A DNA stretch of 64,000 nucleotides from Halopiger djelfimassiliensis (GTDB lineage Archaea; Halobacteriota; Halobacteria; Halobacteriales; Natrialbaceae), in contig NZ_HG315686.1 in the NCBI RefSeq assembly GCF_000455365.1, positions 384,841 through 448,840 on the forward strand. Direction: 5' to 3'. Position numbers and translations under genes: made by a program. The first letter of the stretch is position 1. Each line of letters begins with the position of its first letter. Shown here piece by piece: positions 1-64,000 of the stretch. The notes under the pieces were generated by a model. The model was not told where the DNA came from and searched no databases. It worked only from the letters and a program-made list of their open reading frames with translations.

Positions 1-189
1 CTATCGGTCGCCCAGAACGAATTCGCTGGCTGGGTGTCGGGGACGGCTCTCGCAATCGATCGAGAAGACGCCGAGATCGCCGTCCCGGCGGACAACGAGA
101 CCCTACAGGCCGGAGATACGCTGTCCGTGTTCGGAACACCAGCGCAGTTACAACGACTCGAGGAGGAGCCGGAAGCGAGTACCCCGTGA
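1..189 (+). CDS. TrkA-C domain protein, C-terminal part only
   Basis: An open frame enters from the left edge and ends at TGA 187-189, giving 62 residues. It ends with an acidic tail (LEEEPEAS). The stretch with AIDREDAEIAVPADNETLQAGDTLSVFG has the regular beta-strand/turn pattern and the typical 'L..GD.L.VFGTP.QL..L' ending of RCK C-terminal (TrkA-C) domains, which sit on potassium channels, Trk uptake regulators and related cation transporters. Which parent protein it belongs to cannot be told because the N-terminal part lies outside the window. It converges on the CDC48 gene 39 nt downstream. Confidence 0.75.
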   Translation, partial: LSVAQNEFAGWVSGTALAIDREDAEIAVPADNETLQAGDTLSVFGTPAQLQRLEEEPEASTP

Positions 190-228
190 GTCGCAACGGG
201 ACCGAGTACGGAACGCCGGGAGGCGTTC

Positions 229-2466
229 CTATCGGGACTCAGCGAGGCTCTCGCGGGCGGCATCGAGATGGCGGCGTTCGATGACGATATCGTCGGCTCG
301 TTCGTTTGCGGTTTCGGGATCGGATTCGGCTGCGACCTCGCGAATGGCTTCCATCGAGGCGTTCCTGACGAGCGCCTCCAGATCCGCGCCGGTCTTCCCC
401 TCGAGATCGGCCGCCAGCGACTCGAGGTCGACGTCGTCACCGATCGGCTTGCCGCGGGTGTGGACCTCGAGGATCTTTTCGCGCGCCTCCCGACCGGGTT
501 CGGGAACGAGCACGTGGGTGTCCAGTCGACCGGGACGCAACAACGCAGGATCGATGTGGTCCTTGCGGTTCGTCGCGGCGAGGACGACGAGATTCGGGTT
601 TTCCCGCATTCCGTCGAGTTCGGTCAACAGCTGTGAGACGACCCGTTCGGTAACCTCGTGGCCCTCGCCGCGGGCCGCCGTGATCGCGTCGATCTCGTCG
701 AAGAAGACGATCGACGGCGCGGCCTGGCGAGCGCGTTCGAACACCTCCCGGATCGCCTTCTCGCTTTCGCCGACGTACCGATCGATGATCTCGGGACCGT
801 CGACGCGAACGAAGTTCACGTCGGTCTCGCCGGCCAGTGCCCGGGCGAGCAACGTCTTGCCGGTCCCGGGCGGGCCATACAGTAACACGCCCGACGGCGG
901 ATCGGTGTTCGTCGCTTCGAAGAGCCGATCGTAGGTCAACGGCCACTCGACGGATTCCCGGAGCGTCTGCTTTGCGTCCGCGAGGCCGCCGACGTCAGAG
1001 AAGTCCGTGTTCGGCGATTCGGCGACGTACTCGCGCATCGCCGAGGGTTCGACGGACGCAAGCGCCTCGTCGAAGTGGCGCTTGTGGACCGTCGGGTTTC
1101 GGTTCCACGCCGCGCGGTCGTCCGTCTCGGTCGGTCGATCACGGATCGCCGCCATCGCGGCTTCGCTGGTGACGGCATCGAGGTCCGCACCGACGAAGCC
1201 GTGTGTTCGCCGCGCGATCGCCTCGATGTTGACGTCGTCCGCAAGCGGCATGCCGCGGGTGTGGACCTCGAGGATTTCTCGCCGGCCGTCCTCGTCGGGG
1301 ACGCCGATCTGTATCTCGCGGTCGAACCGACCGCCGCGCCGGAGCGCGGGATCGATCGTGTCGACGCGGTTGGTCGCACCGATGACGATCACCTCGCCGC
1401 GGGCGTCGAGCCCGTCCATCAGCGTCAGCAGCTGGCCGACGACGCGGTTTTCGGCGTCGCCGTCGTCGTCGCGGGTCCCGGCGATGGAGTCGATCTCGTC
1501 GAAGAAGACGATCGTCGGTGCGTTGGCCGCCGCGGTTTCGAAGACGTCGCGGAGCCGTTCCTCCGATTCACCCTTGTACTTGGACATGATCTCCGGTCCG
1601 GAGATCGTCTCGAAGTTGGCGTTGACCTCGTTTGCGACCGCGCGGGCGATCAGCGTCTTGCCGGTCCCGGGCGGCCCGTACAGTAACACGCCCGACGGCG
1701 GTTCGACGCCCAGCCGCTGGAACAGTTCCGGCTCCGACAGCGGGAGTTCGATCATCTCACGAACCAGTTCGAGTTCGTCGTCGAGACCGCCGATGTCCTC
1801 GTAGGTGACGCCGGACCCGGGCTCGAGTTCGTCGGACCGGTTCGGGGAAGCGGTCGCGTCCGCACCCGTCGGTTCGGATTCGCGCCCGGCTCTGGAGCCG
1901 TCCGTACTTCCGGCCTCGGACCGAGAGCGCACGGGCTTGCCCGGACTCGAGTCGGTATCGACGATCCGGAGCGTCGTGGTGCTCGTGATGCGAACGTCGC
2001 CGTCGGGTGTCGTATCGACGACCCGGAACGGGTCCTGGCTGACGCCTTCGACCCGGACCTGTTCTCCGGCTCGGACCGGGCGGTTCCGAAGCTTCTTGGT
2101 CGCCTCGCGCTCGGCGACCTGCTGTTGGGCGTCCGACAGCGAGGCCGGCGGCGTCAACGTGACCCGCTCGGCTTCCCGGATCGACGACTTGTCCGTGGGC
2201 CGGACCGTAACCGTGTCGCCGACGTGAACCCCTGCGTTCGCACGGGTATCGCCGTCGATCTGAATGACGGTCTCCGGAACCGACGGATCGGCCGGCCACA
2301 TCTTCGCGACCGTCGTCTCCTCGCCGTCGATGACGACGGTATCGCCGCTTAGCACACCCAGTTGTCGGCGTGCCAGTTCGGGAATCCGTGCGACTCCCCG
2401 GCCCGCGTCCCGTTTCTCCGCCGCTCGAACCGTCAGCGAAACGCCGTCGGAGTCCGACCCGCTCAT
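229..2466 (-). CDS. cdc48: CDC48/VAT-type AAA+ ATPase
   Basis: Protein of 745 residues with the full CDC48/VAT plan: a double-psi-barrel N domain (about 1-90) followed by the CDC48-2 domain, a Ser/Arg-rich linker (about 172-218), then two AAA+ modules. D1 has Walker A GPPGTGKT at about 264-271 and Walker B VFFDEID near 320; D2 repeats them near 531 and 587. Such hexamers unfold or extract proteins in the cytoplasm, often feeding the proteasome. The start was set at the ATG whose product begins MSGSDSDG, because the N domain begins there; the frame stays open about 270 nt further upstream but codes Arg-rich junk overlapping the 44-residue gene on the other strand. An oddity: D1 reads ALRRGGRFDR, where this family usually has ALRRPGRFDR. 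Haloarchaea carry several paralogues, so this is one of them. Confidence 0.95.
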   Translation of the reverse strand: MSGSDSDGVSLTVRAAEKRDAGRGVARIPELARRQLGVLSGDTVVIDGEETTVAKMWPADPSVPETVIQIDGDTRANAGVHVGDTVTVRPTDKSSIREAERVTLTPPASLSDAQQQVAEREATKKLRNRPVRAGEQVRVEGVSQDPFRVVDTTPDGDVRITSTTTLRIVDTDSSPGKPVRSRSEAGSTDGSRAGRESEPTGADATASPNRSDELEPGSGVTYEDIGGLDDELELVREMIELPLSEPELFQRLGVEPPSGVLLYGPPGTGKTLIARAVANEVNANFETISGPEIMSKYKGESEERLRDVFETAAANAPTIVFFDEIDSIAGTRDDDGDAENRVVGQLLTLMDGLDARGEVIVIGATNRVDTIDPALRRGGRFDREIQIGVPDEDGRREILEVHTRGMPLADDVNIEAIARRTHGFVGADLDAVTSEAAMAAIRDRPTETDDRAAWNRNPTVHKRHFDEALASVEPSAMREYVAESPNTDFSDVGGLADAKQTLRESVEWPLTYDRLFEATNTDPPSGVLLYGPPGTGKTLLARALAGETDVNFVRVDGPEIIDRYVGESEKAIREVFERARQAAPSIVFFDEIDAITAARGEGHEVTERVVSQLLTELDGMRENPNLVVLAATNRKDHIDPALLRPGRLDTHVLVPEPGREAREKILEVHTRGKPIGDDVDLESLAADLEGKTGADLEALVRNASMEAIREVAAESDPETANERADDIVIERRHLDAARESLAESR

Positions 2467-2611
2467 ACGCGTTCCGTTACGTGCCGGCCGCCTTGAGAAT
2501 TGCCCCGTCCCGGGTTCCCGAGCGCCAGCCGTTCGACCGCGAGCGGACGACGCCGAGGCGGGTCCTCGAAGCGGAGAAACGCCTTTTGCCGTCGGTGTCG
2601 GATCGGACAGT

Positions 2612-2746
2612 ATGGTAGTCCAGACCGAGCGGGACGAGGCCACCTGGTACGAGTGTGAGACCTGTGGGCTGCTCTTCGACGAGAAATCGGACGCAACCGA
2701 ACACGAAAAGCGGTGCGACGATACCGACCCGTCGTACATTCAGTAA
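2612..2746 (+). CDS. Small CxxC/HxxxxC zinc-finger protein (DUF7128-like)
   Basis: A 44-residue protein starting MVVQTERDEATWYEC. It has CETC, then H and C within EHEKRC, a compact C2HC-type zinc-binding pattern, and ends in DPSYIQ. This matches the small, very conserved haloarchaeal family annotated DUF7128. Function is unknown; nucleic-acid or protein binding is a guess from the zinc finger. It is divergent from cdc48, and the T-rich GAAACGCCTTTTGCC at 2575-2589 about 25 nt before the ATG looks like its BRE/TATA region. Confidence 0.8.
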   Translation: MVVQTERDEATWYECETCGLLFDEKSDATEHEKRCDDTDPSYIQ

Positions 2747-2761
2747 CGGAGCGCGCCCTCG

Positions 2762-3007
2762 CTACTCGAGTCGCTCGCGGTGGTCGTCCGCGAGCGACCG
2801 AGCGCGGTCGAGGGTGTGCGTCTCCGTCCAGCGGACCCGATCGCCGTCGCCGTAGGCCAGTGCCGTCTTGAGTTCGTCGCGAAGCACGCCGTGATCGACC
2901 GAGAGAACCGTTCCCGATTCGTCCCCGAGTTCGTACACGCCGGGGCTGTCGGGAGCGCCCGCGATCGTTTCCCGATCGAGGTCCCGCCAGGGCTTTTGCA
3001 GCGGCAT
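2762..3007 (-). CDS. Small conserved haloarchaeal protein with GIY-YIG-like N-terminal motif
   Basis: An 81-residue protein. The segment APDSPGVYELGDESGTVL resembles the first strands of GIY-YIG nuclease-like folds (P..GVYEL), and the rest is charged and helical with a WTET motif. It resembles a conserved haloarchaeal family (DUF7508-type); the later catalytic arginine and glutamate of a GIY-YIG nuclease are not evident, so no activity is claimed. It begins 4 nt after the DUF5796-like gene ends and is probably co-transcribed with it. Confidence 0.7.
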   Translation of the reverse strand: MPLQKPWRDLDRETIAGAPDSPGVYELGDESGTVLSVDHGVLRDELKTALAYGDGDRVRWTETHTLDRARSLADDHRERLE

Positions 3008-3011
3008 CGGA

Positions 3012-3464
3012 TCAGACCCCGCTCCCGTCCCCAGGATCGTCGCCGTCGACGATTTCGTACGCGTGCTCGCTCATTTCGTCCTCAGCGAACACGAACACGC
3101 GGCCGTCGACGACCGCCGGATCGGCCTCGACGCGAACCGAGTACGCGTCGGTCGAAACCGTAACACCCGGGTACAGTACTTCTTCGTCGTCCGACTCGAG
3201 GATGACGCGACCGACGCCCGTCGACTCGAGGATCTCGTCGTGGGTATCGCGGTCGTTGACGTAGGTCATGACGCCCTCGATCCCGTCGGGATCGGTGACG
3301 AGAACGTGAACGTGCTTTCCGGGCGGGGTCGTGATCCCGCCCTCGACGGGTTCCGGCGGCCCGTGGTAAAACACCTCACGACCGTCGAGGTACTCGACGA
3401 CGACGCCACCTTCGACGAAATCGACGCCGATCGTACTGGGTGCGACGTTACTGCGCGTGCTCAT
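3012..3464 (-). CDS. Conserved haloarchaeal protein (DUF5796-like)
   Basis: A 150-residue soluble acidic protein with many predicted beta strands (VDFVEGGVVVEYLDGREVFYHGPPE, then repeated VHVLVTDPDG). It fits the haloarchaea-specific DUF5796 family, which has no known function. The start was placed at the ATG giving MSTRSNVAPSTIGV, the usual beginning of the family; upstream codons in the same frame look non-coding. It is the first gene of a likely two-gene operon with the 81-residue protein downstream. Confidence 0.75.
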   Translation of the reverse strand: MSTRSNVAPSTIGVDFVEGGVVVEYLDGREVFYHGPPEPVEGGITTPPGKHVHVLVTDPDGIEGVMTYVNDRDTHDEILESTGVGRVILESDDEEVLYPGVTVSTDAYSVRVEADPAVVDGRVFVFAEDEMSEHAYEIVDGDDPGDGSGV

Positions 3465-3608
3465 TGCCCGATCGTTCGTCCGGAGTCGGGAAAAACGGTG
3501 TGTTCCGGTCACCGGGTTCGCTATCCCAGTGGCCCATTCCATCGATCGCTCCTCGAGCGACGTGGCTCCGATCGTGGACTCGTATCGACCCGTCGAGCCC
3601 ACGCATCG

Positions 3609-3761
3609 CTACCAAAAACTCGAAAAGTACCAGACGATGGTCACCCCCACACCGGCGATGACGAGCAAGAAGTTGTCCAGTACGAGCCCGAGAACCGAAA
3701 GCTGGAGTCCGAGGACCATCGTCGCGAGCCAGCGGTGTTGCTCATCCATCTTCGCGCTCAT
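3609..3761 (-). CDS. 50-residue membrane protein
   Basis: A short frame beginning MSAKMDEQHRWLATMVLG and ending VWYFSSFW. After a hydrophilic start it consists of two hydrophobic stretches (about 11-27 and 31-46) joined at LDNF, so it is probably a two-pass hairpin membrane protein. The strong hydrophobicity and haloarchaeal codon use support a real gene. I do not recognise the family. An alternative start is the Met at position 5. It stands alone between the DUF5796-like gene and shikimate kinase. Confidence 0.6.
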   Translation of the reverse strand: MSAKMDEQHRWLATMVLGLQLSVLGLVLDNFLLVIAGVGVTIVWYFSSFW

Positions 3762-3950
3762 GATTTCGAATACTTCTCAACTGATATGATGTTGCTGATA
3801 TTATTCTTCCGCGGACTGATCCATACCGAAGCGGCCGTGATGGGGGCTTTCAGCCACTCACAGCTAGGTACCCGTTGACGACTGACGCGATCCGTGGGGG
3901 CATTTGTCGAGACCGTCAGCCGTAAATACGCTCTCTGAGAGAGTGCCCGT

Positions 3951-4823
3951 ATGGACGGCCGCGCCGTCGCCCCCGCAGCCGGGACGGTTCTCAACGCACT
4001 CGCGACCGGAACCGGGTCGGCGTTCGCGATCGATCTCGAGACGACAGCCACCGTCGAACTCACCGATGACGGTGGGATCGTCGGCGAGGTTTCCGGCCAG
4101 CCCGACGCGGATACGACGCTCGTCGAACGCTGTGTCGAACTGACGCTTGCCGAGTACGCCGAACCGGCGGGACTCGAGGACGTAAATATCGGTGCACGAG
4201 TTCGCACCGAAAGCGAGGTGCCGATGGCCTCGGGGCTGAAAAGCTCGAGCGCTGCGGCCAACGCAACCGTCCTCGCGACGCTCGATGCGCTCGCGATCGC
4301 CGATGCCGTCGAACGGATCGAGGCCTGCCGGCTGGGCGTTCGGGCCGCCCGCGAGGCCGGCGTGACGGTCACCGGCGCGTTCGACGACGCCAGCGCGAGC
4401 ATGCTCGGCGGCGTCACGGTCACGGACAATACGACCGACGGCCTGCTCGCTCGCGAGGCGATCGATTGGCACGCCCTCGTGTATACGCCGCCGAAACAGT
4501 CCTACAGCGCCGACGCGGACGCCGCCGCCTGCAAGCGGGTCGCACCGATGGCCGATCTCGTCGAAGAACTCGCCCTCGACGGCCGGTACGGGAAGGCAAT
4601 GACCGTCAACGGCTTTGCGTTCTGTGGCGCTCTCGGGTTCTCGACGGACCCGATGATCGACGCGCTACCCGACGCCGCCGGCGTTTCCCTGTCGGGGACG
4701 GGGCCGAGCTACGTCGCCGTCGGGGATCGGGAGCCGCTCACGACGATCCGGGAGCGATGGACCGACCGCGACGGAACGACGCGCTTACTGCAAACACGAA
4801 CTGACGGTGCACGAACGACATGA
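3951..4823 (+). CDS. aroK: Archaeal shikimate kinase (GHMP family)
   Basis: A 290-residue protein of the GHMP kinase superfamily, the archaeal replacement for bacterial AroK. It phosphorylates shikimate at O3 with ATP in the chorismate pathway. The ATP-binding GHMP motif is at about 91-102 (PMASGLKSSSAA). The N-terminus (GRAVAPAAGTVLNALATGTGSAFAI) and the C-terminal SLSGTGPSYVAVG fit the archaeal family. A TATA-like GTAAATACG at 3920-3928 lies about 26 nt before the ATG, suggesting a leaderless mRNA. Its stop overlaps the chorismate mutase start (ATGA), so the two aromatic-biosynthesis steps are translationally coupled. Confidence 0.93.
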   Translation: MDGRAVAPAAGTVLNALATGTGSAFAIDLETTATVELTDDGGIVGEVSGQPDADTTLVERCVELTLAEYAEPAGLEDVNIGARVRTESEVPMASGLKSSSAAANATVLATLDALAIADAVERIEACRLGVRAAREAGVTVTGAFDDASASMLGGVTVTDNTTDGLLAREAIDWHALVYTPPKQSYSADADAAACKRVAPMADLVEELALDGRYGKAMTVNGFAFCGALGFSTDPMIDALPDAAGVSLSGTGPSYVAVGDREPLTTIRERWTDRDGTTRLLQTRTDGARTT

Positions 4824-5143
4824 CTCGAGAGCCAGCCAGTACGAACGGGGACGAGGAGGATCGAACGCCGGAAGACGTCTGTCTCGATAAGTTACGCGAG
4901 GAGATCGAGTCGATCGACCAGGAGATCGTCGAACTGATCGCCCAGCGTACCTACGTCGCGGATACGATCGCGCAGGTCAAAGACGAGCAGGGGTTGCCGA
5001 CGACCGACGAAAAGCAGGAAGAGCAGGTGATGGAGCGGGCGGGCAAAAACGCCGAACAGTTCGACGTCGACGCGAACCTGGTGAAAGCGATTTTCCGCCT
5101 GCTGATCGAACTGAACAAGGTCGAACAGCGCGAGAATCGGTAG
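4820..5143 (+). CDS. Chorismate mutase, AroQ class
   Basis: A 107-residue all-helical protein. The core LDKLREEIESIDQEIVELIAQR, then VADTIAQVK, is the hallmark first helix of AroQ chorismate mutases, with the substrate-binding Arg and Lys residues at the usual spacing. It converts chorismate to prephenate on the way to phenylalanine and tyrosine. It is stand-alone (no prephenate dehydratase or dehydrogenase fused), and the length is normal for the archaeal form. Its ATG overlaps the shikimate kinase stop by 4 nt. Its last ten codons plus stop recur, diverged only at synonymous sites, at 5895-5927 (see findings). Confidence 0.92.
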   Translation: MTREPASTNGDEEDRTPEDVCLDKLREEIESIDQEIVELIAQRTYVADTIAQVKDEQGLPTTDEKQEEQVMERAGKNAEQFDVDANLVKAIFRLLIELNKVEQRENR

Positions 5144-5166
5144 CACGCGACGGAGATATTGCTACG

Positions 5167-5550
5167 TCATTCATCAGCCGGTTCTAGCGGAACTCGTTTC
5201 ACCTCGATGTCCTCGTAGTCTTTCTCCGATGAGAGCACGTTCACCGTCCGTGTTTCCGCAGTCGCTGCGTGGAACGCATCGAACGCCGTCATTCCCTCGC
5301 CGTAGTAGTTGATGGCCTTCAGAACGATTTGTCGCTCTTCCTCGTCCCGGACAGGGACGAGTTCGAGCAGATTTGCCACGAGTGGGACGTAATCGAACTC
5401 GTACCGTTCTCGGGCGAGAAGGAGTTCGAGATAGGAGAAGGCCGACGTTTCTACGTCGTACTCGTCGAGTGCCTCCTCTGCTGATTGCTGCAACCAGTCC
5501 GAGTCTTTGGCGAGTGCGAGTAAAAAGTCGGTTTCGACGTAGACCGTCAT
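5167..5550 (-). CDS. vapC: VapC-type PIN-domain ribonuclease toxin
   Basis: A 127-residue PIN-domain protein. The acidic metal-binding residues are visible: D8 in VYVETDFLLAL, a Glu in FSYLELL, and the Asp in MTAFDAFHAA. PIN toxins cleave RNA (often tRNA or rRNA) and are held inactive by the partner antitoxin. Its ATG overlaps the stop of the AbrB-type antitoxin by 4 nt, the standard VapBC order. The pair sits just after chorismate mutase in a patch with other signs of transfer. Confidence 0.9.
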   Translation of the reverse strand: MTVYVETDFLLALAKDSDWLQQSAEEALDEYDVETSAFSYLELLLARERYEFDYVPLVANLLELVPVRDEEERQIVLKAINYYGEGMTAFDAFHAATAETRTVNVLSSEKDYEDIEVKRVPLEPADE

Positions 5551-5792
5551 CTATCGTCTCCTTTCTCACGGGCCTCAGCTTTCGCTTCTGCTTCAATGTC
5601 CGCACGAATATCATCGACGGACGCGTCACGTAACTCGCCCGCCGCTTCACGGACTGCAGCGAGCGGGTCGTCTGCAACCGGAACGAGTTCGATTCTGTCC
5701 TCGTACGTGACGATGTGGTACTTCTCGCCGTATTTTTCTCGTACGTCTTTGGGGATGTACAGCCTCCCCTGCCCGTCCGTTTCTGCTGACAT
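5547..5792 (-). CDS. vapB: VapB-type AbrB/SpoVT antitoxin
   Basis: An 81-residue protein. The N-terminal half (MSAETDGQGRLYIPKDVREKYG) is a swapped-hairpin AbrB DNA-binding domain; the C-terminal half is an acidic helix (DDIRADIEAEAKAEAREKG) of the kind that binds the toxin. It should neutralise VapC and autorepress the operon. The start at 5792 gives the normal AbrB N-terminus; upstream in-frame codons (hydrophobic FFVYGII) are probably untranslated. A TATA-like TAAGATTC lies about 26-30 nt upstream. Confidence 0.88.
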   Translation of the reverse strand: MSAETDGQGRLYIPKDVREKYGEKYHIVTYEDRIELVPVADDPLAAVREAAGELRDASVDDIRADIEAEAKAEAREKGDDR

Positions 5793-5894
5793 AAATGAGA
5801 CTATGATGCCATAGACAAAGAATCTTACCACCAGCAGGAACCCAATGGTACAGTCACCAGTGTTTCATCTGTTCGCACATTGGATATTATCTAT

Positions 5895-5927
5895 CTGAAC
5901 AAAGTAGAGCAGAGAGAGAACCGGTAG
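5895..5927 (+). pseudogene. Duplicated 3' end of chorismate mutase (remnant)
   Basis: These 33 nt encode LNKVEQRENR followed by TAG, exactly the last ten residues and stop of the intact chorismate mutase ending at 5143. The two copies differ at about six positions, all synonymous, and the match extends a few bases past the stop (CA). Upstream of the leucine codon the similarity disappears. The intact gene and this remnant bracket vapBC. Because every difference is silent, the remnant probably came from another functional chorismate mutase allele rather than by local decay. Confidence 0.8.
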
Positions 5928-5956
5928 CAGCTATTCTACAGGCGGGGCAGCGTAGC

Positions 5957-6340
5957 GTGAGTGACCTCCTCCTCGCCGTAAACGGCGAGGGTTCCCACGG
6001 CACCGCACCGCTGGGTTGGGATATTTGCTGGTTGACGACTCGTCGGCATGACGGGCCGATGGCAGGGCCACACCGCCGTTACTCCTATCCCGGTCGGGGA
6101 CTCGGAGTTATCTTAGCCGAGACACCACAGCGGTTCGAGAGGGTGTCTCGAACGTTCTGGGCCACGAAGTCCCGATATTGTGCATTTAGGTGGCGGTGTG
6201 ACCGCCTCGGTGTCTGCTATGCTACGAACCAAGATTACTTAAATATCGGCAGTGCTACTAAACATTAATTGTGTCAGCTTCGTCGGATTCACGCCCGCCG
6301 TGAACGGCGGGATTCTCTCCTCGTAGGAAGATAGGCCGTA
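5957..6340 (-). mobile_element. Derelict IS200/IS605-type (TnpB-family) element, ends only
   Basis: Two perfect short-loop hairpins bound this stretch: 9-bp arms at 5971-5979/5982-5990 and 8-bp arms at 6294-6301/6304-6311. Read on the minus strand, the first lies in GGGAACCCTCGCC...GGAGGAGGTCAC, which resembles the right end of haloarchaeal IS200/IS605 elements (where tnpB ends and the guide RNA forms), and the second in a left-end-like region followed by GAATCCGACGAAGCTGACAC. There is no transposase frame between them, so it is a MITE-like deletion derivative of roughly 385 bp; exact ends are uncertain. It abuts the 3' end of the nucleoside hydrolase gene. The assignment rests on remembered end sequences, not on a search. 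Confidence 0.6.
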
Positions 6341-6341
6341 C

Positions 6342-7286
6342 TCAGTGGATCGTCTCCGCGACGAACCGATCGATCGTCTCGACGAACAGGTCGCGATACC
6401 GTTCGTAGTCCGCGTCGACGGCGACCGTACCGTTGGGCTCGTTCCCGGTGACGTCGTTGGGATCACAGACCAGCGCGCCCTGTGCGAGGTCGGAGTCGGT
6501 GCCGACCTCCATGTAGAACGGGTCCGTTTCCAGCACGTCGTCGACGAGGGCCGCGATCACCAGCGCGTCGTGAATCGGTGCCGAATCGATGTCGTATCGC
6601 TCGAGGTGCTCGGCGGAGTAGTACGTGAGCCACTCATTGATCGAGCGACCGAGCGGATCGTCCCGCGGGATCGAGTCGACCCACTCCGACGGGAGGGTCG
6701 CGTGTTTCGTCACGTCTAGGCCGACGATGGTTGGATCGAGGTCACGAACGACGCGATGGGCCGCGTGCGGATCCGAGTGGAAGTTGGCCTCGGCGAGTTG
6801 GGTAACGTTTCCGGGGCTAAACGCGGCACCGCCCATGAGCACGAGTTCGTCGAGCAGTTCCGGAAGGTCGGGCTCGAGCGCGAGTGCAAGCGCGACGTTC
6901 GTCAGCGGCGCGAGCGCGGCGAGCGTAAGTTCGCCCTCGTGGGCCCGTGCCTGTTCGACGATGAACGTGGCGGCGTGGGTGTCGACGGGGCGTGTCGCTT
7001 CCGTCGGCTCCGGCAGCGGACCACGGATCCCGTCCGACCCGTGGATGTGCTCGGCCGTCTGGAGGTCGACGGCCAGCGGGCGGTCGGCCCCCTTCGCGAT
7101 CGGCACGTCCGTCCGATCGGTCAACTCGAGGATCGAACGGGCGTTCGTCGTCGTCGCGTCGACTGCTGTGTTCCCGTGGGACGTGGTTAGCCCGACGAGG
7201 TCGAGTTCGGAGCGTTCGAGCGCAAGGAGAAGCGCCAGCGCGTCGTCACAACCGGGGTCCGTGTCTATCACCACTGGACGAGTCAT
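6342..7286 (-). CDS. Inosine/uridine-preferring nucleoside hydrolase
   Basis: A 314-residue protein of the nucleoside hydrolase family, which splits ribonucleosides into base and ribose. The Ca2+-binding aspartate cluster DTDPGCDDALALLLAL is at the N-terminus, the fold motif VLMGGAAF..GN is central, and the catalytic-type histidine is in APIHDALV near residue 240. The substrate (purine or pyrimidine nucleoside) cannot be told from sequence. Length is normal. The derelict IS200/IS605-type element lies right behind its stop codon. Confidence 0.92.
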   Translation of the reverse strand: MTRPVVIDTDPGCDDALALLLALERSELDLVGLTTSHGNTAVDATTTNARSILELTDRTDVPIAKGADRPLAVDLQTAEHIHGSDGIRGPLPEPTEATRPVDTHAATFIVEQARAHEGELTLAALAPLTNVALALALEPDLPELLDELVLMGGAAFSPGNVTQLAEANFHSDPHAAHRVVRDLDPTIVGLDVTKHATLPSEWVDSIPRDDPLGRSINEWLTYYSAEHLERYDIDSAPIHDALVIAALVDDVLETDPFYMEVGTDSDLAQGALVCDPNDVTGNEPNGTVAVDADYERYRDLFVETIDRFVAETIH

Positions 7287-7543
7287 CGGCTACCGTTGCG
7301 GTGCCGGACGTAAAACGTGGGCGAAAACGGACGGCCGTCAGGTGGCTGTCACGGCCGGCCACGCAATGAGCGGTGGCGGTTCGAACGTATCGCCCACCGG
7401 GCGATAGCACGCTCTCACTCGCGCTCGAGTCGATCGGGATCGGTTTCGCTCGTTTCCACTGCCCGTCGGCTCGTGCCAACAACCGAAAACTGTTAGCCTG
7501 TAGTTTTGTGCACATTTACAATGTAGGACGTGGACGTCCGGGT

Positions 7544-8794
7544 ATGGACTACCACGACTCCGAGAAAGCGAACGCCGTGGCGAGTCGCGTCGCGGAGTTT
7601 ATGGTCGACGTCGTGCTCCCGCGGGAGCGGGAGGCGCTCGAGACGGGCGAGAAACTCTCGATGGACGAACTGGCGGCCCTGTGGGACCGGGCGAAAGATC
7701 GCAACCTGTTCGCTCCGCAGGTCGCACCGGAGTACGGCGGACAGGGGCTGGACTTTCGCGACATGCTGCCGTCGTTCGAGCAGGTCGGCCGGTCGTTGCT
7801 CGGTCCGCTCGCCGTTCGTGCGAACGCGCCTCAAGAGGGGAACATGCACACGCTCGAGCTGGTCGGCACCGAGGACCAGAAAGAACGGTGGCTCAGACCG
7901 CTCGTTCAGGGGGAACTCACGTCGGCGTTTGCGATGACCGAGCCGCGGCAGGGCGGCGGCTCGGACCCGAAAATGCTCCAGAGCACCGCGGTGAAAGACG
8001 GCGACGAGTGGGTCATCAACGCGCACAAGTGGTGGACCACCGACGGATTGGCCGCGGACTTCTATCTGGTGATGGCCCGCACGGATCTGGACGCCCACCC
8101 CTACGAGGGGACGTCGATCGTTCTCGTGCCGGCCGACGCCGACGGCGTCGAGGTCGTCCGGAACATCCCGCATCTCGGCGGCCACGGGCTCACCGAGCGC
8201 GAGGGCGGCCACGCCGAAGTGAAGTTCGACGACGTCCGTGTCCCCCTCGAGAACACCGTCGGCGAGGAAAACCACGGGTTCCGGATCGCGCAGCAGCGAC
8301 TCGGCGGCGGCCGTCTCACCCACTGTATGCGGTATTCCGGCATGGCAAAGCGGTCGCTCGAGATCGCGAAGGCCTATCTCAGCGAGCGGGAAGCGTTCGA
8401 GTCGACGCTCGCGGAGAAACAGGCGCTTCGCCACCGGATCGCGGACGCCGAAACGCGACTGCACGCCGCCCGGACGATGGTTCGCCACGCCGCACGGGAA
8501 CTCGACCGCAGCGACGCTCGTACCGAGGTCGCGATGGCGAAGTTGTTCACGGCAACCGTCACCAACGAAACGATCGACCTCGCGGTGCAGTGTTGTGGCG
8601 GAAACGGGATCGGGAAGGATCTCCCGCTCGCCCATTTCTACGAGAACGTCCGTGCGTTCCGGATCGTCGACGGTGCCGACGAGGTTCACCGGCGAACGAT
8701 CGCCCGGTGGGCGTTCGACGACGTCGACACGGCGGAGCTCGAGTCCACCCTCGAGTTCGACGACGACCTCCGCATCGACGCACTCGACGAGTGA
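7544..8794 (+). CDS. Acyl-CoA dehydrogenase
   Basis: A 416-residue flavoprotein of the acyl-CoA dehydrogenase family that introduces the alpha-beta double bond in acyl-CoA. Visible features: the middle-domain FAMTEP and WWTTDG (FAD and substrate contacts), the R-rich helix region LGGGRLTHCMRYSGMAKRS, and the C-terminal QCCGGNGIGKDLPL FAD-binding segment. It belongs to the longer ACAD10/11-like branch (VSNPKWW-type middle motif reads INAHKWWTTD). The start at 7544 was preferred over an upstream in-frame extension of 57 codons, because TTTACAA at 7514-7520 is about 26 nt before this ATG. A MaoC-type hydratase follows 2 nt after the stop. Confidence 0.92.
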   Translation: MDYHDSEKANAVASRVAEFMVDVVLPREREALETGEKLSMDELAALWDRAKDRNLFAPQVAPEYGGQGLDFRDMLPSFEQVGRSLLGPLAVRANAPQEGNMHTLELVGTEDQKERWLRPLVQGELTSAFAMTEPRQGGGSDPKMLQSTAVKDGDEWVINAHKWWTTDGLAADFYLVMARTDLDAHPYEGTSIVLVPADADGVEVVRNIPHLGGHGLTEREGGHAEVKFDDVRVPLENTVGEENHGFRIAQQRLGGGRLTHCMRYSGMAKRSLEIAKAYLSEREAFESTLAEKQALRHRIADAETRLHAARTMVRHAARELDRSDARTEVAMAKLFTATVTNETIDLAVQCCGGNGIGKDLPLAHFYENVRAFRIVDGADEVHRRTIARWAFDDVDTAELESTLEFDDDLRIDALDE

Positions 8795-8796
8795 GG

Positions 8797-9864
8797 ATGC
8801 CGAGCAAGCCACTGTCGGACCTCGAGGCCCTGATCGGCGACTCGCGACGGACCGTCGAGGAGTTCCGGATCGAAGCGGGGAAAGTCGCGGAGTTCGCCCG
8901 GGCGATCACGGACCCGAATCCGGTCTTCCGGGACGAAGCCGTCGCCCGTGATCGGGGGTACGACCGCCGTCCCGCGCCGCTTCCCTACTCGCAAGTGAGC
9001 CGGTTTCCGCGCTATCGCGTCGACGACCGCGAGCGGTACGGGTTCGACCTCGGCTTTCGACCGGAGTACGTCCTCCACGGCGAACAGGCCTACGAGTACG
9101 ACCGGCCGCTTCTGGTCGGGGACGTGCTGACCGGGACGACGACGCTCGTCGACGTCTTCCAACGTGACGGCGAGCAGGCCGGAACGATGACGTTTGCCGT
9201 CTTCGAAACGGCGTACCGCGATCGGAACGGGGACCGCGTCCTCACCGAGCGAGCGACGGCGATCGAAACGCCGGGTGCGATCGACGATGAGACCCACGAC
9301 GGACCGGCCGAGACCGCCGCGGACGGGAAGCGTAGCGGCTCCACCGTCGACGAACCGACCGCATCGGTCCGGAGCGAAGCCGGGGGAGCCGGAGACGACG
9401 GTTCCGACCGGCGACGTGGAAGCGGCGGCGCTCCCGGCTCCGTCGATCGCGTCCACTCCGTCTCCGACGTCGCCGTCGGTGACGCGGGACCGGCGGTCGT
9501 CGTCGAGGACGTCGAGCGTCGTGATTTCGTCACGTATGCCGGAGCGAGCGGGGACTTCAATCCGATCCACTACGACGAACCGTACGCCCGTGCCGCGGGC
9601 AACGAGAGCGTCTTCGGACAGGGAATGTTCACGGCCGGCGTCGTTTCGCGGGTCGTCACCGACTGGTTCGGTCTCGAGCCGGTTTCGTCGTTCGGCGTGC
9701 GGTTCCGATCGCGCGTATTTCCGGGCGACACGATCGTCGCTACCGGTGAGGTCGACGCCGTCTCCGAGGATGGAACCGTCGAGACGACCCTCAGAGCGAC
9801 GACAAAGACGGGGCGGACGCTGCTGACCGGAACTGCGGCGGCGACGCTTCCGGCCGACGGCTGA
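8797..9864 (+). CDS. MaoC/FAS1-like hot-dog dehydratase, two-domain fusion
   Basis: A 355-residue protein with two hot-dog domains: an N-terminal FAS1-dehydratase-like domain (about 15-160) and a C-terminal MaoC hydratase domain (about 225-350) holding the hydratase motif YAGASGDFNPIHYDEPYA with catalytic Asp and His. They are joined by a linker of about 60 residues rich in Asp, Gly, Ser and Ala. Such enzymes hydrate enoyl-CoA. With the acyl-CoA dehydrogenase 2 nt upstream it would perform successive steps of fatty-acid or branched-chain acyl-CoA breakdown. The true start is the ATG at 8797; the frame is open far upstream only because it shadows the dehydrogenase gene. Confidence 0.88.
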   Translation: MPSKPLSDLEALIGDSRRTVEEFRIEAGKVAEFARAITDPNPVFRDEAVARDRGYDRRPAPLPYSQVSRFPRYRVDDRERYGFDLGFRPEYVLHGEQAYEYDRPLLVGDVLTGTTTLVDVFQRDGEQAGTMTFAVFETAYRDRNGDRVLTERATAIETPGAIDDETHDGPAETAADGKRSGSTVDEPTASVRSEAGGAGDDGSDRRRGSGGAPGSVDRVHSVSDVAVGDAGPAVVVEDVERRDFVTYAGASGDFNPIHYDEPYARAAGNESVFGQGMFTAGVVSRVVTDWFGLEPVSSFGVRFRSRVFPGDTIVATGEVDAVSEDGTVETTLRATTKTGRTLLTGTAAATLPADG

Positions 9865-9879
9865 TTCGATCGCCCCGCC

Positions 9880-10806
9880 TCAGTCGGCGGCCGCCCGTTC
9901 CTCGAGCGCCGAACTGACGTCGGCGTAGCGTTCGAACCGGTCAGCACCGATGTAATCGATCGTATCCTGCAGGTACTTCGTCAACTGCTCGGCGATCCGT
10001 TGCTGGTCGTACCCGTCGAACGGCTGTTCGTAGTCGGTCTCGGCGAGCAGTCGGTTTTCGACGTACTCCTCGATTCGGGGTTCGTAGACGTCCTGAACGA
10101 TGTCCGGTTCGGCATCGGCCAGTTTCCGCATGACCCAGCGGCCGTTTTCGATGTGGCGCGTCTCGTCCTGTCGGATGTGGCCGACCGCCGTCTGGAACGA
10201 CTCGAGGACGACCTCCCGGCCCATTTCGTCGGCTTTCAGTTCGATCATCTGGTCGAAGCTGAGATAGCCGGCGCGGGCGAGTTGCGCCTCCACGATCCCC
10301 ATGTAGTTGAGATAGGCTTCCCCGAGTGCGTAGACGAGTTCGGTCCGATCACCGCTGTTAACCGCCGCAAGCAACTCGTCCGCGGTATCGTAGAGGTCCT
10401 CGGTGCTGTATCCCTGTTCCTGATAGCCGTCTTCGCGGTACTGGGCGGTATCCTGCGTTCCGAAGACTTCCGCGAAGTACCGGCTGAAGAAGTCGGTGTG
10501 TTTCGCCTCCTCGTAGACCTGCTGGGCCAGATACATCTCTTCCTGGACGGTGTCGAAGGGCATCTCGTCGTTGGGCAGGGCATCGAGGGCCATCATGTAC
10601 GGCGCAAGCGTCCGTGTGACGTCCTCCTCTCCGTCGTAAAACCCTGCACACGTCGCGAGGAAGCGATGCTGTTCCGCCGTCGAGAACTGGCTCCAGTCCT
10701 CCCGATCCTGCGTCAGGTCGTAGTCGTCGGGGTCCCACGTTCCTTCGCGTTTCCCGTTGCGGTACAGTTCGTACGACTTCTCGCGGTCGGCGTAATCGAC
10801 CGGCAT
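9880..10806 (-). CDS. R2-like ligand-binding oxidase (R2lox)/ribonucleotide reductase small-subunit-like
   Basis: A 308-residue ferritin-like helical protein. Metal ligands expected for R2 proteins are present: Glu in DGEEDVTRTL, the E..H pair in EEAKHTDFF, and the E..H pair in RQDETRHIENG. The N-terminal WDPDDYDLTQDREDW resembles R2lox proteins, which hold a Mn/Fe cofactor and a bound fatty acid, and no large-subunit gene is nearby, so R2lox is preferred over a true reductase subunit. Telling them apart needs an alignment. TTTTATCC at 10827-10836 on the opposite strand sense, about 26 nt before the ATG, is a good leaderless promoter. Confidence 0.82.
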   Translation of the reverse strand: MPVDYADREKSYELYRNGKREGTWDPDDYDLTQDREDWSQFSTAEQHRFLATCAGFYDGEEDVTRTLAPYMMALDALPNDEMPFDTVQEEMYLAQQVYEEAKHTDFFSRYFAEVFGTQDTAQYREDGYQEQGYSTEDLYDTADELLAAVNSGDRTELVYALGEAYLNYMGIVEAQLARAGYLSFDQMIELKADEMGREVVLESFQTAVGHIRQDETRHIENGRWVMRKLADAEPDIVQDVYEPRIEEYVENRLLAETDYEQPFDGYDQQRIAEQLTKYLQDTIDYIGADRFERYADVSSALEERAAAD

Positions 10807-11011
10807 AAGAGTAATGACACTGTTTCATCGGATAAAACTTGGCAACGTTCTAACAGTCGCGGCGTTCGGACGGCACGTCGTCGGGCCGGCGCGGATCGAC
10901 TCGAGACCGAACAGTTTCGGAGGCAGCCGGCGGCCCGTGACGGTTTCGGATCGATGAGAGTCAGTATTCGGTGTGAAATACTTGATGCCCGACGTTCGCA
11001 ATGGGGGGCGT

Positions 11012-11626
11012 ATGGCAGGGTTCGACCGCCACGCCGCAGGGAACGTCCCGATACCGCTCGCGTTCCGCCGACTCGCAGTCAGTGGTCTCGAGATCGTGAG
11101 TACCCGACCAACTGACGACCGGCCACGGGATGTCGACGCCGACGATACCGGAGAGGAACCGGTTGCGACCGAACGGCCCGGAGCCGCCGATCACGACGAC
11201 GAAGGCGACCACTCCGTGACGCCGTCGGACGGTGGCGACCGCTCCGGGTCCGGAATCGACGCGGTCTCGGTCACGTTCCGTGACTGCGAGACGGTTCGGA
11301 TCACCGGCGACCTCGACGAGGTGATCCTCTCGGTATTCTGGTGGGACGAGTCGGGGACGGTCGGGACGCTCGCCGAGACGGTCGGCGGTGTCGACGGCGA
11401 GCGGATCATCACTGCGACCGAGGTGTTTGGCGAGTTCGCCTACGGTCCCATCGTCTCCGGCGTCGATTGCTTCGCCGCCGGCACACCGATCGTCCCCGGT
11501 GGCGGCGACGTCTCGGTCTCCCGTCCCGACGTCGACGACTGCGTGACGGCAGTGCGAGCCGCTACCGACGGACCGGTCGACCTCGAGCAACCGTTTCCGG
11601 ACCGATCGGGAGCCGACGGCTCCTAA
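11012..11626 (+). CDS. Haloarchaeal protein of unknown function
   Basis: About 204 residues. The first part is hydrophilic and low in complexity (Asp, Glu, Gly, Thr-rich about 40-90), followed by an ordered C-terminal part with VTFRDCETVRITGDLDEVILSVFWWDESGTVGTLAE and a Gly/Pro-rich GTPIVPGGGDVSVSRPD. No known domain was recognised and no signal peptide is seen. The start is uncertain: in-frame ATGs occur at 10973, 10985 and 11012; the last follows a TATA-like AAATACTTG by about 33 nt and begins a clean haloarchaeal coding pattern. Confidence 0.6.
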   Translation: MAGFDRHAAGNVPIPLAFRRLAVSGLEIVSTRPTDDRPRDVDADDTGEEPVATERPGAADHDDEGDHSVTPSDGGDRSGSGIDAVSVTFRDCETVRITGDLDEVILSVFWWDESGTVGTLAETVGGVDGERIITATEVFGEFAYGPIVSGVDCFAAGTPIVPGGGDVSVSRPDVDDCVTAVRAATDGPVDLEQPFPDRSGADGS

Positions 11627-11709
11627 CGGATATATCGATTCGAAACCGGTCCCGTCTGCCGGCTCGAGAAGGTCTTTTTGTCGGAGTTTGCTATGCTGAT
11701 CCGGTCCCC

Positions 11710-13224
11710 GTGACTCGACGGTTTCCGAACCCGATTCGGCTGTGTCTGCAGTGGATCGGCCTCGCGCTCGCCCGGCTCGAGTTGATCGCCCCGGAGCGGG
11801 CGCGCCGGACCACTGCCCTCGCGTGGCCCCGCATCGTCACCGGGCTCGCACGGATGTCGAAAAACGCGGTCGACGTCGCGATGGTCGGCGTCGCCGTCGG
11901 TTCGACCGCGATCGTCGGCGTCGGCTACGCCGCTCCGTTCTGGGGACTCGCGTTCACCGTCGGTGGCGGTATCGCCGGCGGGACGATCGCGCTGGTCTCC
12001 CAGCGATACGGGGCCGACGCGTACGATCAGCTCGGGCAGGCGATTCGTTCGAGCGCGCTGTTGGTACTCGTGGGATCGCTGCCGATCACGGCGGCGTTCT
12101 GGTACTCCCCGGCGGCGTTGCTCTCGCTCATCAGTTCCGATCCGAACGCGATCGCTCAGGGGGCGACTTACCTTCGGATCGTCGGGCTCGGTGTTCCGTT
12201 CGCCGGACTCAACCTCATCGGGAGCCGTACGTTCGTCGGGATGGACGACGCGTGGACGCCGATGGTCGTTCGTGCGGGTGGGGCCGTCGCCAACATCGCG
12301 CTCAACGCCGTCCTCGTTTTCGGACTCGAGTGGGGCGTCGCCGGTGCCGCACTCGGCACCGTCCTCTCGAACGTCGTCGTCACGGCGACGTTCGCGGCCG
12401 GACTGGTCGCGGGCCGACTCCCCGGTCTCGGCTCGTTTCCGGTCGCCGTCGACCCGTTCGGAAGCTACGCCCACGCGGACACCGTCCGGGATTTGCTGAC
12501 GATCGGCCTCCCGGTGTTCGGGACGAAACTGGTCTGGACGGCCGCCGAGTTCCCGATGCTCGCGATCGTCGACCTCTTCGGATCGGAAACCGCCGCCGCT
12601 TACGTCATCACCCGCCGGATCTGGGGGCTGATGAACACACCCGGCTGGGGGTTCGGACTGGCGGCCTCGAGTCTCGTCGGCCAGGAACTCGGAACCGGCG
12701 ACGAACGTCGCGCCGAAGAGTACGGCCGCGAGATCGTCCGGTTTGCCGTCGCGGTCTACGCCGTTGCGGCGGTGATCGTCTTCGTTTTCGCCGAACCGAT
12801 CGTCCTGACGTTCACGTCCAACCCGGACGAACTCGCCGTCTCGACGGCAGTCACGCTCATCTACGCCGCCTGTATCGCCGTCGTCCTGCAGGGGGTCTAC
12901 ACGAGCGCCGCGGGTGCCCTCAAGGCCAGCGGCGACACACGGTGGCCGTTCTACGGCCAACTGCTGGGGATGTTCGGGTTCGCGATTCCGTTGACGTATC
13001 TCGGTGCGGTGGGACTGCGAATTCCCTCCCCGGGAACGGTGCCGGTACTCGAGGTCCCGATTCCCGGAGTCGCGATTCCACCGCTCGGTGTGGCCGGACT
13101 CGGCCTCGCGTTTCTCGCCGAGACCGCCGTTCCCGCCGTGATCAACTACTACCGGTTTTCGACCGGCCGATGGAAGGCGATCAGCCGCGGCTACCGGCCC
13201 GAGACGGCACCGAGCGACGATTGA
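11710..13224 (+). CDS. MATE family multidrug/sodium efflux transporter
   Basis: A 504-residue polytopic protein with about 12 membrane segments in two homologous halves. The N-terminal half has MSKNAVDVAMVGVAVGSTAIVGVGYA and GGGIAGGTIALVSQRYGA, and the second GWGFGLAASSLVGQELGTGD, both typical of MATE exporters, which expel cationic compounds in exchange for Na+ or H+. The GTG at 11710 (product starting VTRRFPNPIRL) fits the family N-terminus; the frame stays open upstream only as a shadow. It is preceded by an oligo-T stretch (11676-11683) that may end the upstream transcript. Confidence 0.9.
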   Translation: MTRRFPNPIRLCLQWIGLALARLELIAPERARRTTALAWPRIVTGLARMSKNAVDVAMVGVAVGSTAIVGVGYAAPFWGLAFTVGGGIAGGTIALVSQRYGADAYDQLGQAIRSSALLVLVGSLPITAAFWYSPAALLSLISSDPNAIAQGATYLRIVGLGVPFAGLNLIGSRTFVGMDDAWTPMVVRAGGAVANIALNAVLVFGLEWGVAGAALGTVLSNVVVTATFAAGLVAGRLPGLGSFPVAVDPFGSYAHADTVRDLLTIGLPVFGTKLVWTAAEFPMLAIVDLFGSETAAAYVITRRIWGLMNTPGWGFGLAASSLVGQELGTGDERRAEEYGREIVRFAVAVYAVAAVIVFVFAEPIVLTFTSNPDELAVSTAVTLIYAACIAVVLQGVYTSAAGALKASGDTRWPFYGQLLGMFGFAIPLTYLGAVGLRIPSPGTVPVLEVPIPGVAIPPLGVAGLGLAFLAETAVPAVINYYRFSTGRWKAISRGYRPETAPSDD

Positions 13225-13302
13225 CGACTGTCACGGTTTTCGGGGCCGATCACGTACTAGTGTGGGACAGTAGTAATCCCTCTCGATCGGCACGTCCCGT
13301 GT

Positions 13303-13458
13303 ATGGGCGACTCGACGGAAGCGGAACGGACGCTCGGCGTCTGCGTTCACTGTGAGTCGGTGTATGCGATCCGGTCGTGGCCGAACGGGAAAACCCGCCC
13401 GATCGGAACGCCACGTAACTGTCCCTGTGGCGAGTGTGAGTTCCGGGTGCTCGAGTGA
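13303..13458 (+). CDS. 51-residue zinc-ribbon protein
   Basis: Starts MGDSTEAERTLGVCVHC and ends CPCGECEFRVLE. The two metal-binding knuckles CVHC and CPCGEC are separated by about 30 residues, a classic zinc ribbon. Haloarchaea have many such tiny proteins, some with regulatory roles; none can be assigned here. Codon use matches its neighbours and the stop is followed by a non-coding gap. A single-gene unit downstream of the MATE gene. Confidence 0.7.
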   Translation: MGDSTEAERTLGVCVHCESVYAIRSWPNGKTRPIGTPRNCPCGECEFRVLE

Positions 13459-13821
13459 CCGTCGCTGCGTCGCCGGGCGACGTGTCGCCGAGGGCCGCAC
13501 GAACCCGGTTCGGACTGGCCGAGCGAAGCATTTTCCGACCCAGAAAACACCCTCACACCACTAATACGAGACAGCAGTAAGCACGACGTGGGGGACGACA
13601 GGTTCGCGCCCGTACGCCTCGTTGGTCCCCCACTGCCCGATCACCGAACTCGAACGACGATGGCCACACCGACTCCGTTCGCGATTCGAAATCGCGGATT
13701 CCGTCGAGTCGTTCGAGGAGCCCTCGCCCACTAGCCGTGGTCTCCCACCACCATCATTTCCCTTTCCGCTTCGCTTCGGCCCCACTGGCAGTCGGCGATC
13801 GCCGTCCGGTACCCGTTGTCT
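13459..13821. other. Intergenic stretch without a convincing gene
   Basis: About 360 nt between the zinc-ribbon gene and the convergent small membrane protein. A 74-codon minus-strand frame (13561-13785) exists but its composition is Ser/Arg/Gly-rich without hydrophobic core, so it is not called. A 7-bp inverted repeat with 3-nt loop (CGCGATT...AATCGCG) lies near 13679-13695. No promoter, RNA or repeat could be recognised beyond this. Confidence 0.5.
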
Positions 13822-14133
13822 TCAATGGTGTCCGTACAACGAGTACATGATCGAAACCAGCCCGAGGAGCCGGCTCACGTTTTCGAAGAACACGATGACG
13901 ATCTGGGCCGTGTCGGTAAGCGTATTCACCGAGATGTTGACCACGAACGGACACAGCGTGAGCAACAACAGCCCGATCGAGAGATAGAGCATCGACTGCG
14001 CGTCGTTGCGCCGATAGCCGCGATAGGCCTGATACGCGATGACGGTCCCAAGCAGCGCGACCAGGAAGAGACTCGCGACGGTCAGCAGTTCGAACATCGT
14101 CGCCTCGTCGATGCGGACGACGTTCCGACTCAT
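13822..14133 (-). CDS. Small four-helix membrane protein (DUF7521-like)
   Basis: A 103-residue protein with three to four hydrophobic helices (about 15-35, 46-63, 68-90), containing AYQAYRGYRRND between the first two, a pattern typical of the haloarchaeal DUF7521 family. Function unknown. Its ATG lies within the last codons of the upstream wHTH gene (overlap of 4 nt), so the pair is translationally coupled; a wHTH regulator followed by this membrane protein is a recurrent haloarchaeal pair, suggesting that the membrane protein senses or supports what the regulator controls. Confidence 0.72.
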   Translation of the reverse strand: MSRNVVRIDEATMFELLTVASLFLVALLGTVIAYQAYRGYRRNDAQSMLYLSIGLLLLTLCPFVVNISVNTLTDTAQIVIVFFENVSRLLGLVSIMYSLYGHH

Positions 14134-14477
14134 CGCATCCCCTCCCACATCTTCGTGAATTTGTCCGCGACGTCTTCCTCGCGATACGTGAGTTCGAGGT
14201 CGAACGCCCCCTCTTCCAGCGACAACTCGAGGCGGTCCAGATTCGCACTGTAGACGCTGTAGTGGTTACCATCCGGTGCGAGTTCCGTCTCTTCGGTAAC
14301 GAGTCGACACTCCTCGAGACGATCAAGACGGCGATAGATCGTCGGCAAGGACGCGTCACACCGTTCACTCAATGTACTAGCGGACATGGGTTCGACGCTC
14401 GTATGGGTGAGGATTTCCCGCGCGTACTCGTCGTCGAGAACCGAAAGGACGGTCGACAGGTCGGTCTCCTCACTCAC
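14130..14477 (-). CDS. Winged helix-turn-helix (ArsR-like) transcriptional regulator
   Basis: A 115-residue protein. The N-terminal 75 residues form a winged helix: VLSVLDDEYAREILTHT, then MSASTLSERCDASLPTIYRRLDRLEECRLV (the recognition helix region) and a wing with TELAPDGNHYSVYS. The C-terminal part (LELSLEEGAFDLELTYRE) may mediate dimerisation. No metal-binding cysteine cluster is seen, so a metal-sensor role is not supported. It probably regulates itself and the coupled membrane protein. Confidence 0.88.
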   Translation of the reverse strand: MSEETDLSTVLSVLDDEYAREILTHTSVEPMSASTLSERCDASLPTIYRRLDRLEECRLVTEETELAPDGNHYSVYSANLDRLELSLEEGAFDLELTYREEDVADKFTKMWEGMR

Positions 14478-14563
14478 TGGTGTCTGTTCGTTTCGGTATT
14501 ACTATGAAAAACGGCCCGGTTTTTCTGAACGAGAAAACACCTTCCGTCGCCGATGCCGAGCAG

Positions 14564-15430
14564 TTAAATCCCGCGGTTTGTGCGGCCGGGTACCCGCCCT
14601 GCAGTGCCGGAGCCGGAATCCATCAGCGCGTCGAAATCGTAGCCGTCGAACGCTTCGGGGTGAATCGACTCCGTTGCGTAGAGATACAGCGCGGTCTTGA
14701 CGACGCCGGAGATAACGCCGCTGACGAGCAACGCGGCGACGACGGTCACGAGACCGATCGTGACGATCGCCCCGAACGAGACGGGACCGGGAAGCACGAC
14801 GGCCGCGACGACGATACTTCCGAGACCGACGATAGTGATCAGTCCCGGAACGATCCCGAGACCGAGCCTCGCACCGGCCGTCTCACCCCACGTCTCCGTA
14901 AATACCGACGCGCTCCGGGAGAACATCCCCGTCGGCGACGGCTCCTCGAAGACGATCACGGGGATGACGAAGAAGGTGGCAATCGTCCAGCCGACGCTGA
15001 ACACCAGCGCCGCGATCCGGGCACCGATCTCCCCGCGGGACTCGAGGAGTCGAATGGCGATTCCGACGACGGCGCTTGCAACCGCCCAGACGAGCAACGG
15101 TCCGGAGTGAGACGCCGCGGCGCTGAGTCCGTCACCGATGTGTGGGTCGTTTCCGCGGAACACCTCCCGAACGGAGTAGACGAGTCCGGCGTTGAACAGG
15201 GCCGTAATGTACGTCGAGCCGACGTAGACGACGAAGAGGCCGGCTAACTCGAGCCAGCCGAGCGAACCGCCGCTGACGAGCACGAGCGGCCCGAGGAGCG
15301 CGAGCACGAACAGCGTGGACGCGATCCCGCTGCAGAGCGGATACACCGCGAGTTTCGGATGCGATCGCAACACGCGGAGACTGGCGACCGAGAGGGCGAA
15401 TCCGGTCTTGAGGCGGCTACCGATTCCCAT
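14564..15430 (-). CDS. DUF6159-like six-helix membrane protein
   Basis: A 288-residue protein with about six membrane segments and the N-terminal signature KTGFALSVASLRVLRSHPKLAVYPL, typical of haloarchaeal DUF6159 membrane proteins. The central ETWGETAGARLGLGIVPGLITIVG and C-terminal KTALYLYATE (near residue 260) are also typical. Function unknown; fold resembles glycerophosphodiester-phosphodiesterase membrane domains or YihY-like proteins only loosely. The ATG at 15430 was chosen because an AATATATT box (15450-15459) lies about 25 nt upstream. Confidence 0.75.
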   Translation of the reverse strand: MGIGSRLKTGFALSVASLRVLRSHPKLAVYPLCSGIASTLFVLALLGPLVLVSGGSLGWLELAGLFVVYVGSTYITALFNAGLVYSVREVFRGNDPHIGDGLSAAASHSGPLLVWAVASAVVGIAIRLLESRGEIGARIAALVFSVGWTIATFFVIPVIVFEEPSPTGMFSRSASVFTETWGETAGARLGLGIVPGLITIVGLGSIVVAAVVLPGPVSFGAIVTIGLVTVVAALLVSGVISGVVKTALYLYATESIHPEAFDGYDFDALMDSGSGTAGRVPGRTNRGI

Positions 15431-15572
15431 AGTCAAACCGTTCTCGTCACCGATAATATATTTATTGTATCGTGTTCGGGGCGAATACATGCCGTTCCGG
15501 TCCCGATAGGGAGCGGCCGACTGCCGAGTAGCTGCTCCATAACTAACCCGTCGAGACCGCTTTCGCTCACTG

Positions 15573-16199
15573 ATGTGGCCGTGGGAGCACGCAGTCGTCG
15601 GCTATCTCGTCTACTCACTGTGTTGTCGGCTCGTCTATCGGGAGTCGCCGACCGGACTCGAGGCGCTCGTGGTCGGGATCGCCTCGGTGCTCCCGGACGT
15701 CGTCGACAAACCGCTTGCGTGGGAGTTCGGCGTCTTCGACGGCGGCTACGCGCTCGCACACTCGGTTTTCGTCGCGGTACCGCTTACCGCCGCCGTCGGT
15801 GTTGTCGCCCGGTCTCGAGGCCGGCCGCGGGCCGGCATCGCGTTCGGGATCGGATACCTCCTTCACCCGCCGGCGGACGTCCTCTACAACTACGTCAGTG
15901 AGGGACAGGCCTACCCGGAACTGATGCTCTGGCCCGTCGCAACGGTCGATGCGGCGGCTGCATCGCCCGGATTCGCCGACGAGTTCGCCCGGCTGTTCGG
16001 ACGCTATCAGCGGCAGGTACTGGCCGGGGAGCTGTCGGCGTACATGCGCGTCCAGCTGGCGCTTGCCGTCGGAACGGTCTTGCTGTGGCTCGTCGACGGT
16101 GCGCCGGTCCTCCGAGAGTGTCTTCGCGGAAGCAAGCGGCTCCTCGCCGCGATCGCCGGCCGCGACGGTTCTGACCCGCCGACGGGGAACCAGCGGTAG
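15573..16199 (+). CDS. Membrane-bound metal-dependent hydrolase-like protein (YdjM/DUF457 type)
   Basis: A 208-residue membrane protein. It begins MWPWEHAVVGYLVYS with His in the first helix, continues with LEALVVGIASVLPDVVDKP and GGYALAHSVFVAVP, and GIGYLLHPPADVL; these conserved H/D residues in helices match the YdjM (LexA-regulated, putative metal-dependent hydrolase) family. The substrate is unknown. It lies upstream of the polysaccharide deacetylase but with its own gap, so shared function is not established. Confidence 0.8.
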   Translation: MWPWEHAVVGYLVYSLCCRLVYRESPTGLEALVVGIASVLPDVVDKPLAWEFGVFDGGYALAHSVFVAVPLTAAVGVVARSRGRPRAGIAFGIGYLLHPPADVLYNYVSEGQAYPELMLWPVATVDAAAASPGFADEFARLFGRYQRQVLAGELSAYMRVQLALAVGTVLLWLVDGAPVLRECLRGSKRLLAAIAGRDGSDPPTGNQR

Positions 16200-16300
16200 G
16201 AACGGGCCGTCGTCATCGACTTCTCCCGGCTCCGAACGTTCCGCTCCCGGATAATGTTGTCATTTACTATCGTATCGGTTCCGATGACAGTGAAACCGTA

Positions 16301-17422
16301 ATGAGCGATACGACTCGACACGAACACCGCTCGAGCGACGGGCGACGGGACCGTCGGCGTCGGAGTGGGCGGTCGGTGCCGGCACCCGACGCCGGCATGT
16401 CCGCCGAACCGGCGACCGGTCGAGCCGGCGGCTCGTGCCCCCGGATCGAACCCGCACGCGTTCGGTCCTTTCCCGACGACGCCGAGTTCGCCCTCTGTCT
16501 GACACACGACGTCGACCGGCCGTACAAGGGGTTTCGATCCCTGTACTACGCGACACAGGAGCGTCCACGGTACCACCTGCGGACGGCGCTCTCGTCGTCG
16601 AACCCGTACTGGCAGTTCGAGGAGATCATGGCACTCGAGGACGAACTGGACGTTCGATCGGCCTTTTACTTCCTGAACGAACAGCACTTGCTGTCCGTTC
16701 GCCCGGTCCGTGAGTGGCTCTCACCGTCGAACTGGATCCAGCATCTGGGACGGTACGAGATCACTGACGACGACATCGCGACTGTCGTTCGGGAGCTCGA
16801 TGCCGGCGGCTGGGAGGTCGGCCTCCACGGCTCGTACCACACGCGGAACGATCCGGGGCGATTACGCGAAGAGAAGGCCGTCCTCGAGGGCGTTCTCGAC
16901 GGCCCAGTCGTCGGCGGTCGTCAGCACCACCTTCGGCTCGCGGTCCCCGAGACGTGGCGACACCACCGATCGATCGGCCTCGAGTACGACGCCAGCCTCG
17001 GCTCGGCGACCGAGTGTGGGTTTCACGCGGGCTACGATCCGCTCCGGCCGTTCGACGACGGGTTCCTCGTGTTCCCCCTGACGATTATGGATCAGGCGCT
17101 TCCGGACCCCGGAACCGAGCCGATCGCGGCTCGGCGAACCTGCGAGCGCCTGCTCACGGCGGCGGCGAGAAACGGGGCCGTCATGACGATCCTCTGGCAT
17201 CCGCGGTTTTTCAACGACCGGGAGTTCCCCGGCTACCGCGATCTCTATCGCTGGCTGATCGAGCGCGCGCTGGACCTCGGTGCATGGGTCGGCGCGCCCG
17301 GAACGTTGCACGAAACGATCCGGCAAGAACTGGCGGCTCGAACGCGGCGGGACGAAGCTGCCTTCGATCGATCGGGGGCGGTGACTCACCCCTCGAGCGT
17401 GGAACTGCGGGGTGAATCATGA
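16301..17422 (+). CDS. Polysaccharide deacetylase (NodB-like)
   Basis: A 373-residue protein of carbohydrate esterase family 4 type. After a Arg/Ser-rich N-terminus of about 50 residues, ALCLTHDVDRPYKG carries the catalytic Asp and metal-binding Asp, GLHGSYHTRND carries the metal-binding H...H pair, and LWHPRFFND provides the C-terminal His. It would remove N-acetyl groups from a cell-surface glycan. No signal peptide is seen, so a cytoplasmic precursor is also possible. It overlaps the PGF-CTERM gene by 4 nt (ATGA), an unusual direct coupling to a surface protein. Confidence 0.88.
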   Translation: MSDTTRHEHRSSDGRRDRRRRSGRSVPAPDAGMSAEPATGRAGGSCPRIEPARVRSFPDDAEFALCLTHDVDRPYKGFRSLYYATQERPRYHLRTALSSSNPYWQFEEIMALEDELDVRSAFYFLNEQHLLSVRPVREWLSPSNWIQHLGRYEITDDDIATVVRELDAGGWEVGLHGSYHTRNDPGRLREEKAVLEGVLDGPVVGGRQHHLRLAVPETWRHHRSIGLEYDASLGSATECGFHAGYDPLRPFDDGFLVFPLTIMDQALPDPGTEPIAARRTCERLLTAAARNGAVMTILWHPRFFNDREFPGYRDLYRWLIERALDLGAWVGAPGTLHETIRQELAARTRRDEAAFDRSGAVTHPSSVELRGES

Positions 17423-18762
17423 GGCGACGAGCGAAGACGCTGGCGGTCGTCGCCGTCGTCGGACTCCTCGTGGTCGGCAGCTTCGGCGGCGTCACACGGT
17501 CAACCGTGAGTTCGGCGACCGGAACGCCGTCGCCGGCGATGCCGCCGCCGTCGGACTCGTACGTGATCGAACAGGGGGAGTTCTGCCAGCCGATCGAACC
17601 GCTCTCGACCGGCGAAACGGTCGCGTCGTTCTACGACTATCGGAACCACGAAACCCATCCGGAAGACGTCGATCGACTCTATAGCTCCTACGGGACGTCA
17701 CACCTGCAGGAAGACGATACGAGCGTCCTGTTCCTTCACGAGGGGACCGACGGGACGAGTCTCGTCATGGTTCACGATCAGGTCGACGGCGACACGAACG
17801 GCGGGATGGCCACGTTCGATATCGTCGGTCTCCCCCACGAAGCCGAGTGGGTCGTCGAGGACGACAACTACACAGGCGAGACGAATATGGCCGAGTTCGA
17901 CAGCGGCGACGGCTGGGCCAGCGCCTCCTGGATCTGGTCGGACGAGCGGACCGACGGCGGTGCCATCCGTGGCGGCTTCAACGACGCGTTCGCCGTGACC
18001 GTCCACCCGGCGTTCAACGAGGACGCGGAGTTTCACAACGACGACGACCTGCACGATCCCGACTTCCACGGCGGCGGCGAGATCGAGGACTGGGAGGTCC
18101 TGTCCGGGGACGCCGACAACCCCGACCGAACGGAGCTGCCGTCGCTCGACGATCCGGTCACGATCCGCAGCGGGACGTGTGACGGCCCGACCGTGACCCA
18201 CGACCGGATCGAGGACGGGATCGCGGTTACCGTCGACGGTGCGGACCCGGACGACCACGCCGTCTTGCAGCCACCGACCGGGTCGAGCGAGGGCGTCGCG
18301 TTCGACGGGATCGTACTCACCGGTCTCGAGGGCGAGGCGTCGATCACGTTCGAGAACCGCCGGCCGGACGGTTTGCCGGCGTCGCCGGACGGCGTCGACG
18401 CCCTTTCGCAGCTGGCGGTGACGGGTGCCCCGTCGCTCGAGGACGGGTCCGCCACCGTCTCGTTCAGCGTCGACGGCGATCGACTCGATGAGCACGGTCT
18501 CGAGCCGGACGAGATCGCGCTCTACGAACGGGACCGCAACGGGGACGGCTGGAGCGAAGCGGAAACGACGGTTCGTGACACCGCCGACGGAACGTATCGG
18601 TTCGAAGCGACCGTCTCGTCGGTGGACGGGCTGGCGGTCGCGCCCCAGCAACCCGACACGGACGAACGCACGTATCCGGCCCCCGGATTCGGGGTCGGGG
18701 GCGTCGTCGGTGCCGCCCTGTTGCTCGTCGGGCTGTGGGCCGTTCGGACACGGCGTGAGTAA
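17419..18762 (+). CDS. Secreted PGF-CTERM-like surface protein
   Basis: A 447-residue protein with an N-terminal signal peptide (MRRRAKTLAVVAVVGLLVVGSFGGV), an acidic extracellular part of about 380 residues with Asp/Glu-rich beta-rich segments, and a C-terminal PGFGVGGVVGAALLLVG hydrophobic stretch followed by RTRRE. That tripartite tail is the PGF-CTERM signal, recognised by archaeosortase A, which cuts it and attaches the protein to a lipid. Its N-terminus DSYVIEQGEFCQPIEPLSTGETVASFYDY matches a haloarchaeal family found in glycan clusters. Sequon-like N-Y-T occurs near residue 152. Function unknown; it is coupled to the deacetylase upstream. Confidence 0.85.
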   Translation: MRRRAKTLAVVAVVGLLVVGSFGGVTRSTVSSATGTPSPAMPPPSDSYVIEQGEFCQPIEPLSTGETVASFYDYRNHETHPEDVDRLYSSYGTSHLQEDDTSVLFLHEGTDGTSLVMVHDQVDGDTNGGMATFDIVGLPHEAEWVVEDDNYTGETNMAEFDSGDGWASASWIWSDERTDGGAIRGGFNDAFAVTVHPAFNEDAEFHNDDDLHDPDFHGGGEIEDWEVLSGDADNPDRTELPSLDDPVTIRSGTCDGPTVTHDRIEDGIAVTVDGADPDDHAVLQPPTGSSEGVAFDGIVLTGLEGEASITFENRRPDGLPASPDGVDALSQLAVTGAPSLEDGSATVSFSVDGDRLDEHGLEPDEIALYERDRNGDGWSEAETTVRDTADGTYRFEATVSSVDGLAVAPQQPDTDERTYPAPGFGVGGVVGAALLLVGLWAVRTRRE

Positions 18763-18803
18763 CGAGCGCCGACCGCAACGCCGTCGGTCCGTTTGCTGTC
18801 TGG

Positions 18804-19922
18804 TCAATCGCTGCCGACGCCGACGGACCCCGCGGGCTCCTGTCTCGAGGGCTGGCCGAACTGGCGAAGCCCCTCGAGTTCGTCGACGTGGCCGCGAACG
18901 GACGCGACGTCGACGATCACGTCGGTGAGGTTGACCTTATCCGAGAGGTAGTCGTCGCGTCGCCGTCGCCACTTCTCGTCGCGGTCGTCATCCCGGAGCA
19001 CCGCCGTCGCCCGCTCGAGAATGGCGTCCGCGGACGCGACGTTGTGGATCAACCCCTGATTCTCGAGTTCGACGAAGTTCCCCATGTCGTCGTCGCCGAC
19101 GAACGAGTTCGACCGGATCGCCGGCGTCCCGAGGACCGCCGCCTCGGTCACCATCGTCTGCGTGTCGGCGATCAACAGCGCCGCCTCGGAGAGCACGTCG
19201 TGCATCAAGGCGGGATGGAGATCGAACGGCCGAGCCGACAGCGTCTCGAGGTCCGCGTCGCCGCCCTCGTCGGAGACGAAGACCGTGACGTCGTCGCCGA
19301 GGCGCTCGACGATACGCCGCCGGTCGGCGCTCGAGAGTCCGTGCTTTCCGACGTCGTGTTGCGAGCCGAAGGCGTTGAGCCGGAGGATCGCGTACGGTTC
19401 GTCGGGATCGAGCCCGAGCCGATCGCGGATCGACGGATTGGAATCGTAGACCTCCGGATGGAGGTACGCACACTCCTTGAATCCGGGGAAGACGTAGTGC
19501 TTCTCGCCCAGATCCTTCCGGAAGGTGTTCGGCGTGAGGACGGCACGGGCGAACGGCGTCGAGATCGTGTGATCGAACGACGCCGGTTCGGAGTCGATCA
19601 GCAGGACCGTCGGCGTTCGGATCACTGCGCCGGTGTGTGCCGCGTACCCGCCCATCCCGAAGACGAGGTCCGGGTCGAACCGCCGCGCGTGGCGGATCGC
19701 CCGGGCGTAGTGGGCCGGCAACCGGCTCAGCAGCGATCCCTTGGACGTCTCACAGGTGCCGTAGACGGCGTAGGGGAGGTCGTACCACTCGAGCAGATCG
19801 ACAGTACAGGTGTAATCGCGGGCGAGAACGAGAACGTCGTGGCCGCGCTCGCGGAGCGTCCGGACGGCGTGTTTGTACAGATGGACGTGCGCCGGCGTGT
19901 TCGTGAAGAACAGGTATTTCAT
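18804..19922 (-). CDS. DUF354-like glycosyltransferase
   Basis: A 372-residue GT-B-like protein. It starts KYLFFTNTPAHVHLYKHAVRTLRERGHDV, the DUF354 N-terminal motif (HVHLYK in place of a nucleotide-sugar loop), then GMGGYAAHTG, LLIDSEPA, and ERLGDDVTVFVSDEGGD. The C-terminal half contains LIADTQTMVTEAAVLGTPAIRSNSF, the expected sugar-nucleotide-binding region. The family adds sugars to surface glycans or polysaccharides; the exact sugar is unknown. The start at 19922 gives the family N-terminus, though the frame is open upstream. Confidence 0.85.
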   Translation of the reverse strand: MKYLFFTNTPAHVHLYKHAVRTLRERGHDVLVLARDYTCTVDLLEWYDLPYAVYGTCETSKGSLLSRLPAHYARAIRHARRFDPDLVFGMGGYAAHTGAVIRTPTVLLIDSEPASFDHTISTPFARAVLTPNTFRKDLGEKHYVFPGFKECAYLHPEVYDSNPSIRDRLGLDPDEPYAILRLNAFGSQHDVGKHGLSSADRRRIVERLGDDVTVFVSDEGGDADLETLSARPFDLHPALMHDVLSEAALLIADTQTMVTEAAVLGTPAIRSNSFVGDDDMGNFVELENQGLIHNVASADAILERATAVLRDDDRDEKWRRRRDDYLSDKVNLTDVIVDVASVRGHVDELEGLRQFGQPSRQEPAGSVGVGSD

Positions 19923-20090
19923 GCTGAAGACCACCGATTCCTGAACGAGGGTGAAACGATCGATCGGGTTTGTTATCGCCCACGTACCCGACGGGGCCGG
20001 CACCGAATCCGGAACCAGCCGACGCCCGCGTTCTCGAGGCGACCGGTAGCGACTCTATAATAATGGGCGATCCGCGCCTGGGTTCCGTAG

Positions 20091-21401
20091 ATGCAGTCGC
20101 ACGGACTCTCCGAAACCGACGATGGGACCGAACCGGCAGGCGCTCGGCCGTTCGATCGGTACGGCTCCGTTCTCGATTCGACGCTCGCGTACGCCCGTCG
20201 ACGGGAGTACGTCGGACCGGATTACGGCGACGGACTGAGTAGTCGTCTCCTGCAGGCGCTGCCGGTCGACAACAGGTGGCTCAATCTCGCAGTTCAGGAA
20301 ACCGTAAAGCGTGCGCCGATCGACGTTCGACCGCTGTTTCGCGTCGAACACAGGCGCAACTACAAGGGCGCAGCGCTGTTTACGATGGCCAACCTGAACT
20401 ACCACGAGCTAGCGGCTCGGGACGGTGGGGCCGACGCCGCGTTCGATCCGGTCGCGGAGGCCGAACGGCTCGCCGACTGGCTCGTCGACGAGCGGATCAG
20501 GGGGTACAGCGGGTTCTGTGGCGGGCATCGGCATCCGATCCAGCATCTCCATACCAAAGGCGTCCCGAGCGATCCGGACATCGTCTCGACCGCCTACGCG
20601 GTCAGGGCGCTGTTGCGAGCCGCGGACCTGAACGAGGAGTACGCCGAACTCGCCGGGACCGCACGCTCGTTTCTGATCGAGGACCTGAACTATCGGGAGG
20701 TCCCCAACGGTGCCAAGATCGACTACCATATGAACCACCCCGAGGACGCCTACACCATCAACGCGGCCGCCCTCGGGGCCGGGATGCTCGTCGATCTCTA
20801 CGAGTACTTCGGGGACGATGACCTTCGAACCCGCGCGACGAAGATCCTCGATCACGTCGCCGCCACCCAGACCGAACGCGGCGGCTGGCCCTACCGGCTC
20901 CCCGCGTCGGCCTCGCACCTGTCGATGGACAACCACCACAACGGGTTCGTCATCGAAGCGTTCCAGCGATACCGGGACGTCGTGGATGCGGATCGGTACG
21001 CGGAGACCCTCGACGACGCGCTCGAGTTCTACCGGACCGAACTGTTCCAGCTGGACGGCGCGCCGAACTTCGACGAAGAGCACGCCTACCCCCGTGACAT
21101 TCACGCCAGCACGCAGGGGATGCTCGTGTTCACCCGCGAGGGCGACCTCGAGTTCGCCGAGCGCATCCTCCGGTGGGTACTCGCGAACCTGCAGGTCGAG
21201 GAGGGCCAGTTCTACTACCGGAAGTACCGCCACCACACGAAACGCGTGACGCTGATGCGGTGGTGTCAGGGCTGGATGGCCTACGCGCTCTCGGAGTTTT
21301 TGCGGGCCAGCCTCGCGTCCGATACCGGGGCCGCCGGGTTCGAGGCGGAGTCGAGTCGGGCTTTGGGGTCCGGTCGAGTCCCGGCGGAAACGCGGCCATG
21401 A
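20091..21401 (+). CDS. Alpha/alpha-toroid protein of a glycan cluster
   Basis: A 436-residue protein rich in paired helices with aromatic residues (GYSGFCGGHRHPIQHL, YTINAAALGAGMLVDLYEYFGDDDLRTRATKILDHVAA, GGWPYRLP, NHHNGFVIEAFQRYRD), the pattern of six-hairpin toroids such as unsaturated glucuronyl hydrolases or prenyltransferase/terpenoid-cyclase-like folds. Similar haloarchaeal proteins are often mislabelled as antibiotic ABC transporter permeases. It has no membrane helices. It overlaps the GT4 gene by 4 nt (ATGA), so it likely acts with it, perhaps trimming or modifying a glycan. A TATA-like CTATAATAAT lies at 20053-20062. Confidence 0.7.
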   Translation: MQSHGLSETDDGTEPAGARPFDRYGSVLDSTLAYARRREYVGPDYGDGLSSRLLQALPVDNRWLNLAVQETVKRAPIDVRPLFRVEHRRNYKGAALFTMANLNYHELAARDGGADAAFDPVAEAERLADWLVDERIRGYSGFCGGHRHPIQHLHTKGVPSDPDIVSTAYAVRALLRAADLNEEYAELAGTARSFLIEDLNYREVPNGAKIDYHMNHPEDAYTINAAALGAGMLVDLYEYFGDDDLRTRATKILDHVAATQTERGGWPYRLPASASHLSMDNHHNGFVIEAFQRYRDVVDADRYAETLDDALEFYRTELFQLDGAPNFDEEHAYPRDIHASTQGMLVFTREGDLEFAERILRWVLANLQVEEGQFYYRKYRHHTKRVTLMRWCQGWMAYALSEFLRASLASDTGAAGFEAESSRALGSGRVPAETRP

Positions 21402-22624
21402 GCCGCCCGAAGCCGTCGAGCGAACCGGAGACGCCGCCGTCCGGCGCGACGGCTGACGGGTCCCGATCCGCGAACGGGGGGCGTGGCGGTCCCGGAACCG
21501 ACGAGGGGGACGCCGCGCACGGCTCGAGGCGCTCGCGCCGAACCAGCACGTCTTCCGGCCGACGGCCCGGCGAACAGCGCGTGCTGGTCGTGACCGGGCT
21601 GTCGCACAAGAACGAGCGCCATTACGGACCGCTGGCGGCCGTCGCCGGGGACACGACGCTCGTCTGTCTCGACCCCGCGTCGGACGTCGACGGGGCACGC
21701 GCCGTTCGGGTCCCCGACGTCGGACCGCGACTCCTCCGGCTCGTCCTCCTGTTTTTCGTCGCCCTCTACGAGGGCTACCGGAACGACTACGACGCGGTCG
21801 CGTCGATATCGCTGTTCCCGTACGGGTGCTATGCCCTCGCGCTGAAGGCGCTCTACGGCTATCCGGCTCATCTCGGTATCATCGGGATCGACCTCGACCA
21901 CCACGCCCAGCAGTGGTACGGGCCACTCCCCCGGTGGGCGTTCAGGCGGTTCGACGCCGTTTCCGTCCCCGGTTCCGTCCACGCGACCAGACTCGAGCGG
22001 TGTGGCGTTCCGGACGACCGGATCGAACGCCTGACGAACCCGATCGACGTCGAGACGTACCGGCCGCCCGCGGACGGCGACGCCGACACCGACTACGAGT
22101 TCGTCTGGGTCGGCCGGTTCAGCGAGGAAAAGGACCCACACCGGTTCGTCGACGCGCTTGCGGAGCTTTCGGCCTCGGGCCGGGAGTTCCGTGCCGTCAT
22201 GGTCGGCGACGGGCCGCTCCGGCCGGCCGTCGCGGATGAGATCGCTGCCCGCGGGCTGGACGGAGCAGTCGATCTCACCGGCTGGGTCGACGATCCGGCG
22301 GCGTACTACCGTCGCTCGTCGGTGTTCGTCCTCACGTCCGGCCGGGACGCGCTGCCGCTCGTCTTGCTCGAGGCAATGGCGAGCCGACTCGCACCCATCG
22401 CCCCGCCGATCGGATCGATCCCCGACGTCGTCAGCGACGGCGAGAACGGGATCGTCGTCCGTGACCGCGACCCCGAAACTTTCGCCGCGGCGATGGAACG
22501 CTGTCTGGACGAGCCTGCACGCCGGCGCTCGCTCGCGGCGACCGCGACGGAGGTACGCGACGAGTTCTCGATGGAACGGGCGAGCGACGACTGGCGGCGC
22601 ATTCTCGCGGCGCTAACCGCCTGA
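21398..22624 (+). CDS. Glycosyltransferase family 4
   Basis: A 408-residue GT-B enzyme. After a disordered first 60 residues (Pro/Ser/Gly/Arg-rich), VLVVTGLSHKNERHYGPLAAVAGDTTLV begins the N-terminal domain; RLTNPIDVETYRPP is the linker, FVWVGRFSEEKDPHRFVDAL the start of the nucleotide-sugar domain, and SGRDALPLVLLEAMASRLAPIA the EX7E-like motif. Here the first acidic residue is Asp instead of the usual Glu. It transfers an activated sugar onto a lipid- or protein-linked glycan in the cytoplasm. Coupled to the upstream toroid protein. Confidence 0.9.
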   Translation: MSRPKPSSEPETPPSGATADGSRSANGGRGGPGTDEGDAAHGSRRSRRTSTSSGRRPGEQRVLVVTGLSHKNERHYGPLAAVAGDTTLVCLDPASDVDGARAVRVPDVGPRLLRLVLLFFVALYEGYRNDYDAVASISLFPYGCYALALKALYGYPAHLGIIGIDLDHHAQQWYGPLPRWAFRRFDAVSVPGSVHATRLERCGVPDDRIERLTNPIDVETYRPPADGDADTDYEFVWVGRFSEEKDPHRFVDALAELSASGREFRAVMVGDGPLRPAVADEIAARGLDGAVDLTGWVDDPAAYYRRSSVFVLTSGRDALPLVLLEAMASRLAPIAPPIGSIPDVVSDGENGIVVRDRDPETFAAAMERCLDEPARRRSLAATATEVRDEFSMERASDDWRRILAALTA

Positions 22625-22770
22625 GATTCCCATCACCCGTGGTTCGTGTGGCCGGGAACCGACGGGAACACGAAGCTCCGGTGATGCCGGAAAACCGGCC
22701 CGATAGGTGCCGAATTACCGACGGGTAGCAACGTGATAACAAAACGGATCGTCACTGCACGGAGAACCAC

Positions 22771-23790
22771 ATGGACGTTGAACGACTCACCCTCTCGGAG
22801 TGGGACGACGCGCTGCCACACTCCGGGTTCGAAGTGTTCCACGACCCGGATGCGCTTGCCGTCCTCGATGCACACACCGACGCCGACCTCACGCTGTACG
22901 GCGCGTACAAGGGCGGACAGGCGGTCGGCCTGCTCCCGGTCTTCGTCGACGAGCGATCGGTCGGGCGGACGGTCTTCTCACCGGCGGTCTCGCTCGGCGT
23001 TCCCCGGCTCGGGCCGATCATCTCGCCGAACAGCCCGAAACGCAGGAAGTGGGAACGGATCAACGGCGAACTGGCCGACGCGGTCGTCGACGACCTCGAG
23101 ATCGGCAAGCGGTCGACGCTGTTCCGGATGACCTGCCCGCTCGGGTACGACGATCCGCGGCCGTACGCCTGGAACGAGTTCACGACGAAACCCCAGTTCA
23201 CCTACGTCGTCGATCTCACGGACGACGCCGACGTCGAGGACGCCATGGCGGGGTTCAGCAAGAGCCTCCGGAACGAAATGCGTCGGTACGACGAGCTGGA
23301 CCTCTCGATCGAGACCGAAGGGATCGATGCCGCCCTCCGCGTCTACGACGACGTCGTTTCCCAGTACGAACGGTACGACGACACCGCACCGATGTCGCGC
23401 CCGTTCCTCCGGGATCTCCTCTCGAGTCTCGACGACGACCGGTGGCGCGTCTACGTGGCCCGAACGCCGGACGGGACGTACAAGAGCGGCATCATCACGC
23501 TCTTTTCGACCGATCTCGCCTACTACTGGCAGGGGGGAGTCACCGCCTCCTACGAGAACGTCAGCGTCAACAACCTCCTCCATCGGGTCATTCTGGAGGA
23601 CCTCGTCACAGATCCCGCGCTCGAGTCGGTGACGGGGTACGACCTCGTCGGAGCCAACACCGAGCGGCTCTGTGAGTACAAGGGGAAGTTCAACGGGGAT
23701 CTCCGACCGTACTACGTGGTCGAGTCCTCGGGGTTCGAAATGACGCTCGCAAAGTCGGTCTATAGTACGGTGAGCGGATCGTTGAAGTGA
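22771..23790 (+). CDS. FemAB/GNAT-like acyltransferase, copy 1
   Basis: A 339-residue protein with the two tandem GNAT-like domains of the FemAB/FemX family. Visible landmarks are the N-terminal FEVFHDPDALAVL, the central LRNEMRRYDE (positively charged helix), and the C-terminal VTGYDLVGANTERLCEYKGKFNGDLRPYY; the YDLVGA.T...YK.KFN signature recurs in copy 2 at 32326-33336. FemAB proteins add amino acids from aminoacyl-tRNA to peptidoglycan precursors; archaea have no peptidoglycan, so an amino-acid or acyl modification of a surface polysaccharide is inferred. A TATA-like GATAACAAA at 22734-22742 supports the start. Confidence 0.82.
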   Translation: MDVERLTLSEWDDALPHSGFEVFHDPDALAVLDAHTDADLTLYGAYKGGQAVGLLPVFVDERSVGRTVFSPAVSLGVPRLGPIISPNSPKRRKWERINGELADAVVDDLEIGKRSTLFRMTCPLGYDDPRPYAWNEFTTKPQFTYVVDLTDDADVEDAMAGFSKSLRNEMRRYDELDLSIETEGIDAALRVYDDVVSQYERYDDTAPMSRPFLRDLLSSLDDDRWRVYVARTPDGTYKSGIITLFSTDLAYYWQGGVTASYENVSVNNLLHRVILEDLVTDPALESVTGYDLVGANTERLCEYKGKFNGDLRPYYVVESSGFEMTLAKSVYSTVSGSLK

Positions 23791-23833
23791 CGGTCCCGGG
23801 TCCCGATCGTCGGTCGTCGACCGCGGTCGAAGA

Positions 23834-25804
23834 CTACTCCCGCGCGTCGTACTCGACGTCGACGCGTGCGTTACCGTTCAGCCAGAAGTCGACGATGTCG
23901 CCGCTGAACCAGTAGGTGTCCGTCGAGTTCCGGACGGTGCCTTCGATTTCGTTGCCGTCGATGATATCGTCGTCGTCGATCGAGGCGTCCCGGTAGGTCG
24001 ATTTCTCGATCGATCCGGAAACCTTGAACGAGTACGAAACCGGCTCGTCCGACTCCGTCCCGTCGATTACGATCGCGTGCGACGGACGATCCTCCCGGTC
24101 GTCCTCGCCGCTCGTCGCCTCGATGACTTCCTCGGCGGTCATCTCCTCGCCGTCGAGTTCGATCCACATCGCGTCCGGCTGGTCGAGATCGATGGCCGTC
24201 ACGGGACCGTCGACGCGGAAGGCGTCGCCGTAGCCGCCGCCAGTTGCTCCGCCGGCACGGTACGTGCCGTTGTCCGACTCGATGTAATCGTTCGACGAGC
24301 TGCCCTCGATGGAGCCGCCCGACGGGCTCTCGTAGGGTGCCGTCGCGAACTCGACCGGTCCCTCGGCCGTGAACTCGTACTCCGCCAGTCGAGCGTCGGA
24401 CTCCGTTACGAACGCGAGGAGATTGCTCGTGTCCTCGGCGTCGTCGTCCTGCTGGTCGTCTTCCTCTTCGGCCGTCGCTTCGATGACTTCCTCGACGGTC
24501 ATCTCCTCGCCGTCGAGTTCGATCCACATCGCGTCCGGCTGGTCGAGATCGATGGCCGTCACGGGGCCGTCGACGTGGAAAGCGTCGCCGTAGCCGCCGC
24601 CGGTCGCCCCGCCGGCACGGTACGTGCCGTTGTCCGACTCGATGTAGTCGTTCGACGAGCTGCCCTCGATGGAGCCGCCCGATGGGCTTTCGTAGGGTGC
24701 CGTCGCGAACTCGACCGGTCCCTCGGCCGTGAACTCGTACTCCGCCAGTCGAGCGTCGGACTCCGTTACGAACGCGAGGAGGTGGGCATCCTCCGATACC
24801 TCCCCGTCGTCATCGGTTCCGTCGTCCTCGTCACCGTTGGTTGGCGGCGACGGATCGGCACTCGAGGTCCCCGCGGCGGCCTCCTCGGGCGTCAGCGGGA
24901 CGCCCTCGACTTGGTCCGGCTTCGTGCGCGGCGTCCTGTCGGCCGAACTGCCGACGACGCGACCGTTGGAGCCGTGTTTTCCGGTCGTTTCGAAGTACGT
25001 GTTCCGCGCGGTGACCGTCGCCGCGTGGTCCCAGTAACTGTCGCTGACGACGATGTCGCCGTGCTGGCTCGAGTCGCTCAGGTCGCAGTCGACGACCGCC
25101 GTGTCGTGGTAGAAGCCCCAGTAGTTCCGGGTACAGTTCGTCACGACGCAGTTCTCGAGGCGGGAGCCGTCCGATCCGAGCCGAAAGCCCGCGGGGGCAC
25201 AGTCCGCCGCGTACGAGTTTCGGATGATGACTTCCCCGCCACCGCCGCCACCGCTCGGGTGGCTGGACAGGTCGCCGGGGGACGAGCCGTAGACGCCGTT
25301 GTCGGAGAACCCCTGCAGGTTCATGTTCTCCATGATCAGCGTCCCCGCGTGGCTGTTCGCGACGTAACAGCCGGTCGCCGCGCCGCCGTAGGTTCGCTGG
25401 CTGTCGAACGGGGCGGTGCCGTCGGCCCAGTAGAAGTTCTCGACGACGCCGGTCCCGCCCGCGGTAACGTTGACGATGAACGGCTCTTCCTTGGTATCGT
25501 CGTCCCAAGTCCCGCGGATGCCGATGTTACGGACCGCCCAGTCGCTGCCGTTGGCCCGGATGTAGAACTTGGCGTTGTGTGCGGAGATGTCGATCAGCAG
25601 GTTCTCGAGCGTTTCCCCGCTGCCGACGGTGTAGGTAACGGACTGGTTCGCGCCGACGACGACCTCTTCGTAGTCGCCGCTCTGTGCAGCCGCGCCCATA
25701 CTGGCGGCGATCGTGGCTCCGACCCCCGCGACGCCTTTGAGATACGTCCGCCGGTCGAACAGTTGGTCCCGGCGTGTCTCGCTCCCGGTGTCTCGTTCGG
25801 TCAT
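23834..25804 (-). CDS. Tat-secreted right-handed beta-helix protein with internal duplication
   Basis: A 656-residue protein. The N-terminus RRTYLKGVAGVGATIAASMGAAAQS is a twin-arginine signal, so it folds in the cytoplasm and is exported. Residues about 45-300 show short G/N-rich parallel beta-helix turns (LIDISAHNAKFYIRANGSDWAV, VVTNCTRNYWGF), as in pectate-lyase-like carbohydrate-active enzymes. The C-terminal part has a 120-residue module present twice in tandem (97% identical DNA, see repeats), each joined by Asp/Glu-rich linkers, then a final beta domain. It may bind or cleave polysaccharide; no catalytic residues were assigned. Confidence 0.82.
   Translation of the reverse strand: MTERDTGSETRRDQLFDRRTYLKGVAGVGATIAASMGAAAQSGDYEEVVVGANQSVTYTVGSGETLENLLIDISAHNAKFYIRANGSDWAVRNIGIRGTWDDDTKEEPFIVNVTAGGTGVVENFYWADGTAPFDSQRTYGGAATGCYVANSHAGTLIMENMNLQGFSDNGVYGSSPGDLSSHPSGGGGGGEVIIRNSYAADCAPAGFRLGSDGSRLENCVVTNCTRNYWGFYHDTAVVDCDLSDSSQHGDIVVSDSYWDHAATVTARNTYFETTGKHGSNGRVVGSSADRTPRTKPDQVEGVPLTPEEAAAGTSSADPSPPTNGDEDDGTDDDGEVSEDAHLLAFVTESDARLAEYEFTAEGPVEFATAPYESPSGGSIEGSSSNDYIESDNGTYRAGGATGGGYGDAFHVDGPVTAIDLDQPDAMWIELDGEEMTVEEVIEATAEEEDDQQDDDAEDTSNLLAFVTESDARLAEYEFTAEGPVEFATAPYESPSGGSIEGSSSNDYIESDNGTYRAGGATGGGYGDAFRVDGPVTAIDLDQPDAMWIELDGEEMTAEEVIEATSGEDDREDRPSHAIVIDGTESDEPVSYSFKVSGSIEKSTYRDASIDDDDIIDGNEIEGTVRNSTDTYWFSGDIVDFWLNGNARVDVEYDARE
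24114..24421 (-). repeat. Tandem module, copy nearer the C-terminus
   Basis: About 308 nt that match 24474-24781 with only about 10 mismatches (period 360 nt, 120 codons). It encodes LLAFVTESDARLAEYEFTAE onward to WIELDGEEMTAEEV. Differences include a few codon changes. The duplication is in frame inside the beta-helix gene and appears recent. Confidence 0.92.
24474..24781 (-). repeat. Tandem module, copy nearer the N-terminus
   Basis: The partner of 24114-24421, near-identical DNA at 360-nt spacing. In the product this copy has DAFHVDG and MTVEEV where the other has DAFRVDG and MTAEEV; the linkers that follow each copy differ (acidic DD/EE tracts), so the module itself is what was duplicated. 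Confidence 0.92.
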
Positions 25805-25823
25805 GCGATTCAGTCCTTCCTGA

Positions 25824-25839
25824 CTTACTTCCGAGTAAG
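25824..25839 (-). promoter_or_regulatory. Perfect 6-bp inverted repeat upstream of the beta-helix gene
   Basis: CTTACT-TCCG-AGTAAG lies between a TATA-like AATACAA (25843-25850, minus strand) and the ATG at 25804. A short palindrome just downstream of the TATA box is a common position for a repressor operator in haloarchaea. No protein was assigned to it. Confidence 0.45.
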
Positions 25840-26058
25840 ATTGTATTAACCAGTGCTAGCTTTATGATCACCCGAACGTGACGGTATCGAGCCGATGACT
25901 GTCACCGGGGATGGAGTAACGAGGGGCGGAAATTACCGACCGATCACGAACGCCGATCGAGCGTGTTTTTCGCTTTCGGCCATCGGGGGCTCGCCGATCA
26001 CGGGTCGGCGGGATAAACGCGAGCATAGTAAAGGACTCCGTCGGGGTTACAGCCCACA

Positions 26059-27228
26059 ATGCGCGTGAAATCGATCGGACGGCGGCTCGGCGAACGGGGC
26101 TTTCCCTACGCGACCAAAGTAGCCGGGCTGAACTGCGCCCGGATCACACGGACGGAACTGTACGATCGGGCCGCGAGAAACGGCTCCCTGATCGACTACG
26201 GCGAGTTCGAATCGGTGACGGTCCCCGAACCCGACGCCTTCGTGGACGAACTCCCCGAGATGAACCGCTGGATCGGCACCCATACGATATCGAAACCGTT
26301 CGTCGGCGTCCTCTCCGACGTCCGACTCGTCGGCTCGCCCCCGCTGGCGTTTTCCGGGTCGAAGTACGTCGCGGACGCGTCGGTGAGCCGTAACGTCCAG
26401 ACGCTGAACGTCATCAACTCGGCCCGTGAAACGCCGAAACGAATCCTCTCGGGAAACGGCAGGGGAGAGCGACTCGAGGAAGCGGTGCTCCTGCACCACA
26501 GCTGGGTCGACGGCTACTTTCACTGGGTCGCGGAAACCTTGACCCGGCTGGAGGGGGTCGAACGGTACGCGGCCGAGACCGGCCGCCGACCGACGCTGAT
26601 CGTCGGCCCGGAGCTCACCTCGTTCCAGCGCGAATCGCTGGCGCTGCTTGGCTACGAACGCGAGGACCTTCGCAACTGGCAAACCGCCCACTGTACGGTC
26701 GATCGGCTCGTGGTGCCGTCGATGCGCCGGGAGATCGATCCGCCCAACCCGTCCCCGTTCTCCCACCGCTGGCTGCGAACGCGGCTTCGAGAGACGGCCC
26801 TCCGTGAGGCCGACACGTCGCGGTTTTCGGAGCGGGTGTACATCAGCCGCGGCGACGCGGCGAGCCGACGGGTCGTCAACGAGCCCGAAGTCGAGGCCCG
26901 ACTCGAGTCCTATGGGTTCGACTCCTACCGGCTCGCGGAGATGAGTGTACAGGAAACGATCGCCCTGTTCGCGCAGGCGGACTGTCTCGTCGCCCCCCAC
27001 GGAGCCGGGCTGACGGACCTGATCTACACCGACGACGCGGCGGTCCTCGAGTTCATGCCGCGTGACAGGGTCAACGGCGTCTACTTCATGCTCTCGAAAC
27101 AGGTCGGCGACTGGTACGGCTACCTCGCGTGTGACCGGCCCGGCGTCGATCTGGTCGTCGACGTCGACGACCTCGAGTCGATGCTCGAGGCCGCGCTCGA
27201 CCGGGAGCGGCCCGGCCGGATCGCCTAG
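26059..27228 (+). CDS. Glycosyltransferase family 61
   Basis: A 389-residue protein. The core VLLHHSWVDGYFHWVAETLTRL, the ERVYISRGDAASRRVVNEPEVEARL, and the C-terminal CLVAPHGAGLTDLIYTDDAAVLEFMP are the conserved GT61 (DUF563) elements. The family transfers pentose or hexose sugars to glycans. The gene lies between two minus-strand genes and has its own promoter region (TATA-like CATAGTAAAGG at 26024-26034). Confidence 0.88.
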   Translation: MRVKSIGRRLGERGFPYATKVAGLNCARITRTELYDRAARNGSLIDYGEFESVTVPEPDAFVDELPEMNRWIGTHTISKPFVGVLSDVRLVGSPPLAFSGSKYVADASVSRNVQTLNVINSARETPKRILSGNGRGERLEEAVLLHHSWVDGYFHWVAETLTRLEGVERYAAETGRRPTLIVGPELTSFQRESLALLGYEREDLRNWQTAHCTVDRLVVPSMRREIDPPNPSPFSHRWLRTRLRETALREADTSRFSERVYISRGDAASRRVVNEPEVEARLESYGFDSYRLAEMSVQETIALFAQADCLVAPHGAGLTDLIYTDDAAVLEFMPRDRVNGVYFMLSKQVGDWYGYLACDRPGVDLVVDVDDLESMLEAALDRERPGRIA

Positions 27229-27233
27229 CGGGG

Positions 27234-28784
27234 TCAGTTCGTCGAAATCGAATCCAACTGTTCGCCGGACTCGGGCATCCAGCGGCGAACGAAGGGGATC
27301 GACACGCCGAGTTTCTCCTCGACGAGATCGACCACGACGGCGTCGTCCGGCTCGAGCCCGCCCGTGAGGGCGACGACGACGAGCGAGATGACGCCGACCG
27401 CGAGCAAAAGCGGGACGAGGGTCACGGCGGTGATCGAAACCCACGACGAACAGCCGACAGCAAGCGGGAGCAACACGGCCGGCAGGGAGACGTAACACCG
27501 GAGCGCAGCCCCCGAAACCGGAGTGATGTCGTACTCGAGCGCGAGGACGCCACAGATGATCGTGTGGACGATCACCATCGAGGAGACCGACGCGATTCCG
27601 GCCCCGAGGAACCCGTAGCGCGGGATGAGTGCGAGGTTGATACCCACGTTTGCGAGGAGTCCGGCGACGTTACCCACGGCGATCCAGGTGGTCGCTCCGA
27701 CCGCGGAGAGGGTTTCGCGGTCCCGGCCGGCGACGACGCTCAGGAAGAACCCGGCCGCGAGAATCGGAAGGACCGACGCCGCGTCCGCGTACGACGAGCC
27801 GAAAAAGAGCGAGACCATGTCCGCGGGAAAGACGACGAGCAGGAGAAAGAGGGGGAACGTCACGATGTACACCCACTTCGTCGACGTCGCGTAGATGTCG
27901 TCGATGGCATCCCGTTCGCCCGCCGCGTCGAGCCGCGAGGCGATCGGCAGGTAGAGAAAGCCGAACGCGGAGAGGACGACGGTCAGACCGGTCGCGAGCG
28001 GATACGCCGCGTTGTAGAGCCCGACCTCGTACGAGCTGCGGAAGTACCCGAGCATCAGGGTGTCGGTCTGGATGAGCAAGACGCCGATGACGGTCGAGAC
28101 GACCAGCGGCAACGAAAAGGAGAGCAATTCCCGTACGTGCGTGGTGTACCGGCCCCGGAGCGGCATGAGACGGCCGAGAAGGACCAGCGAAACGACGAAC
28201 GAAAGCGCCGCAGCGAGGAGGTAGGCGGCCCCCGCCGCGACGATGTCCATGCCGGCGAGTAACAACAGCGCGATCAGTACGATCCGCAGGAACGGATCGA
28301 GGAAGTTCTGGATGACCGTTCGATAGACCGTATTCTCGTAGCCCCGAACCGCGGCGATGGCGATCCGAAACCCGGCGGTAAACGGAAGCGCGGCCGCGAG
28401 CAATCGCAGGAACGGGATCGCCGCCTCGGTTTCGAACAGGTGCGTGGCGATCGGTTCGGCACAGACGAACAGCACGCCGCCCAGCCCCACCGCGAGGACG
28501 ACCGCGACGAGCAGGCCGCTCACCCAGACACCCCGTCGATCCGCGACGGTCTCGTACCGCGGAATGTACCGGGAGACGCCCTGCGGACAGCCGGCCAGCG
28601 CGACCGTCAGCGTAAACATCAACAGCGCGAGCCCGACGCTTACCTCGCCGTAGGCATCGGGCGAGAGCAACCGGCCGATCACGATCCGCTCGCCAAGGTT
28701 CGCCGCCGTACTTACGACCCCCCCGACCATGACCAGCGCTGCGCTTGAAAGCAGCGCCGACAGCTCGTGCTCTCGGTCGACCAT
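27234..28784 (-). CDS. Polysaccharide/oligosaccharide flippase (Wzx-type, MOP superfamily)
   Basis: A 516-residue protein with about 14 membrane segments. The N-terminal VVSTAANLGERIVIGRLLSPDAYGEVSVGLALLMF and the central LLSFSLPLVVSTVIGVLLIQTDTLMLGYFRSSYEVGLYNAAYPLA are the standard MOP flippase repeats. It would flip lipid-linked oligosaccharide across the membrane for attachment outside. Stops 6 nt from the end of the convergent GT61 gene. A cytoplasmic C-terminal tail of about 30 residues is present. Confidence 0.9.
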   Translation of the reverse strand: MVDREHELSALLSSAALVMVGGVVSTAANLGERIVIGRLLSPDAYGEVSVGLALLMFTLTVALAGCPQGVSRYIPRYETVADRRGVWVSGLLVAVVLAVGLGGVLFVCAEPIATHLFETEAAIPFLRLLAAALPFTAGFRIAIAAVRGYENTVYRTVIQNFLDPFLRIVLIALLLLAGMDIVAAGAAYLLAAALSFVVSLVLLGRLMPLRGRYTTHVRELLSFSLPLVVSTVIGVLLIQTDTLMLGYFRSSYEVGLYNAAYPLATGLTVVLSAFGFLYLPIASRLDAAGERDAIDDIYATSTKWVYIVTFPLFLLLVVFPADMVSLFFGSSYADAASVLPILAAGFFLSVVAGRDRETLSAVGATTWIAVGNVAGLLANVGINLALIPRYGFLGAGIASVSSMVIVHTIICGVLALEYDITPVSGAALRCYVSLPAVLLPLAVGCSSWVSITAVTLVPLLLAVGVISLVVVALTGGLEPDDAVVVDLVEEKLGVSIPFVRRWMPESGEQLDSISTN

Positions 28785-29072
28785 CAGCGATCCCCGGCGC
28801 GATCACCGGGCCGAACGGGACCCAGCGCGGACTCGAGGGCGGACGCGTTCGCCAAGCTGGGTGCTGATCCGGGACTGGCAATTCCTCTCCACGTCGGGCG
28901 TAAACGAGCCGTTCGAAGGGCTGGAACGCCGTTCAGTCGACACATCGAATCGAAAAACCGAACGTGGCGGTTTTGTTATCACGCGACTTCGGCCGGGTAA
29001 CGGTCCCGTTCCGAAGTCGCGGTCGATCGCGGTCGACGCGAAGACAGCGGCCGGCCCCGGATCGAGGTGGGT

Positions 29073-30881
29073 TCACGCCGCCGTGTCGGCGTGGACGTAG
29101 TACAGTTCGAACTCGCCGTTCGACTGGATCCGGTCCACGCCCGGCTGGGTCCGGATGGACTCGAAGTCGTGGTCGCCGTACCGCAGCCCGCGATAGGCGA
29201 TCAGCTCCCGTTCGTAATCGGCCCGGGTCAGCGCGAGATAGCGATCCTCGTCGTACTGGCCGGCGAGTCCGTCGGCGATTGCCTCGTCGGACAGGTCCCC
29301 GTGAAGTCGCATTCGATCTTCGGTCCCGTGAATGGCGTCGTGGTTCCGGTTCGGCCCGTTTCGAAGGCCGAGGAACCTGTATTCCTCGTTTCCGGAGTCG
29401 AACGCGGTTTCGTAGCCGTGCAGTTGCTGGTCGGTGACGTGTGGCGACGCGTTGTAGGTGTACGGCGAGGGGAAGACGGCGGCAAGCGACAGGAGCACCA
29501 AAAGGGCGAACCCGACCGCAAGCGCCGGGTGGCCGGCTCGAGCGACGGAGCCGTCCGGAGTGTGTGATGTCCCCGCCGCAAGCCGATGGACCGCAACCGC
29601 GCCGAGAATCGTCACGAACACCATGACCAGCCCGAACACGCGAAAGTGCATCATCGACCCCGGGGCGACGAAATAGACGACGAACAGGACCCCGAGTCCG
29701 CACAGCCCGACGACGAAGTAAGCCGTTTCGGGACGGACGCCGTCGAACCGGGGCCACCGTCGCCACACGCCGACGACGAGCACGCCGACGAGGACGGTAC
29801 CCACGAGCTGTGGAAAGAAGAGTTTGAAGAAGATTTCCGTCAGGCTCCCGCCGATAGCCGCCAGCGACGCCCCTTGCATCGCGACGGTATCGCCCGCGCG
29901 GCCGCCGGTTCCGAGAAGGAACTCCATCGCGGAGCCGAGAAAGAACCCGACGACGTCGACGACGAACCCGTGGTTGGAGATCCAGGCGAGGAAGACGGCC
30001 CCCAGAAACGCCGTCTGGCCGTACAGCGGCGTCTGCTCGCCGATCCGGCCGCCGCGGACGAGGTGTCGGCCCAGAAACTGTACGAGACAGATCCCCAGAA
30101 ACACCACGAGCACGTGAGCCACGAGCTGTGGGTGATAGACGACGGCACCGGCCGACGCGACCGCGAACGCGATGCCGACCGCGGAAAGCGTCGCCGCCTC
30201 CCGGTCCGTCCGGAGATACTTCGTCAACAGGTACACGAGGACCGTCGAAAACAACACCGCCTGCGACATCGCGTGAGCCTCCATGTACATCGATATCGTC
30301 GTGATCGGCAACAGCAAAAACGCCACAAACGCAGCGGTTGCAGCCGCGCCCCGTTCGGGAACGATCGTGGTCACACACAGCGGTACGAACACGCAAAACA
30401 CCAGCACGGCAAGGAAGACGACGAGAAGCATCGCCCTCGAGAGCGGAATTCCGAGCGCCGCGTTGACGAACACCGTCGTCGTGTGAATACCGGGGTAGTA
30501 CAGGTCGAACGGAACGATGGTCCCGTCGGCGATAGCTCTGGCCCAGCCGAGATGGGTTAACGCGTCGTGGTGGCCGTAAAAACGGTAGCCGCGGATGATC
30601 GGGAGACCGGTGAAGACGGCCATCACCAGTCCGCCGAGTACGAGCGCAAGCGGGCGGCTTCCGTGGCTCCCCGCGGTCGGGACGAAGACGACCGCGAGTG
30701 CGACGCTCAGGGCGACCAACAGCCCGGCCCAGACCAGCGGCGGCGTCATCGTGTACACCGAAAGTTCGTACCCGGTGGCCGGGTTGGCATGTGCCACGAG
30801 CGCGCTGGTCCCGACCGCGAGGAATCCGATGGCCAGCGCCAGCTTCCGGAACGGATCGTCGCCGGGTGACTCCGTTGACAT
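29073..30881 (-). CDS. Polytopic membrane protein, GT-C-like
   Basis: A 602-residue membrane protein with about 12-14 helices and an extracytoplasmic C-terminal domain of about 130 residues. The first loop has RGYRFYGHHDALTHLGWARAIADGTIVPFDLYYPGIH, where a D near the end of the first loop plus H residues is the pattern of GT-C glycosyltransferases that use lipid-linked sugars; the family cannot be named with certainty. The C-terminal part (YRFLGLRNGPNRNHDAIHGTEDR) is beta/alpha. The start at 30881 gives MSTESPGDDPF; an in-frame Met 8 codons upstream is possible. Confidence 0.72.
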   Translation of the reverse strand: MSTESPGDDPFRKLALAIGFLAVGTSALVAHANPATGYELSVYTMTPPLVWAGLLVALSVALAVVFVPTAGSHGSRPLALVLGGLVMAVFTGLPIIRGYRFYGHHDALTHLGWARAIADGTIVPFDLYYPGIHTTTVFVNAALGIPLSRAMLLVVFLAVLVFCVFVPLCVTTIVPERGAAATAAFVAFLLLPITTISMYMEAHAMSQAVLFSTVLVYLLTKYLRTDREAATLSAVGIAFAVASAGAVVYHPQLVAHVLVVFLGICLVQFLGRHLVRGGRIGEQTPLYGQTAFLGAVFLAWISNHGFVVDVVGFFLGSAMEFLLGTGGRAGDTVAMQGASLAAIGGSLTEIFFKLFFPQLVGTVLVGVLVVGVWRRWPRFDGVRPETAYFVVGLCGLGVLFVVYFVAPGSMMHFRVFGLVMVFVTILGAVAVHRLAAGTSHTPDGSVARAGHPALAVGFALLVLLSLAAVFPSPYTYNASPHVTDQQLHGYETAFDSGNEEYRFLGLRNGPNRNHDAIHGTEDRMRLHGDLSDEAIADGLAGQYDEDRYLALTRADYERELIAYRGLRYGDHDFESIRTQPGVDRIQSNGEFELYYVHADTAA

Positions 30882-30957
30882 TCGACTGGCGTGACGTTCG
30901 CCCATTTCGGGCCTTGTTATTCGCCGGTTGCCGTCCGGAAGTCGGCTGATACCGCCG

Positions 30958-31995
30958 TTACTCGTCCCCGCCGTCCTCGGTCAGGTCGACCCAGACGTAG
31001 GCGTATCGGTACGCGTTGTCGGTGGTCGCCGTCTCCGGGACGCCGTCCTCGTACAGCAAAACGGTAATCCGAACGGTGCCGCTCTCGGCTTCCGGCGTCA
31101 CCGACCGGTCGGTATAGCTGGTCTCCCCGTCATCGACGCGCTCGTCGAACCGCGCCAGTTCCGTTCGCTCGTGGACCTCACCCCCGTCGAGCCACTGCTC
31201 TTGGACGACGATCGTATACGCCGCGTCCTCCCCCTCCCGGTTCTCGAGGGCGATCGTCAGCGGGACCGAGTCGCCGGGTTCGATCGCGTCGGGATAGCCG
31301 TCCGCGACCGGTTCGCCGGACTCGTTCTCCGTCAGCAACTGGACCGACGTGTACTGCTCGCCCTGCTGTGGCGAGACGAGCGCGTACCCGACGCTCGAGA
31401 ACGCGAGACACAGACTGACGACGAGGACGACGTTGACGGTCGCGTGGACCACGGAGTCGGTTCCGAACATCGCCGACCGGACGGCTCCCAGTTTTCGACC
31501 GAGGTGGAGCCGATACCGCTCCTCGGGGGGGATTCGGACCCGTCTGATCGCGGCGACGACGGTCCCGATCAGCGTGACAGCGCTTACGGTCCCGACGACG
31601 ACGGTGCCGGTAAACGCAAGCGACAATGTACCGATGAGCAAGCCGAGAAGCGGCAGTACGGCGACGCTCAGCCCGAACGACAGCGCCACACGCTCGAGGT
31701 CGGTCACCGACACCGTCTGTCCGATCACGGCGTTTGACTCCGACGCCTCGATCGCAGCGGCGCGTGGAAACAGGGTCGCGACCGTCGCGTACCCGGGAGC
31801 GAGAAACAACAGCGGCACGCCGATCGCCGCTCGCACGACCCGTGAGACGGGGTCGACGACAGTCAAGAGGGCCGCGGCGATGGCGACGAACCCGGCAACG
31901 CCGACCAGATCGATCGGGAGTCGCGCAAAGAGGTGTCTGGTTCCCCGGCCGGCGACGACGAACGGCCGGCACGTTCGGAGCAGGAGCTTCTTCAT
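30958..31995 (-). CDS. DUF1616 membrane protein, copy 1
   Basis: A 345-residue protein: three to four N-terminal helices with the DUF1616 signature (FLAPGYATVATLFPRAA), a central amphipathic segment, another helix, and a C-terminal extracellular beta-rich domain of about 130 residues (QYTSVQLLTENESGEPVADGYP onward). Function unknown; DUF1616 proteins occur beside surface glycoproteins and glycan genes. A paralogue with the same plan is at 49858-50913 next to two PGF-CTERM proteins. It is 76 nt downstream of the GT-C-like gene. Confidence 0.85.
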   Translation of the reverse strand: MKKLLLRTCRPFVVAGRGTRHLFARLPIDLVGVAGFVAIAAALLTVVDPVSRVVRAAIGVPLLFLAPGYATVATLFPRAAAIEASESNAVIGQTVSVTDLERVALSFGLSVAVLPLLGLLIGTLSLAFTGTVVVGTVSAVTLIGTVVAAIRRVRIPPEERYRLHLGRKLGAVRSAMFGTDSVVHATVNVVLVVSLCLAFSSVGYALVSPQQGEQYTSVQLLTENESGEPVADGYPDAIEPGDSVPLTIALENREGEDAAYTIVVQEQWLDGGEVHERTELARFDERVDDGETSYTDRSVTPEAESGTVRITVLLYEDGVPETATTDNAYRYAYVWVDLTEDGGDE

Positions 31996-32251
31996 TGATC
32001 GGGATTTCGATCGGCTCAGCCATTGTTACTGGTCGCATAACCGATCGCCGGTGACGGCCCGTCCGCGCTCGCTGTTCCCGTCCGGTGGCGACGTGTCCCC
32101 GGCGTCTCCGGAGTGACGACGGGCGGATCGCCGCCGCGTGCCTCGAGGGCGACGCGCCGGGACGCGTCGACCGGACTCGGCATCCGTTGCCGGGACCGAT
32201 CCGACCGGAAACGAGTCGCTTACAAAGGTATCAGCGAGGGTGCCATCCAGT
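31996..32251. other. Intergenic region before the FemAB-like copy 2 unit
   Basis: About 256 nt between the divergent DUF1616 gene and the 25-codon upstream frame. It holds BRE/TATA-like GGAAACG (32208-32214) and CTTACAAA (32219-32226), 26-33 nt before the ATG of that small frame. Nothing else was recognised. Confidence 0.5.
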
Positions 32252-32329
32252 ATGAGCCACGGACCGACCGACCGACGTCTCGCCGAGCGAGCGTCTCGAT
32301 TGGCCGCTCGAGGGGGTGCAGTCGAATGA
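32252..32329 (+). CDS. 25-codon upstream cistron overlapping the FemAB-like gene
   Basis: A tiny frame, product MSHGPTDRRLAERASRLAAR (then GGAVE), ending in TGA that shares ATGA with the start of the following FemAB-like gene. A TATA-like CTTACAAA lies 26-33 nt before the ATG, so a leaderless mRNA would start here and translation would reach the large gene by coupling. It is basic and helical with no hydrophobic segment. Could be a real micropeptide or only a coupling device; not enough to decide. Confidence 0.45.
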   Translation: MSHGPTDRRLAERASRLAARGGAVE

Positions 32330-33336
32330 GCGTCGACGTTCGCCTCGCGACCGACGACGACCGCGACCGCTGGAACGACTACGTCGAGCAGTCGCCGCAG
32401 GGAACGCTCTGTCACGAACTCGAGGCGCTTCGCGTTCAGGCAGACCACGCCGACGCGACGCTCCATCCGCTGGTCGGGTTCAAGGGGCAGGAGCCGGTCG
32501 GGATCTTCCCCGTTTTCGAGATCGACAAACGCATCGTGACGACGGTCTTTTCGCCCCCGCCACGGCTCCGCGTGCCGTATCTCGGCCCGGCGTTTCTGAA
32601 CATGGCCAAACTGAAACAGCGAAAGCGCGAGCGGCGACGACAGCGGTTCATGGACGGCTGCTTCGAGTGGATCGAGTCCGAACTGTGCCCGAAGTACGGC
32701 CACGTCAGGACGTCGACTGCCGTGACGGACTCGCGCCCGTTCAAGTGGAACGCGTACGACGCGACGCCGAAGTACACCTACGCCGTCGATCTCACGCCCC
32801 CGGCGGACGATCTCCTGCTGACGTTCAGCAGCGACGCGCGACGTAATATCACCACCACCGACGACGACGCATACGAGATCGACGTCGGCGACGAAGCGGC
32901 GATCCGGTCGATACACGAGCAGGTCAGGAGCCGCTACGAGTCCCAGGGGATCGACTTCGACGTCCCCGTGGAGTTCGTCCTCGATCTCGCCGACCGATCG
33001 CAGAACGGCCACGTCCGACCCTACACGCTGTCGGTCGACGGCGAGTTCGTCGGCGGCATCCTCGCGCTCGAGTACGGCGACACGACGGGCCGGTGGATGG
33101 GCGGCGTCCGGCCCGACGCGGACGTCGACGTGCCGACGAACGACTTGCTCGACTGGGCGATCATGGAAGACGGCCTCGAGCGAGGGATCGAGACGTACGA
33201 TCTCGTCGGCGCTGACACGCGCCGGATCAACCGGTACAAGGCGAAGTTCAACCCCGAGTTGCGGACGTACTACGGCCTCGAGTACGGGAGCTGGGGAATG
33301 CGGGCGGTCGCGTCGGTGTACGATTCCGTCAAGTGA
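32326..33336 (+). CDS. FemAB/GNAT-like acyltransferase, copy 2
   Basis: A 336-residue paralogue of the protein at 22771-23790. Shared parts: LVGFKGQEPVGIFPVF (N-terminal GNAT), a basic central region (AKLKQRKRERRRQRFMDGC), FSSDARRNITTTDDD, and the C-terminal IETYDLVGADTRRINRYKAKFNPELRTYYGLEY with the same YDLVGA.T...YK.KFN core. It is inferred to add an amino acid or other acyl group to a surface glycan. The ATG overlaps the 25-codon upstream frame; the longer in-frame extension is not supported because its codons are non-haloarchaeal in pattern. Confidence 0.82.
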   Translation: MSVDVRLATDDDRDRWNDYVEQSPQGTLCHELEALRVQADHADATLHPLVGFKGQEPVGIFPVFEIDKRIVTTVFSPPPRLRVPYLGPAFLNMAKLKQRKRERRRQRFMDGCFEWIESELCPKYGHVRTSTAVTDSRPFKWNAYDATPKYTYAVDLTPPADDLLLTFSSDARRNITTTDDDAYEIDVGDEAAIRSIHEQVRSRYESQGIDFDVPVEFVLDLADRSQNGHVRPYTLSVDGEFVGGILALEYGDTTGRWMGGVRPDADVDVPTNDLLDWAIMEDGLERGIETYDLVGADTRRINRYKAKFNPELRTYYGLEYGSWGMRAVASVYDSVK

Positions 33337-33535
33337 TCGCCGGCCGCCGATCGAGGACGCGCAACTGCCGGGTTTCGTTGCGACCGCCAAATCCCGGTAC
33401 GGGGTTGTTTATCAGGTTTGGCGAGGGGTCGTGACGGGCGTCGGCTCCGAAACGGGCGGAGTTCGAGTCGGTCGTCGGACTCCCCGGCGATAATCTCGTC
33501 CATAACGAAGGGTCGACACGACGGAGCCGTCCCCG

Positions 33536-35149
33536 ATGAACGATGGATCTTCCCTCCGGACGCTGCTCGTCGGCATCGATGCCGCCTGTCATCGGGTGCT
33601 GAATCCGATGTTCGAAGACGACACGTTGCCGACGCTGGAACGGATCTACGAGGGCGGGGCCAGCGGGCCGCTCGAGTCCCAGATCCCGCCGTGGACGGCC
33701 TCGGCGTGGCCGTCGCTGTACACCGGGATGAACCCAGGAAAGCACGGCGTCTTCGGGTTTCTCTCGTTCGACGGCTACGACTGGGACGTGGTCAACGCGA
33801 CCGACGTCCGAGAGCGGACGCTGTGGGAACTGCTCGACCGGCACGGGATCACGAGCGTCGTCGTCAACGTCCCCGTCACGCATCCACCCCGGGAGTTCGA
33901 CGGGGCGTTGATTCCGGGCTATACCGCGCCGGAAGACCCCGACTGCCACCCCGACGGGCTGCTCGACGAGATCCGTGAGGCGATCGAGGCGTATCGCGTC
34001 TATCCCGACGAGGACGCGCCCGACCGCGCAAGCGCGTACAGCGACTGCGTTCGCATGCGCGGCGAGGCGTTTCGCTACCTCGTAGACCGGTTCGATCCCG
34101 AGTTCGGGTTCGTCCAGTTCCAGGCGACGGACTCGATCTTCCACGAGCAGCCGGACGACGACGCGGCGATCCGCTCGATCTATCGGGCGGTCGATCGACA
34201 ACTCGAGGCGATCCTCGCGGCCCACAAGCCGGCGACCGTGATCGTCGCCAGCGACCACGGCATGGGACCGTACGACGGCACGGAGTTCCGGATCAACGAG
34301 TACCTCCGCAGGGAGGGCCTCGTCGAGACCGCGCGGGGCGGACGGGGGATGCCCACCTGGGCGACGGTTCGCGACGACTCGCTCAAGCAGGGCGAGGACG
34401 CCGGCCGACATGCTCCCGGCGTCGCCGAACGAGCCATGGCGATCGCCGCGCGGACCGGCCTCACGAGCCAGCGGATCGGGGCCGTCCTCGAGCGCCTTGG
34501 CCTCGACGAGTTCGTCGCAAGCTACGCGCCGACCGGGCTCGTCAACGCCGGAACGACGCAGGTCGACTTCCCGGACTCGACGGCCTACGTTCGATCGCGG
34601 ATCGAACTGGGCGTTCGTATCAACCTCGAAGGACGCGAACCCGACGGCGTCGTTTCGCCGGACGACTACGAGGCGGTCCGGACCCGGATCATCGACGCTC
34701 TGCGATCGGTGCAAACGCCCGACGGGAACCCGGTGTTCGAGGCCGTTCGGCCCCGAGAGGAGTACTTCCACGGCCCGGAAAGCCACCGCGCCGTCGACGT
34801 CGTGACCGTTCCGGCGTCGTTCGATCACTTCCTGTCGGCGACGCTGCGAGCCGACCAGTTCGGACCGCCGAGCGAACCGTGGAACCACAAACTCGAGGGG
34901 ACCGTCGCGGTCCACGGCGCGGGCGTCGATCCCGACGCCGGCGTCGGCTCCGCCCACCTCTTCGACGTCGCACCCACCGTCCTGTCGACGCTCGACGTGC
35001 CGATCGACGAGCGGATGGACGGCACGGCTCTCCCCTGCGTCGACGCCACGGGCGGACGGGAGTATCCTCGACTCGACGCCGGCCGCGCAGTCGAGACGGC
35101 GGACGACGCCGTCGAGAAACGGCTTGCGGATCTGGGGTATCTCGAGTAA
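33536..35149 (+). CDS. Alkaline-phosphatase-superfamily phosphodiesterase/phosphatase
   Basis: A 537-residue protein of the type I phosphodiesterase/nucleotide pyrophosphatase group. The metal-binding start LLVGIDAACHRVL, the nucleophile region PPWTASAWPSLYTGMNPGKHGVFGF (catalytic Thr), the central GFVQFQATDSIFHE and the C-terminal VIVASDHGMGPYDG with the metal-binding D-H are all present. No signal peptide, so it acts in the cytoplasm. In this context it could process phosphorylated or sulfated glycan or lipid intermediates; the substrate is not known. Confidence 0.85.
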   Translation: MNDGSSLRTLLVGIDAACHRVLNPMFEDDTLPTLERIYEGGASGPLESQIPPWTASAWPSLYTGMNPGKHGVFGFLSFDGYDWDVVNATDVRERTLWELLDRHGITSVVVNVPVTHPPREFDGALIPGYTAPEDPDCHPDGLLDEIREAIEAYRVYPDEDAPDRASAYSDCVRMRGEAFRYLVDRFDPEFGFVQFQATDSIFHEQPDDDAAIRSIYRAVDRQLEAILAAHKPATVIVASDHGMGPYDGTEFRINEYLRREGLVETARGGRGMPTWATVRDDSLKQGEDAGRHAPGVAERAMAIAARTGLTSQRIGAVLERLGLDEFVASYAPTGLVNAGTTQVDFPDSTAYVRSRIELGVRINLEGREPDGVVSPDDYEAVRTRIIDALRSVQTPDGNPVFEAVRPREEYFHGPESHRAVDVVTVPASFDHFLSATLRADQFGPPSEPWNHKLEGTVAVHGAGVDPDAGVGSAHLFDVAPTVLSTLDVPIDERMDGTALPCVDATGGREYPRLDAGRAVETADDAVEKRLADLGYLE

Positions 35150-35256
35150 CGTCGAACGGGCGTTCGGAACGCGGGGGCCGGCTCGGCCAAGCGGGGTTCC
35201 GGACCCGGGGGTACCGAAACACAGATTTACGGCGGTACGGCAGTAGCATACGAACG

Positions 35257-35316
35257 ATGATCCGCGGCGACGATTCCGGTGATCCACCCCGATCTCAGGG
35301 AGTGATCGCGTCGTGA
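35257..35316 (+). CDS. 19-codon upstream cistron overlapping the recombinase-like gene
   Basis: A small frame MIRGDDSGDPPRSQGVIAS ending at TGA 35314-35316, which overlaps the GTG start of the next gene (GTGA). A BRE/TATA-like CGAAACACAGATTTACGG lies at 35214-35231, 26-34 nt before its ATG. The same arrangement is seen at 32252, so this could be a coupling device; as a protein it is too short to judge. Confidence 0.3.
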   Translation: MIRGDDSGDPPRSQGVIAS

Positions 35317-36452
35317 CCGAGATCGCGATCACGGATGCGGTCGACGCCTACCTCCAGCGAAAAGCCGTCGGCGACCCCGACGGGCCGGGGGCGGGTGCCT
35401 ACGCGGCAAACGCCGAGTCGATCCTGCGGCGGTTCGCGGACTGGATCGACCGCGAGCACGGCGTCGAATCGCTGGCCGCGCTCGAGGCCGACCACATGCG
35501 GGCCTACGCCGCCGAACTCCGCGACCGAACCGACCGGGGGAAGTACACCGCCTCGACCGCCGGCACCTACTACGCGGTCGTCCGAGCCTTTCTCTCGTGG
35601 TGTGTCCGCGGCGGCATCGTCGACACGAACCCGGCGGCGACCGAGACGGCCACGGCCGAACTGCCACGCACCGAACAGCGGCCGGCCGACGACCGCTGGA
35701 CCGCCGAACACCGCCGCCGACTCGAGACCTACGTCCGCAAGCGAGCGCTGGGCACCGGTGCCGACGGGACGGACCGCGATCCCGAGACGCGTCGTAACCG
35801 CTTGCGCGAGTACGCCATGGTCGCCCTGCTCGCCCACTCGAGCGTTCGCGGGGCCGAACTGTTCCGGGTCCCGGAGGACGACCGCCGGACGGGAGCGACC
35901 TGGGAGGACGTCGACTTCTACGCGGGAACGATCCGGGTGCTGGGGAAATCCCAGCGGCTCGAGGACGTTCGACTGCTGGCACCGGCCCGAACCCCGCTGC
36001 GACGGTATCGGGTCGTCCTCGATCCGCCGTCGAACGACTGGCCGCTGTTTCCGACCCGCCACGCGCCGTCGATCGCCCGTCGCGTCCGGGAGACGCTCCG
36101 GGACCGCGGGTACGGCGAGGACGAGATCGAGTCGCTGCTCGAGCGACGGACCGCGAGTCAACTCGCCCGCGAGCGGTCGATCGTACCGCCGGCGATCACG
36201 ACCGAAGGCGCACGCTCGGTTCTCAAACGGCTCTGTGCCGAGGCCGGCGTCGACGAAGACTCACTGACACCGCGGAGCGTTCGCGGCGAGCACGACGACG
36301 AGCGGTCACGCCGTGAGGCGTCCCAGCCGACCCCGGCGCTGCGTGCGTCCGTCGGCGAGCGATCGATCGCCGTCCCTCGCCCTCGCCCGTCGGTCCCCGA
36401 CGCCGGCTCGAACCCCGGGGCCGACGGCGACGGACCGACGGGGACGAACTGA
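35313..36452 (+). CDS. Tyrosine-recombinase-like protein, possibly inactive
   Basis: A 379-residue XerC/D-type protein. The N-terminal core-binding domain spans about 1-120 (ESILRRFADWIDREHG, YYAVVRAFLSWCVRGGIVDTNPA). The catalytic domain keeps the first Arg (AHSSVRGAELFR) and the beta-hairpin Lys (VLGKSQRLEDVR), and the HxxR position reads RSVR. The usual C-terminal 'GH.S...T...Y' region reads VGERSIAVPRPRPSVPD, with no tyrosine. It may be inactive or repurposed. The GTG start overlaps a 19-codon upstream frame. No flanking attachment site was found. Confidence 0.78.
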   Translation: MTEIAITDAVDAYLQRKAVGDPDGPGAGAYAANAESILRRFADWIDREHGVESLAALEADHMRAYAAELRDRTDRGKYTASTAGTYYAVVRAFLSWCVRGGIVDTNPAATETATAELPRTEQRPADDRWTAEHRRRLETYVRKRALGTGADGTDRDPETRRNRLREYAMVALLAHSSVRGAELFRVPEDDRRTGATWEDVDFYAGTIRVLGKSQRLEDVRLLAPARTPLRRYRVVLDPPSNDWPLFPTRHAPSIARRVRETLRDRGYGEDEIESLLERRTASQLARERSIVPPAITTEGARSVLKRLCAEAGVDEDSLTPRSVRGEHDDERSRREASQPTPALRASVGERSIAVPRPRPSVPDAGSNPGADGDGPTGTN

Positions 36453-36491
36453 CTCGAGCGCTCGAGAGGCGGCCGGCCCCGCTTGTGCCCG

Positions 36492-38345
36492 TTAGCTCAC
36501 GAGGAGCAACAGGACGACGGTCAAAAGCAGCGTCAACAGCAACACGGTCGTCCCGATCGGCAGCCGGAGCGGGATCGTCGACGGCCGACCGCCGTCGGCG
36601 GGCTGGCGCGGTTCGACGTCGACCATGGGAAGCCGGCGAGCGACCGCTTCGGTCGCCAGCACGGGGTTGTTCCCGACCCAGTAACAGCGTTTCACCGCGC
36701 CGACGACGGCCGCGTCGACGGCGGCGTACAGCTCGGTCGTCGCCAGCATCGACCAGCGGCCGAGGTAGTAGCCGGCCGGGTAGACGAACGACGCCGGATC
36801 CGGCAGGTCGAGCTTCGAGAGCGGCTTGCGGACGACGACGAACGAAACGGCCGCGACCGCCGTCAGGATGCCCGCGGTCTCGAGGTGGCTCGAGCTGTAT
36901 GGGTGGAGGTGTTTGGATTTCTCACTGACCGGAACGGCGAACTCGAACTCGCCACCGTGGGCGTGAAGCGTCGGCGCGAGGTCGGCAAGCCCCTGCCACC
37001 AGACGCCGAACAGAAGACAGGCACCGCCGAGGCCGAGCATCGCGACGGTCTGACCGGGCTTTGCGTCCGAGACCGAAATATCGCTCTCACCGTGGAAGAA
37101 GACGTAGTAGCCGAGTTTGATAAAGGAAAGCAGGGTCCCGATCGCACCGAGCCAGAGCAGGTAGTACAGCGCCTCGAACTCCGTTGGTCCGTAGTAGTGT
37201 GGATTGGCCGCGTCGAAGAGCATCCCCTTGCTGACGTAGCCGTTGAAGCCCGGAATCGCGGTGATCGAGAGCGCGCCGAGGCCGAACCCGATCGCGGTCA
37301 GCGGCATCTCCCGCCAGAGCCCGCCCAGCTTGTACAGGTCCTCCTCGCCGGTGCGGTAGATGACGACGCCGACGGCCATGAATAGCAGGCTCTTGAACAG
37401 CACGTTGTTGAACAGGTGGCTCATCGCGCCGGCAACGGCGATTTCCGAGTACACCGTCGCACCCATGCCGATCCCGGCGACGATGTACCCGAGCTGGGCC
37501 TGGATGTGGTAGGACAGCAACGCCCGCATGTCGTGTTGGAGCAGCGCGAAGGTCGCGCCGTAGACGGCCATAAATCCGCCCATGTACGCGATATAGATCC
37601 CCAGATCGCTCGTCGCCTCGAGCGGGAACGCCCGGTAGAGGACAAACGCGCTCGTCTTGGTCGTATACACCGAGAGGAACACCGAGGCCGCGATGTGGGG
37701 CCGCGGATAGGTGTCGGGCAGCCAGACGTGGAACCCGATGAAGGCGACGTTGACGCCCATCCCAAGCACCGCGAGCAGTTCCGGAACGCCGCTCGCGATG
37801 CCGGTGCCGTCGTAGACGAAGGTGCCGGTCTGGACGTAGTGGACGGCGACGGCCATCATCACGAGCACGCCGCCCGTGCCGTGGAAGACGGCGTATCGGA
37901 AGCCGGCCCGGACCGCCTCGCCGCCGTAGTGCCAGACCACGAGCGTACTCGTGACGGCCATCAGCTCCCACATGAACAGGAGCACGAGCCAGTCGCCGGC
38001 GAAGGCCGCCCCGATCGAGGAGGCGACGTAGGCCAGCGCGAAGGCGGTCAGCGTCTCGCTTGCCTCGCTCGAGTAGGCATAGATGACGCTACAGACCCCG
38101 AGGAAGCCGAGCGCGAGTCCGACCATCCGGGAGAAGTCGTCGACGTAGAACGGGACGACCTCGAATCCGAGGAACTGTCCGGCCAGATGCTCTCCGCCGG
38201 GCGCGATCAGCGATATCGCCAGCACGGCCGCCAAGCTGCACGCGCCGGCGGCGAAACCGGCAATTCGGGGCAACACGAGCACCAGCAGCGCCGCCGCGAA
38301 GACGAGCAGCGGCGGGTAGGCCATCGATAGCCACTCGAGTTCCAT
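36492..38345 (-). CDS. Mrp/Mnh antiporter proton-channel-type subunit, third copy
   Basis: A 617-residue membrane protein of the NuoL/M/N (MrpA/D) family with about 14 helices and a C-terminal extension. The TM5-type glutamate is present (LFMWELMAVTSTLVVW). The TM7 lysine position reads MGVNVAFIGFHVWLPDTY, with Asn where the two sister subunits have Lys (VKAALMPLHSW and TKVAQWPLHTW). So it may not carry a full proton path. It begins by TGATG overlap with the subunit upstream and is the last gene of the operon; a short C-terminal helix (TTVLLLTLLLTVVLLLLV) closes it. Confidence 0.88.
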   Translation of the reverse strand: MELEWLSMAYPPLLVFAAALLVLVLPRIAGFAAGACSLAAVLAISLIAPGGEHLAGQFLGFEVVPFYVDDFSRMVGLALGFLGVCSVIYAYSSEASETLTAFALAYVASSIGAAFAGDWLVLLFMWELMAVTSTLVVWHYGGEAVRAGFRYAVFHGTGGVLVMMAVAVHYVQTGTFVYDGTGIASGVPELLAVLGMGVNVAFIGFHVWLPDTYPRPHIAASVFLSVYTTKTSAFVLYRAFPLEATSDLGIYIAYMGGFMAVYGATFALLQHDMRALLSYHIQAQLGYIVAGIGMGATVYSEIAVAGAMSHLFNNVLFKSLLFMAVGVVIYRTGEEDLYKLGGLWREMPLTAIGFGLGALSITAIPGFNGYVSKGMLFDAANPHYYGPTEFEALYYLLWLGAIGTLLSFIKLGYYVFFHGESDISVSDAKPGQTVAMLGLGGACLLFGVWWQGLADLAPTLHAHGGEFEFAVPVSEKSKHLHPYSSSHLETAGILTAVAAVSFVVVRKPLSKLDLPDPASFVYPAGYYLGRWSMLATTELYAAVDAAVVGAVKRCYWVGNNPVLATEAVARRLPMVDVEPRQPADGGRPSTIPLRLPIGTTVLLLTLLLTVVLLLLVS

Positions 38346-40255
38346 CAGTTGCTCACCTCCGTCATGAGCTGGTCGAAGGGAACGTCGGTCAGCTCCTCGA
38401 AGGGCATCCCGAAGACCTCCTTGACGATCCGGGTCGCCAACTCGAGGAAGACGGCGTGGTCGGGAACGATCCCGAGAACGATCGCGCCCGTAGCGATCAC
38501 GGCGATGGGCGCGAGCATGAGCCACGTGCTCTCGGTGAGCGGGGAGCGGCGCGTCCAGCCGTCGGCCGGCGGACCGCCGGTGAGGTGGTCGTCGTGGTCG
38601 CCGTGATGGTCGACGGTGTCGACATGGTCGCCCTGCACGTTGGAATCGACCTCGTCGGGAACCGTGTGGTCGCTGGGGTACTTGTCGACGGCGTACTCGT
38701 AGTCGTCATCGTCGTCCGTCTCCGCCGATTCGGAGCGGTCGGTCGGCTCCCCGCCGTCGGCGGCGACCTGTTCGTCCGCCGCCGTCTCCGCACCGTAGGA
38801 CTCGACGATGCCGCCCCGGGGGAACTCGAGGACCGGCTTGGCGTCGTGGCGGTCCTCGCTCTCGAAGAAGGCCGTGTAGACGACCGGCCAGAAGTAGCCG
38901 ATGTTGAGGACGGCCGAGAGCAACAGCGCGCCGGCGAACAGCCAGTAGCTCCCGCCGACGTCGCCGGCCCCGATCAGCATGTAGAACTTGCTGACAAAGC
39001 CCGCGATCGGGGGGAGTCCAGCCATCCCGGCCGCACCGACGGTAAAGGCGGTCATCGTCAGTGGCATCCGTTTCCCGATGCCGGCCATCTCGCTGATGTA
39101 GTCGGTGTGGGTCTCGACGTGGATCGCGCCGGCACAGAAAAACAGCGTGAGCTTCGCGAACGCGTGTGCCGGAATGTGAAACAGCGCGCCGACGATCGTG
39201 TAGGGATGGAGCATCGACAGCCCGAGCACGATGTAGGACAGTTGCGCCGTCGTCGAGAACGCGAGCCGGCGTTTGAGGTGATCCTTGCGCATCGCGATGA
39301 TACTCGCCGCGGTCAGCGTGAACGCGGCGACGACCGCGACCGGAACGTTCAGACCGACCTCGCCGATCCCCGGGACGGAAAGCGGCAGGTCGTGGATCAG
39401 TCCGGGACCGTAGACCTCCAGGATGACCCGCGAGATGCCGAAGGCTCCGGACTTGACGACCGCCACCGCATGGAGCAGCCCGGAGACGGGCGTCGGCGCG
39501 ACCATCGCGTCCGCGAGCCAGGAGTGCAACGGCATCAGCGCGGCCTTGACGCCGAACCCGAGGATTAGCAGGAAGAAGGCGACCTGCGCGTACACCGGCT
39601 CGGCCTGGGCCGCCTGGGCCAGCGCGTCCATCCCACCCGCCTGGAAGGCCAGCGTCGGCTCCTGGACCAGACTCGTCAGCCAGTAGATCATGACCGTGCC
39701 CGCGAGCAGGAAGACACCGCCGCCGAAGAACGTGTAGGTGATGTACTTGCGCCCGGCGATGCGGGCCTCGTCGTCCTCGTTGTGGGCGACCAGCGGATAG
39801 GTGACGAGCGACAGCAGTTCGTAGAAGACGAAGATCGTCACGAGGTTCGCCGCGAAGGCGATCCCGACTGCCGTCGAGAGGCTGGCCGCAAAGGCCGCGA
39901 AGAAACGGGTCTGAGCGTGCTCGTCGAGGCCGCGCATATATCCCGTCGCGTAAAAGGACGTGAAGATCCAGAGGAAACTCGCGAGCAGAGCGAAGAAGAT
40001 CCCCAGCGGATCGGCCCGCAGCGCGAAGTCGAGGCCGGTGAGGAACTGAATCCCCGTCGCCTCCTTGAGGCTCCACGTGTAGACGGTTCCGGCCATGACG
40101 CCCGGCAGCATGCTGGCGACGAGGCCGAACTTCGTGAGGGCGGCCAGGACGGACCACCCCTCGCGGAGGTTCGGTCGGCGATGCGATGCGACGATCAGGA
40201 CGATCGCGACCGCCGAGACGAGCACGGCGGCGAGCGGTCGAATATCTGCAACCAT
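38345..40255 (-). CDS. Mrp/Mnh antiporter proton-channel-type subunit, second copy
   Basis: A 636-residue polytopic protein with the key residues of proton channels: TM5 Glu in FVFYELLSLVTYPLV and TM7 Lys in GFGVKAALMPLHSWLADA. Near the C-terminus an acidic, His-containing loop of about 100 residues (around VQGDHVDTVDHHGDHDDH) interrupts the helices; such a loop is odd and could be a metal- or pH-sensing insertion, though this is inference. It starts at the TGATG overlap with the 522-residue subunit and should be part of the antiporter's membrane arm. Confidence 0.9.
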   Translation of the reverse strand: MVADIRPLAAVLVSAVAIVLIVASHRRPNLREGWSVLAALTKFGLVASMLPGVMAGTVYTWSLKEATGIQFLTGLDFALRADPLGIFFALLASFLWIFTSFYATGYMRGLDEHAQTRFFAAFAASLSTAVGIAFAANLVTIFVFYELLSLVTYPLVAHNEDDEARIAGRKYITYTFFGGGVFLLAGTVMIYWLTSLVQEPTLAFQAGGMDALAQAAQAEPVYAQVAFFLLILGFGVKAALMPLHSWLADAMVAPTPVSGLLHAVAVVKSGAFGISRVILEVYGPGLIHDLPLSVPGIGEVGLNVPVAVVAAFTLTAASIIAMRKDHLKRRLAFSTTAQLSYIVLGLSMLHPYTIVGALFHIPAHAFAKLTLFFCAGAIHVETHTDYISEMAGIGKRMPLTMTAFTVGAAGMAGLPPIAGFVSKFYMLIGAGDVGGSYWLFAGALLLSAVLNIGYFWPVVYTAFFESEDRHDAKPVLEFPRGGIVESYGAETAADEQVAADGGEPTDRSESAETDDDDDYEYAVDKYPSDHTVPDEVDSNVQGDHVDTVDHHGDHDDHLTGGPPADGWTRRSPLTESTWLMLAPIAVIATGAIVLGIVPDHAVFLELATRIVKEVFGMPFEELTDVPFDQLMTEVSN

Positions 40256-41823
40256 CAGTTGAACACCTCCGTCAGGAACGGATCGAGCAGTTCAGCGACC
40301 GTGCCGCCGGCGAAACCGAGCACGACGGCCCCGATCGCGGCGACGACGACGACCGCGAGCATCCCGGTCGAGACGGCCTCCGGGGAGCCACGACCGCGGA
40401 ACGCGGCGGTGATCGCACCGGTTTCGCGACCGGGTCCGGTCCCGCCGTCGGTCGCGGCTGCCCCGGACGTTCCGGGCGCGTGGGACCGGTCGACCGGTGC
40501 CGACGGCGTGAAGTACATCTTCTCGAGCAGGCGAGCGGCATACGCAAGCGTGAGCATGGTACTGAGGAAGATCACTGCGGCGACGGGCCACAGTTCGGAC
40601 TGGACGGCACCGAGGGCGATGTACCACTTGCCGACGAAGCCGACCCCCGGCGGGACGCCGACCAGCGCCAGCAGCAACACCGCCATCGCGGCGGCGGCGA
40701 CCGGCCGGTCCTTCGACAGACCGGCGTACTCGTCGACGGTACGGGCGTCGTAACTGACCGCGATCAGGCCGGCCGTAAGGAAGAGTCCGGCCTTCAACAG
40801 GCCGTGCCCGACGAGGTGGATCGCGGCACCGATGAACGCGGTCTCGGAGTGACCGGCGATGACGACGCCGTAGGCGGCGATCACCAGCCCGAACTGCGAC
40901 ACCGACGAGTAGGCGAGCATCCGTTTGACGTCGCGCTGGATCACGGCCAGAACAGTCCCGGCAAGGACACTCACGCAGCCGATCGTGACGATGACCGCCG
41001 ACGCTCGGGGCATCGCCGAGAGGTAGTCGACCCCGAAGACGGTGACGATCAGCCGACCGAAGGCGTACGCGGACGCGGTCGAAACCAGCGCCGCGATCAG
41101 CGGCGTCACGCCGTCGGGAGCCCGGTTGTAGGCGCTTGGCTGCCAGGTGTGCAGCGGCCACTGGGCGACCTTGGTGGCGAAGCCGACGATCATAAACGCG
41201 AAGCCGGCCCGGATCAGGGTCGGATCGCCGTCCGGAATCGCCGTCGCGAGTTCGACCATGTTGAGCGTCCCCGTCGCCATGAGGACGAAGGCGACGCCGA
41301 TCAGGTACATCGACGCGGCGACGGTCCCGAGGATCAGGTACTTCAACGCGGCGACCGCCGCCTCCGGCCCGTCGCCGCTTGCGACCAAGGCGTAGGTCGC
41401 CAGGCTCGTGATCTCGAGGAAGACGAACAGGTTGAACACGTCGCCGGTCAGCGAGATCCCGAGCAAGCCGCCGGTCAACAGCAGGTAGGCGGTGTAGAAC
41501 GTGTTCCCGCGCGGACCGCCTCGGCGCGTGTACGCGAGAACGCCGAGGGCGACGGCGGTCACGAGCAGGACGATCAGCATCGAGAACTGGTCGGCGACGA
41601 GTTCGATCCCGAACTCCCGCGAGTAGCCGCCGAGCTCGTGTCGCTGCTTTCCCGCCGTGAAAACGACGCCCGCGAGGTACGCGGCCGCGACGAACAGTCC
41701 GGACGTCGTGATCGCGGCAACCGACCACCCGGTCCGGTCGAACCACAGGCCGAGCGCGATCGGCAGCGTCGCCGCGACGATCGGCGCGACGATCAACAGC
41801 GGCACGAGCAGTTCGCTATTCAT
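40255..41823 (-). CDS. mnhD: Mrp/Mnh antiporter subunit D
   Basis: A 522-residue membrane protein with about 14 helices. The TM5 Glu (VFLEITSLATYAL) and TM7 Lys (GFATKVAQWPLHTW) are present, followed by PDGVTPLIAALVSTASAYAFGRL, all normal for MnhD/MrpD, which moves protons for Na+/H+ exchange. A short Gly/Asp-rich loop lies near residue 450. It overlaps mnhC by 8 nt. Confidence 0.92.
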   Translation of the reverse strand: MNSELLVPLLIVAPIVAATLPIALGLWFDRTGWSVAAITTSGLFVAAAYLAGVVFTAGKQRHELGGYSREFGIELVADQFSMLIVLLVTAVALGVLAYTRRGGPRGNTFYTAYLLLTGGLLGISLTGDVFNLFVFLEITSLATYALVASGDGPEAAVAALKYLILGTVAASMYLIGVAFVLMATGTLNMVELATAIPDGDPTLIRAGFAFMIVGFATKVAQWPLHTWQPSAYNRAPDGVTPLIAALVSTASAYAFGRLIVTVFGVDYLSAMPRASAVIVTIGCVSVLAGTVLAVIQRDVKRMLAYSSVSQFGLVIAAYGVVIAGHSETAFIGAAIHLVGHGLLKAGLFLTAGLIAVSYDARTVDEYAGLSKDRPVAAAAMAVLLLALVGVPPGVGFVGKWYIALGAVQSELWPVAAVIFLSTMLTLAYAARLLEKMYFTPSAPVDRSHAPGTSGAAATDGGTGPGRETGAITAAFRGRGSPEAVSTGMLAVVVVAAIGAVVLGFAGGTVAELLDPFLTEVFN

Positions 41824-42172
41824 CGACGCGCACCTCCCGCAGCGTATCCTCGCGAAGCGTCCCGTACTCCGAGTAGATGCGGATCACCAGTGCCAGCCCG
41901 ACGGCCGTCAGCGCGATGCCGACGACGATGGCGGTCAGGACAATGACCTGTGGAAGCGGACTCGCGACCCTCCCGTCGGCGGGGACGATCGGGGACGAAC
42001 CCCCATCGACGTACGCCATCGAGATGAAAAACAGGAAGATCGCCGACTGGAAGAGGCTCACCCCGATCAGCTTCTTCACGAGGTTCTCGTTGGCGATCAC
42101 CATGTAGAGGCCGATCCCGAGCAGGACGAACAGCAGGACGTACGTGTACCTGTTCGCGAGCGTTTCAATCAT
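41816..42172 (-). CDS. mnhC: Mrp/Mnh antiporter subunit C (NuoK-like)
   Basis: A 118-residue three-helix protein: NRYTYVLLFVLLGIGLYMVIANENLVKKLIGVSLFQSAIFLFFISMAYVDGG then PQVIVLTAIVVGIALTAVGLALVIRIY. The membrane Glu (in ANENL) and the pattern are those of MnhC/NuoK. Overlaps mnhB by 8 nt and mnhD by 8 nt, implying translational coupling. Confidence 0.93.
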   Translation of the reverse strand: MIETLANRYTYVLLFVLLGIGLYMVIANENLVKKLIGVSLFQSAIFLFFISMAYVDGGSSPIVPADGRVASPLPQVIVLTAIVVGIALTAVGLALVIRIYSEYGTLREDTLREVRVDE

Positions 42173-42698
42173 CGTCGCTCACCTCCGCGGACCGCGAGTC
42201 GGCGGGTGCGTCGGCCGGCTCGTGTCCGCCGGTTCCGCTGTGGCCCTGCGCGTTGAATCCCGCGGCCATCGCGAAAAAGAGGGTGATGATGACGCTCGAG
42301 ACGATCAGCGAGACGCCGCCGATCTCGATGGCCTCGAGGCCCCACTTTTGTTTGTGGCCGAGAACCTCGTAGATCCGATCGAACTCGAGGAAGTTCCCGC
42401 CGAGGGCCATCATCGACAGGCCGATCCCGGCGAAGATGGCGACGCCGCCGGTCGCGAGCCCGACGAGGACGCTGTTTCGGAGCCACTGGCGGGTCGGCTC
42501 GATGCCGAACGCGAACGCGAGCATGAGCACGGTGACCCCGACGATGGTGCCACCCTGAAAGCTCCCGCCGGGCGTGTCGGACCCGTGAAGGACCATGAAC
42601 ATCCCGTAGGTCAGCGTAAACGGGGCAAGGATCTTGACGGCGGTCATGATCACCTGACTCTCGGTGTAGGTATCGTCGACTGTATCAGCGTTGGACAT
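42165..42698 (-). CDS. mnhB: Mrp/Mnh antiporter subunit B
   Basis: A 177-residue protein with four helices. It holds PFTLTYGMFMVLHGSDTPGGSFQGGTIVGVTVLMLAFAFG, the GGGFQGG-type signature of MnhB, followed by EIGGVSLIVSSVIITLFFAM. An N-terminal hydrophilic segment of about 15 residues and a C-terminal acidic tail are present. The preceding DUF4040 gene stops directly at its start (42699/42698). Confidence 0.93.
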   Translation of the reverse strand: MSNADTVDDTYTESQVIMTAVKILAPFTLTYGMFMVLHGSDTPGGSFQGGTIVGVTVLMLAFAFGIEPTRQWLRNSVLVGLATGGVAIFAGIGLSMMALGGNFLEFDRIYEVLGHKQKWGLEAIEIGGVSLIVSSVIITLFFAMAAGFNAQGHSGTGGHEPADAPADSRSAEVSDDD

Positions 42699-43238
42699 TC
42701 AGGCAAACACCTCGCGTTTCAGGACGAGCAGCGTCGAGACGCCGGCCGCGAAGACGACGACCGCCTCGCCGAAGGTGTCGAACCCACGGTAGGCAGCAAG
42801 GACCGCGGAGACGGCGTTGTGGATTTTCGTGTCCTCGTAGGTATTCTCGATGTAGTGCTGTGTGACATCCGGGTTCGACCAGACCGGTGCGCTCGGGTCG
42901 CCGAGGGTGTACATCTCCGGGAGCACGGTCATACAGACGACGAGTACGAACGCACTCACGACGACGACCGCCGGCACGTGAACCCGCTCTACGAGCTGAT
43001 CGGACGGCGGACGGGTCGTCCGCGCAATGGTCAACAACAACAGGAGCGTCGTCACGCCGGCACCGATCGCGGCTTCGGTCATCGCCACGTCGGGGGCCAG
43101 CAGGAACGTATAGAGGATCGCCATCCCGAGACTGTAGGCGCCGAAAACGATGATTACCGACAGAACGTCCCGAAACAGCGCCGTCGCGACCGCAGTCGCG
43201 AGGATGAAGACCGCGAGCGTGTACGCGAGCGCGCTCAT
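42699..43238 (-). CDS. DUF4040/MbhD-like antiporter subunit
   Basis: A 179-residue protein: three N-terminal helices with LFRDVLSVIIVFGAYSLGMAILYTFLLAPDVAMTEAAIGAGVTTLLLLLTIART, the DUF4040/MbhD signature corresponding to the C-terminal part of MrpA in other organisms, then a loop and further helix (EAVVVFAAGVSTLLVLK), similar to MbhE. So the MrpA function is split here, with this separate gene giving its tail. It overlaps mnhG by 4 nt. Confidence 0.88.
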   Translation of the reverse strand: MSALAYTLAVFILATAVATALFRDVLSVIIVFGAYSLGMAILYTFLLAPDVAMTEAAIGAGVTTLLLLLTIARTTRPPSDQLVERVHVPAVVVVSAFVLVVCMTVLPEMYTLGDPSAPVWSNPDVTQHYIENTYEDTKIHNAVSAVLAAYRGFDTFGEAVVVFAAGVSTLLVLKREVFA

Positions 43239-43588
43239 CGCGACTCACCTCCGTCCGTGGCGCTATCGGCGTCGTCGCCTTCGTCGGCCAGCAGCGGCTC
43301 GACGCCGGTTTCGGCCGCGGAACGGGCGATCGCGTGTGCCGCGGTCGGGTTCGTGATGAACACGAAAAACAGCAACAGGACGGTATACACCGTCGAGTGC
43401 TGCCAGCCGAACGCAACCGCAACGCCCGCGAGCGCGAATCCGGCACCGAGCGTGTCCGTCTGGGATGCGGTGTGTGCCCGCGTGTAAATGTCCGGCAGGC
43501 GGAGCACGCCGACCGTCGAGACGAACGTAAAGAGCAGGCCGAACCCGAGGAGGACGACGACGGCCCAAAACTGGATCGCCTCGATCAC
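43235..43588 (-). CDS. mnhG: Mrp/Mnh antiporter subunit G
   Basis: A 117-residue three-helix protein with VVLLGFGLLFTFVSTVGVLRLPDIYTRAHTASQTDTLGAGF, the unmistakable MnhG signature (LPDxYTRxHA). The C-terminal tail is acidic and likely cytoplasmic. Starts with GTG at 43588, overlapping mnhF by 4 nt (GTGA); the longer frame upstream is a shadow of mnhE and mnhF. Confidence 0.93.
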   Translation of the reverse strand: MIEAIQFWAVVVLLGFGLLFTFVSTVGVLRLPDIYTRAHTASQTDTLGAGFALAGVAVAFGWQHSTVYTVLLLFFVFITNPTAAHAIARSAAETGVEPLLADEGDDADSATDGGESR

Positions 43589-43863
43589 AGCACACCACCC
43601 CGCTCGACGGTAAACTTCGAGATGGCGATCGACATCAGGAAGTTCAACAGCGCGTAGATCAACGCGACGTCGAGAAACCACGGTTCGTCGAGTCCCGCCG
43701 CCAGCAACGCGAGAATAACGACCGTGTTCGTCCCGAGAACGTTCACCGCCAGCAGCCGATCCTGGGTCGTCGGACCGGCCACGGCGCGGTAAAACATCGC
43801 GATCGCGAGCACGACGAACAGCGCGGCCGCAGCGAGAAAGACGTCGTCGATCGGGGGCGTCAC
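43585..43863 (-). CDS. mnhF: Mrp/Mnh antiporter subunit F
   Basis: A 92-residue three-helix protein with MFYRAVAGPTTQDRLLAVNVLGTNTVVILALLA and VALIYALLNFLMSIAISKF, matching MnhF (GPTxxDRxxAxDxxG). Normal length. Overlaps mnhE upstream by 4 nt and mnhG downstream by 4 nt. Confidence 0.93.
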   Translation of the reverse strand: MTPPIDDVFLAAAALFVVLAIAMFYRAVAGPTTQDRLLAVNVLGTNTVVILALLAAGLDEPWFLDVALIYALLNFLMSIAISKFTVERGGVL

Positions 43864-44897
43864 AACTCGTCACCCCCGACGATCTCCGCGTCCTCGCGTT
43901 CGCGGGGCGACGGGATCGCGGCCGACTCGCGGCCGTAGAAGACAAAGCGGACCGCCCGCTCGAGTCCGCCGTCGAAGAGGTCCTCGCGGGCCGACGGGAT
44001 CAGCGTGTGAACGAGCAGTTGCTGATCGTTGGCTCGGACCGTCAACGTCCCCGGCGTAAGCGTGATGCTGTTGGCGAGTGCAAGCAGCGGCAGACCGCTC
44101 CGAACCCGGGCGTTGACGCGGGTCAACGTCGGTTCGATCGGCATCGACGGCCGGAGGATGACCGCCGAGACCGCGAGGTTCGCCTTGACGATCTCCCAGA
44201 GCAGGTACGGAACGTAGCAGGCAAATCGGACGGTTCGGATCGGCGACTGGACGCGGTCAAGCGGAAACGTAAACGTGACGTGTGCGAGCGACACCGCGAC
44301 GATCCCGGCGACCGCCGCACCGGTGATCAGATCGAACCAGTAACTCGGATCGCCGAGCACGAGATAGAAGCCGTACGAGATCCAGAACGTCGCAAACAGT
44401 CGGTCGAACCGTTGAGTGCCGCCTTTGACCAGCCGCTCGTGGCGAGCGGGACGATCGACCGGGGCCTCGTCGTAGGACAACCCGATGTTCGTGAGTTCGC
44501 GCTCGAGCGGTTGGAGCATCTGTGCCGTCGTCCCCGGGCGAAACTCCGGATCGAGGACGACGCGATCGATCCCGTGCTCGTCGGCGTACGCGTCGAACGT
44601 CTCCGCGTAATCCCGCGGGCTGAAGAGGTATTCGTCGAACCCGATGATCGCCGTTTCGACTGTCACCGAGCCCTCACCCGCGTCTTCCCGTGCCCAGTTT
44701 TCGGCCTTCGAGAGCAACTGTTCGGCTTTCTCCATCTGGGCCTGTCCTTCCGGCATTTCCAGGTCGTACGGGAGCGCGGCGACGAGGTGACACTCCAGCG
44801 CGTCGGCCGCCTCGAGCCCCGACTGGACGGCGTAGCCGACCGTCTGCCGGACGGTCACCGTGTCCGACAGCGGTACGAGTACTCGCTCAGCCGCCAC
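43860..44897 (-). CDS. mnhE: MnhE subunit fused to N-terminal universal-stress-like domain
   Basis: A 345-residue protein, about twice the length of bacterial MnhE. The first 145 residues (AERVLVPLSDTVTVRQTVGYAVQSGLE..., then IDRVVLDPEF) form a universal stress protein fold, which may bind nucleotide. From about 175 the MnhE domain follows, with SYWFDLITGAAVAGIV, VRFACYVPYLLWEIVKANLAVSAVILRP, and NSITLTPGTLTVRAND (the MnhE signature). The fusion could put antiporter activity under control of energy or stress state; this is inference. It is the first gene of the operon and has GTG start with a strong SD (44905-44911). Confidence 0.9.
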   Translation of the reverse strand: MAAERVLVPLSDTVTVRQTVGYAVQSGLEAADALECHLVAALPYDLEMPEGQAQMEKAEQLLSKAENWAREDAGEGSVTVETAIIGFDEYLFSPRDYAETFDAYADEHGIDRVVLDPEFRPGTTAQMLQPLERELTNIGLSYDEAPVDRPARHERLVKGGTQRFDRLFATFWISYGFYLVLGDPSYWFDLITGAAVAGIVAVSLAHVTFTFPLDRVQSPIRTVRFACYVPYLLWEIVKANLAVSAVILRPSMPIEPTLTRVNARVRSGLPLLALANSITLTPGTLTVRANDQQLLVHTLIPSAREDLFDGGLERAVRFVFYGRESAAIPSPREREDAEIVGGDEL

Positions 44898-44904
44898 GGC
44901 ACAT

Positions 44905-44911
44905 CCCTCCT
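44905..44911 (-). promoter_or_regulatory. Strong Shine-Dalgarno sequence of the mnh operon
   Basis: AGGAGGG on the minus strand ends 7 nt before the GTG of mnhE. Most genes in this window lack an SD and look leaderless, so this supports both the GTG start and a 5' untranslated leader for the nine-gene antiporter mRNA. Confidence 0.75.
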
Positions 44912-45131
44912 GGTGACCGTCGTTGGATACTCATGACTCTCGTCGTTAGTCGAGTCAAGCGGTAGCCGTAGGAAAACGATTTCGTTATCCACCAGCAGTC
45001 TCCCGATTCGACACTCTTTGTTGAACGTTCACGTCGTTTATTCATTCGTACTGGTCGGTCGACGGAACTCCCGCGAAGGACGATCGACCGGTAGCTTTAC
45101 AACTACAGTTGCAATAGAGAAACCTGACTTT

Positions 45132-45317
45132 ATGACGCGGGCCGAAACCGTTCACGACCGTATCGGAACTGCACGCAACGAACTGACGAGCGCCCAGCTA
45201 GCGGTCGTCTTCGCGTTCGCCGCAGCGGCGGCGTTTGCGCTGCTTTTCGTCCAGGAACCGCTGGTTCACGACTCGCTGCACAACTTCCGGCACGCGGCCG
45301 GTGTGACCTGGCACTGA
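45132..45317 (+). CDS. cbtB: CbtB-type cobalt transport subunit
   Basis: A 61-residue single-pass protein: hydrophilic N-terminus, one helix (LAVVFAFAAAAAFALLFVQ) and a C-terminal HDSLHNFRHAAGVTWH, with the histidine pattern of CbtB (H..xH..RH.xG...H) that binds Co2+ or Ni2+. The start at 45132 was preferred over an in-frame ATG at 45018, because the extra residues do not match the family. The stop overlaps cbtA (TGATG). Confidence 0.88.
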   Translation: MTRAETVHDRIGTARNELTSAQLAVVFAFAAAAAFALLFVQEPLVHDSLHNFRHAAGVTWH

Positions 45318-46072
45318 TGCTGCTCGACTACCTCCAGCGAGGCGTCCTCGCGGGCGTCCTCGCCGGTCTTGCTTACGGACTCTACGTGGCGCTCGTAGCG
45401 AACCCGCTGGTCGACTACATGGAAACGGTTGCGAAGGGGGGTGAACACGGCCATACCGCCGGTGAGCACGTCCACGCTGCCGGCGAGCACGCTCACGCGG
45501 TAAGCGAAACGACGACTGCCGTCGTAAGCGTCGGTAGCGCCATTCTGTGGGGAATCTTGCTCGGCGGCGTCTTCGCGCTTGCCGTTTACTTCCTCGAGCC
45601 GGCGCTTCCCGGACGCGATCCGATCAACGCCTACGTACTGGCCGGATCGGGCTATTTTACGGTCTCCGTTGCACCGTGGCTGGTGCTCCCGCCGACGACG
45701 CCGGGGGCCGAACAGGCCGGCGATCCCACGACACGGATCGTGATCTACATCGGGATGATGGTCGTCGGCGCGGTCGTCGCCACAGCCTCGGTTCTGGGCT
45801 ACAGACGCGTTGCATCCCGTAGCCGTCCCCTCGGCCTTCTCACGGCAGCAGTCCCGCTCGTCTCCCTCGGCCTCCTCGCCGCGTTCGTGGCGCCGACTAT
45901 CGTCGAGACCGGGACGCTTCCGGCTGATCTCGTGACCGCCTTCCGTGGGCTGACCGCGTTGAGTCAGGCCGCCCTCTGGGTGCTCGTGGCCGGCTTGTTC
46001 AATTGGCTTGGGGCGCGACCCGCCCTCGGTTCGACGACCGAACGACACGATGGAGCGCTGACGAACCCATGA
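45317..46072 (+). CDS. cbtA: CbtA-type cobalt transporter
   Basis: A 251-residue membrane protein with five to six helices. It starts with YLQRGVLAGVLAGLAYGLYVALVANPLV, followed by a His-rich loop (about 43-63: three HxH/xHA repeats) that likely binds metal, then VSVGSAILWGILLGGVFALAVYFL and PGRDPINAYVLAGSGYFTVSVAPWLVLPP, all typical of CbtA. Usually linked with cobalamin biosynthesis; here only a ferredoxin-like gene follows. Its stop overlaps that gene by 4 nt (ATGA). Confidence 0.9.
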   Translation: MLLDYLQRGVLAGVLAGLAYGLYVALVANPLVDYMETVAKGGEHGHTAGEHVHAAGEHAHAVSETTTAVVSVGSAILWGILLGGVFALAVYFLEPALPGRDPINAYVLAGSGYFTVSVAPWLVLPPTTPGAEQAGDPTTRIVIYIGMMVVGAVVATASVLGYRRVASRSRPLGLLTAAVPLVSLGLLAAFVAPTIVETGTLPADLVTAFRGLTALSQAALWVLVAGLFNWLGARPALGSTTERHDGALTNP

Positions 46073-46401
46073 AAGACCGAACTCCGGAGTACCGGGAACG
46101 CCTCGACGCACACGTGTTCGTCTGTACGACCGATCGGGACTCCGAATACGCCAGTTGTGGCGCGGCCGGGGCCGAGGAGACGCTCGCGACGGTCAAAGAC
46201 TGGCTGCGCGACCGGGATGCGTACTGGTCGCCGGTCGGCGTCAGTTCGACCTCGTGTCTGGGCCTGTGTAGCGAGCACGGAACCGCGATCACGATCCAGC
46301 CCCACAACGAGTGGTACTCGGACGTCCAACCCGAGGACGTTCCCGGACTGCTCGAGTCGGCGTTCGGTCCGAACGCCGAACGGGTCAGCGACGAAGAATA
46401 G
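46069..46401 (+). CDS. Thioredoxin-like [2Fe-2S] ferredoxin
   Basis: A 110-residue protein of the thioredoxin-like 2Fe-2S ferredoxin type. Visible ligands are the Cys of HVFVCTTD, the Cys of YASCGAAGAE, and the C...C pair of SSTSCLGLCSEHG. This (2Fe-2S) domain is common beside cobalt-transport or cobalamin genes in archaea. It could donate electrons for cobalt or corrin reduction. The start at 46069 gives MKDRTPEYRERLDAHVFV; the longer frame is not supported. Confidence 0.85.
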   Translation: MKDRTPEYRERLDAHVFVCTTDRDSEYASCGAAGAEETLATVKDWLRDRDAYWSPVGVSSTSCLGLCSEHGTAITIQPHNEWYSDVQPEDVPGLLESAFGPNAERVSDEE

Positions 46402-46488
46402 CCCGACTGCTTTTCTCGAGTTTGAATGAATCGGACCCGTTCTGTGGAAGGGTTGTGTCGTTCCTGCCGTAGTTCAGTCTGAACGTTG

Positions 46489-48285
46489 TTACTGACGCCA
46501 CCGACTCGTCACGAGAGCAACTGACAGGAGGGCCACGAGTGCAGTTACCGGACCGAAGCCGGGGATTCCGTCATCGTCCCCATTGGGTTCGTCGTCGTTT
46601 CCGGGGTCTTTCCCGGGATCCTCTCCGTTTCCGGGATTCTTACCGGGGTTTTCACCGTTCCCGGGGTTCTTCCCGGGATTCTCTCCGTTTCCGGGATTCT
46701 TACCGGGGTTTTCACCGTTCCCGGGGTTCTTCCCGGGCCCCTCTCCGTTTCCGGGGTCGTTTGGCGGTGGACTGCCGCCACCACCACCGCCACCTCCGCC
46801 ACCGCCGCCGCCTCTGTTAGGCGGCCCGTCATTATCGCCATCGCCGTCACCATCGCCATCGCCGTCGCCGTCTCCATCACCGTTGCCGTCTCCATCACCG
46901 TTGCCGTCTCCATCACCGTTGCCGTCTCCATCACCGTTGCCGTCTCCATCACCGTCGCCGTCGCCATCACCGTCGCCGTCTCCATCACCGTCGCCGTCGC
47001 CATCACCGTCGCCGTCGCCATCGCCGTCACCTGGTTCGGACTCGTTTAACTCGATCCGAACTTTCTTGGTCGACGTTTTCGTCCCGTCGGCGCTGATTGC
47101 GGCATGGAGAACGGCATACTCACCGCGTTCCCACTCTTCGTCAGTTCCAACCGTGACTGTCGTTTCCGGTTCGTCAGCAGTCACACCGGTGAATGACGCG
47201 TTGATGATCGACCCCTCGCCGGATTCGAGACGATTTCCAGTGCTGTCGATCAGCCGCCGATTGTCGTCGAACGTCCATCCCGACGGGAAAACCGAGAGGA
47301 AATCCGCTAACTCGATACGCCGATCGATCTCCCGTTCGCCGATCTGCGTCCCGAACATTCGGATTTCGTCGGCCTTGAAAACGCCGTTCACGCCTTCAAC
47401 TGTATGCTCGACAACGATATCGTCGGCACTCGGAACGGATTCGAGTCCCCCTTCGATAACCAGGTTGATACGTTCGTCGTCGATATCCGCTTCATCGAAC
47501 ACTGCAACGACGTGATCAGCGGACTCCGCCTCGAACCCGGCCTCGACGTTGAACTCGAGGTCGTCACCGACGTCGGCGTCACTGGTTACGGGTTCGACGC
47601 GATCCGACGGCGCGGACTGGACCGTGGCGGTATCGACACCGTAGATCGTTCCGCCGCCCTCGATGTCACCGTTCTCGAGGGTGAAATCGCCGCGTTCGAC
47701 GACCACGAACGCATAGATGCCAGCCTCCTTCGGCTCGTAGGTAAACTCGAGTCCGGAGTCACCCAGTTTCGTTCCCGTACTTGCCCGCTCGAGGTCGATC
47801 TCGTTTTCGTTTACCAGCCGCCGGAGCGTTTCTCCATCGAGCGTGCCGGTCGTATCGTTCTCGCCGTCAGTTGCAACCGCTGTCGCGCTGTCATCGACGT
47901 GTCCGACGACGAGATCGAACTCCTTCCCCTGGAGAGCGTCGAAGGACAGTCCCGGCCGCTCTTCGAACTCGAGTGTGAGTTCCGTCTCCTTCGTAAAGAC
48001 ACGTATCGGATCCTTCTGCGCACTCAGTTCGGGGGTGAACGAGCTATCGAGACCTTCAGCGCGGACGAACGTCTCCGGAGTACTCACCTGTGTGTCGCCG
48101 GCGCTACCGACGCGCAATGAGAAGGCCGCGCCTTTCCAGATATCTACTTCGTCGGTTACGGTGATGCGCTCGTCTTTCAACTGATCCGATGCTGCGGCCG
48201 TTCCGGTCAGTCCGTATCCGGCCGGTGCTAACACGCTCGTAACCGTGAGGAGCGCGAACGCGACTGCGCCGATCTTGGCGTTCAT
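46489..48285 (-). CDS. PGF-CTERM surface protein with Asp/Gly and Gly/Pro/Asn repeats
   Basis: A 598-residue secreted protein. It begins with a signal peptide ([32 protein letters not shown]), then an acidic ordered part of about 420 residues with several predicted beta domains, then a low-complexity stretch: D-G-D/N-G repeats (roughly 62 residues), an eleven-Gly run, a five-unit P-G-N-G-E-N-P-G-K stretch, and the C-terminal [18 protein letters not shown] hydrophobic segment with RWRQ. That end is the PGF-CTERM signal of archaeosortase A. It has N-glycosylation sequons (END-T, INAS, LNES). A TATA-like AAAATAAAA at 48302-48310 lies just upstream. Confidence 0.88.
46597..46764 (-). repeat. 60-bp tandem repeat encoding P-G-N-G-E/N-P-G-K
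   Basis: Two full 60-bp copies (46621-46680 and 46681-46740) and partial ones on both sides; each holds two 30-bp halves with slight variation (GGG/GGA, ACC/CCC). It encodes repeated [10 protein letters not shown] in the linker before the PGF-CTERM tail of the 598-residue protein. Confidence 0.88.
46832..47031 (-). repeat. Hexanucleotide tandem array encoding (Asp-Gly)n with Asn-Gly
   Basis: About 200 nt made of CCGTCN/CCATCN/CCGTTG hexamers, coding D-G, N-G and G-D pairs on the minus strand. The composition changes from D-G to G-N-G-D-G and back. It is a linker likely to vary in length by slippage; it also makes long but spurious frames on the other strand. Confidence 0.9.
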
Positions 48286-48564
48286 CGGATCCTCTCACCC
48301 CATTTTATTTTTGCGTCTGGGGGATAGAATTCTATGGTTTTGCTACTGGAGATCATGTATTACTGTGCAAACTAATAAGAGATAATAGTAACGGCTTAGA
48401 AGAGTAAGTGATTTCCCCCGAGTAATAAATTAAAGCAGTTGACCGAATTTTCCGCTTCGCTCGTCTGCGTCATCGGGTTCGTTCATGTCTCGCTTTCCAT
48501 CGGAGAGAACGCGTCGAACGATCCGAGGAGGGTCTTCGATTCCGTCGATAAACGACCCACAATG
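48286..48564. other. AT-rich gap between the two PGF-CTERM genes
   Basis: About 280 nt, the first 150 of which are unusually AT-rich for this genome (for example ATTTTATTTTTGC, AATAAATTAAAG). It includes the promoter of the 598-residue gene near 48302-48310. No gene was recognised. Confidence 0.55.
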
Positions 48565-49755
48565 TTAGCGTCCCGATCGAGCGTACCGTTGCACGCCGAT
48601 CAACGCGGACAGGGCACCGATGGCGAGAAGTGGCCCGAATCCTGGCGTATCGTCGGAATCCGGATCGGCATCGCTATCGTCATCGTTTCCATCGGTCCCG
48701 TTCGATGGCATATTCACTCCGTTACCGCCGTTCTCGGTACCGTTCCCGTCTTCGCCGCCGTTCTCGGTACCGTTCCCGTCTTCGCCGCCGTTCTCGGTAC
48801 CGTTCCCGTCTTCGTCGCCGTTCTCGGTACCGTTCCCGTCTTCGTCGCCGTTCTCAGTACCGTTCCCGTCTTCGTCGCCGTTCTCGGTACCGTTCCCGTC
48901 TTCGCCGCCGTTCTCGGTACCGTTCCCGTCTTCGCCGCCGTTCTCGGTACCGTTCCCGTCTTCGCCGCCGTTCTCGGTACCGTTCCCGTCTTCGCCGCCG
49001 TTCTCGGTACCGTTCCCGTCTTCACCGCCGTCGCCCGATTTGATCTCGACGAGATGGTTCTCGCTCACGCCAATGAGTTCCTCTTCGTCGCTGTCGGCAA
49101 CCTCGTTTCCACCTTGGACACCGACGTACAGGTCGTACTCCCCGGGATTGAGGTCGGAAACCGTCGTAGAATACGTGAGGCTGTCTTCTGCAGTCAACTC
49201 GATGCGCTGGCTATCGTCCTCGTCGTTCCAGACAATAGCTTCGACGGTCTCGATCGATCGATCGTCGTGTTCGGTGAGTTTTGCGGTGATGGAAAGCTCC
49301 TCGTTTTCGTGGACTGTAAAGTCCTCCGACGAGGAGACGTCTACCTCATAGGCTGCGATAACCACGGGCTGTGTCTTCTCGATCGTCGTCGTCTCGATGG
49401 AGGCAGCGTAGGATCCAGTATCCAGATTGTCCGTCGAGAACGAGATGTCCGTTTCTCCCTCGGTCAGTCCGCCGTTCATCATTTCAGCTTTGCCCTCGGA
49501 GTTTCGGAGGAAAACGCTATACTCCTCGTCTCCGGGCCCGGTAGCAGTCCCTTCGATGACGTCACCGGGTTCGACGACGGTAACGCTGTCGACGGCGAAC
49601 TCCTCGCCCTCTACTTCGACCGTCCGCTCGGGCGTGTCGATCGAATCATCTAGCTCGAGACCGTATCCGGAACCCGCAACGATTCCCATTCCCACCGTCG
49701 ACGCGATGAGAACGCAGAGGATGGGGACCAGTAATCGCGTTGTGTGCGATGACAT
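48565..49755 (-). CDS. PGF-CTERM surface protein with sequon-rich decapeptide repeat
   Basis: A 396-residue secreted protein: signal peptide with LLVPILCVLIASTVGMGIVAGSGYG, an ordered beta-rich domain of about 210 residues (including SVTVVEPGDVIEGTATGPGDEEY, an Ig-like or BGTF-like type), then ten repeats of a decapeptide whose core is EDGNGTENG, each with an N-G-T sequon, then a PGFGPLLAIGALSALIG tail with basic residues (PGF-CTERM). The array thus may carry up to ten N-linked glycans in a row, a stalk-like linker to the membrane. A TATA-like TAATTAAA (49776-49783) lies 21-28 nt before the ATG. Confidence 0.88.
   Translation of the reverse strand: MSSHTTRLLVPILCVLIASTVGMGIVAGSGYGLELDDSIDTPERTVEVEGEEFAVDSVTVVEPGDVIEGTATGPGDEEYSVFLRNSEGKAEMMNGGLTEGETDISFSTDNLDTGSYAASIETTTIEKTQPVVIAAYEVDVSSSEDFTVHENEELSITAKLTEHDDRSIETVEAIVWNDEDDSQRIELTAEDSLTYSTTVSDLNPGEYDLYVGVQGGNEVADSDEEELIGVSENHLVEIKSGDGGEDGNGTENGGEDGNGTENGGEDGNGTENGGEDGNGTENGGEDGNGTENGDEDGNGTENGDEDGNGTENGDEDGNGTENGGEDGNGTENGGEDGNGTENGGNGVNMPSNGTDGNDDDSDADPDSDDTPGFGPLLAIGALSALIGVQRYARSGR
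48721..49020 (-). repeat. Ten exact-length 30-bp tandem repeats
   Basis: Ten consecutive 30-bp units with the core TTCTCGGTACCGTTCCCGTC; most differ at only one or two positions (GCC/GTC at units 3-5, ACC at the first). They encode G-G-E-D-G-N-G-T-E-N on the minus strand. There are no unique spacers, so it is not a CRISPR array. The sequon in each unit makes copy-number change equivalent to changing the number of glycan sites. Confidence 0.95.
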
Positions 49756-49775
49756 GATTAGTGTTTCAGACTCAG

Positions 49776-49783
49776 TAATTAAA
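49776..49783 (-). promoter_or_regulatory. TATA box of the sequon-repeat surface protein
   Basis: TAATTAAA on either strand (TTTAATTA on minus), 21-28 nt before the ATG at 49755, with AT-rich flanks. This is the usual spacing for a leaderless haloarchaeal mRNA. Confidence 0.6.
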
Positions 49784-49857
49784 TTCCTTTCTATAAACAA
49801 TACAAAATAAGTAGGGTCATCCAGTCGGAACCGTTTCGTACATCATCTCGATTTCGT

Positions 49858-50913
49858 TCAGGCCCGTGAGGATTCGTTCGATGGAGTGACGGTTATCCAG
49901 AGGTCGGTGTAGTACTCCGTAGTCTCCAGAGAAGGAGTCTCCGGAACATCGTTGTCGGGGTAGAGGAGCCAGACGATGCGGACGTCGTCGCCGGTCATCG
50001 TCGGCTCGAGATCGTACGTATGATGCCACGATTCGTTGTGGTCGAGATTGACCTGCAATCGATCGAGTTCACGTTGCTCCGTGATGGTTGTCCCGTTTCC
50101 GATGGTATCGGTACTCGAGCCGCTGGCATTCGTTTCGTTGCTGATCGGCTCCGCTCTTTGCTCGAGAACGACGACAGTGTACTCGACGGGACGATGTTCG
50201 TGGTTATCGACGCCGAGAACGATCTCCCTCGATTCCCCGTCGACGAACTCCCTGGGGAAATCGTCGGCGACGAGTTCCCCATCGTCGTCTTCGGTCAGAA
50301 GATAGACAGCAGAAAACTGCTCTCCTGCAGGCGGAGCGACGATCGCGAACGTCACGACGCCGATCACGAGCAGTATCGAAAGGACGAGCAGGACGTTCAA
50401 CGTCCCATCGATGCGCGATTCCGGTTCGAGCAGTTCGGATCGACCCGCCCGATACCATTCACGATATGGAACGCGGAACCGTTCGTTTTCCGGAAGTTGC
50501 CACCGGCGAACGGCAGCAGCGCCGGTCGTGACAAGCGTGAATCCGGTGAGAACAACCATAATCGGCCCCAGCCGGAGCCCCCACGGCGTAAAGTGCAACC
50601 CGAGGCCGACGAGGGGAATAATCGTGAGGCTAAGACCGACGGACAGCACGGCCCGCTCGATGCCGTCGATACCGGACCGAAGCGACGGTTCGGGATCACT
50701 GGCTTCGGGAAAGAGCACGGCGAGAAAGACGTACCCCGGAACGACCAGCGCGAAAGCTGTCCCGAACGGAATGCGAAGCGGCGTCTCTCGAACGACCGGC
50801 GTGAAGACGGTCACGTTGACCAGAACTGTCATCACGAGCATACAGGTCAGATCGCCCGGAAGCTTACGAAGCGGTCGTGGCAAAAGCAGTTGCAGTGACC
50901 GTCGATCGACCAT
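49858..50913 (-). CDS. DUF1616 membrane protein, copy 2
   Basis: A 351-residue paralogue of the protein at 30958-31995, with N-terminal helices (TVLVNVTVFTPVVRE, FGTAFALVVPGYVFLAVLFPEAS), a LGLSLTIIPLVGLGLHFTPWG helix pair, then a C-terminal extracellular beta domain with GEQFSAVYLLTEDDDGELVADDFPREF. Function unknown; the recurrence beside PGF-CTERM proteins suggests a role at the envelope. The ATG at 50913 was chosen because TTTTATAAC (50934-50942) is 21-29 nt upstream. Confidence 0.85.
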   Translation of the reverse strand: MVDRRSLQLLLPRPLRKLPGDLTCMLVMTVLVNVTVFTPVVRETPLRIPFGTAFALVVPGYVFLAVLFPEASDPEPSLRSGIDGIERAVLSVGLSLTIIPLVGLGLHFTPWGLRLGPIMVVLTGFTLVTTGAAAVRRWQLPENERFRVPYREWYRAGRSELLEPESRIDGTLNVLLVLSILLVIGVVTFAIVAPPAGEQFSAVYLLTEDDDGELVADDFPREFVDGESREIVLGVDNHEHRPVEYTVVVLEQRAEPISNETNASGSSTDTIGNGTTITEQRELDRLQVNLDHNESWHHTYDLEPTMTGDDVRIVWLLYPDNDVPETPSLETTEYYTDLWITVTPSNESSRA

Positions 50914-50933
50914 TAATTCACCATTTAATGATT

Positions 50934-50942
50934 GGTTATAAA
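50934..50942 (-). promoter_or_regulatory. TATA box of the DUF1616 copy 2 gene
   Basis: TTTTATAAC on the minus strand, 21-29 nt before the ATG at 50913. A textbook position for a leaderless archaeal promoter; it supports the chosen start. Confidence 0.65.
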
Positions 50943-50981
50943 AGTCGATCGATCCGGACGGCGCTCGACCGACGCTTCGTT

Positions 50982-53105
50982 TCAACCGTCGTTCGACGGA
51001 GCTCCCCTCTCCGTGTGGGTGTTCCTACTGGGTTCGGATCCCGGACTGTCACAGACGTGTCGTGTCGTTTCCAGCAGGCGTTCGGCATCCTCGGACGAGA
51101 CCGTGGCCGGCATGAACGCGGCCCGTTCGTACGCTTCCGTTAGCTCCCGCAGGAACGTCTCGTTCCCAACGTCGGTGCCGTACTGACGATAGAACTCCCA
51201 GTGCGTGAGCGAGTCCGAACGGTCAGCCTCGATATCGGACTCGAACGACGCTCTGGCGGCGGCATAACAGGCTCTGACCGCTTCGTCCGACCGTCCATTA
51301 GCGAGGTGAGTGTGTGCGTTCTCGAGCAGTACTCTCCCCATGGCTTGACTCCTTTCCCCGGGTTCGCGATCGACCGTGGAACGTTGCCGTGTCGACTTCC
51401 AAGACGGGGGCTCTCGGATCGATTCCCGACGGCTTCGGTACCACCATCCGAGACAGGCCGCAAGCGTGATCACACCGAATCCCGCAAGGAGCGACGCCCT
51501 CGTTGGGACTCCGAATCCGCCATCGGTACCGGATTTCGCAAGCGGAGAGAGCCGTACCGTTTCCGTCGCCCCCTCGAGGTTCGTTTCCGCCCCGTCGTAC
51601 GTCGCCGTAATCTCCCGTTCCGTCTCCGCTGCCAGCGCGATGGTTGCCGAAATAGCACCGTTTTCGTCCGTCGTGACAGTGTCGGCTGATTCTCCATCGA
51701 CCAGAATCCCGACCGTCTGATTTTCGAGTCCATCGCCGTCGATGGTCGCCAGCGTCCCGGCGATCCGAACGGCGGAAGCGTTCGTTCGCTCCGCCTCGAG
51801 TTCGAGGGTCGTCTCCGTTTCCGTTATCGTTACGTTTCGGGCCGCTGTCGTCGGTGCGAGTGCGCGTCCCTCGGGAAGTGATACCCGTAACGTTCGATCT
51901 CCATCCGCAACAGCGGCTGGAACGGGTATCGATTCCGAGAAGTGTCCGTCGGCGACGGGGAGCCGCCCGATATCGTGATCCCCGAGGCTAACCGTCACTA
52001 CCGCGCCGTCAACGGGTCGTTCTGCTGCGACCACGTCCCCTGTAACCGAAAGCGATTCGTTATACGCGGCCGTCTCCGATACCTCGAGGTTTCGGATCTC
52101 CCCTTCGGTCTGTTCGATCGAAACCGGAACCGACGTTTCGGTACCGAGGTACGTCGACCGAGCGGCAGGGACGTACTGAACGGTGAGACGTTCAGTCGAG
52201 AGCGGTTCCGCCGCCGGCCGATACTCGAATTCGACCGTCCCGTTGTCCCACGTCTCGACATCGACGGGCTCGTTCCCGACGAGAATTCTGCCGTCCGTCT
52301 CGGCGACGGTCGATCCATCACCGGTCCGTATCTCCCCGCGGACCGGAAGCGGGTCCCGGAACGATATCGTTTCGCTCGTCGTCGAAACGTTGAGTTCCGT
52401 TTCGACGAACTGTTCTTTCCGGACTGTCTCCTGTTCCTGCTGAATCGACCGGGTCGTGTTTTCGATAGTGGCTTTCTCCGCCGAGAAGTCCCGGTCCGTC
52501 TCTCCCGTAAGTATCTCGTAGCGTTTCGAGATCGTTTCGTTCCCTTCCTCGATGTCGGTTGCAAGCGCCTCGAGTTCACGAGCGAGTTCGCGGGCCCGGT
52601 CTACGTCGCCGGATTCACGGGCCGCTTCGTACTCCGCTTTCGTTTCCCGATACTGTCGTGTTCGGTTTATCAGCCGTTCTTGTTCCTCGGCGGCCGTTTC
52701 GAACGATTCAGTGATGTCGTCTCCATCGGTTTCGTCGTCGCCGTTTCGACCGTCCGTCTCACCGGTTACCTCGACGAACTGCTCGAGTCGCTCGTAGTAC
52801 TCGTCGTCGAGGTACTCGCTTGCTTGCTCGTACTCTTCTTGCTCGAGCGCGACCGTACTTTCGCCCAGCCGGTCACTGAGCCGATCCGAAAGCCAACCGG
52901 TTACTGCAGCGGTATCGCCGTCTTCGTCGTATCTAGCCGGCTTCCGGTGACGGACCGTCTCATTGACGCCGTCCGAGTCAGCGACGACGAACGACGAACC
53001 CCCCGTTCCGTCGCTTCCGGGAGGGATGCCGGTAACACCGGTCAAAACGACGGGAAGAAAAAACAGCACCGACGCGAACACGAAATACCTGACGACGTTG
53101 TTCAC
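50982..53105 (-). CDS. Large secreted DUF4129-like protein
   Basis: A 707-residue protein. It starts with a signal peptide-like segment (NVVRYFVFASVLFFLPVVLTGVTG), has long acidic helical, coiled-coil-like stretches (about 60-230, with EQEEYEQASEYLDDEYYERLEQF), then a beta-rich part with repeated immunoglobulin-like domains (about 240-520), one transmembrane helix (SLLAGFGVITLAACLGWWY), and a C-terminal cytoplasmic DUF4129-type helical domain (LLENAHTHLANGRSDEAVRACYAAARASFESD, then LTHWEF). In other organisms DUF4129 lies with MoxR, DUF58 and transglutaminase genes; here those partners lie just downstream on other strands. Confidence 0.78.
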   Translation of the reverse strand: MNNVVRYFVFASVLFFLPVVLTGVTGIPPGSDGTGGSSFVVADSDGVNETVRHRKPARYDEDGDTAAVTGWLSDRLSDRLGESTVALEQEEYEQASEYLDDEYYERLEQFVEVTGETDGRNGDDETDGDDITESFETAAEEQERLINRTRQYRETKAEYEAARESGDVDRARELARELEALATDIEEGNETISKRYEILTGETDRDFSAEKATIENTTRSIQQEQETVRKEQFVETELNVSTTSETISFRDPLPVRGEIRTGDGSTVAETDGRILVGNEPVDVETWDNGTVEFEYRPAAEPLSTERLTVQYVPAARSTYLGTETSVPVSIEQTEGEIRNLEVSETAAYNESLSVTGDVVAAERPVDGAVVTVSLGDHDIGRLPVADGHFSESIPVPAAVADGDRTLRVSLPEGRALAPTTAARNVTITETETTLELEAERTNASAVRIAGTLATIDGDGLENQTVGILVDGESADTVTTDENGAISATIALAAETEREITATYDGAETNLEGATETVRLSPLAKSGTDGGFGVPTRASLLAGFGVITLAACLGWWYRSRRESIREPPSWKSTRQRSTVDREPGERSQAMGRVLLENAHTHLANGRSDEAVRACYAAARASFESDIEADRSDSLTHWEFYRQYGTDVGNETFLRELTEAYERAAFMPATVSSEDAERLLETTRHVCDSPGSEPSRNTHTERGAPSNDG

Positions 53106-53192
53106 GGACGAAAATTCGTTTCTCTGGATAAAAGTCTGTCTGCTCGATCGGTTCCGGGAGCAACCAATAAGTTCAACACCCTATCTTTTCAA

Positions 53193-54713
53193 ATGATAGC
53201 TATGCGTCCAATGCGGCGGTCGTTGGAAGCCGGTTTGCTTGCGACCCTCATGGCCGCTCTCGCGATTCTTTTTGGTCGACCGCCCTTGCTCGGGGCCACA
53301 GTCACGATCGGCGCGTTACTTCTGGCACGACAGTACTGGTTCCTCCGAACCCTTTCCGAAACAGTCGGGTCGCTCTCGGTCGAACAAAAGCCCCAACTGA
53401 CGGGAACCCACACCGGCGATTCGGCGGATATTACGTTTGCAGTATCACGTGCCCCGACGCCACTGGCGCTCGAACTCGAGCCCGGACTGCCGACGGCTGT
53501 TACCGTCGACTCGAACACCACTGCCGAGCCGACCCTCGAACTCGAACCGGGGACGCCGAACGCGGAGCGTACTGTACCGGTAACGTGTCACGTTACAGGA
53601 CGCCACACGTTCGATCCAGCGCGGTTGACGGCCACGGACGGGTGGTTCCGCGAGACGCTTCCCGTCGGTCCGACGCCGACGATGCTTATCGAACCGCGGG
53701 GACCGCGAAACGTTCATGTCGGATCGGGCGGCGACCACATCGCCCTTGCACAGGGCCAACACGCGTCAGACCGGCGCGGATCCGGGCTTGTGCCGACCGA
53801 ACTCCGTGAGTACGTTCCCAGCGATACCGCCGATCGGATCGACTGGAAGGCGACAGCGCGACTCGGAACGCCTCACGTACGGGAATACCGGACCGAAACC
53901 GATCGGCCGACGCTGCTCGTGGTCGACCATCGTACCACGCTCGCGACCGGGCCGCCGGACGAGACGGAGCTGGATTACCTCCGCGAAACCGCCCTCGCAG
54001 TCGCGACCAGTGCTCGACGATTCGGCGATCCGCTCGGCTTGCTCACCGTCGGCGACGACGGAACGACCACCCGAATCGATCCCGCCGTCGAACCGGCGCA
54101 GTATCGGCGGATTCGACAGCAGTTGCTCGATCTGGAACCGACGACGGCGGAGCCACACCGTTCGTCCATCGGGGGAGACGGCGGGTCGACGACCGGGAGT
54201 TCGAACATCGACGACGTCGATCTACGATACGAGCACGAACCGACGGACGCCCGGTCGGCACTTCGAGCGCTCGAGCGAAACGACGCGACCGATTTCGAGC
54301 GGACGCTCCGGCCGTTTTACGCGACGCGCCGAACGTACCGCGAACGGTTCGTTTCCGAGCCGCTGTATCGCTCGCTCCAGACCGTATTAAACACCCAGGA
54401 ACGGGAGCCGTGGACGATCCTGTGTACCGACGATTCGGAGCCGACGAAACTCCGAAAGACGATTCGGTTGGTTCGCGAGCACGGAAACAGGGTTCTCGTG
54501 TTACTTGCCCCGCGGGTGCTGTTCGAATCAGAATCGCTTGCGGATCTCGATCGGACGTACGATCGGTACCTGTCGTTCGAGGAGTTCCGACGGAGTCTCG
54601 ACCGTATCGACGGCGTAACGACCCTCGAAGTCGCTCCCGGCGACCGACTGGCAACGGTCCTCGCCGACGGCCGAGACCGAGCGCGGACAACCGCGTCGGG
54701 AGGACACCACTGA
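53193..54713 (+). CDS. DUF58 domain protein
   Basis: About 506 residues with two N-terminal helices (SLEAGLLATLMAALAILF and LGATVTIGALLLA), a beta-rich extracytoplasmic-type segment, then the DUF58 core (SDRRGSGLVPTELREYVPSDTADRIDWKATARLGTPHVREYRTE), which precedes a vWA-like domain (LLVVDHRTTLATGPP, a MIDAS-like region with changed residues). DUF58 proteins pair with MoxR ATPases as chaperone-like modules. Start uncertain: ATGs at 53193, 53202 and 53211 are in frame. It begins a three-gene set with the next two genes. Confidence 0.85.
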   Translation: MIAMRPMRRSLEAGLLATLMAALAILFGRPPLLGATVTIGALLLARQYWFLRTLSETVGSLSVEQKPQLTGTHTGDSADITFAVSRAPTPLALELEPGLPTAVTVDSNTTAEPTLELEPGTPNAERTVPVTCHVTGRHTFDPARLTATDGWFRETLPVGPTPTMLIEPRGPRNVHVGSGGDHIALAQGQHASDRRGSGLVPTELREYVPSDTADRIDWKATARLGTPHVREYRTETDRPTLLVVDHRTTLATGPPDETELDYLRETALAVATSARRFGDPLGLLTVGDDGTTTRIDPAVEPAQYRRIRQQLLDLEPTTAEPHRSSIGGDGGSTTGSSNIDDVDLRYEHEPTDARSALRALERNDATDFERTLRPFYATRRTYRERFVSEPLYRSLQTVLNTQEREPWTILCTDDSEPTKLRKTIRLVREHGNRVLVLLAPRVLFESESLADLDRTYDRYLSFEEFRRSLDRIDGVTTLEVAPGDRLATVLADGRDRARTTASGGHH

Positions 54714-55249
54714 TGCGCAAACGGAGCATCAAATCGAACGATATCGGGGGACGAGATGATCCCGAGGAACCCAGCGGCCGGCTGGAAGGCGTGGGGGTTG
54801 CGATCGTCGTCAGCTGTTTTGGGGTGACCGCCGGCCCGATGGGCGTCCTCGCGGGACTCATCACAGCCGTGATCTGGTATACCCTTGGCGTCGCGTACAC
54901 GCTTGCCGGCGGCCACCTCCTGCTTGTGGTTCTCTTTTCGGACGGGATCGACGCGACTACGTTCGTCGTTCTCGAGGCGGGGTTCGTGGCTCTCCTCGTT
55001 GCTACTATCGTGGGCTCTCGAGCCGACCGTCGAACCGGACTGGTCGGTATCGGGGCTGTCTTCGGCACTGGTGGGATTACGTGGGTCTCCCTTTCGCGGT
55101 CTCTCGTAGTGGGGGCCGGGACGGCGGTCCTGACCGTTATGATCGCGAGCTATCTCTTGCATCGGTACGAACTCGTTAGTTTCGACCTCGTTTCCGACCC
55201 GGAACGACCAACCGACAACGAGACGGATTCCAGCTATGAGTGTGAGTAA
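54713..55249 (+). CDS. Membrane protein of the MoxR/DUF58 locus
   Basis: A 178-residue protein with about five helices (LEGVGVAIVVSCFGVTAGPMGVLAGLITAVIWYTLGVAYTLAGGHLLLVVLF, then FVVLEAGFVALLVATIVG and further ones). Family not recognised. Its ATG overlaps the DUF58 stop by 1 nt (TGATG), and it overlaps the next gene by 14 nt, so all three are coupled. Confidence 0.75.
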   Translation: MRKRSIKSNDIGGRDDPEEPSGRLEGVGVAIVVSCFGVTAGPMGVLAGLITAVIWYTLGVAYTLAGGHLLLVVLFSDGIDATTFVVLEAGFVALLVATIVGSRADRRTGLVGIGAVFGTGGITWVSLSRSLVVGAGTAVLTVMIASYLLHRYELVSFDLVSDPERPTDNETDSSYECE

Positions 55250-56108
55250 ACGGCTCGACGGACCCGAGTCCGACGACAACAAGGATGACGAGCAACCGAC
55301 CGAATCGAAGACGGACCACGAACTTACCGACAGGGAACGAGCCGAACTGCTGGCAGCGGAAAACCGGCGGCTTCGTGAGGAATACGCTCGAGCGCGGCAG
55401 TCACGGTACCGAAGCGCGGCCGCAGGGTTCGCCGTTGTCGGTCTCGTCGCACTTGCTGCCGGCGTCCTGTTTCCCAGTACCCGAGAGGTACTGGTCGCCC
55501 TTGGCGGGACGGGGCTGTTCGGTGCGATACTTACGTACTATCTGACGCCGGTCGAGTTCGTTGCTGCAGATGTCAGCGAACGGATATACGGAGCATACGC
55601 CACAAACGGGAGTGCGATCGTCGACGAACTCGGCCTCCGTGAAACCCGATTCTACCGTCCCGCTGATGGCAGTGCACAGCTGTATATCCCGTTGCACGCG
55701 GTCGACGGTCCCCCGACCGACCTCGACCAGAACGGACCGTTCGTTCTCGACGGCAACGACCGGGGACTGCTGTTCGACCCAGCCGGTGCGTTCCTCTTTA
55801 CCGAGTTCGAACGCCGGCTTTCGGACGACTTCGGTTCGACGCCGGAGACGATCACGATGCAACTCTGTGACGGACTCGTCGAGCAGTTCGAACTCACGGA
55901 ACGAGCCGACTACGACGTCGATCCGGCCGGCGGACGCGTGACGGTTCGTCTCACGGACAGTACGTTCGGTGCCCTCGATCGGTTCGACCACCCGATCCCG
56001 TCGTTTCTCGCGACCGGGCTTGCAGTCGGGCTCGAGCAACCGATCGAGACCGAGGTCGATCGCGGCGAACGGTCCGACTGGCTCGTGACGTGTTGGTTCG
56101 AGTCTTAA
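55236..56108 (+). CDS. Membrane-anchored conserved haloarchaeal protein of the MoxR/DUF58 locus
   Basis: A 290-residue protein: a charged N-terminal coiled-coil-like region (ERAELLAAENRRLREEYARARQSRYRS), two helices (AAGFAVVGLVALAAGVLFPSTREVLVALGGTGLFGAILTYYL), then a cytoplasmic-type domain of about 180 residues (VAADVSERIYGAYATNGSAIVDELGLRE, VRLTDSTFGAL). It resembles conserved haloarchaeal proteins (DUF7982-like) often found near MoxR and DUF58. The start lies inside the previous gene (14-nt overlap). Confidence 0.75.
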   Translation: MSVSKRLDGPESDDNKDDEQPTESKTDHELTDRERAELLAAENRRLREEYARARQSRYRSAAAGFAVVGLVALAAGVLFPSTREVLVALGGTGLFGAILTYYLTPVEFVAADVSERIYGAYATNGSAIVDELGLRETRFYRPADGSAQLYIPLHAVDGPPTDLDQNGPFVLDGNDRGLLFDPAGAFLFTEFERRLSDDFGSTPETITMQLCDGLVEQFELTERADYDVDPAGGRVTVRLTDSTFGALDRFDHPIPSFLATGLAVGLEQPIETEVDRGERSDWLVTCWFES

Positions 56109-56131
56109 ACGAGTGCCGGAGTCGGTCGTCG

Positions 56132-57157
56132 TCAGACGTCGGGGGACGCTTCCCCGGCCGACGGAGTTTCCTCTCGACGGGAGATATCGGGAACCTCGAC
56201 GTTGTCGACGATGTCCGAGACGACGGCTTCGGGACTGACGTCGGTCAGGTCGGCCTCGGTGCTCAGGACGAGTCGATGGGCCAGTACCGATTGAGCCAGC
56301 GCTTTCACGTCGTCCGGGACCGCGTACTCTCGGCCGTGGATCGCTGCACGAGCTTTCGCCCCGTTCAGGAACGTCAGGCTCGCACGCGGCGACGCGCCGT
56401 GTGCGACATCGGGATGATCTCGCGTCTCGGCGACGAGATCGAGGAGGTACTCTTTGACCGGACCGGCGACGTGGACGTCGCCGATCACCTCCTGGGCAGC
56501 GAGAAGCAAATCGGGACTGACGACCGGATCGATATCGGCCGGCTCAAGCTGTGGCTCGGCATCGAACCGCTCGAGTAACGCGGCTTCGTCGCTCCGGTCG
56601 GGCAGCTCGAGCGTGAGTTTGAACTGGAACCGGTCGCGCTGTGCTTCGGGGAGTTCGAACACCCCTTCCATTTCGATCGGGTTCTGTGTCGCAACGACCA
56701 TAAACGGGTCCGGTAACTCGAACGTTTTCCCTTCGATCGTGACGTGTTTTTCCGCCATCGCCTCGAGAAACGCACTCTGTGTCTTCGGCGTCGCGCGGTT
56801 GATCTCGTCGGCGACGATCACGTTCGTGAAGATCGGACCGCGCCGAAGTTCGAATTCGCCGAGGTTTTCCCGGTAGACGTGTGCTCCCGTGATGTCTGCC
56901 GGCAATACGTCCGGCGTCATCTGTATCCGGCGGTAGTCGAGTCCCGTTGCCTGTGCGAACAGGTTCGCAAGGGTCGTTTTGGCGACGCCGGGAACGCCCT
57001 CGAGTAAGAGGTGTCCGTTCGTTAAGACGGCGATCGTAAGCTGTTCGATCGCTTCCTCGTTGCCGATGAGCACGTTCTTGACTTCCGTTTCGACTGCCTC
57101 GTGGATCGCCTGTGGGGTATTCGGTTTCTTATCACTCATTTGATTATTTTCAGTCAT
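56132..57157 (-). CDS. moxR: MoxR-family AAA+ ATPase
   Basis: A 341-residue MoxR ATPase. Walker A in LLEGVPGVAKTTLANLF, Walker B in VIVADEINRATPKTQSAFLEAM (sensor and helix-2 insert), VATQNPIEMEGVFELPEAQRDRF (sensor-1 and Arg finger region), and the C-terminal lid GASPRASLTFLNGAKARAAIHGREYAVPDDV are all in place. MoxR proteins are chaperone-like and work with DUF58 or vWA proteins. It overlaps the DUF4350 gene upstream by 4 nt (ATGA), which supports the 57157 start. Confidence 0.93.
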   Translation of the reverse strand: MTENNQMSDKKPNTPQAIHEAVETEVKNVLIGNEEAIEQLTIAVLTNGHLLLEGVPGVAKTTLANLFAQATGLDYRRIQMTPDVLPADITGAHVYRENLGEFELRRGPIFTNVIVADEINRATPKTQSAFLEAMAEKHVTIEGKTFELPDPFMVVATQNPIEMEGVFELPEAQRDRFQFKLTLELPDRSDEAALLERFDAEPQLEPADIDPVVSPDLLLAAQEVIGDVHVAGPVKEYLLDLVAETRDHPDVAHGASPRASLTFLNGAKARAAIHGREYAVPDDVKALAQSVLAHRLVLSTEADLTDVSPEAVVSDIVDNVEVPDISRREETPSAGEASPDV

Positions 57158-58332
57158 TGCTCGTCGTGTTTCGAGCGGGTTCGATTAAACGCTGTTATCA
57201 CTCTGTCGATACGTTTCTCGTCCCACTCCGGATACTGGGAGCGGAGGATTGCAGCGAGTTCGTCCTTCGAAAGCGGTTCGGGCGGCGACTCGAGCTTCGA
57301 CGATCGGTGGTTTTCGCTCGATGACAGTCGGATCCGAATCGTTTCATGGAACTCGTTCGACCGAGGGCTCGCAACGACCGCGACGGTACCGAGTACGACG
57401 GCCCCGAGGAGGGCCTGTAGAAGCGGGACGCGCCGTATTGTGCCGACAAATGCGACAAGGGGCGGAACGCCGTCCGAGCCGGAACGATCGATCAGAACGC
57501 GCGAGTTCTCCTTGTACAGACCCTCGAGAAACGCATGGTTGTCCGACTCGTCGATCATCGCGTTGATCGTGATACTCGGGTCTCCGACGAGGATAACCTC
57601 ACCGTCACCGACGGGTTCAGTCGTCACGACGGGAGCTGCCGTCAGGTTCGCTCGATCGTCGAGTTCCTCGTCCGTGGAGTTCGCCAGATACGAAAACTCG
57701 CTCGTCCGAACGAGGACCGTTGCGTTTCCGGGTTCGATCGCCGTCGCGTGGTTTAACGTGAGCCGATCGACCCCTGCTGTGGCGGTGTGGTTCTCGACGG
57801 GAGTCACCAACGGCATCGCCGGGCCCCGATCGTAGCGTCGTTGGTCCAGCAGCAGTCGCCCGTCGAGTCGGGCGTCGACTCCGACGTCCTCGAGCAGTCG
57901 ATTCGCGTTCGTTTCGACGGTATCGAGAACGACGAGGGCCCCGCCTCGTTCAGTGAATTCGCGGAGTCGATCGGCCTCCGCTGGTTCGTACGGCTGTTCC
58001 GGAGCGACGACGAATGCGACGGTCTCCGTCGCCGATTCGTCTGTGGGGTATCGCTCCGTCCCGTCGATGACCTCGAGTTCGACGGCCGGATTCGACTGGA
58101 TCCCCTCGCGGAACTCGGACGTTCCATCCCACGACGGATTATACGGCCCGAATCCGGCCGCCGAGGTACTTGCCGCGACAAGAACCGTCCCAAGAACCAC
58201 CGCGAGGAAGACCGCGAGAACGAGGACTGGCACTGTGAGTTCGATCCCCGTTCTCGCTTCGATCCACTCACGAACGGTCATGGATTGATCCACTCCTTCG
58301 CTGTTCGACGTGGTGGAATCGCTATCGGACAC
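57154..58332 (-). CDS. DUF4350 membrane protein
   Basis: A 392-residue protein: a helix near the N-terminus (VPVLVLAVFLAVVLGTVLVAA), an extracytoplasmic DUF4350 domain (PSWDGTSEFREGIQ, then LREFTERGGALVVLDTVETNANRLLEDVGV, DGEVILVGDPSITIN), and a second helix (VPLLQALLGAVVLGTVAVVA) before a cytoplasmic tail that contains PLSKDELAAILRSQYPEWDEKRIDRVI. The DUF4350 glutamine-amidotransferase-like fold occurs with MoxR operons. It overlaps MoxR by 4 nt and is probably co-transcribed with the 93-residue gene upstream. Confidence 0.82.
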   Translation of the reverse strand: MSDSDSTTSNSEGVDQSMTVREWIEARTGIELTVPVLVLAVFLAVVLGTVLVAASTSAAGFGPYNPSWDGTSEFREGIQSNPAVELEVIDGTERYPTDESATETVAFVVAPEQPYEPAEADRLREFTERGGALVVLDTVETNANRLLEDVGVDARLDGRLLLDQRRYDRGPAMPLVTPVENHTATAGVDRLTLNHATAIEPGNATVLVRTSEFSYLANSTDEELDDRANLTAAPVVTTEPVGDGEVILVGDPSITINAMIDESDNHAFLEGLYKENSRVLIDRSGSDGVPPLVAFVGTIRRVPLLQALLGAVVLGTVAVVASPRSNEFHETIRIRLSSSENHRSSKLESPPEPLSKDELAAILRSQYPEWDEKRIDRVITAFNRTRSKHDEQ

Positions 58333-58375
58333 GTGTTGTTCGGGTTCGGTTCCGCCATGCGGTGATTCCGTCCGA

Positions 58376-58657
58376 TCACCACGGTGCTACCCCCGGTGGC
58401 AAAATCTCGAGTATTCGTCGGATGACGATGCACGCAAAGCCAACGACACCGATACCGAGTACCCATCGCAGCCGTCGTCGCCACTGCGGTGTCACGTTGA
58501 TCGGGGCGGTCAACTCCATAAGGAGGAGGAAGCCGATGAACGACAGAACGAAAAACAGATCGTAGGAAAGCGACTCGAGAGCCGTCAACACGAGAATCGT
58601 CGCCACCATCCATGCGAACTGACCGTGGATGAACCGAACGCGACGACGTGTGGGCAT
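58376..58657 (-). CDS. 93-residue three-helix membrane protein
   Basis: A small membrane protein beginning MPTRRRVRFIHGQFAWMV, with helices at about 13-30, 33-52 and 66-84 joined by PINVTPQWRRRLRW. Family not recognised. It lies 43 nt upstream of the DUF4350 gene on the same strand, so it is probably the first gene of the DUF4350-MoxR operon. A plausible start uses the first Met; the gap to the small zinc-finger gene is not coding. Confidence 0.65.
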   Translation of the reverse strand: MPTRRRVRFIHGQFAWMVATILVLTALESLSYDLFFVLSFIGFLLLMELTAPINVTPQWRRRLRWVLGIGVVGFACIVIRRILEILPPGVAPW

Positions 58658-58810
58658 CTATTCGAACGAGCGTTTTCGATGACTGTAAATTGATCGGAAT
58701 AAAGACCGGCCGATTCCGATACCGGCTCTTTCGGATCGGTGCCGTGACTACTGGTAGGAAACTGCGGACTACCCAACGGCATATATTTCTAATCTCCAGT
58801 GGTAACATTA

Positions 58811-58990
58811 ATGCCAGTAGCGTCGCAACCGATCGACCTGCCGCATACTATGCCCGAATGTTCCAACTGCGGGGCGCATATCACCCCATCGTTCGTCCGT
58901 GTCTTTGGGAGTGATGGTGACGTTCACGGCTGCCCAACGTGTATGACGTACGCGGAGATCACCAACGGTGATGCAGTAGAAGAGGTGTAA
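58811..58990 (+). CDS. Small double-CxxC zinc-finger protein (DUF7563-like)
   Basis: A 59-residue protein with CSNC and CPTC separated by about 24 residues, a zinc ribbon of the haloarchaeal DUF7563 type (MPECSNCGAHITPSFVRVF). The family usually starts at the Met of MPECSNC (58850), but a TATA-like ATATATT at 58781-58787 lies 24-30 nt before the ATG at 58811, so a leaderless mRNA would add 13 residues. Either start is possible. Function unknown. Confidence 0.72.
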   Translation: MPVASQPIDLPHTMPECSNCGAHITPSFVRVFGSDGDVHGCPTCMTYAEITNGDAVEEV

Positions 58991-59220
58991 CTGCGCCCGG
59001 AAAGTGCCGAAGCTCAACCCTTCCGATACCGCCTTCGGACGGGTGTATTTCGAACAAACACCGGGTCTGTATTTGCGGTCGCCTGTCGCCGCCCATCGAT
59101 AGCTGGTCGGCCTCTGGATCGGGATCCGCTGCCGACCACGGGACAACTCGTTTCGTTCCTTACTCACTTTTCTGTCGGGATAGAAATCGATAAGTAAAGG
59201 GGGTGCGGTGATATTATTAT

Positions 59221-60405
59221 ATGGATTCGCCTTCGGCTGTCGTCCTCGCTGGCGGTGAAGGAATTCGGCTTCGGCCGCTGACACAGTATCGGCCAAAGCC
59301 GTTACTTCCAGCCGCGACGACGCCAATTCTCGAACACGTTTTCGATCAATTGCTCGAGGCAGGTGTAACGGACATTACCGTCGTCGTCGGTTACAGACAG
59401 AACCGCGTACAGGCGTATTTCGGCTCGACGTATCGCAACGTACCGCTGACGTACGTCACCCAGGATCAACAGCTCGGAAGCGGGCATGCACTCCTTGTGG
59501 CCGAGTCCGAGGTCGATGGACCGATACTCGTCGTCAACGGCGATCAAATCGTCTCGGGGCGGATCATCAGCGATGTACTGGCGGCCCACACACGAGACGT
59601 GGCGGCGACGGTCGGGGCTCTCAACCGGACCGATACCGAAGCGTACGGCGGCCTCCTTCTCGAAGACGGGGTCGTCACGGACCTCGTCGAAAACCCCGTC
59701 GACGAACGACCGTATCGACTGAATGCCGGCGTATACGCGTTCGAATCCCGGATCTTCGAGGCGATCCGTTCGGTCGAATCGCAGGTCGGGGAACAGTCGT
59801 TGACGGACGGCATCTCCGAACTCGTCGACTCGGACGCCCGCGTTCAGGGTGTGATTTCGGAGGGATTCTGGGCGGATGCGACGTATCCGTGGGACCTGCT
59901 CGACGTTTCGTTCGAGTTGCTCGATGGGGACCTCGTTGAGGGTAGTCAGCGGGCCGACATCGCAGCCACCGCAATGGTTCACGAATCGGCTACCGTTCGT
60001 CCGCCCGCCGTCGTCGCTTCGGACTGTGAAATCGGCCCCGGGGCGGTCATCGGCCCGTACGCGTGTCTCGGTGAGAACGTCACGGTGGAGTCAAACGCCG
60101 TCGTCGAACGGAGCGTTATCGATAAAGACACGCGAATCGGAGTGGGGGCGACCGTCCTCGATTGTGTTACTGGGATCGGTGTGACCGTTGGTGGTGGAAC
60201 GACGATCCCCGGCGGTCCCGGTGACGTTCGCGTCGACGACCGGGTCCACGAAAACGAATCCCTCGGCGCGCTGTTGGCCGACCGCGTTCGCGATCGTGGA
60301 GGGACCAGGTACGTGCCGGGAACGATCGTCGGACCGGACGCGACCGTTGCGGCCGGCACAACCGTTCGTGGGACGATATCGGAAGGAACGGAGGTGCGAT
60401 CGTAA
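59221..60405 (+). CDS. GlmU-like sugar-1-phosphate nucleotidylyltransferase with beta-helix domain
   Basis: A 394-residue protein. The N-terminal nucleotidyltransferase domain has VVLAGGEGIRLRPLTQYRPKPLLP (nucleotide-binding loop with the catalytic Lys) and ILVVNGDQIVSG. The C-terminal part (about 255-394) has hexapeptide repeats of a left-handed beta helix (VIGPYACLGENVTVES, VIDKDTRIGVGATVLD), as in GlmU acetyltransferases. With GlmS next to it, it probably makes UDP-GlcNAc; the acetyltransferase activity and the exact sugar need testing. The stop overlaps glmS (TAATG). A TATA-like GATAAGTAAA lies about 26 nt upstream. Confidence 0.88.
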   Translation: MDSPSAVVLAGGEGIRLRPLTQYRPKPLLPAATTPILEHVFDQLLEAGVTDITVVVGYRQNRVQAYFGSTYRNVPLTYVTQDQQLGSGHALLVAESEVDGPILVVNGDQIVSGRIISDVLAAHTRDVAATVGALNRTDTEAYGGLLLEDGVVTDLVENPVDERPYRLNAGVYAFESRIFEAIRSVESQVGEQSLTDGISELVDSDARVQGVISEGFWADATYPWDLLDVSFELLDGDLVEGSQRADIAATAMVHESATVRPPAVVASDCEIGPGAVIGPYACLGENVTVESNAVVERSVIDKDTRIGVGATVLDCVTGIGVTVGGGTTIPGGPGDVRVDDRVHENESLGALLADRVRDRGGTRYVPGTIVGPDATVAAGTTVRGTISEGTEVRS

Positions 60406-62201
60406 TGTGTGGAATCATCGGTTATACGGGAACCGACCGAGGCGCGATCGACGTGCTCATGAACGGGCTATCCTCGCTGGAGTACCGCGGCTACGACTCC
60501 GCCGGCGTCGCGGTCGCCGACTCGTCGCTTGCAGTCTTCAAACGAGAGGGGGAGGTGTCCGCGCTCGAAACCGCCATTCCGGACGACGATATCGGAGGAA
60601 CCGCCGGTATCGGTCACACGCGCTGGAGTACGCACGGTCCGCCTTCCGACACCAACGCACACCCGCATACGGACTGTACCGGAGACGTCGCGGTCGTCCA
60701 CAACGGAATTATCGAAAACTACCGGACCCTGCAGTCGGAGCTCGAAGCGGACGGGCACACGTTCAACAGCGACACGGACACCGAGGTCGTTCCCCACCTG
60801 ATCGAAACGGCACTGGCGGAAGGCGCAACCCGCGAGGAGGCGTTCCGGCAAGCGGTTCAGCGGCTCGAGGGGAGCTATGCCGTCGCCGCCGTCTTCGAGG
60901 GTGACGAGACGGTCTACGCTGCCCGCAACGAGTCCCCGCTCGTTCTGGGACTCGGTGACGACGGCTACTATCTCGCAAGCGACGTGCCGGCGTTTATCGA
61001 GTACACCGACCGCGTGGTCTATCTCGAGGACGGGCAGTTCGCACGGGTCAACCCGTCGGGGATCGTCGTCACGGACGAACAAGGAGCCATCGTCGAGACG
61101 GCAGTCGAGACGATCTCGTGGGATCCGGAAGACGCCGGCAAGAGTGGTTACGACCACTATATGCTCAAGGAGATCCACGAACAGCCGACGGCGATACGGA
61201 AGTGTCTGCGCGAGCGAGTCACCGAGATGGAGGGATCGATTACGGTCTCCGAGTTGGCGGACCTCGAGCGACAGGGACCGGTACAGTTCGTCGCTTGCGG
61301 AACGTCGTACCACGCTGCACTGTACGGTGCTCGGCTGTTGCGCGAACAGGGGGTTCCAGCACAGTGTTATCTGGCCAGCGAGTACGACGTCGAGTCGCTT
61401 CCGGTCGGGAACGAGACGCTCGTCGTCGGCGTCACACAGAGCGGTGAAACGGCGGATACGATGCGTGCGTTACGGGCGGCAAACCGCGTCGGTGCATCGA
61501 CGCTGGCGCTGACGAACGTCGTCGGGAGTTCGGCTGCACGGGAGTGTGATCACGTGATGTATATCCGTGCCGGGCCGGAGATCGGTGTCGCCGCGACGAA
61601 GACGTTTGCAAGCCAACAGGTGGCGCTGGCGATGCTCTCGCAGGTGCTGTCGCCGGATCGGACGCCCGAGACGGACTTCATCAAACGACTCCGGACGCTA
61701 CCCGACCGCATTCAACGGATACTCGACGAATCGAACGCGCAAGCGATCGCCGAGACGTACGTCGACGCCGACGCGTATTTCTTCATCGGCCGCGGCTACA
61801 ACACCCCCGTCGCGCTCGAGGGGGCACTGAAGATGAAAGAGATCACGTACAAACACGCGGAAGGGTTCGCGGCCGGCGAGTTGAAACACGGTCCGCTCGC
61901 GCTCGTCACCGAAGCAACGCCCGTGTTTGCGATCGTCACCGGCGAGTCAAACGCCGCAAGGACCATCGGCAACATCAAAGAGGTCGAGGCACGGGGGGCA
62001 CCGGTCGTCGCAGTCACCGATTCGCCGTCCGATGTCGACCAGTACGCCGATCACATCCTCGAGGTTCCGTCTTCAGGGCCGCGATGTACGCCGATTCTCT
62101 CGAACATCCAGTTACAACTGGTGTCGTACTGGGTCGCAAATCAGCTGGGACGGTCGATCGACAAGCCACGGAACCTCGCGAAAAGCGTTACCGTCGAGTG
62201 A
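60405..62201 (+). CDS. glmS: Glutamine:fructose-6-phosphate aminotransferase
   Basis: A 598-residue enzyme with an N-terminal Ntn glutaminase domain (nucleophile Cys2 in MCGIIGYTGT, SSLEYRGYDSAGVAV, GHTRWSTHGPPS) and two SIS isomerase domains (VQFVACGTSYHAALYGARLL, VTQSGETADTMRALRAA, then LEGALKMKEITYKHAEGFAAGELKHGPLALV). It makes glucosamine-6-phosphate from fructose-6-phosphate and glutamine. Length normal. Coupled to the GlmU-like gene by TAATG. Confidence 0.96.
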   Translation: MCGIIGYTGTDRGAIDVLMNGLSSLEYRGYDSAGVAVADSSLAVFKREGEVSALETAIPDDDIGGTAGIGHTRWSTHGPPSDTNAHPHTDCTGDVAVVHNGIIENYRTLQSELEADGHTFNSDTDTEVVPHLIETALAEGATREEAFRQAVQRLEGSYAVAAVFEGDETVYAARNESPLVLGLGDDGYYLASDVPAFIEYTDRVVYLEDGQFARVNPSGIVVTDEQGAIVETAVETISWDPEDAGKSGYDHYMLKEIHEQPTAIRKCLRERVTEMEGSITVSELADLERQGPVQFVACGTSYHAALYGARLLREQGVPAQCYLASEYDVESLPVGNETLVVGVTQSGETADTMRALRAANRVGASTLALTNVVGSSAARECDHVMYIRAGPEIGVAATKTFASQQVALAMLSQVLSPDRTPETDFIKRLRTLPDRIQRILDESNAQAIAETYVDADAYFFIGRGYNTPVALEGALKMKEITYKHAEGFAAGELKHGPLALVTEATPVFAIVTGESNAARTIGNIKEVEARGAPVVAVTDSPSDVDQYADHILEVPSSGPRCTPILSNIQLQLVSYWVANQLGRSIDKPRNLAKSVTVE

Positions 62202-62317
62202 TCCTCCCTGCCGACGAGGGGACTGACGGGTCCTGATCGCGGTATCGGCACTCGGGATTCGTGACGCTCCGACCCACAGCCGGCCGCTACCGTAGCAGGC
62301 ACGCCGAGAGGGCGCCG

Positions 62318-63667
62318 TCAGTGGTCGGCGGTCGCGTTCCGAACGAGTTCCCGGGCGTTATGGAACAGTTCCCGGGCGACGGCTTCGTCACGCGCTTCCG
62401 CCGTGACGCGAACGAGGGGCTGTGTCCCGCTTTTGCGCACAAGGAACCAACCGTCAGTCAGACTGACGCGAACCCCGTCACGAGTGTCGATTTCGATCCC
62501 CGGCTCGGCGACATCGTACCGGCGCTCGACACGCTCCCGGACTCGCTCCATGACGGCGCTTTTTTCGGTGACTTCGATCGAATCCCGCTCGATCGGATAC
62601 GTTTCGATATCCGACACGAGTTCCGAAAGGGGGCCATCACGGGAGACGAGTTCGACGAGTTTGCAGGCTGCAAGCGGCCCGTCAGGGCACAGCGTTTGGT
62701 CCGGCCAGATCCAGGCTCCGCTCGGTTCGCCGCCGAACACGACATCCGACTCCGCGGTCCGCTCGGCTACGTAGACGTCGCCGACCCGCGTTCTGGTGAG
62801 TGAGGCACCGACGTCGGCCAGCGCGTCATCGACCGCGAGGCTCGTATCGACCGGGGCCGCGACCCGATCTCCCGACCCGGCCGCGTCGACTGCGAAAAGC
62901 GCGAGCAAGGCGTCTTTCGGGACGAACGCACCTGTGCCATCCACTGCGAGCATTCGGTCGCCGTCGCCGTCGTGAGCGATCCCGAGATCCGCATCCGTTT
63001 CGGCGACCATGCACATGAGGTCGGTAAGCGTCTCCCGGGTCGGTTCACTCGGGCGGCCGGGAAACGAGCCGTCTTCCTGCCCGTTCAGCGTCCGGACGGT
63101 ACAGCCGAGGTCGTGGAGGACGCGGGCAGTACTGCCGGCCGCACCGTTACCGAGATCGACGACGACGTTCGGCGCATCCGTCCGGGACACCGAGACGGAC
63201 TCCCGCAACGAACGGACGTGTGCGTCGGCGGCGGTGGTCTCGCAGGACCGTCTCGAGCCGAGTTCGTCCCATGCCGCGAGGTCGTAGTCGTCCTCGCGGA
63301 GTCGCCGCGATATCGCCTCCCTGCGGTCGGGTCCGAACGCCTTCCCCGACGGGGTCCACAGCTTGACCCCGTTGTCGGTCGGCGGATTGTGTGACGCCGT
63401 GATGACGACGCCAGCGTCGGCCTCGAGTGTCGAGACGGCGCGGGCCACCGTCGGCGTCGCGGCTACCCCGACGTCGACGACATCCGCACCACATTCCTGT
63501 ACCCCTGCAGCGAGTGCCTCGTGAAGGAACGTCCCGCTTTCCCTGACGTCGCGACCGACGACGACGCGGCGATTCCCTTCGGATGCGAGCGCGCGGCCGA
63601 CCGACAGCGCGAGGGTGGCGGTGATCTCTTCGCCGACCGGACCGCGAATTCCGCTGGTACCGAACAT
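62318..63667 (-). CDS. glmM: Phosphoglucosamine/phosphohexose mutase
   Basis: A 449-residue alpha-D-phosphohexomutase. It starts MFGTSGIRGPVGEEIT (N-terminal sugar-binding), has the phosphoserine loop VVITASHNPPTDNG with catalytic Ser, the metal-binding IAHDGDGDRMLAVD, the sugar-specificity loop VFGGEPSGAWI, and a C-terminal phosphate-binding RKSGTQPLVRV. In this neighbourhood it should convert glucosamine-6-P to glucosamine-1-P, between the GlmS and GlmU-like steps. It is convergent to glmS (116-nt gap). Confidence 0.92.
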   Translation of the reverse strand: MFGTSGIRGPVGEEITATLALSVGRALASEGNRRVVVGRDVRESGTFLHEALAAGVQECGADVVDVGVAATPTVARAVSTLEADAGVVITASHNPPTDNGVKLWTPSGKAFGPDRREAISRRLREDDYDLAAWDELGSRRSCETTAADAHVRSLRESVSVSRTDAPNVVVDLGNGAAGSTARVLHDLGCTVRTLNGQEDGSFPGRPSEPTRETLTDLMCMVAETDADLGIAHDGDGDRMLAVDGTGAFVPKDALLALFAVDAAGSGDRVAAPVDTSLAVDDALADVGASLTRTRVGDVYVAERTAESDVVFGGEPSGAWIWPDQTLCPDGPLAACKLVELVSRDGPLSELVSDIETYPIERDSIEVTEKSAVMERVRERVERRYDVAEPGIEIDTRDGVRVSLTDGWFLVRKSGTQPLVRVTAEARDEAVARELFHNARELVRNATADH

Positions 63668-64000
63668 GATGTTATTATCACGGATATATTATATAAGTTA
63701 AAGGGTTCGACCCGGTTTTCGAACGGCGTTTGGTTTTCGTCTCCGTTGTGGTCGCTATCACGAGACGTTTCGTGGTACAGCTCCGGGTAAAGTGACACCA
63801 TCCTTTGCTGGCGTGTTTCGGCTCACAGTCAGTCGTGAGCCCGCTGTCGGAGTGTCCTATCCGACCAATCATTCCCTCGGACCGCGGTGCATTCGAGCGA
63901 ATGCAGCCAGCATTCCGTGGCCGTAGCCGAGAGTTGAATCGTTACGTCGATGCCGGCCCCGATTAGTCGTCGATTTTGCTCACAGGAGTTGTCACAGATA
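63668..64000. other. Region right of glmM without a certain gene
   Basis: The first 40 nt are the glmM promoter. Beyond that, no convincing gene is seen. At the right edge two minus-strand frames run in from outside: one would end at TAA 63963-63965 with ...VSKIDD, the other stays open to about 63831. Neither can be confirmed with so few codons. No RNA or repeat was recognised. Confidence 0.4.
63689..63696 (-). promoter_or_regulatory. TATA box of glmM
   Basis: TTATATAA (self-complementary) centred about 26 nt before the ATG at 63667, inside an AT-rich run. A model leaderless haloarchaeal promoter, and evidence for the chosen start. Confidence 0.75.

Follow-up and report, generated by a model that had tools for sequence, protein, structure and literature searches.

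What would an enzyme of the FemABX type, known for modifying peptidoglycan, do in a cell that has none? Haloarchaea lack peptidoglycan, and yet two genes raise this question in the 64,000-nucleotide stretch of the Halopiger djelfimassiliensis genome analyzed here (the window; contig NZ_HG315686.1, positions 384,841 to 448,840): F1 (22771 to 23790, forward strand, 339 residues) and F2 (32326 to 33336, forward strand, 336 residues, with a longer, GTG-started frame possible from 32113). An initial annotation, which located both open reading frames correctly, called the products FemAB-like acyltransferases and proposed that they decorate a surface glycan with amino acids or other acyl groups. Here, we argue for a more specific role. 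We hold it moderately probable that F1, and probably F2, belong to an archaeal Wbp/Vim-like pathway that makes an aminoacylated diamino-uronic sugar for a surface glycan.

F1 and F2 are full-length paralogs, 34% identical over their whole length (BLASTP E=6e-39), far beyond chance, and in the tree they form two old, well-supported clades. Both match the Pfam family PF13480 (Acetyltransf_6), with scores of 72.6 and 74.5 bits, respectively, against a gathering cut-off of 22 bits. Against the FemAB family PF02388 (gathering cut-off 24 bits), F2 reaches 18.5 bits, and the Pfam scan gave no match for F1. Similarly, the NCBIfam scan returned no model for F1 and a weak, partial match of F2 to TIGR03019 (XrtA FemAB; 23.7 bits). 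A PHROGs search gave no match, and single-protein sequence searches of the PDB returned nothing useful. Public databases annotate proteins of this type as GNAT family N-acetyltransferases. The core motif highlighted in the initial annotation, YDLVGA followed by YKxKF, is present in both proteins, and six of its positions (Y290, D291, G294, Y303, K304, and K306) are identical in 47 of 47 aligned relatives. A basic stretch is conserved as well in these otherwise acidic halophile proteins (K90, R92, and K93 in F1; KLKQRKRERRRQRF in F2). The genome contains four PF13480 genes; the further paralogs lie at C3:511136-512143 and at about C2 573563-574657, and the C2 copy is nearer to TIGR03019 (64 bits) and to FemX models than are F1 and F2.

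Predicted structures connect both proteins to aminoacyl-tRNA enzymes. Specifically, the AlphaFold2 models are confident (pLDDT 91.7 for F1 and 90.3 for F2), and the best PDB match of the F1 model is Weissella viridescens FemX (E 2e-13, TM 0.70), with Sbb17/Sba18, FmhB (the S. aureus FemX), MprF/A-PGS, and FemA among its further top matches. The F2 model matches Sba18/Sbb17 best (E 4.8e-15, TM 0.68-0.79), then FmhB, FemX, and FemA. For both models, the first ~20 matches are aminoacyl-tRNA enzymes, and CoA-dependent tandem GNATs rank further down. A profile of the haloarchaeal family, used on sequence alone, also retrieves FmhB (E 4.8e-7) and FemX (E 3.7e-5) from the PDB, and Sba18/Sbb17 weakly (0.02). 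The profile alignment pairs YDLVG of F1 and F2 with YDLGG of FemX. The invariant lysine, K304 of YKxKF, lies ten residues beyond that motif, near the place of the FemX catalytic Lys305, a position given by profile alignment and not by residue-level superposition. The models support a FemABX-type double-GNAT fold. The description FemAB-like is apt for the predicted fold and not for the family: by the Pfam cut-off, F1 and F2 belong to Acetyltransf_6 and not to FemAB, and it is their fold that resembles FemX.

The putative partner, predicted to expose the acceptor amine, is a deacetylase encoded at 16301 to 17422 on the forward strand. Its only NCBIfam match is NF053580, VimE, whose full name is UDP-2,3-diacetamido-2,3-dideoxy-alpha-D-glucuronate deacetylase (E 4.8e-17, 61.6 bits). 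Because the equivalog cut-off, 440 bits, is far higher, we treat the protein as a relative of VimE and do not call it VimE. BLASTP aligns it with Parabacteroides VimE at 23% identity (E 8e-16). That reference protein scores 731 bits on the model and has VimA as its neighbor, in an intact bcp-recA-vimA-vimE operon (bcp-recA-GNAT-deacetylase). VimE is identical at 33 positions that are at least 95% conserved in the haloarchaeal deacetylase family, and the residues in common comprise H69, D70, and D72 (HDVD), H176, R207, H209, and the pair W299 and H300 (WH). Judged by sequence, the haloarchaeal deacetylase is related to VimE and shares its metal and active-site motifs. The F1 family profile, for its part, aligns with Parabacteroides VimA over 254 columns (hhalign 97%, E 5e-11), a remote likeness in which this VimA lacks the F1 lysine (ERFF for EYKG). 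No membrane segment was found in F1, F2, or the deacetylase, as is expected of enzymes working on tRNA or a nucleotide sugar. Methanogen deacetylases in the phylum sample outscore the haloarchaeal ones on the VimE model, reaching 155 bits; the deacetylase on a Methanosarcina vacuolata plasmid has a flippase nearby and no annotated FemAB-like neighbor.

The bacterial pathway that contains VimE offers a chemical template. In Porphyromonas and Tannerella, Wbp enzymes make UDP-2,3-diacetamido-uronate, the C-2 acetyl group is thought to be removed by VimE, and VimA then adds serine or glycine (PMC7468200). Exchanging vimA between the species exchanged the amino acid; VimA sets the choice between serine and glycine (PMC7468200). 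That paper discusses bacterial relatives, and the word "archaea" is absent from its text.

Deacetylase and F1 nearly always travel together across Halobacteriales; this is the co-occurrence that the initial annotation proposed to look for, and its idea of a link passes the test. Among 245 sampled Halobacteriales genomes, 115 contain an F1 ortholog and 129 contain the deacetylase; both are present in 112, F1 only in 3, the deacetylase only in 17, and neither in 113 (Fisher p=1e-46, a value that overstates independence because the sampled genomes share ancestry). The genes are also close to each other. In 70 of 93 F1 loci, the deacetylase lies in the same ~20-kb piece as F1; 69 loci have both genes on one strand, 62 have the deacetylase upstream of F1, and in 38 the two are immediate neighbors. 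Co-occurrence and adjacency support a functional link between F1 and the deacetylase. The two copies, initially treated alike, differ in this respect: the presence of F1 follows that of the deacetylase, whereas F2 is also found without it, and F2-type genes are present in 24 genomes that lack both F1 and the deacetylase.

The other common neighbors spell out a sugar pathway. Most frequent are WbpD-type hexapeptide acetyltransferases, together with WbpE (a DegT aminotransferase), WbpB (a Gfo/Idh dehydrogenase), WbpA (a nucleotide-sugar dehydrogenase), and WbpI (a UDP-GlcNAc 2-epimerase). In Haloferax mediterranei, on pHME505, and in H. alexandrinus, the whole set lies on one strand in the order WbpD-E-B-A-I, deacetylase, c4 (a conserved cluster protein), F2, F1. 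In H. mediterranei ATCC 33500, the locus tags are E6P09_RS16715 for the deacetylase, E6P09_RS16705 for F2, and E6P09_RS16700 for F1. The window's own genome carries WbpD-E-B-A at C3:476846-480991, ~28 kb downstream of the window end, and a WbpI homolog on another contig (contig 5). The predicted sugar has already been seen in a haloarchaeon: three of the four residues in the repeat of the Haloferax denitrificans exopolysaccharide are 2,3-diacetamido-glucuronic acid (PMC3191746).

The notion, then, is that the Wbp enzymes would make UDP-2,3-diacetamido-2,3-dideoxy-uronic acid (GlcNAc3NAcA or its ManNAc3NAcA epimer), from which the VimE-like deacetylase would first strip one N-acetyl group, freeing an amine. 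By FemX-type chemistry, cytosolic F1 would place an amino acid on that amine, most likely from aminoacyl-tRNA. F2 may attach one more residue or act on another sugar, and the linked glycosyltransferases and flippase would build the aminoacylated sugar into a surface glycan. Computation supplies the fold, the invariant motif, the homology of the deacetylase, its co-occurrence with F1, the order of the genes, and the presence of Wbp genes in this genome; we infer that the donor is tRNA rather than CoA, which amino acid is moved, what exactly accepts it, and what F2 does. The analogy with VimA and VimE supports amino-acid transfer by F1 and F2, with the limit that VimA's own use of aminoacyl-tRNA is unproven. 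The deacetylase was originally cast as exposing amines on a polysaccharide. The partnership itself is borne out by linkage; the deacetylase most resembles the nucleotide-sugar deacetylase VimE, which makes an activated diamino-uronic sugar a likelier acceptor than a completed polysaccharide. Several findings count against a Wbp/Vim-like pathway: the scores below the FemAB Pfam and VimE equivalog cut-offs, the remoteness of the VimA likeness and the lysine missing from this VimA, the location of this genome's Wbp genes outside the window, with WbpI on another contig, and the 24 genomes in which F2-type genes stand without F1 and the deacetylase.

The genes around F1 and F2 are those of a glycan cluster, as first described, with glycosyltransferases, a flippase, and a deacetylase. 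The interval initially delimited, 22771 to 33336, encloses a family 61 glycosyltransferase (26059 to 27228, forward; PF04577 E 1.5e-22) and a Wzx-type flippase (27234 to 28784, reverse; PF01943 E 1.5e-27), and the deacetylase lies outside it. A GT4-type glycosyltransferase (21398 to 22624, forward; PF13692/PF00534 E about 1e-32, scanned from a longer frame starting at 21173) is encoded ~150 bp upstream of F1, and a DUF354-type glycosyltransferase (18804 to 19922, reverse; PF04007 E 1.5e-6) is a conserved cluster member found in 64 loci. Protein c4 (20091 to 21401, forward), present in 44 loci and located immediately before F2 in Haloferax (pHME505), has only weak LANC_like and Pec_lyase matches; because these are alpha/alpha-toroid-fold matches, they suggest a candidate uronate-acting enzyme. 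The Haloferax counterpart of c4 is annotated "antibiotic ABC transporter permease," and c4 of the window has no membrane segment. F2 has as its divergent neighbor a DUF1616 membrane protein (30958 to 31995, reverse; PF07760 E 3.8e-91), beside which lies a polytopic DUF6541 membrane protein conserved in 43 loci (29073 to 30905, reverse; PF20176 E 1.8e-5). A phosphodiesterase of the alkaline phosphatase superfamily (33536 to 35149, forward; PF01663 E 4.2e-33) is a frequent F2 neighbor, found in 62 loci. Next to F1, a reverse-strand gene (23834 to 25804) encodes a predicted Tat-exported protein with an RRTYLKG... start and two near-identical stretches of ~85 residues (LLAFVTESDARLAEYEFTAEGPVEFATAPYESPSGGSIEGSSSNDYIESDNGTYRAGG...). 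Finally, a XerC/XerD-like tyrosine recombinase gene (35496 to 36452, forward) lies between the glycan cluster and genes for Mrp-type Na+/H+ antiporter subunits (36492 to 44756, reverse), a position suggesting an island boundary.

Could F1 and F2 instead be CoA-dependent N-acyltransferases that attach some other acyl group, rather than an amino acid, to the deacetylated sugar amine? The Pfam family name and the public GNAT annotation point that way, CoA-dependent tandem GNATs do appear lower in the fold-search lists, and for the related Caulobacter HfsK/HfsH pair the acyl group is unknown. We nonetheless consider this alternative unlikely, given that the ~20 top PDB matches are aminoacyl-tRNA enzymes, that the FemX-like lysine is invariant, that the deacetylase is related to VimE, with VimA as a precedent, and that the pathway already contains a separate hexapeptide acetyltransferase, WbpD.

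A second alternative concerns the acceptor. The initial annotation regarded amino-acid decoration of a haloarchaeal surface glycan as undescribed; for the chemistry, this is mistaken. N-glycyl-glucosamine, which partly links polysaccharide domains, was reported in 1979 from the Halococcus morrhuae cell wall (PMC4187196). Like our proposal, this is an amino acid on a haloarchaeal amino sugar; the sugar is glucosamine, not a proven diamino-uronate. Our literature searches found no gene or enzyme proposed for it. In our sample, one genus probably represents Halococcus, a reading drawn from the similarity of two proteins only, F1 and NucS, to those of Halococcus dombrowskii: F1 matches at 60-71%, and NucS at 70-84% in genomes with a near-full copy and at 60% or less elsewhere. 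F1, F2, and the deacetylase are all present in 10 of 10 sampled genomes of this genus, and at the inspected loci Wbp genes lie near F2 and the deacetylase. H. dombrowskii itself carries F1 on a plasmid, where no deacetylase was found within 12 kb of F1. In this alternative, the amino acid would go not to a Wbp nucleotide sugar but to glucosamine within a polysaccharide or a lipid-linked glycan, giving N-glycyl-glucosamine. The N-glycyl-glucosaminyl bridges documented in Halococcus and the full gene set in the ten putative Halococcus genomes are consistent with this possibility, and the genomes with F2 only, which have no VimE-like gene, need another acceptor. On the other hand, the deacetylase looks like one that works on nucleotide sugars, its neighbors include Wbp genes for diamino-uronate synthesis, and the identity of the genus rests on those two proteins; we judge a glucosamine acceptor to be quite improbable. 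F1, F2, and the deacetylase are candidate genes for the N-glycyl-glucosamine of the Halococcus wall and could explain the 1979 report of glycine.

Despite the FemX fold, there is next to no chance that F1 and F2 are bacterial-type FemAB enzymes that modify peptidoglycan or a cross-bridge resembling it: the gene context, which is glycan and Wbp/Vim-like and not Mur, leads us to reject it. We also rejected a carboxyl acceptor, as in the methanococcal N-glycan, in which AglU places threonine on the carboxyl of a uronic acid; literature searches gave nothing usable, and a deacetylase would be an ill-suited partner for an enzyme whose acceptor is a carboxyl group.

An aminoacylated diamino-uronic sugar, our preferred product, would have consequences for archaeal surface biology. 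To our knowledge, the diversion of charged tRNA to the decoration of surface sugars is known only from bacteria; if our reading is right, archaea do this as well. It would also give a concrete function to a widespread, vaguely annotated haloarchaeal pair, a GNAT and a polysaccharide deacetylase. Bacteria offer precedents for both fold and chemistry; our literature searches found no description of the archaeal pathway assignment, of the near-perfect pairing of F1 with a VimE-like deacetylase, or of the link to the Halococcus wall. All of these genes lie in a single cluster in Haloferax mediterranei, an archaeon that can be grown in culture, so the proposal is open to direct testing there. We further speculate, as a long shot, that protein C-termini become joined to the free alpha-amine that the aminoacylated sugar carries, much as the type IX system of Bacteroidota does it. 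If so, haloarchaea would link a glycan to the C-terminus of some surface proteins via a sortase-like enzyme, and a candidate substrate would be a predicted PGF-CTERM-like surface protein (17419 to 18762, forward; weak PGF_pre_PGF match; tail ...PAPGFGV, a hydrophobic segment, and RTRRE) adjoining the deacetylase. The gene for this protein overlaps the deacetylase stop codon, and its family recurs in 23 loci.

Several known systems frame these findings. FemABX enzymes (Weissella FemX and Staphylococcus FmhB and FemA) share with F1 and F2 two GNAT domains in ~335-340 residues, the lysine motif, and a TM of about 0.7 to FemX, but identity is 10-15%, the Pfam FemAB score falls short, and F1 and F2 have no peptidoglycan acceptor. 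Sba18/Sbb17, the best structural match of F2, are aminoacyl-tRNA-dependent peptide synthases solved with the bound antibiotic precursor streptothrisamine; they differ in serving bacterial antibiotic biosynthesis and are ~12% identical. The XrtA/PEP-CTERM system likewise places a FemAB protein (TIGR03019) and a deacetylase (TIGR03006) in an exopolysaccharide locus, with partial profile matches to the haloarchaeal proteins. However, TIGR03019 calls for 260 bits and an exosortase in the locus, and F2 and its Haloferax counterpart lie far below that score (23.7 and 37.8 bits). Exosortases (PF09721, a model that misses most archaeosortases [ArtA]) were detected in 50 of 245 genomes, none near F1 or in the window's genome. 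Caulobacter holdfast HfsK/HfsH also combines a Fem-like transferase and a deacetylase on a surface polysaccharide, in a bacterial system controlled by c-di-GMP. Finally, the haloarchaeal set differs from the Wbp/Vim pathway of the P. gingivalis and T. forsythia linking sugar in its remote sequences (VimA is found by profile only), its archaeal host, its two FemX-fold transferases, and its lack of a known type IX secretion system. Nevertheless, both have Wbp enzymes, a VimE-related deacetylase, and an adjoining FemAB-like transferase, and both likely share one chemistry: deacetylate the sugar, then aminoacylate the amine.
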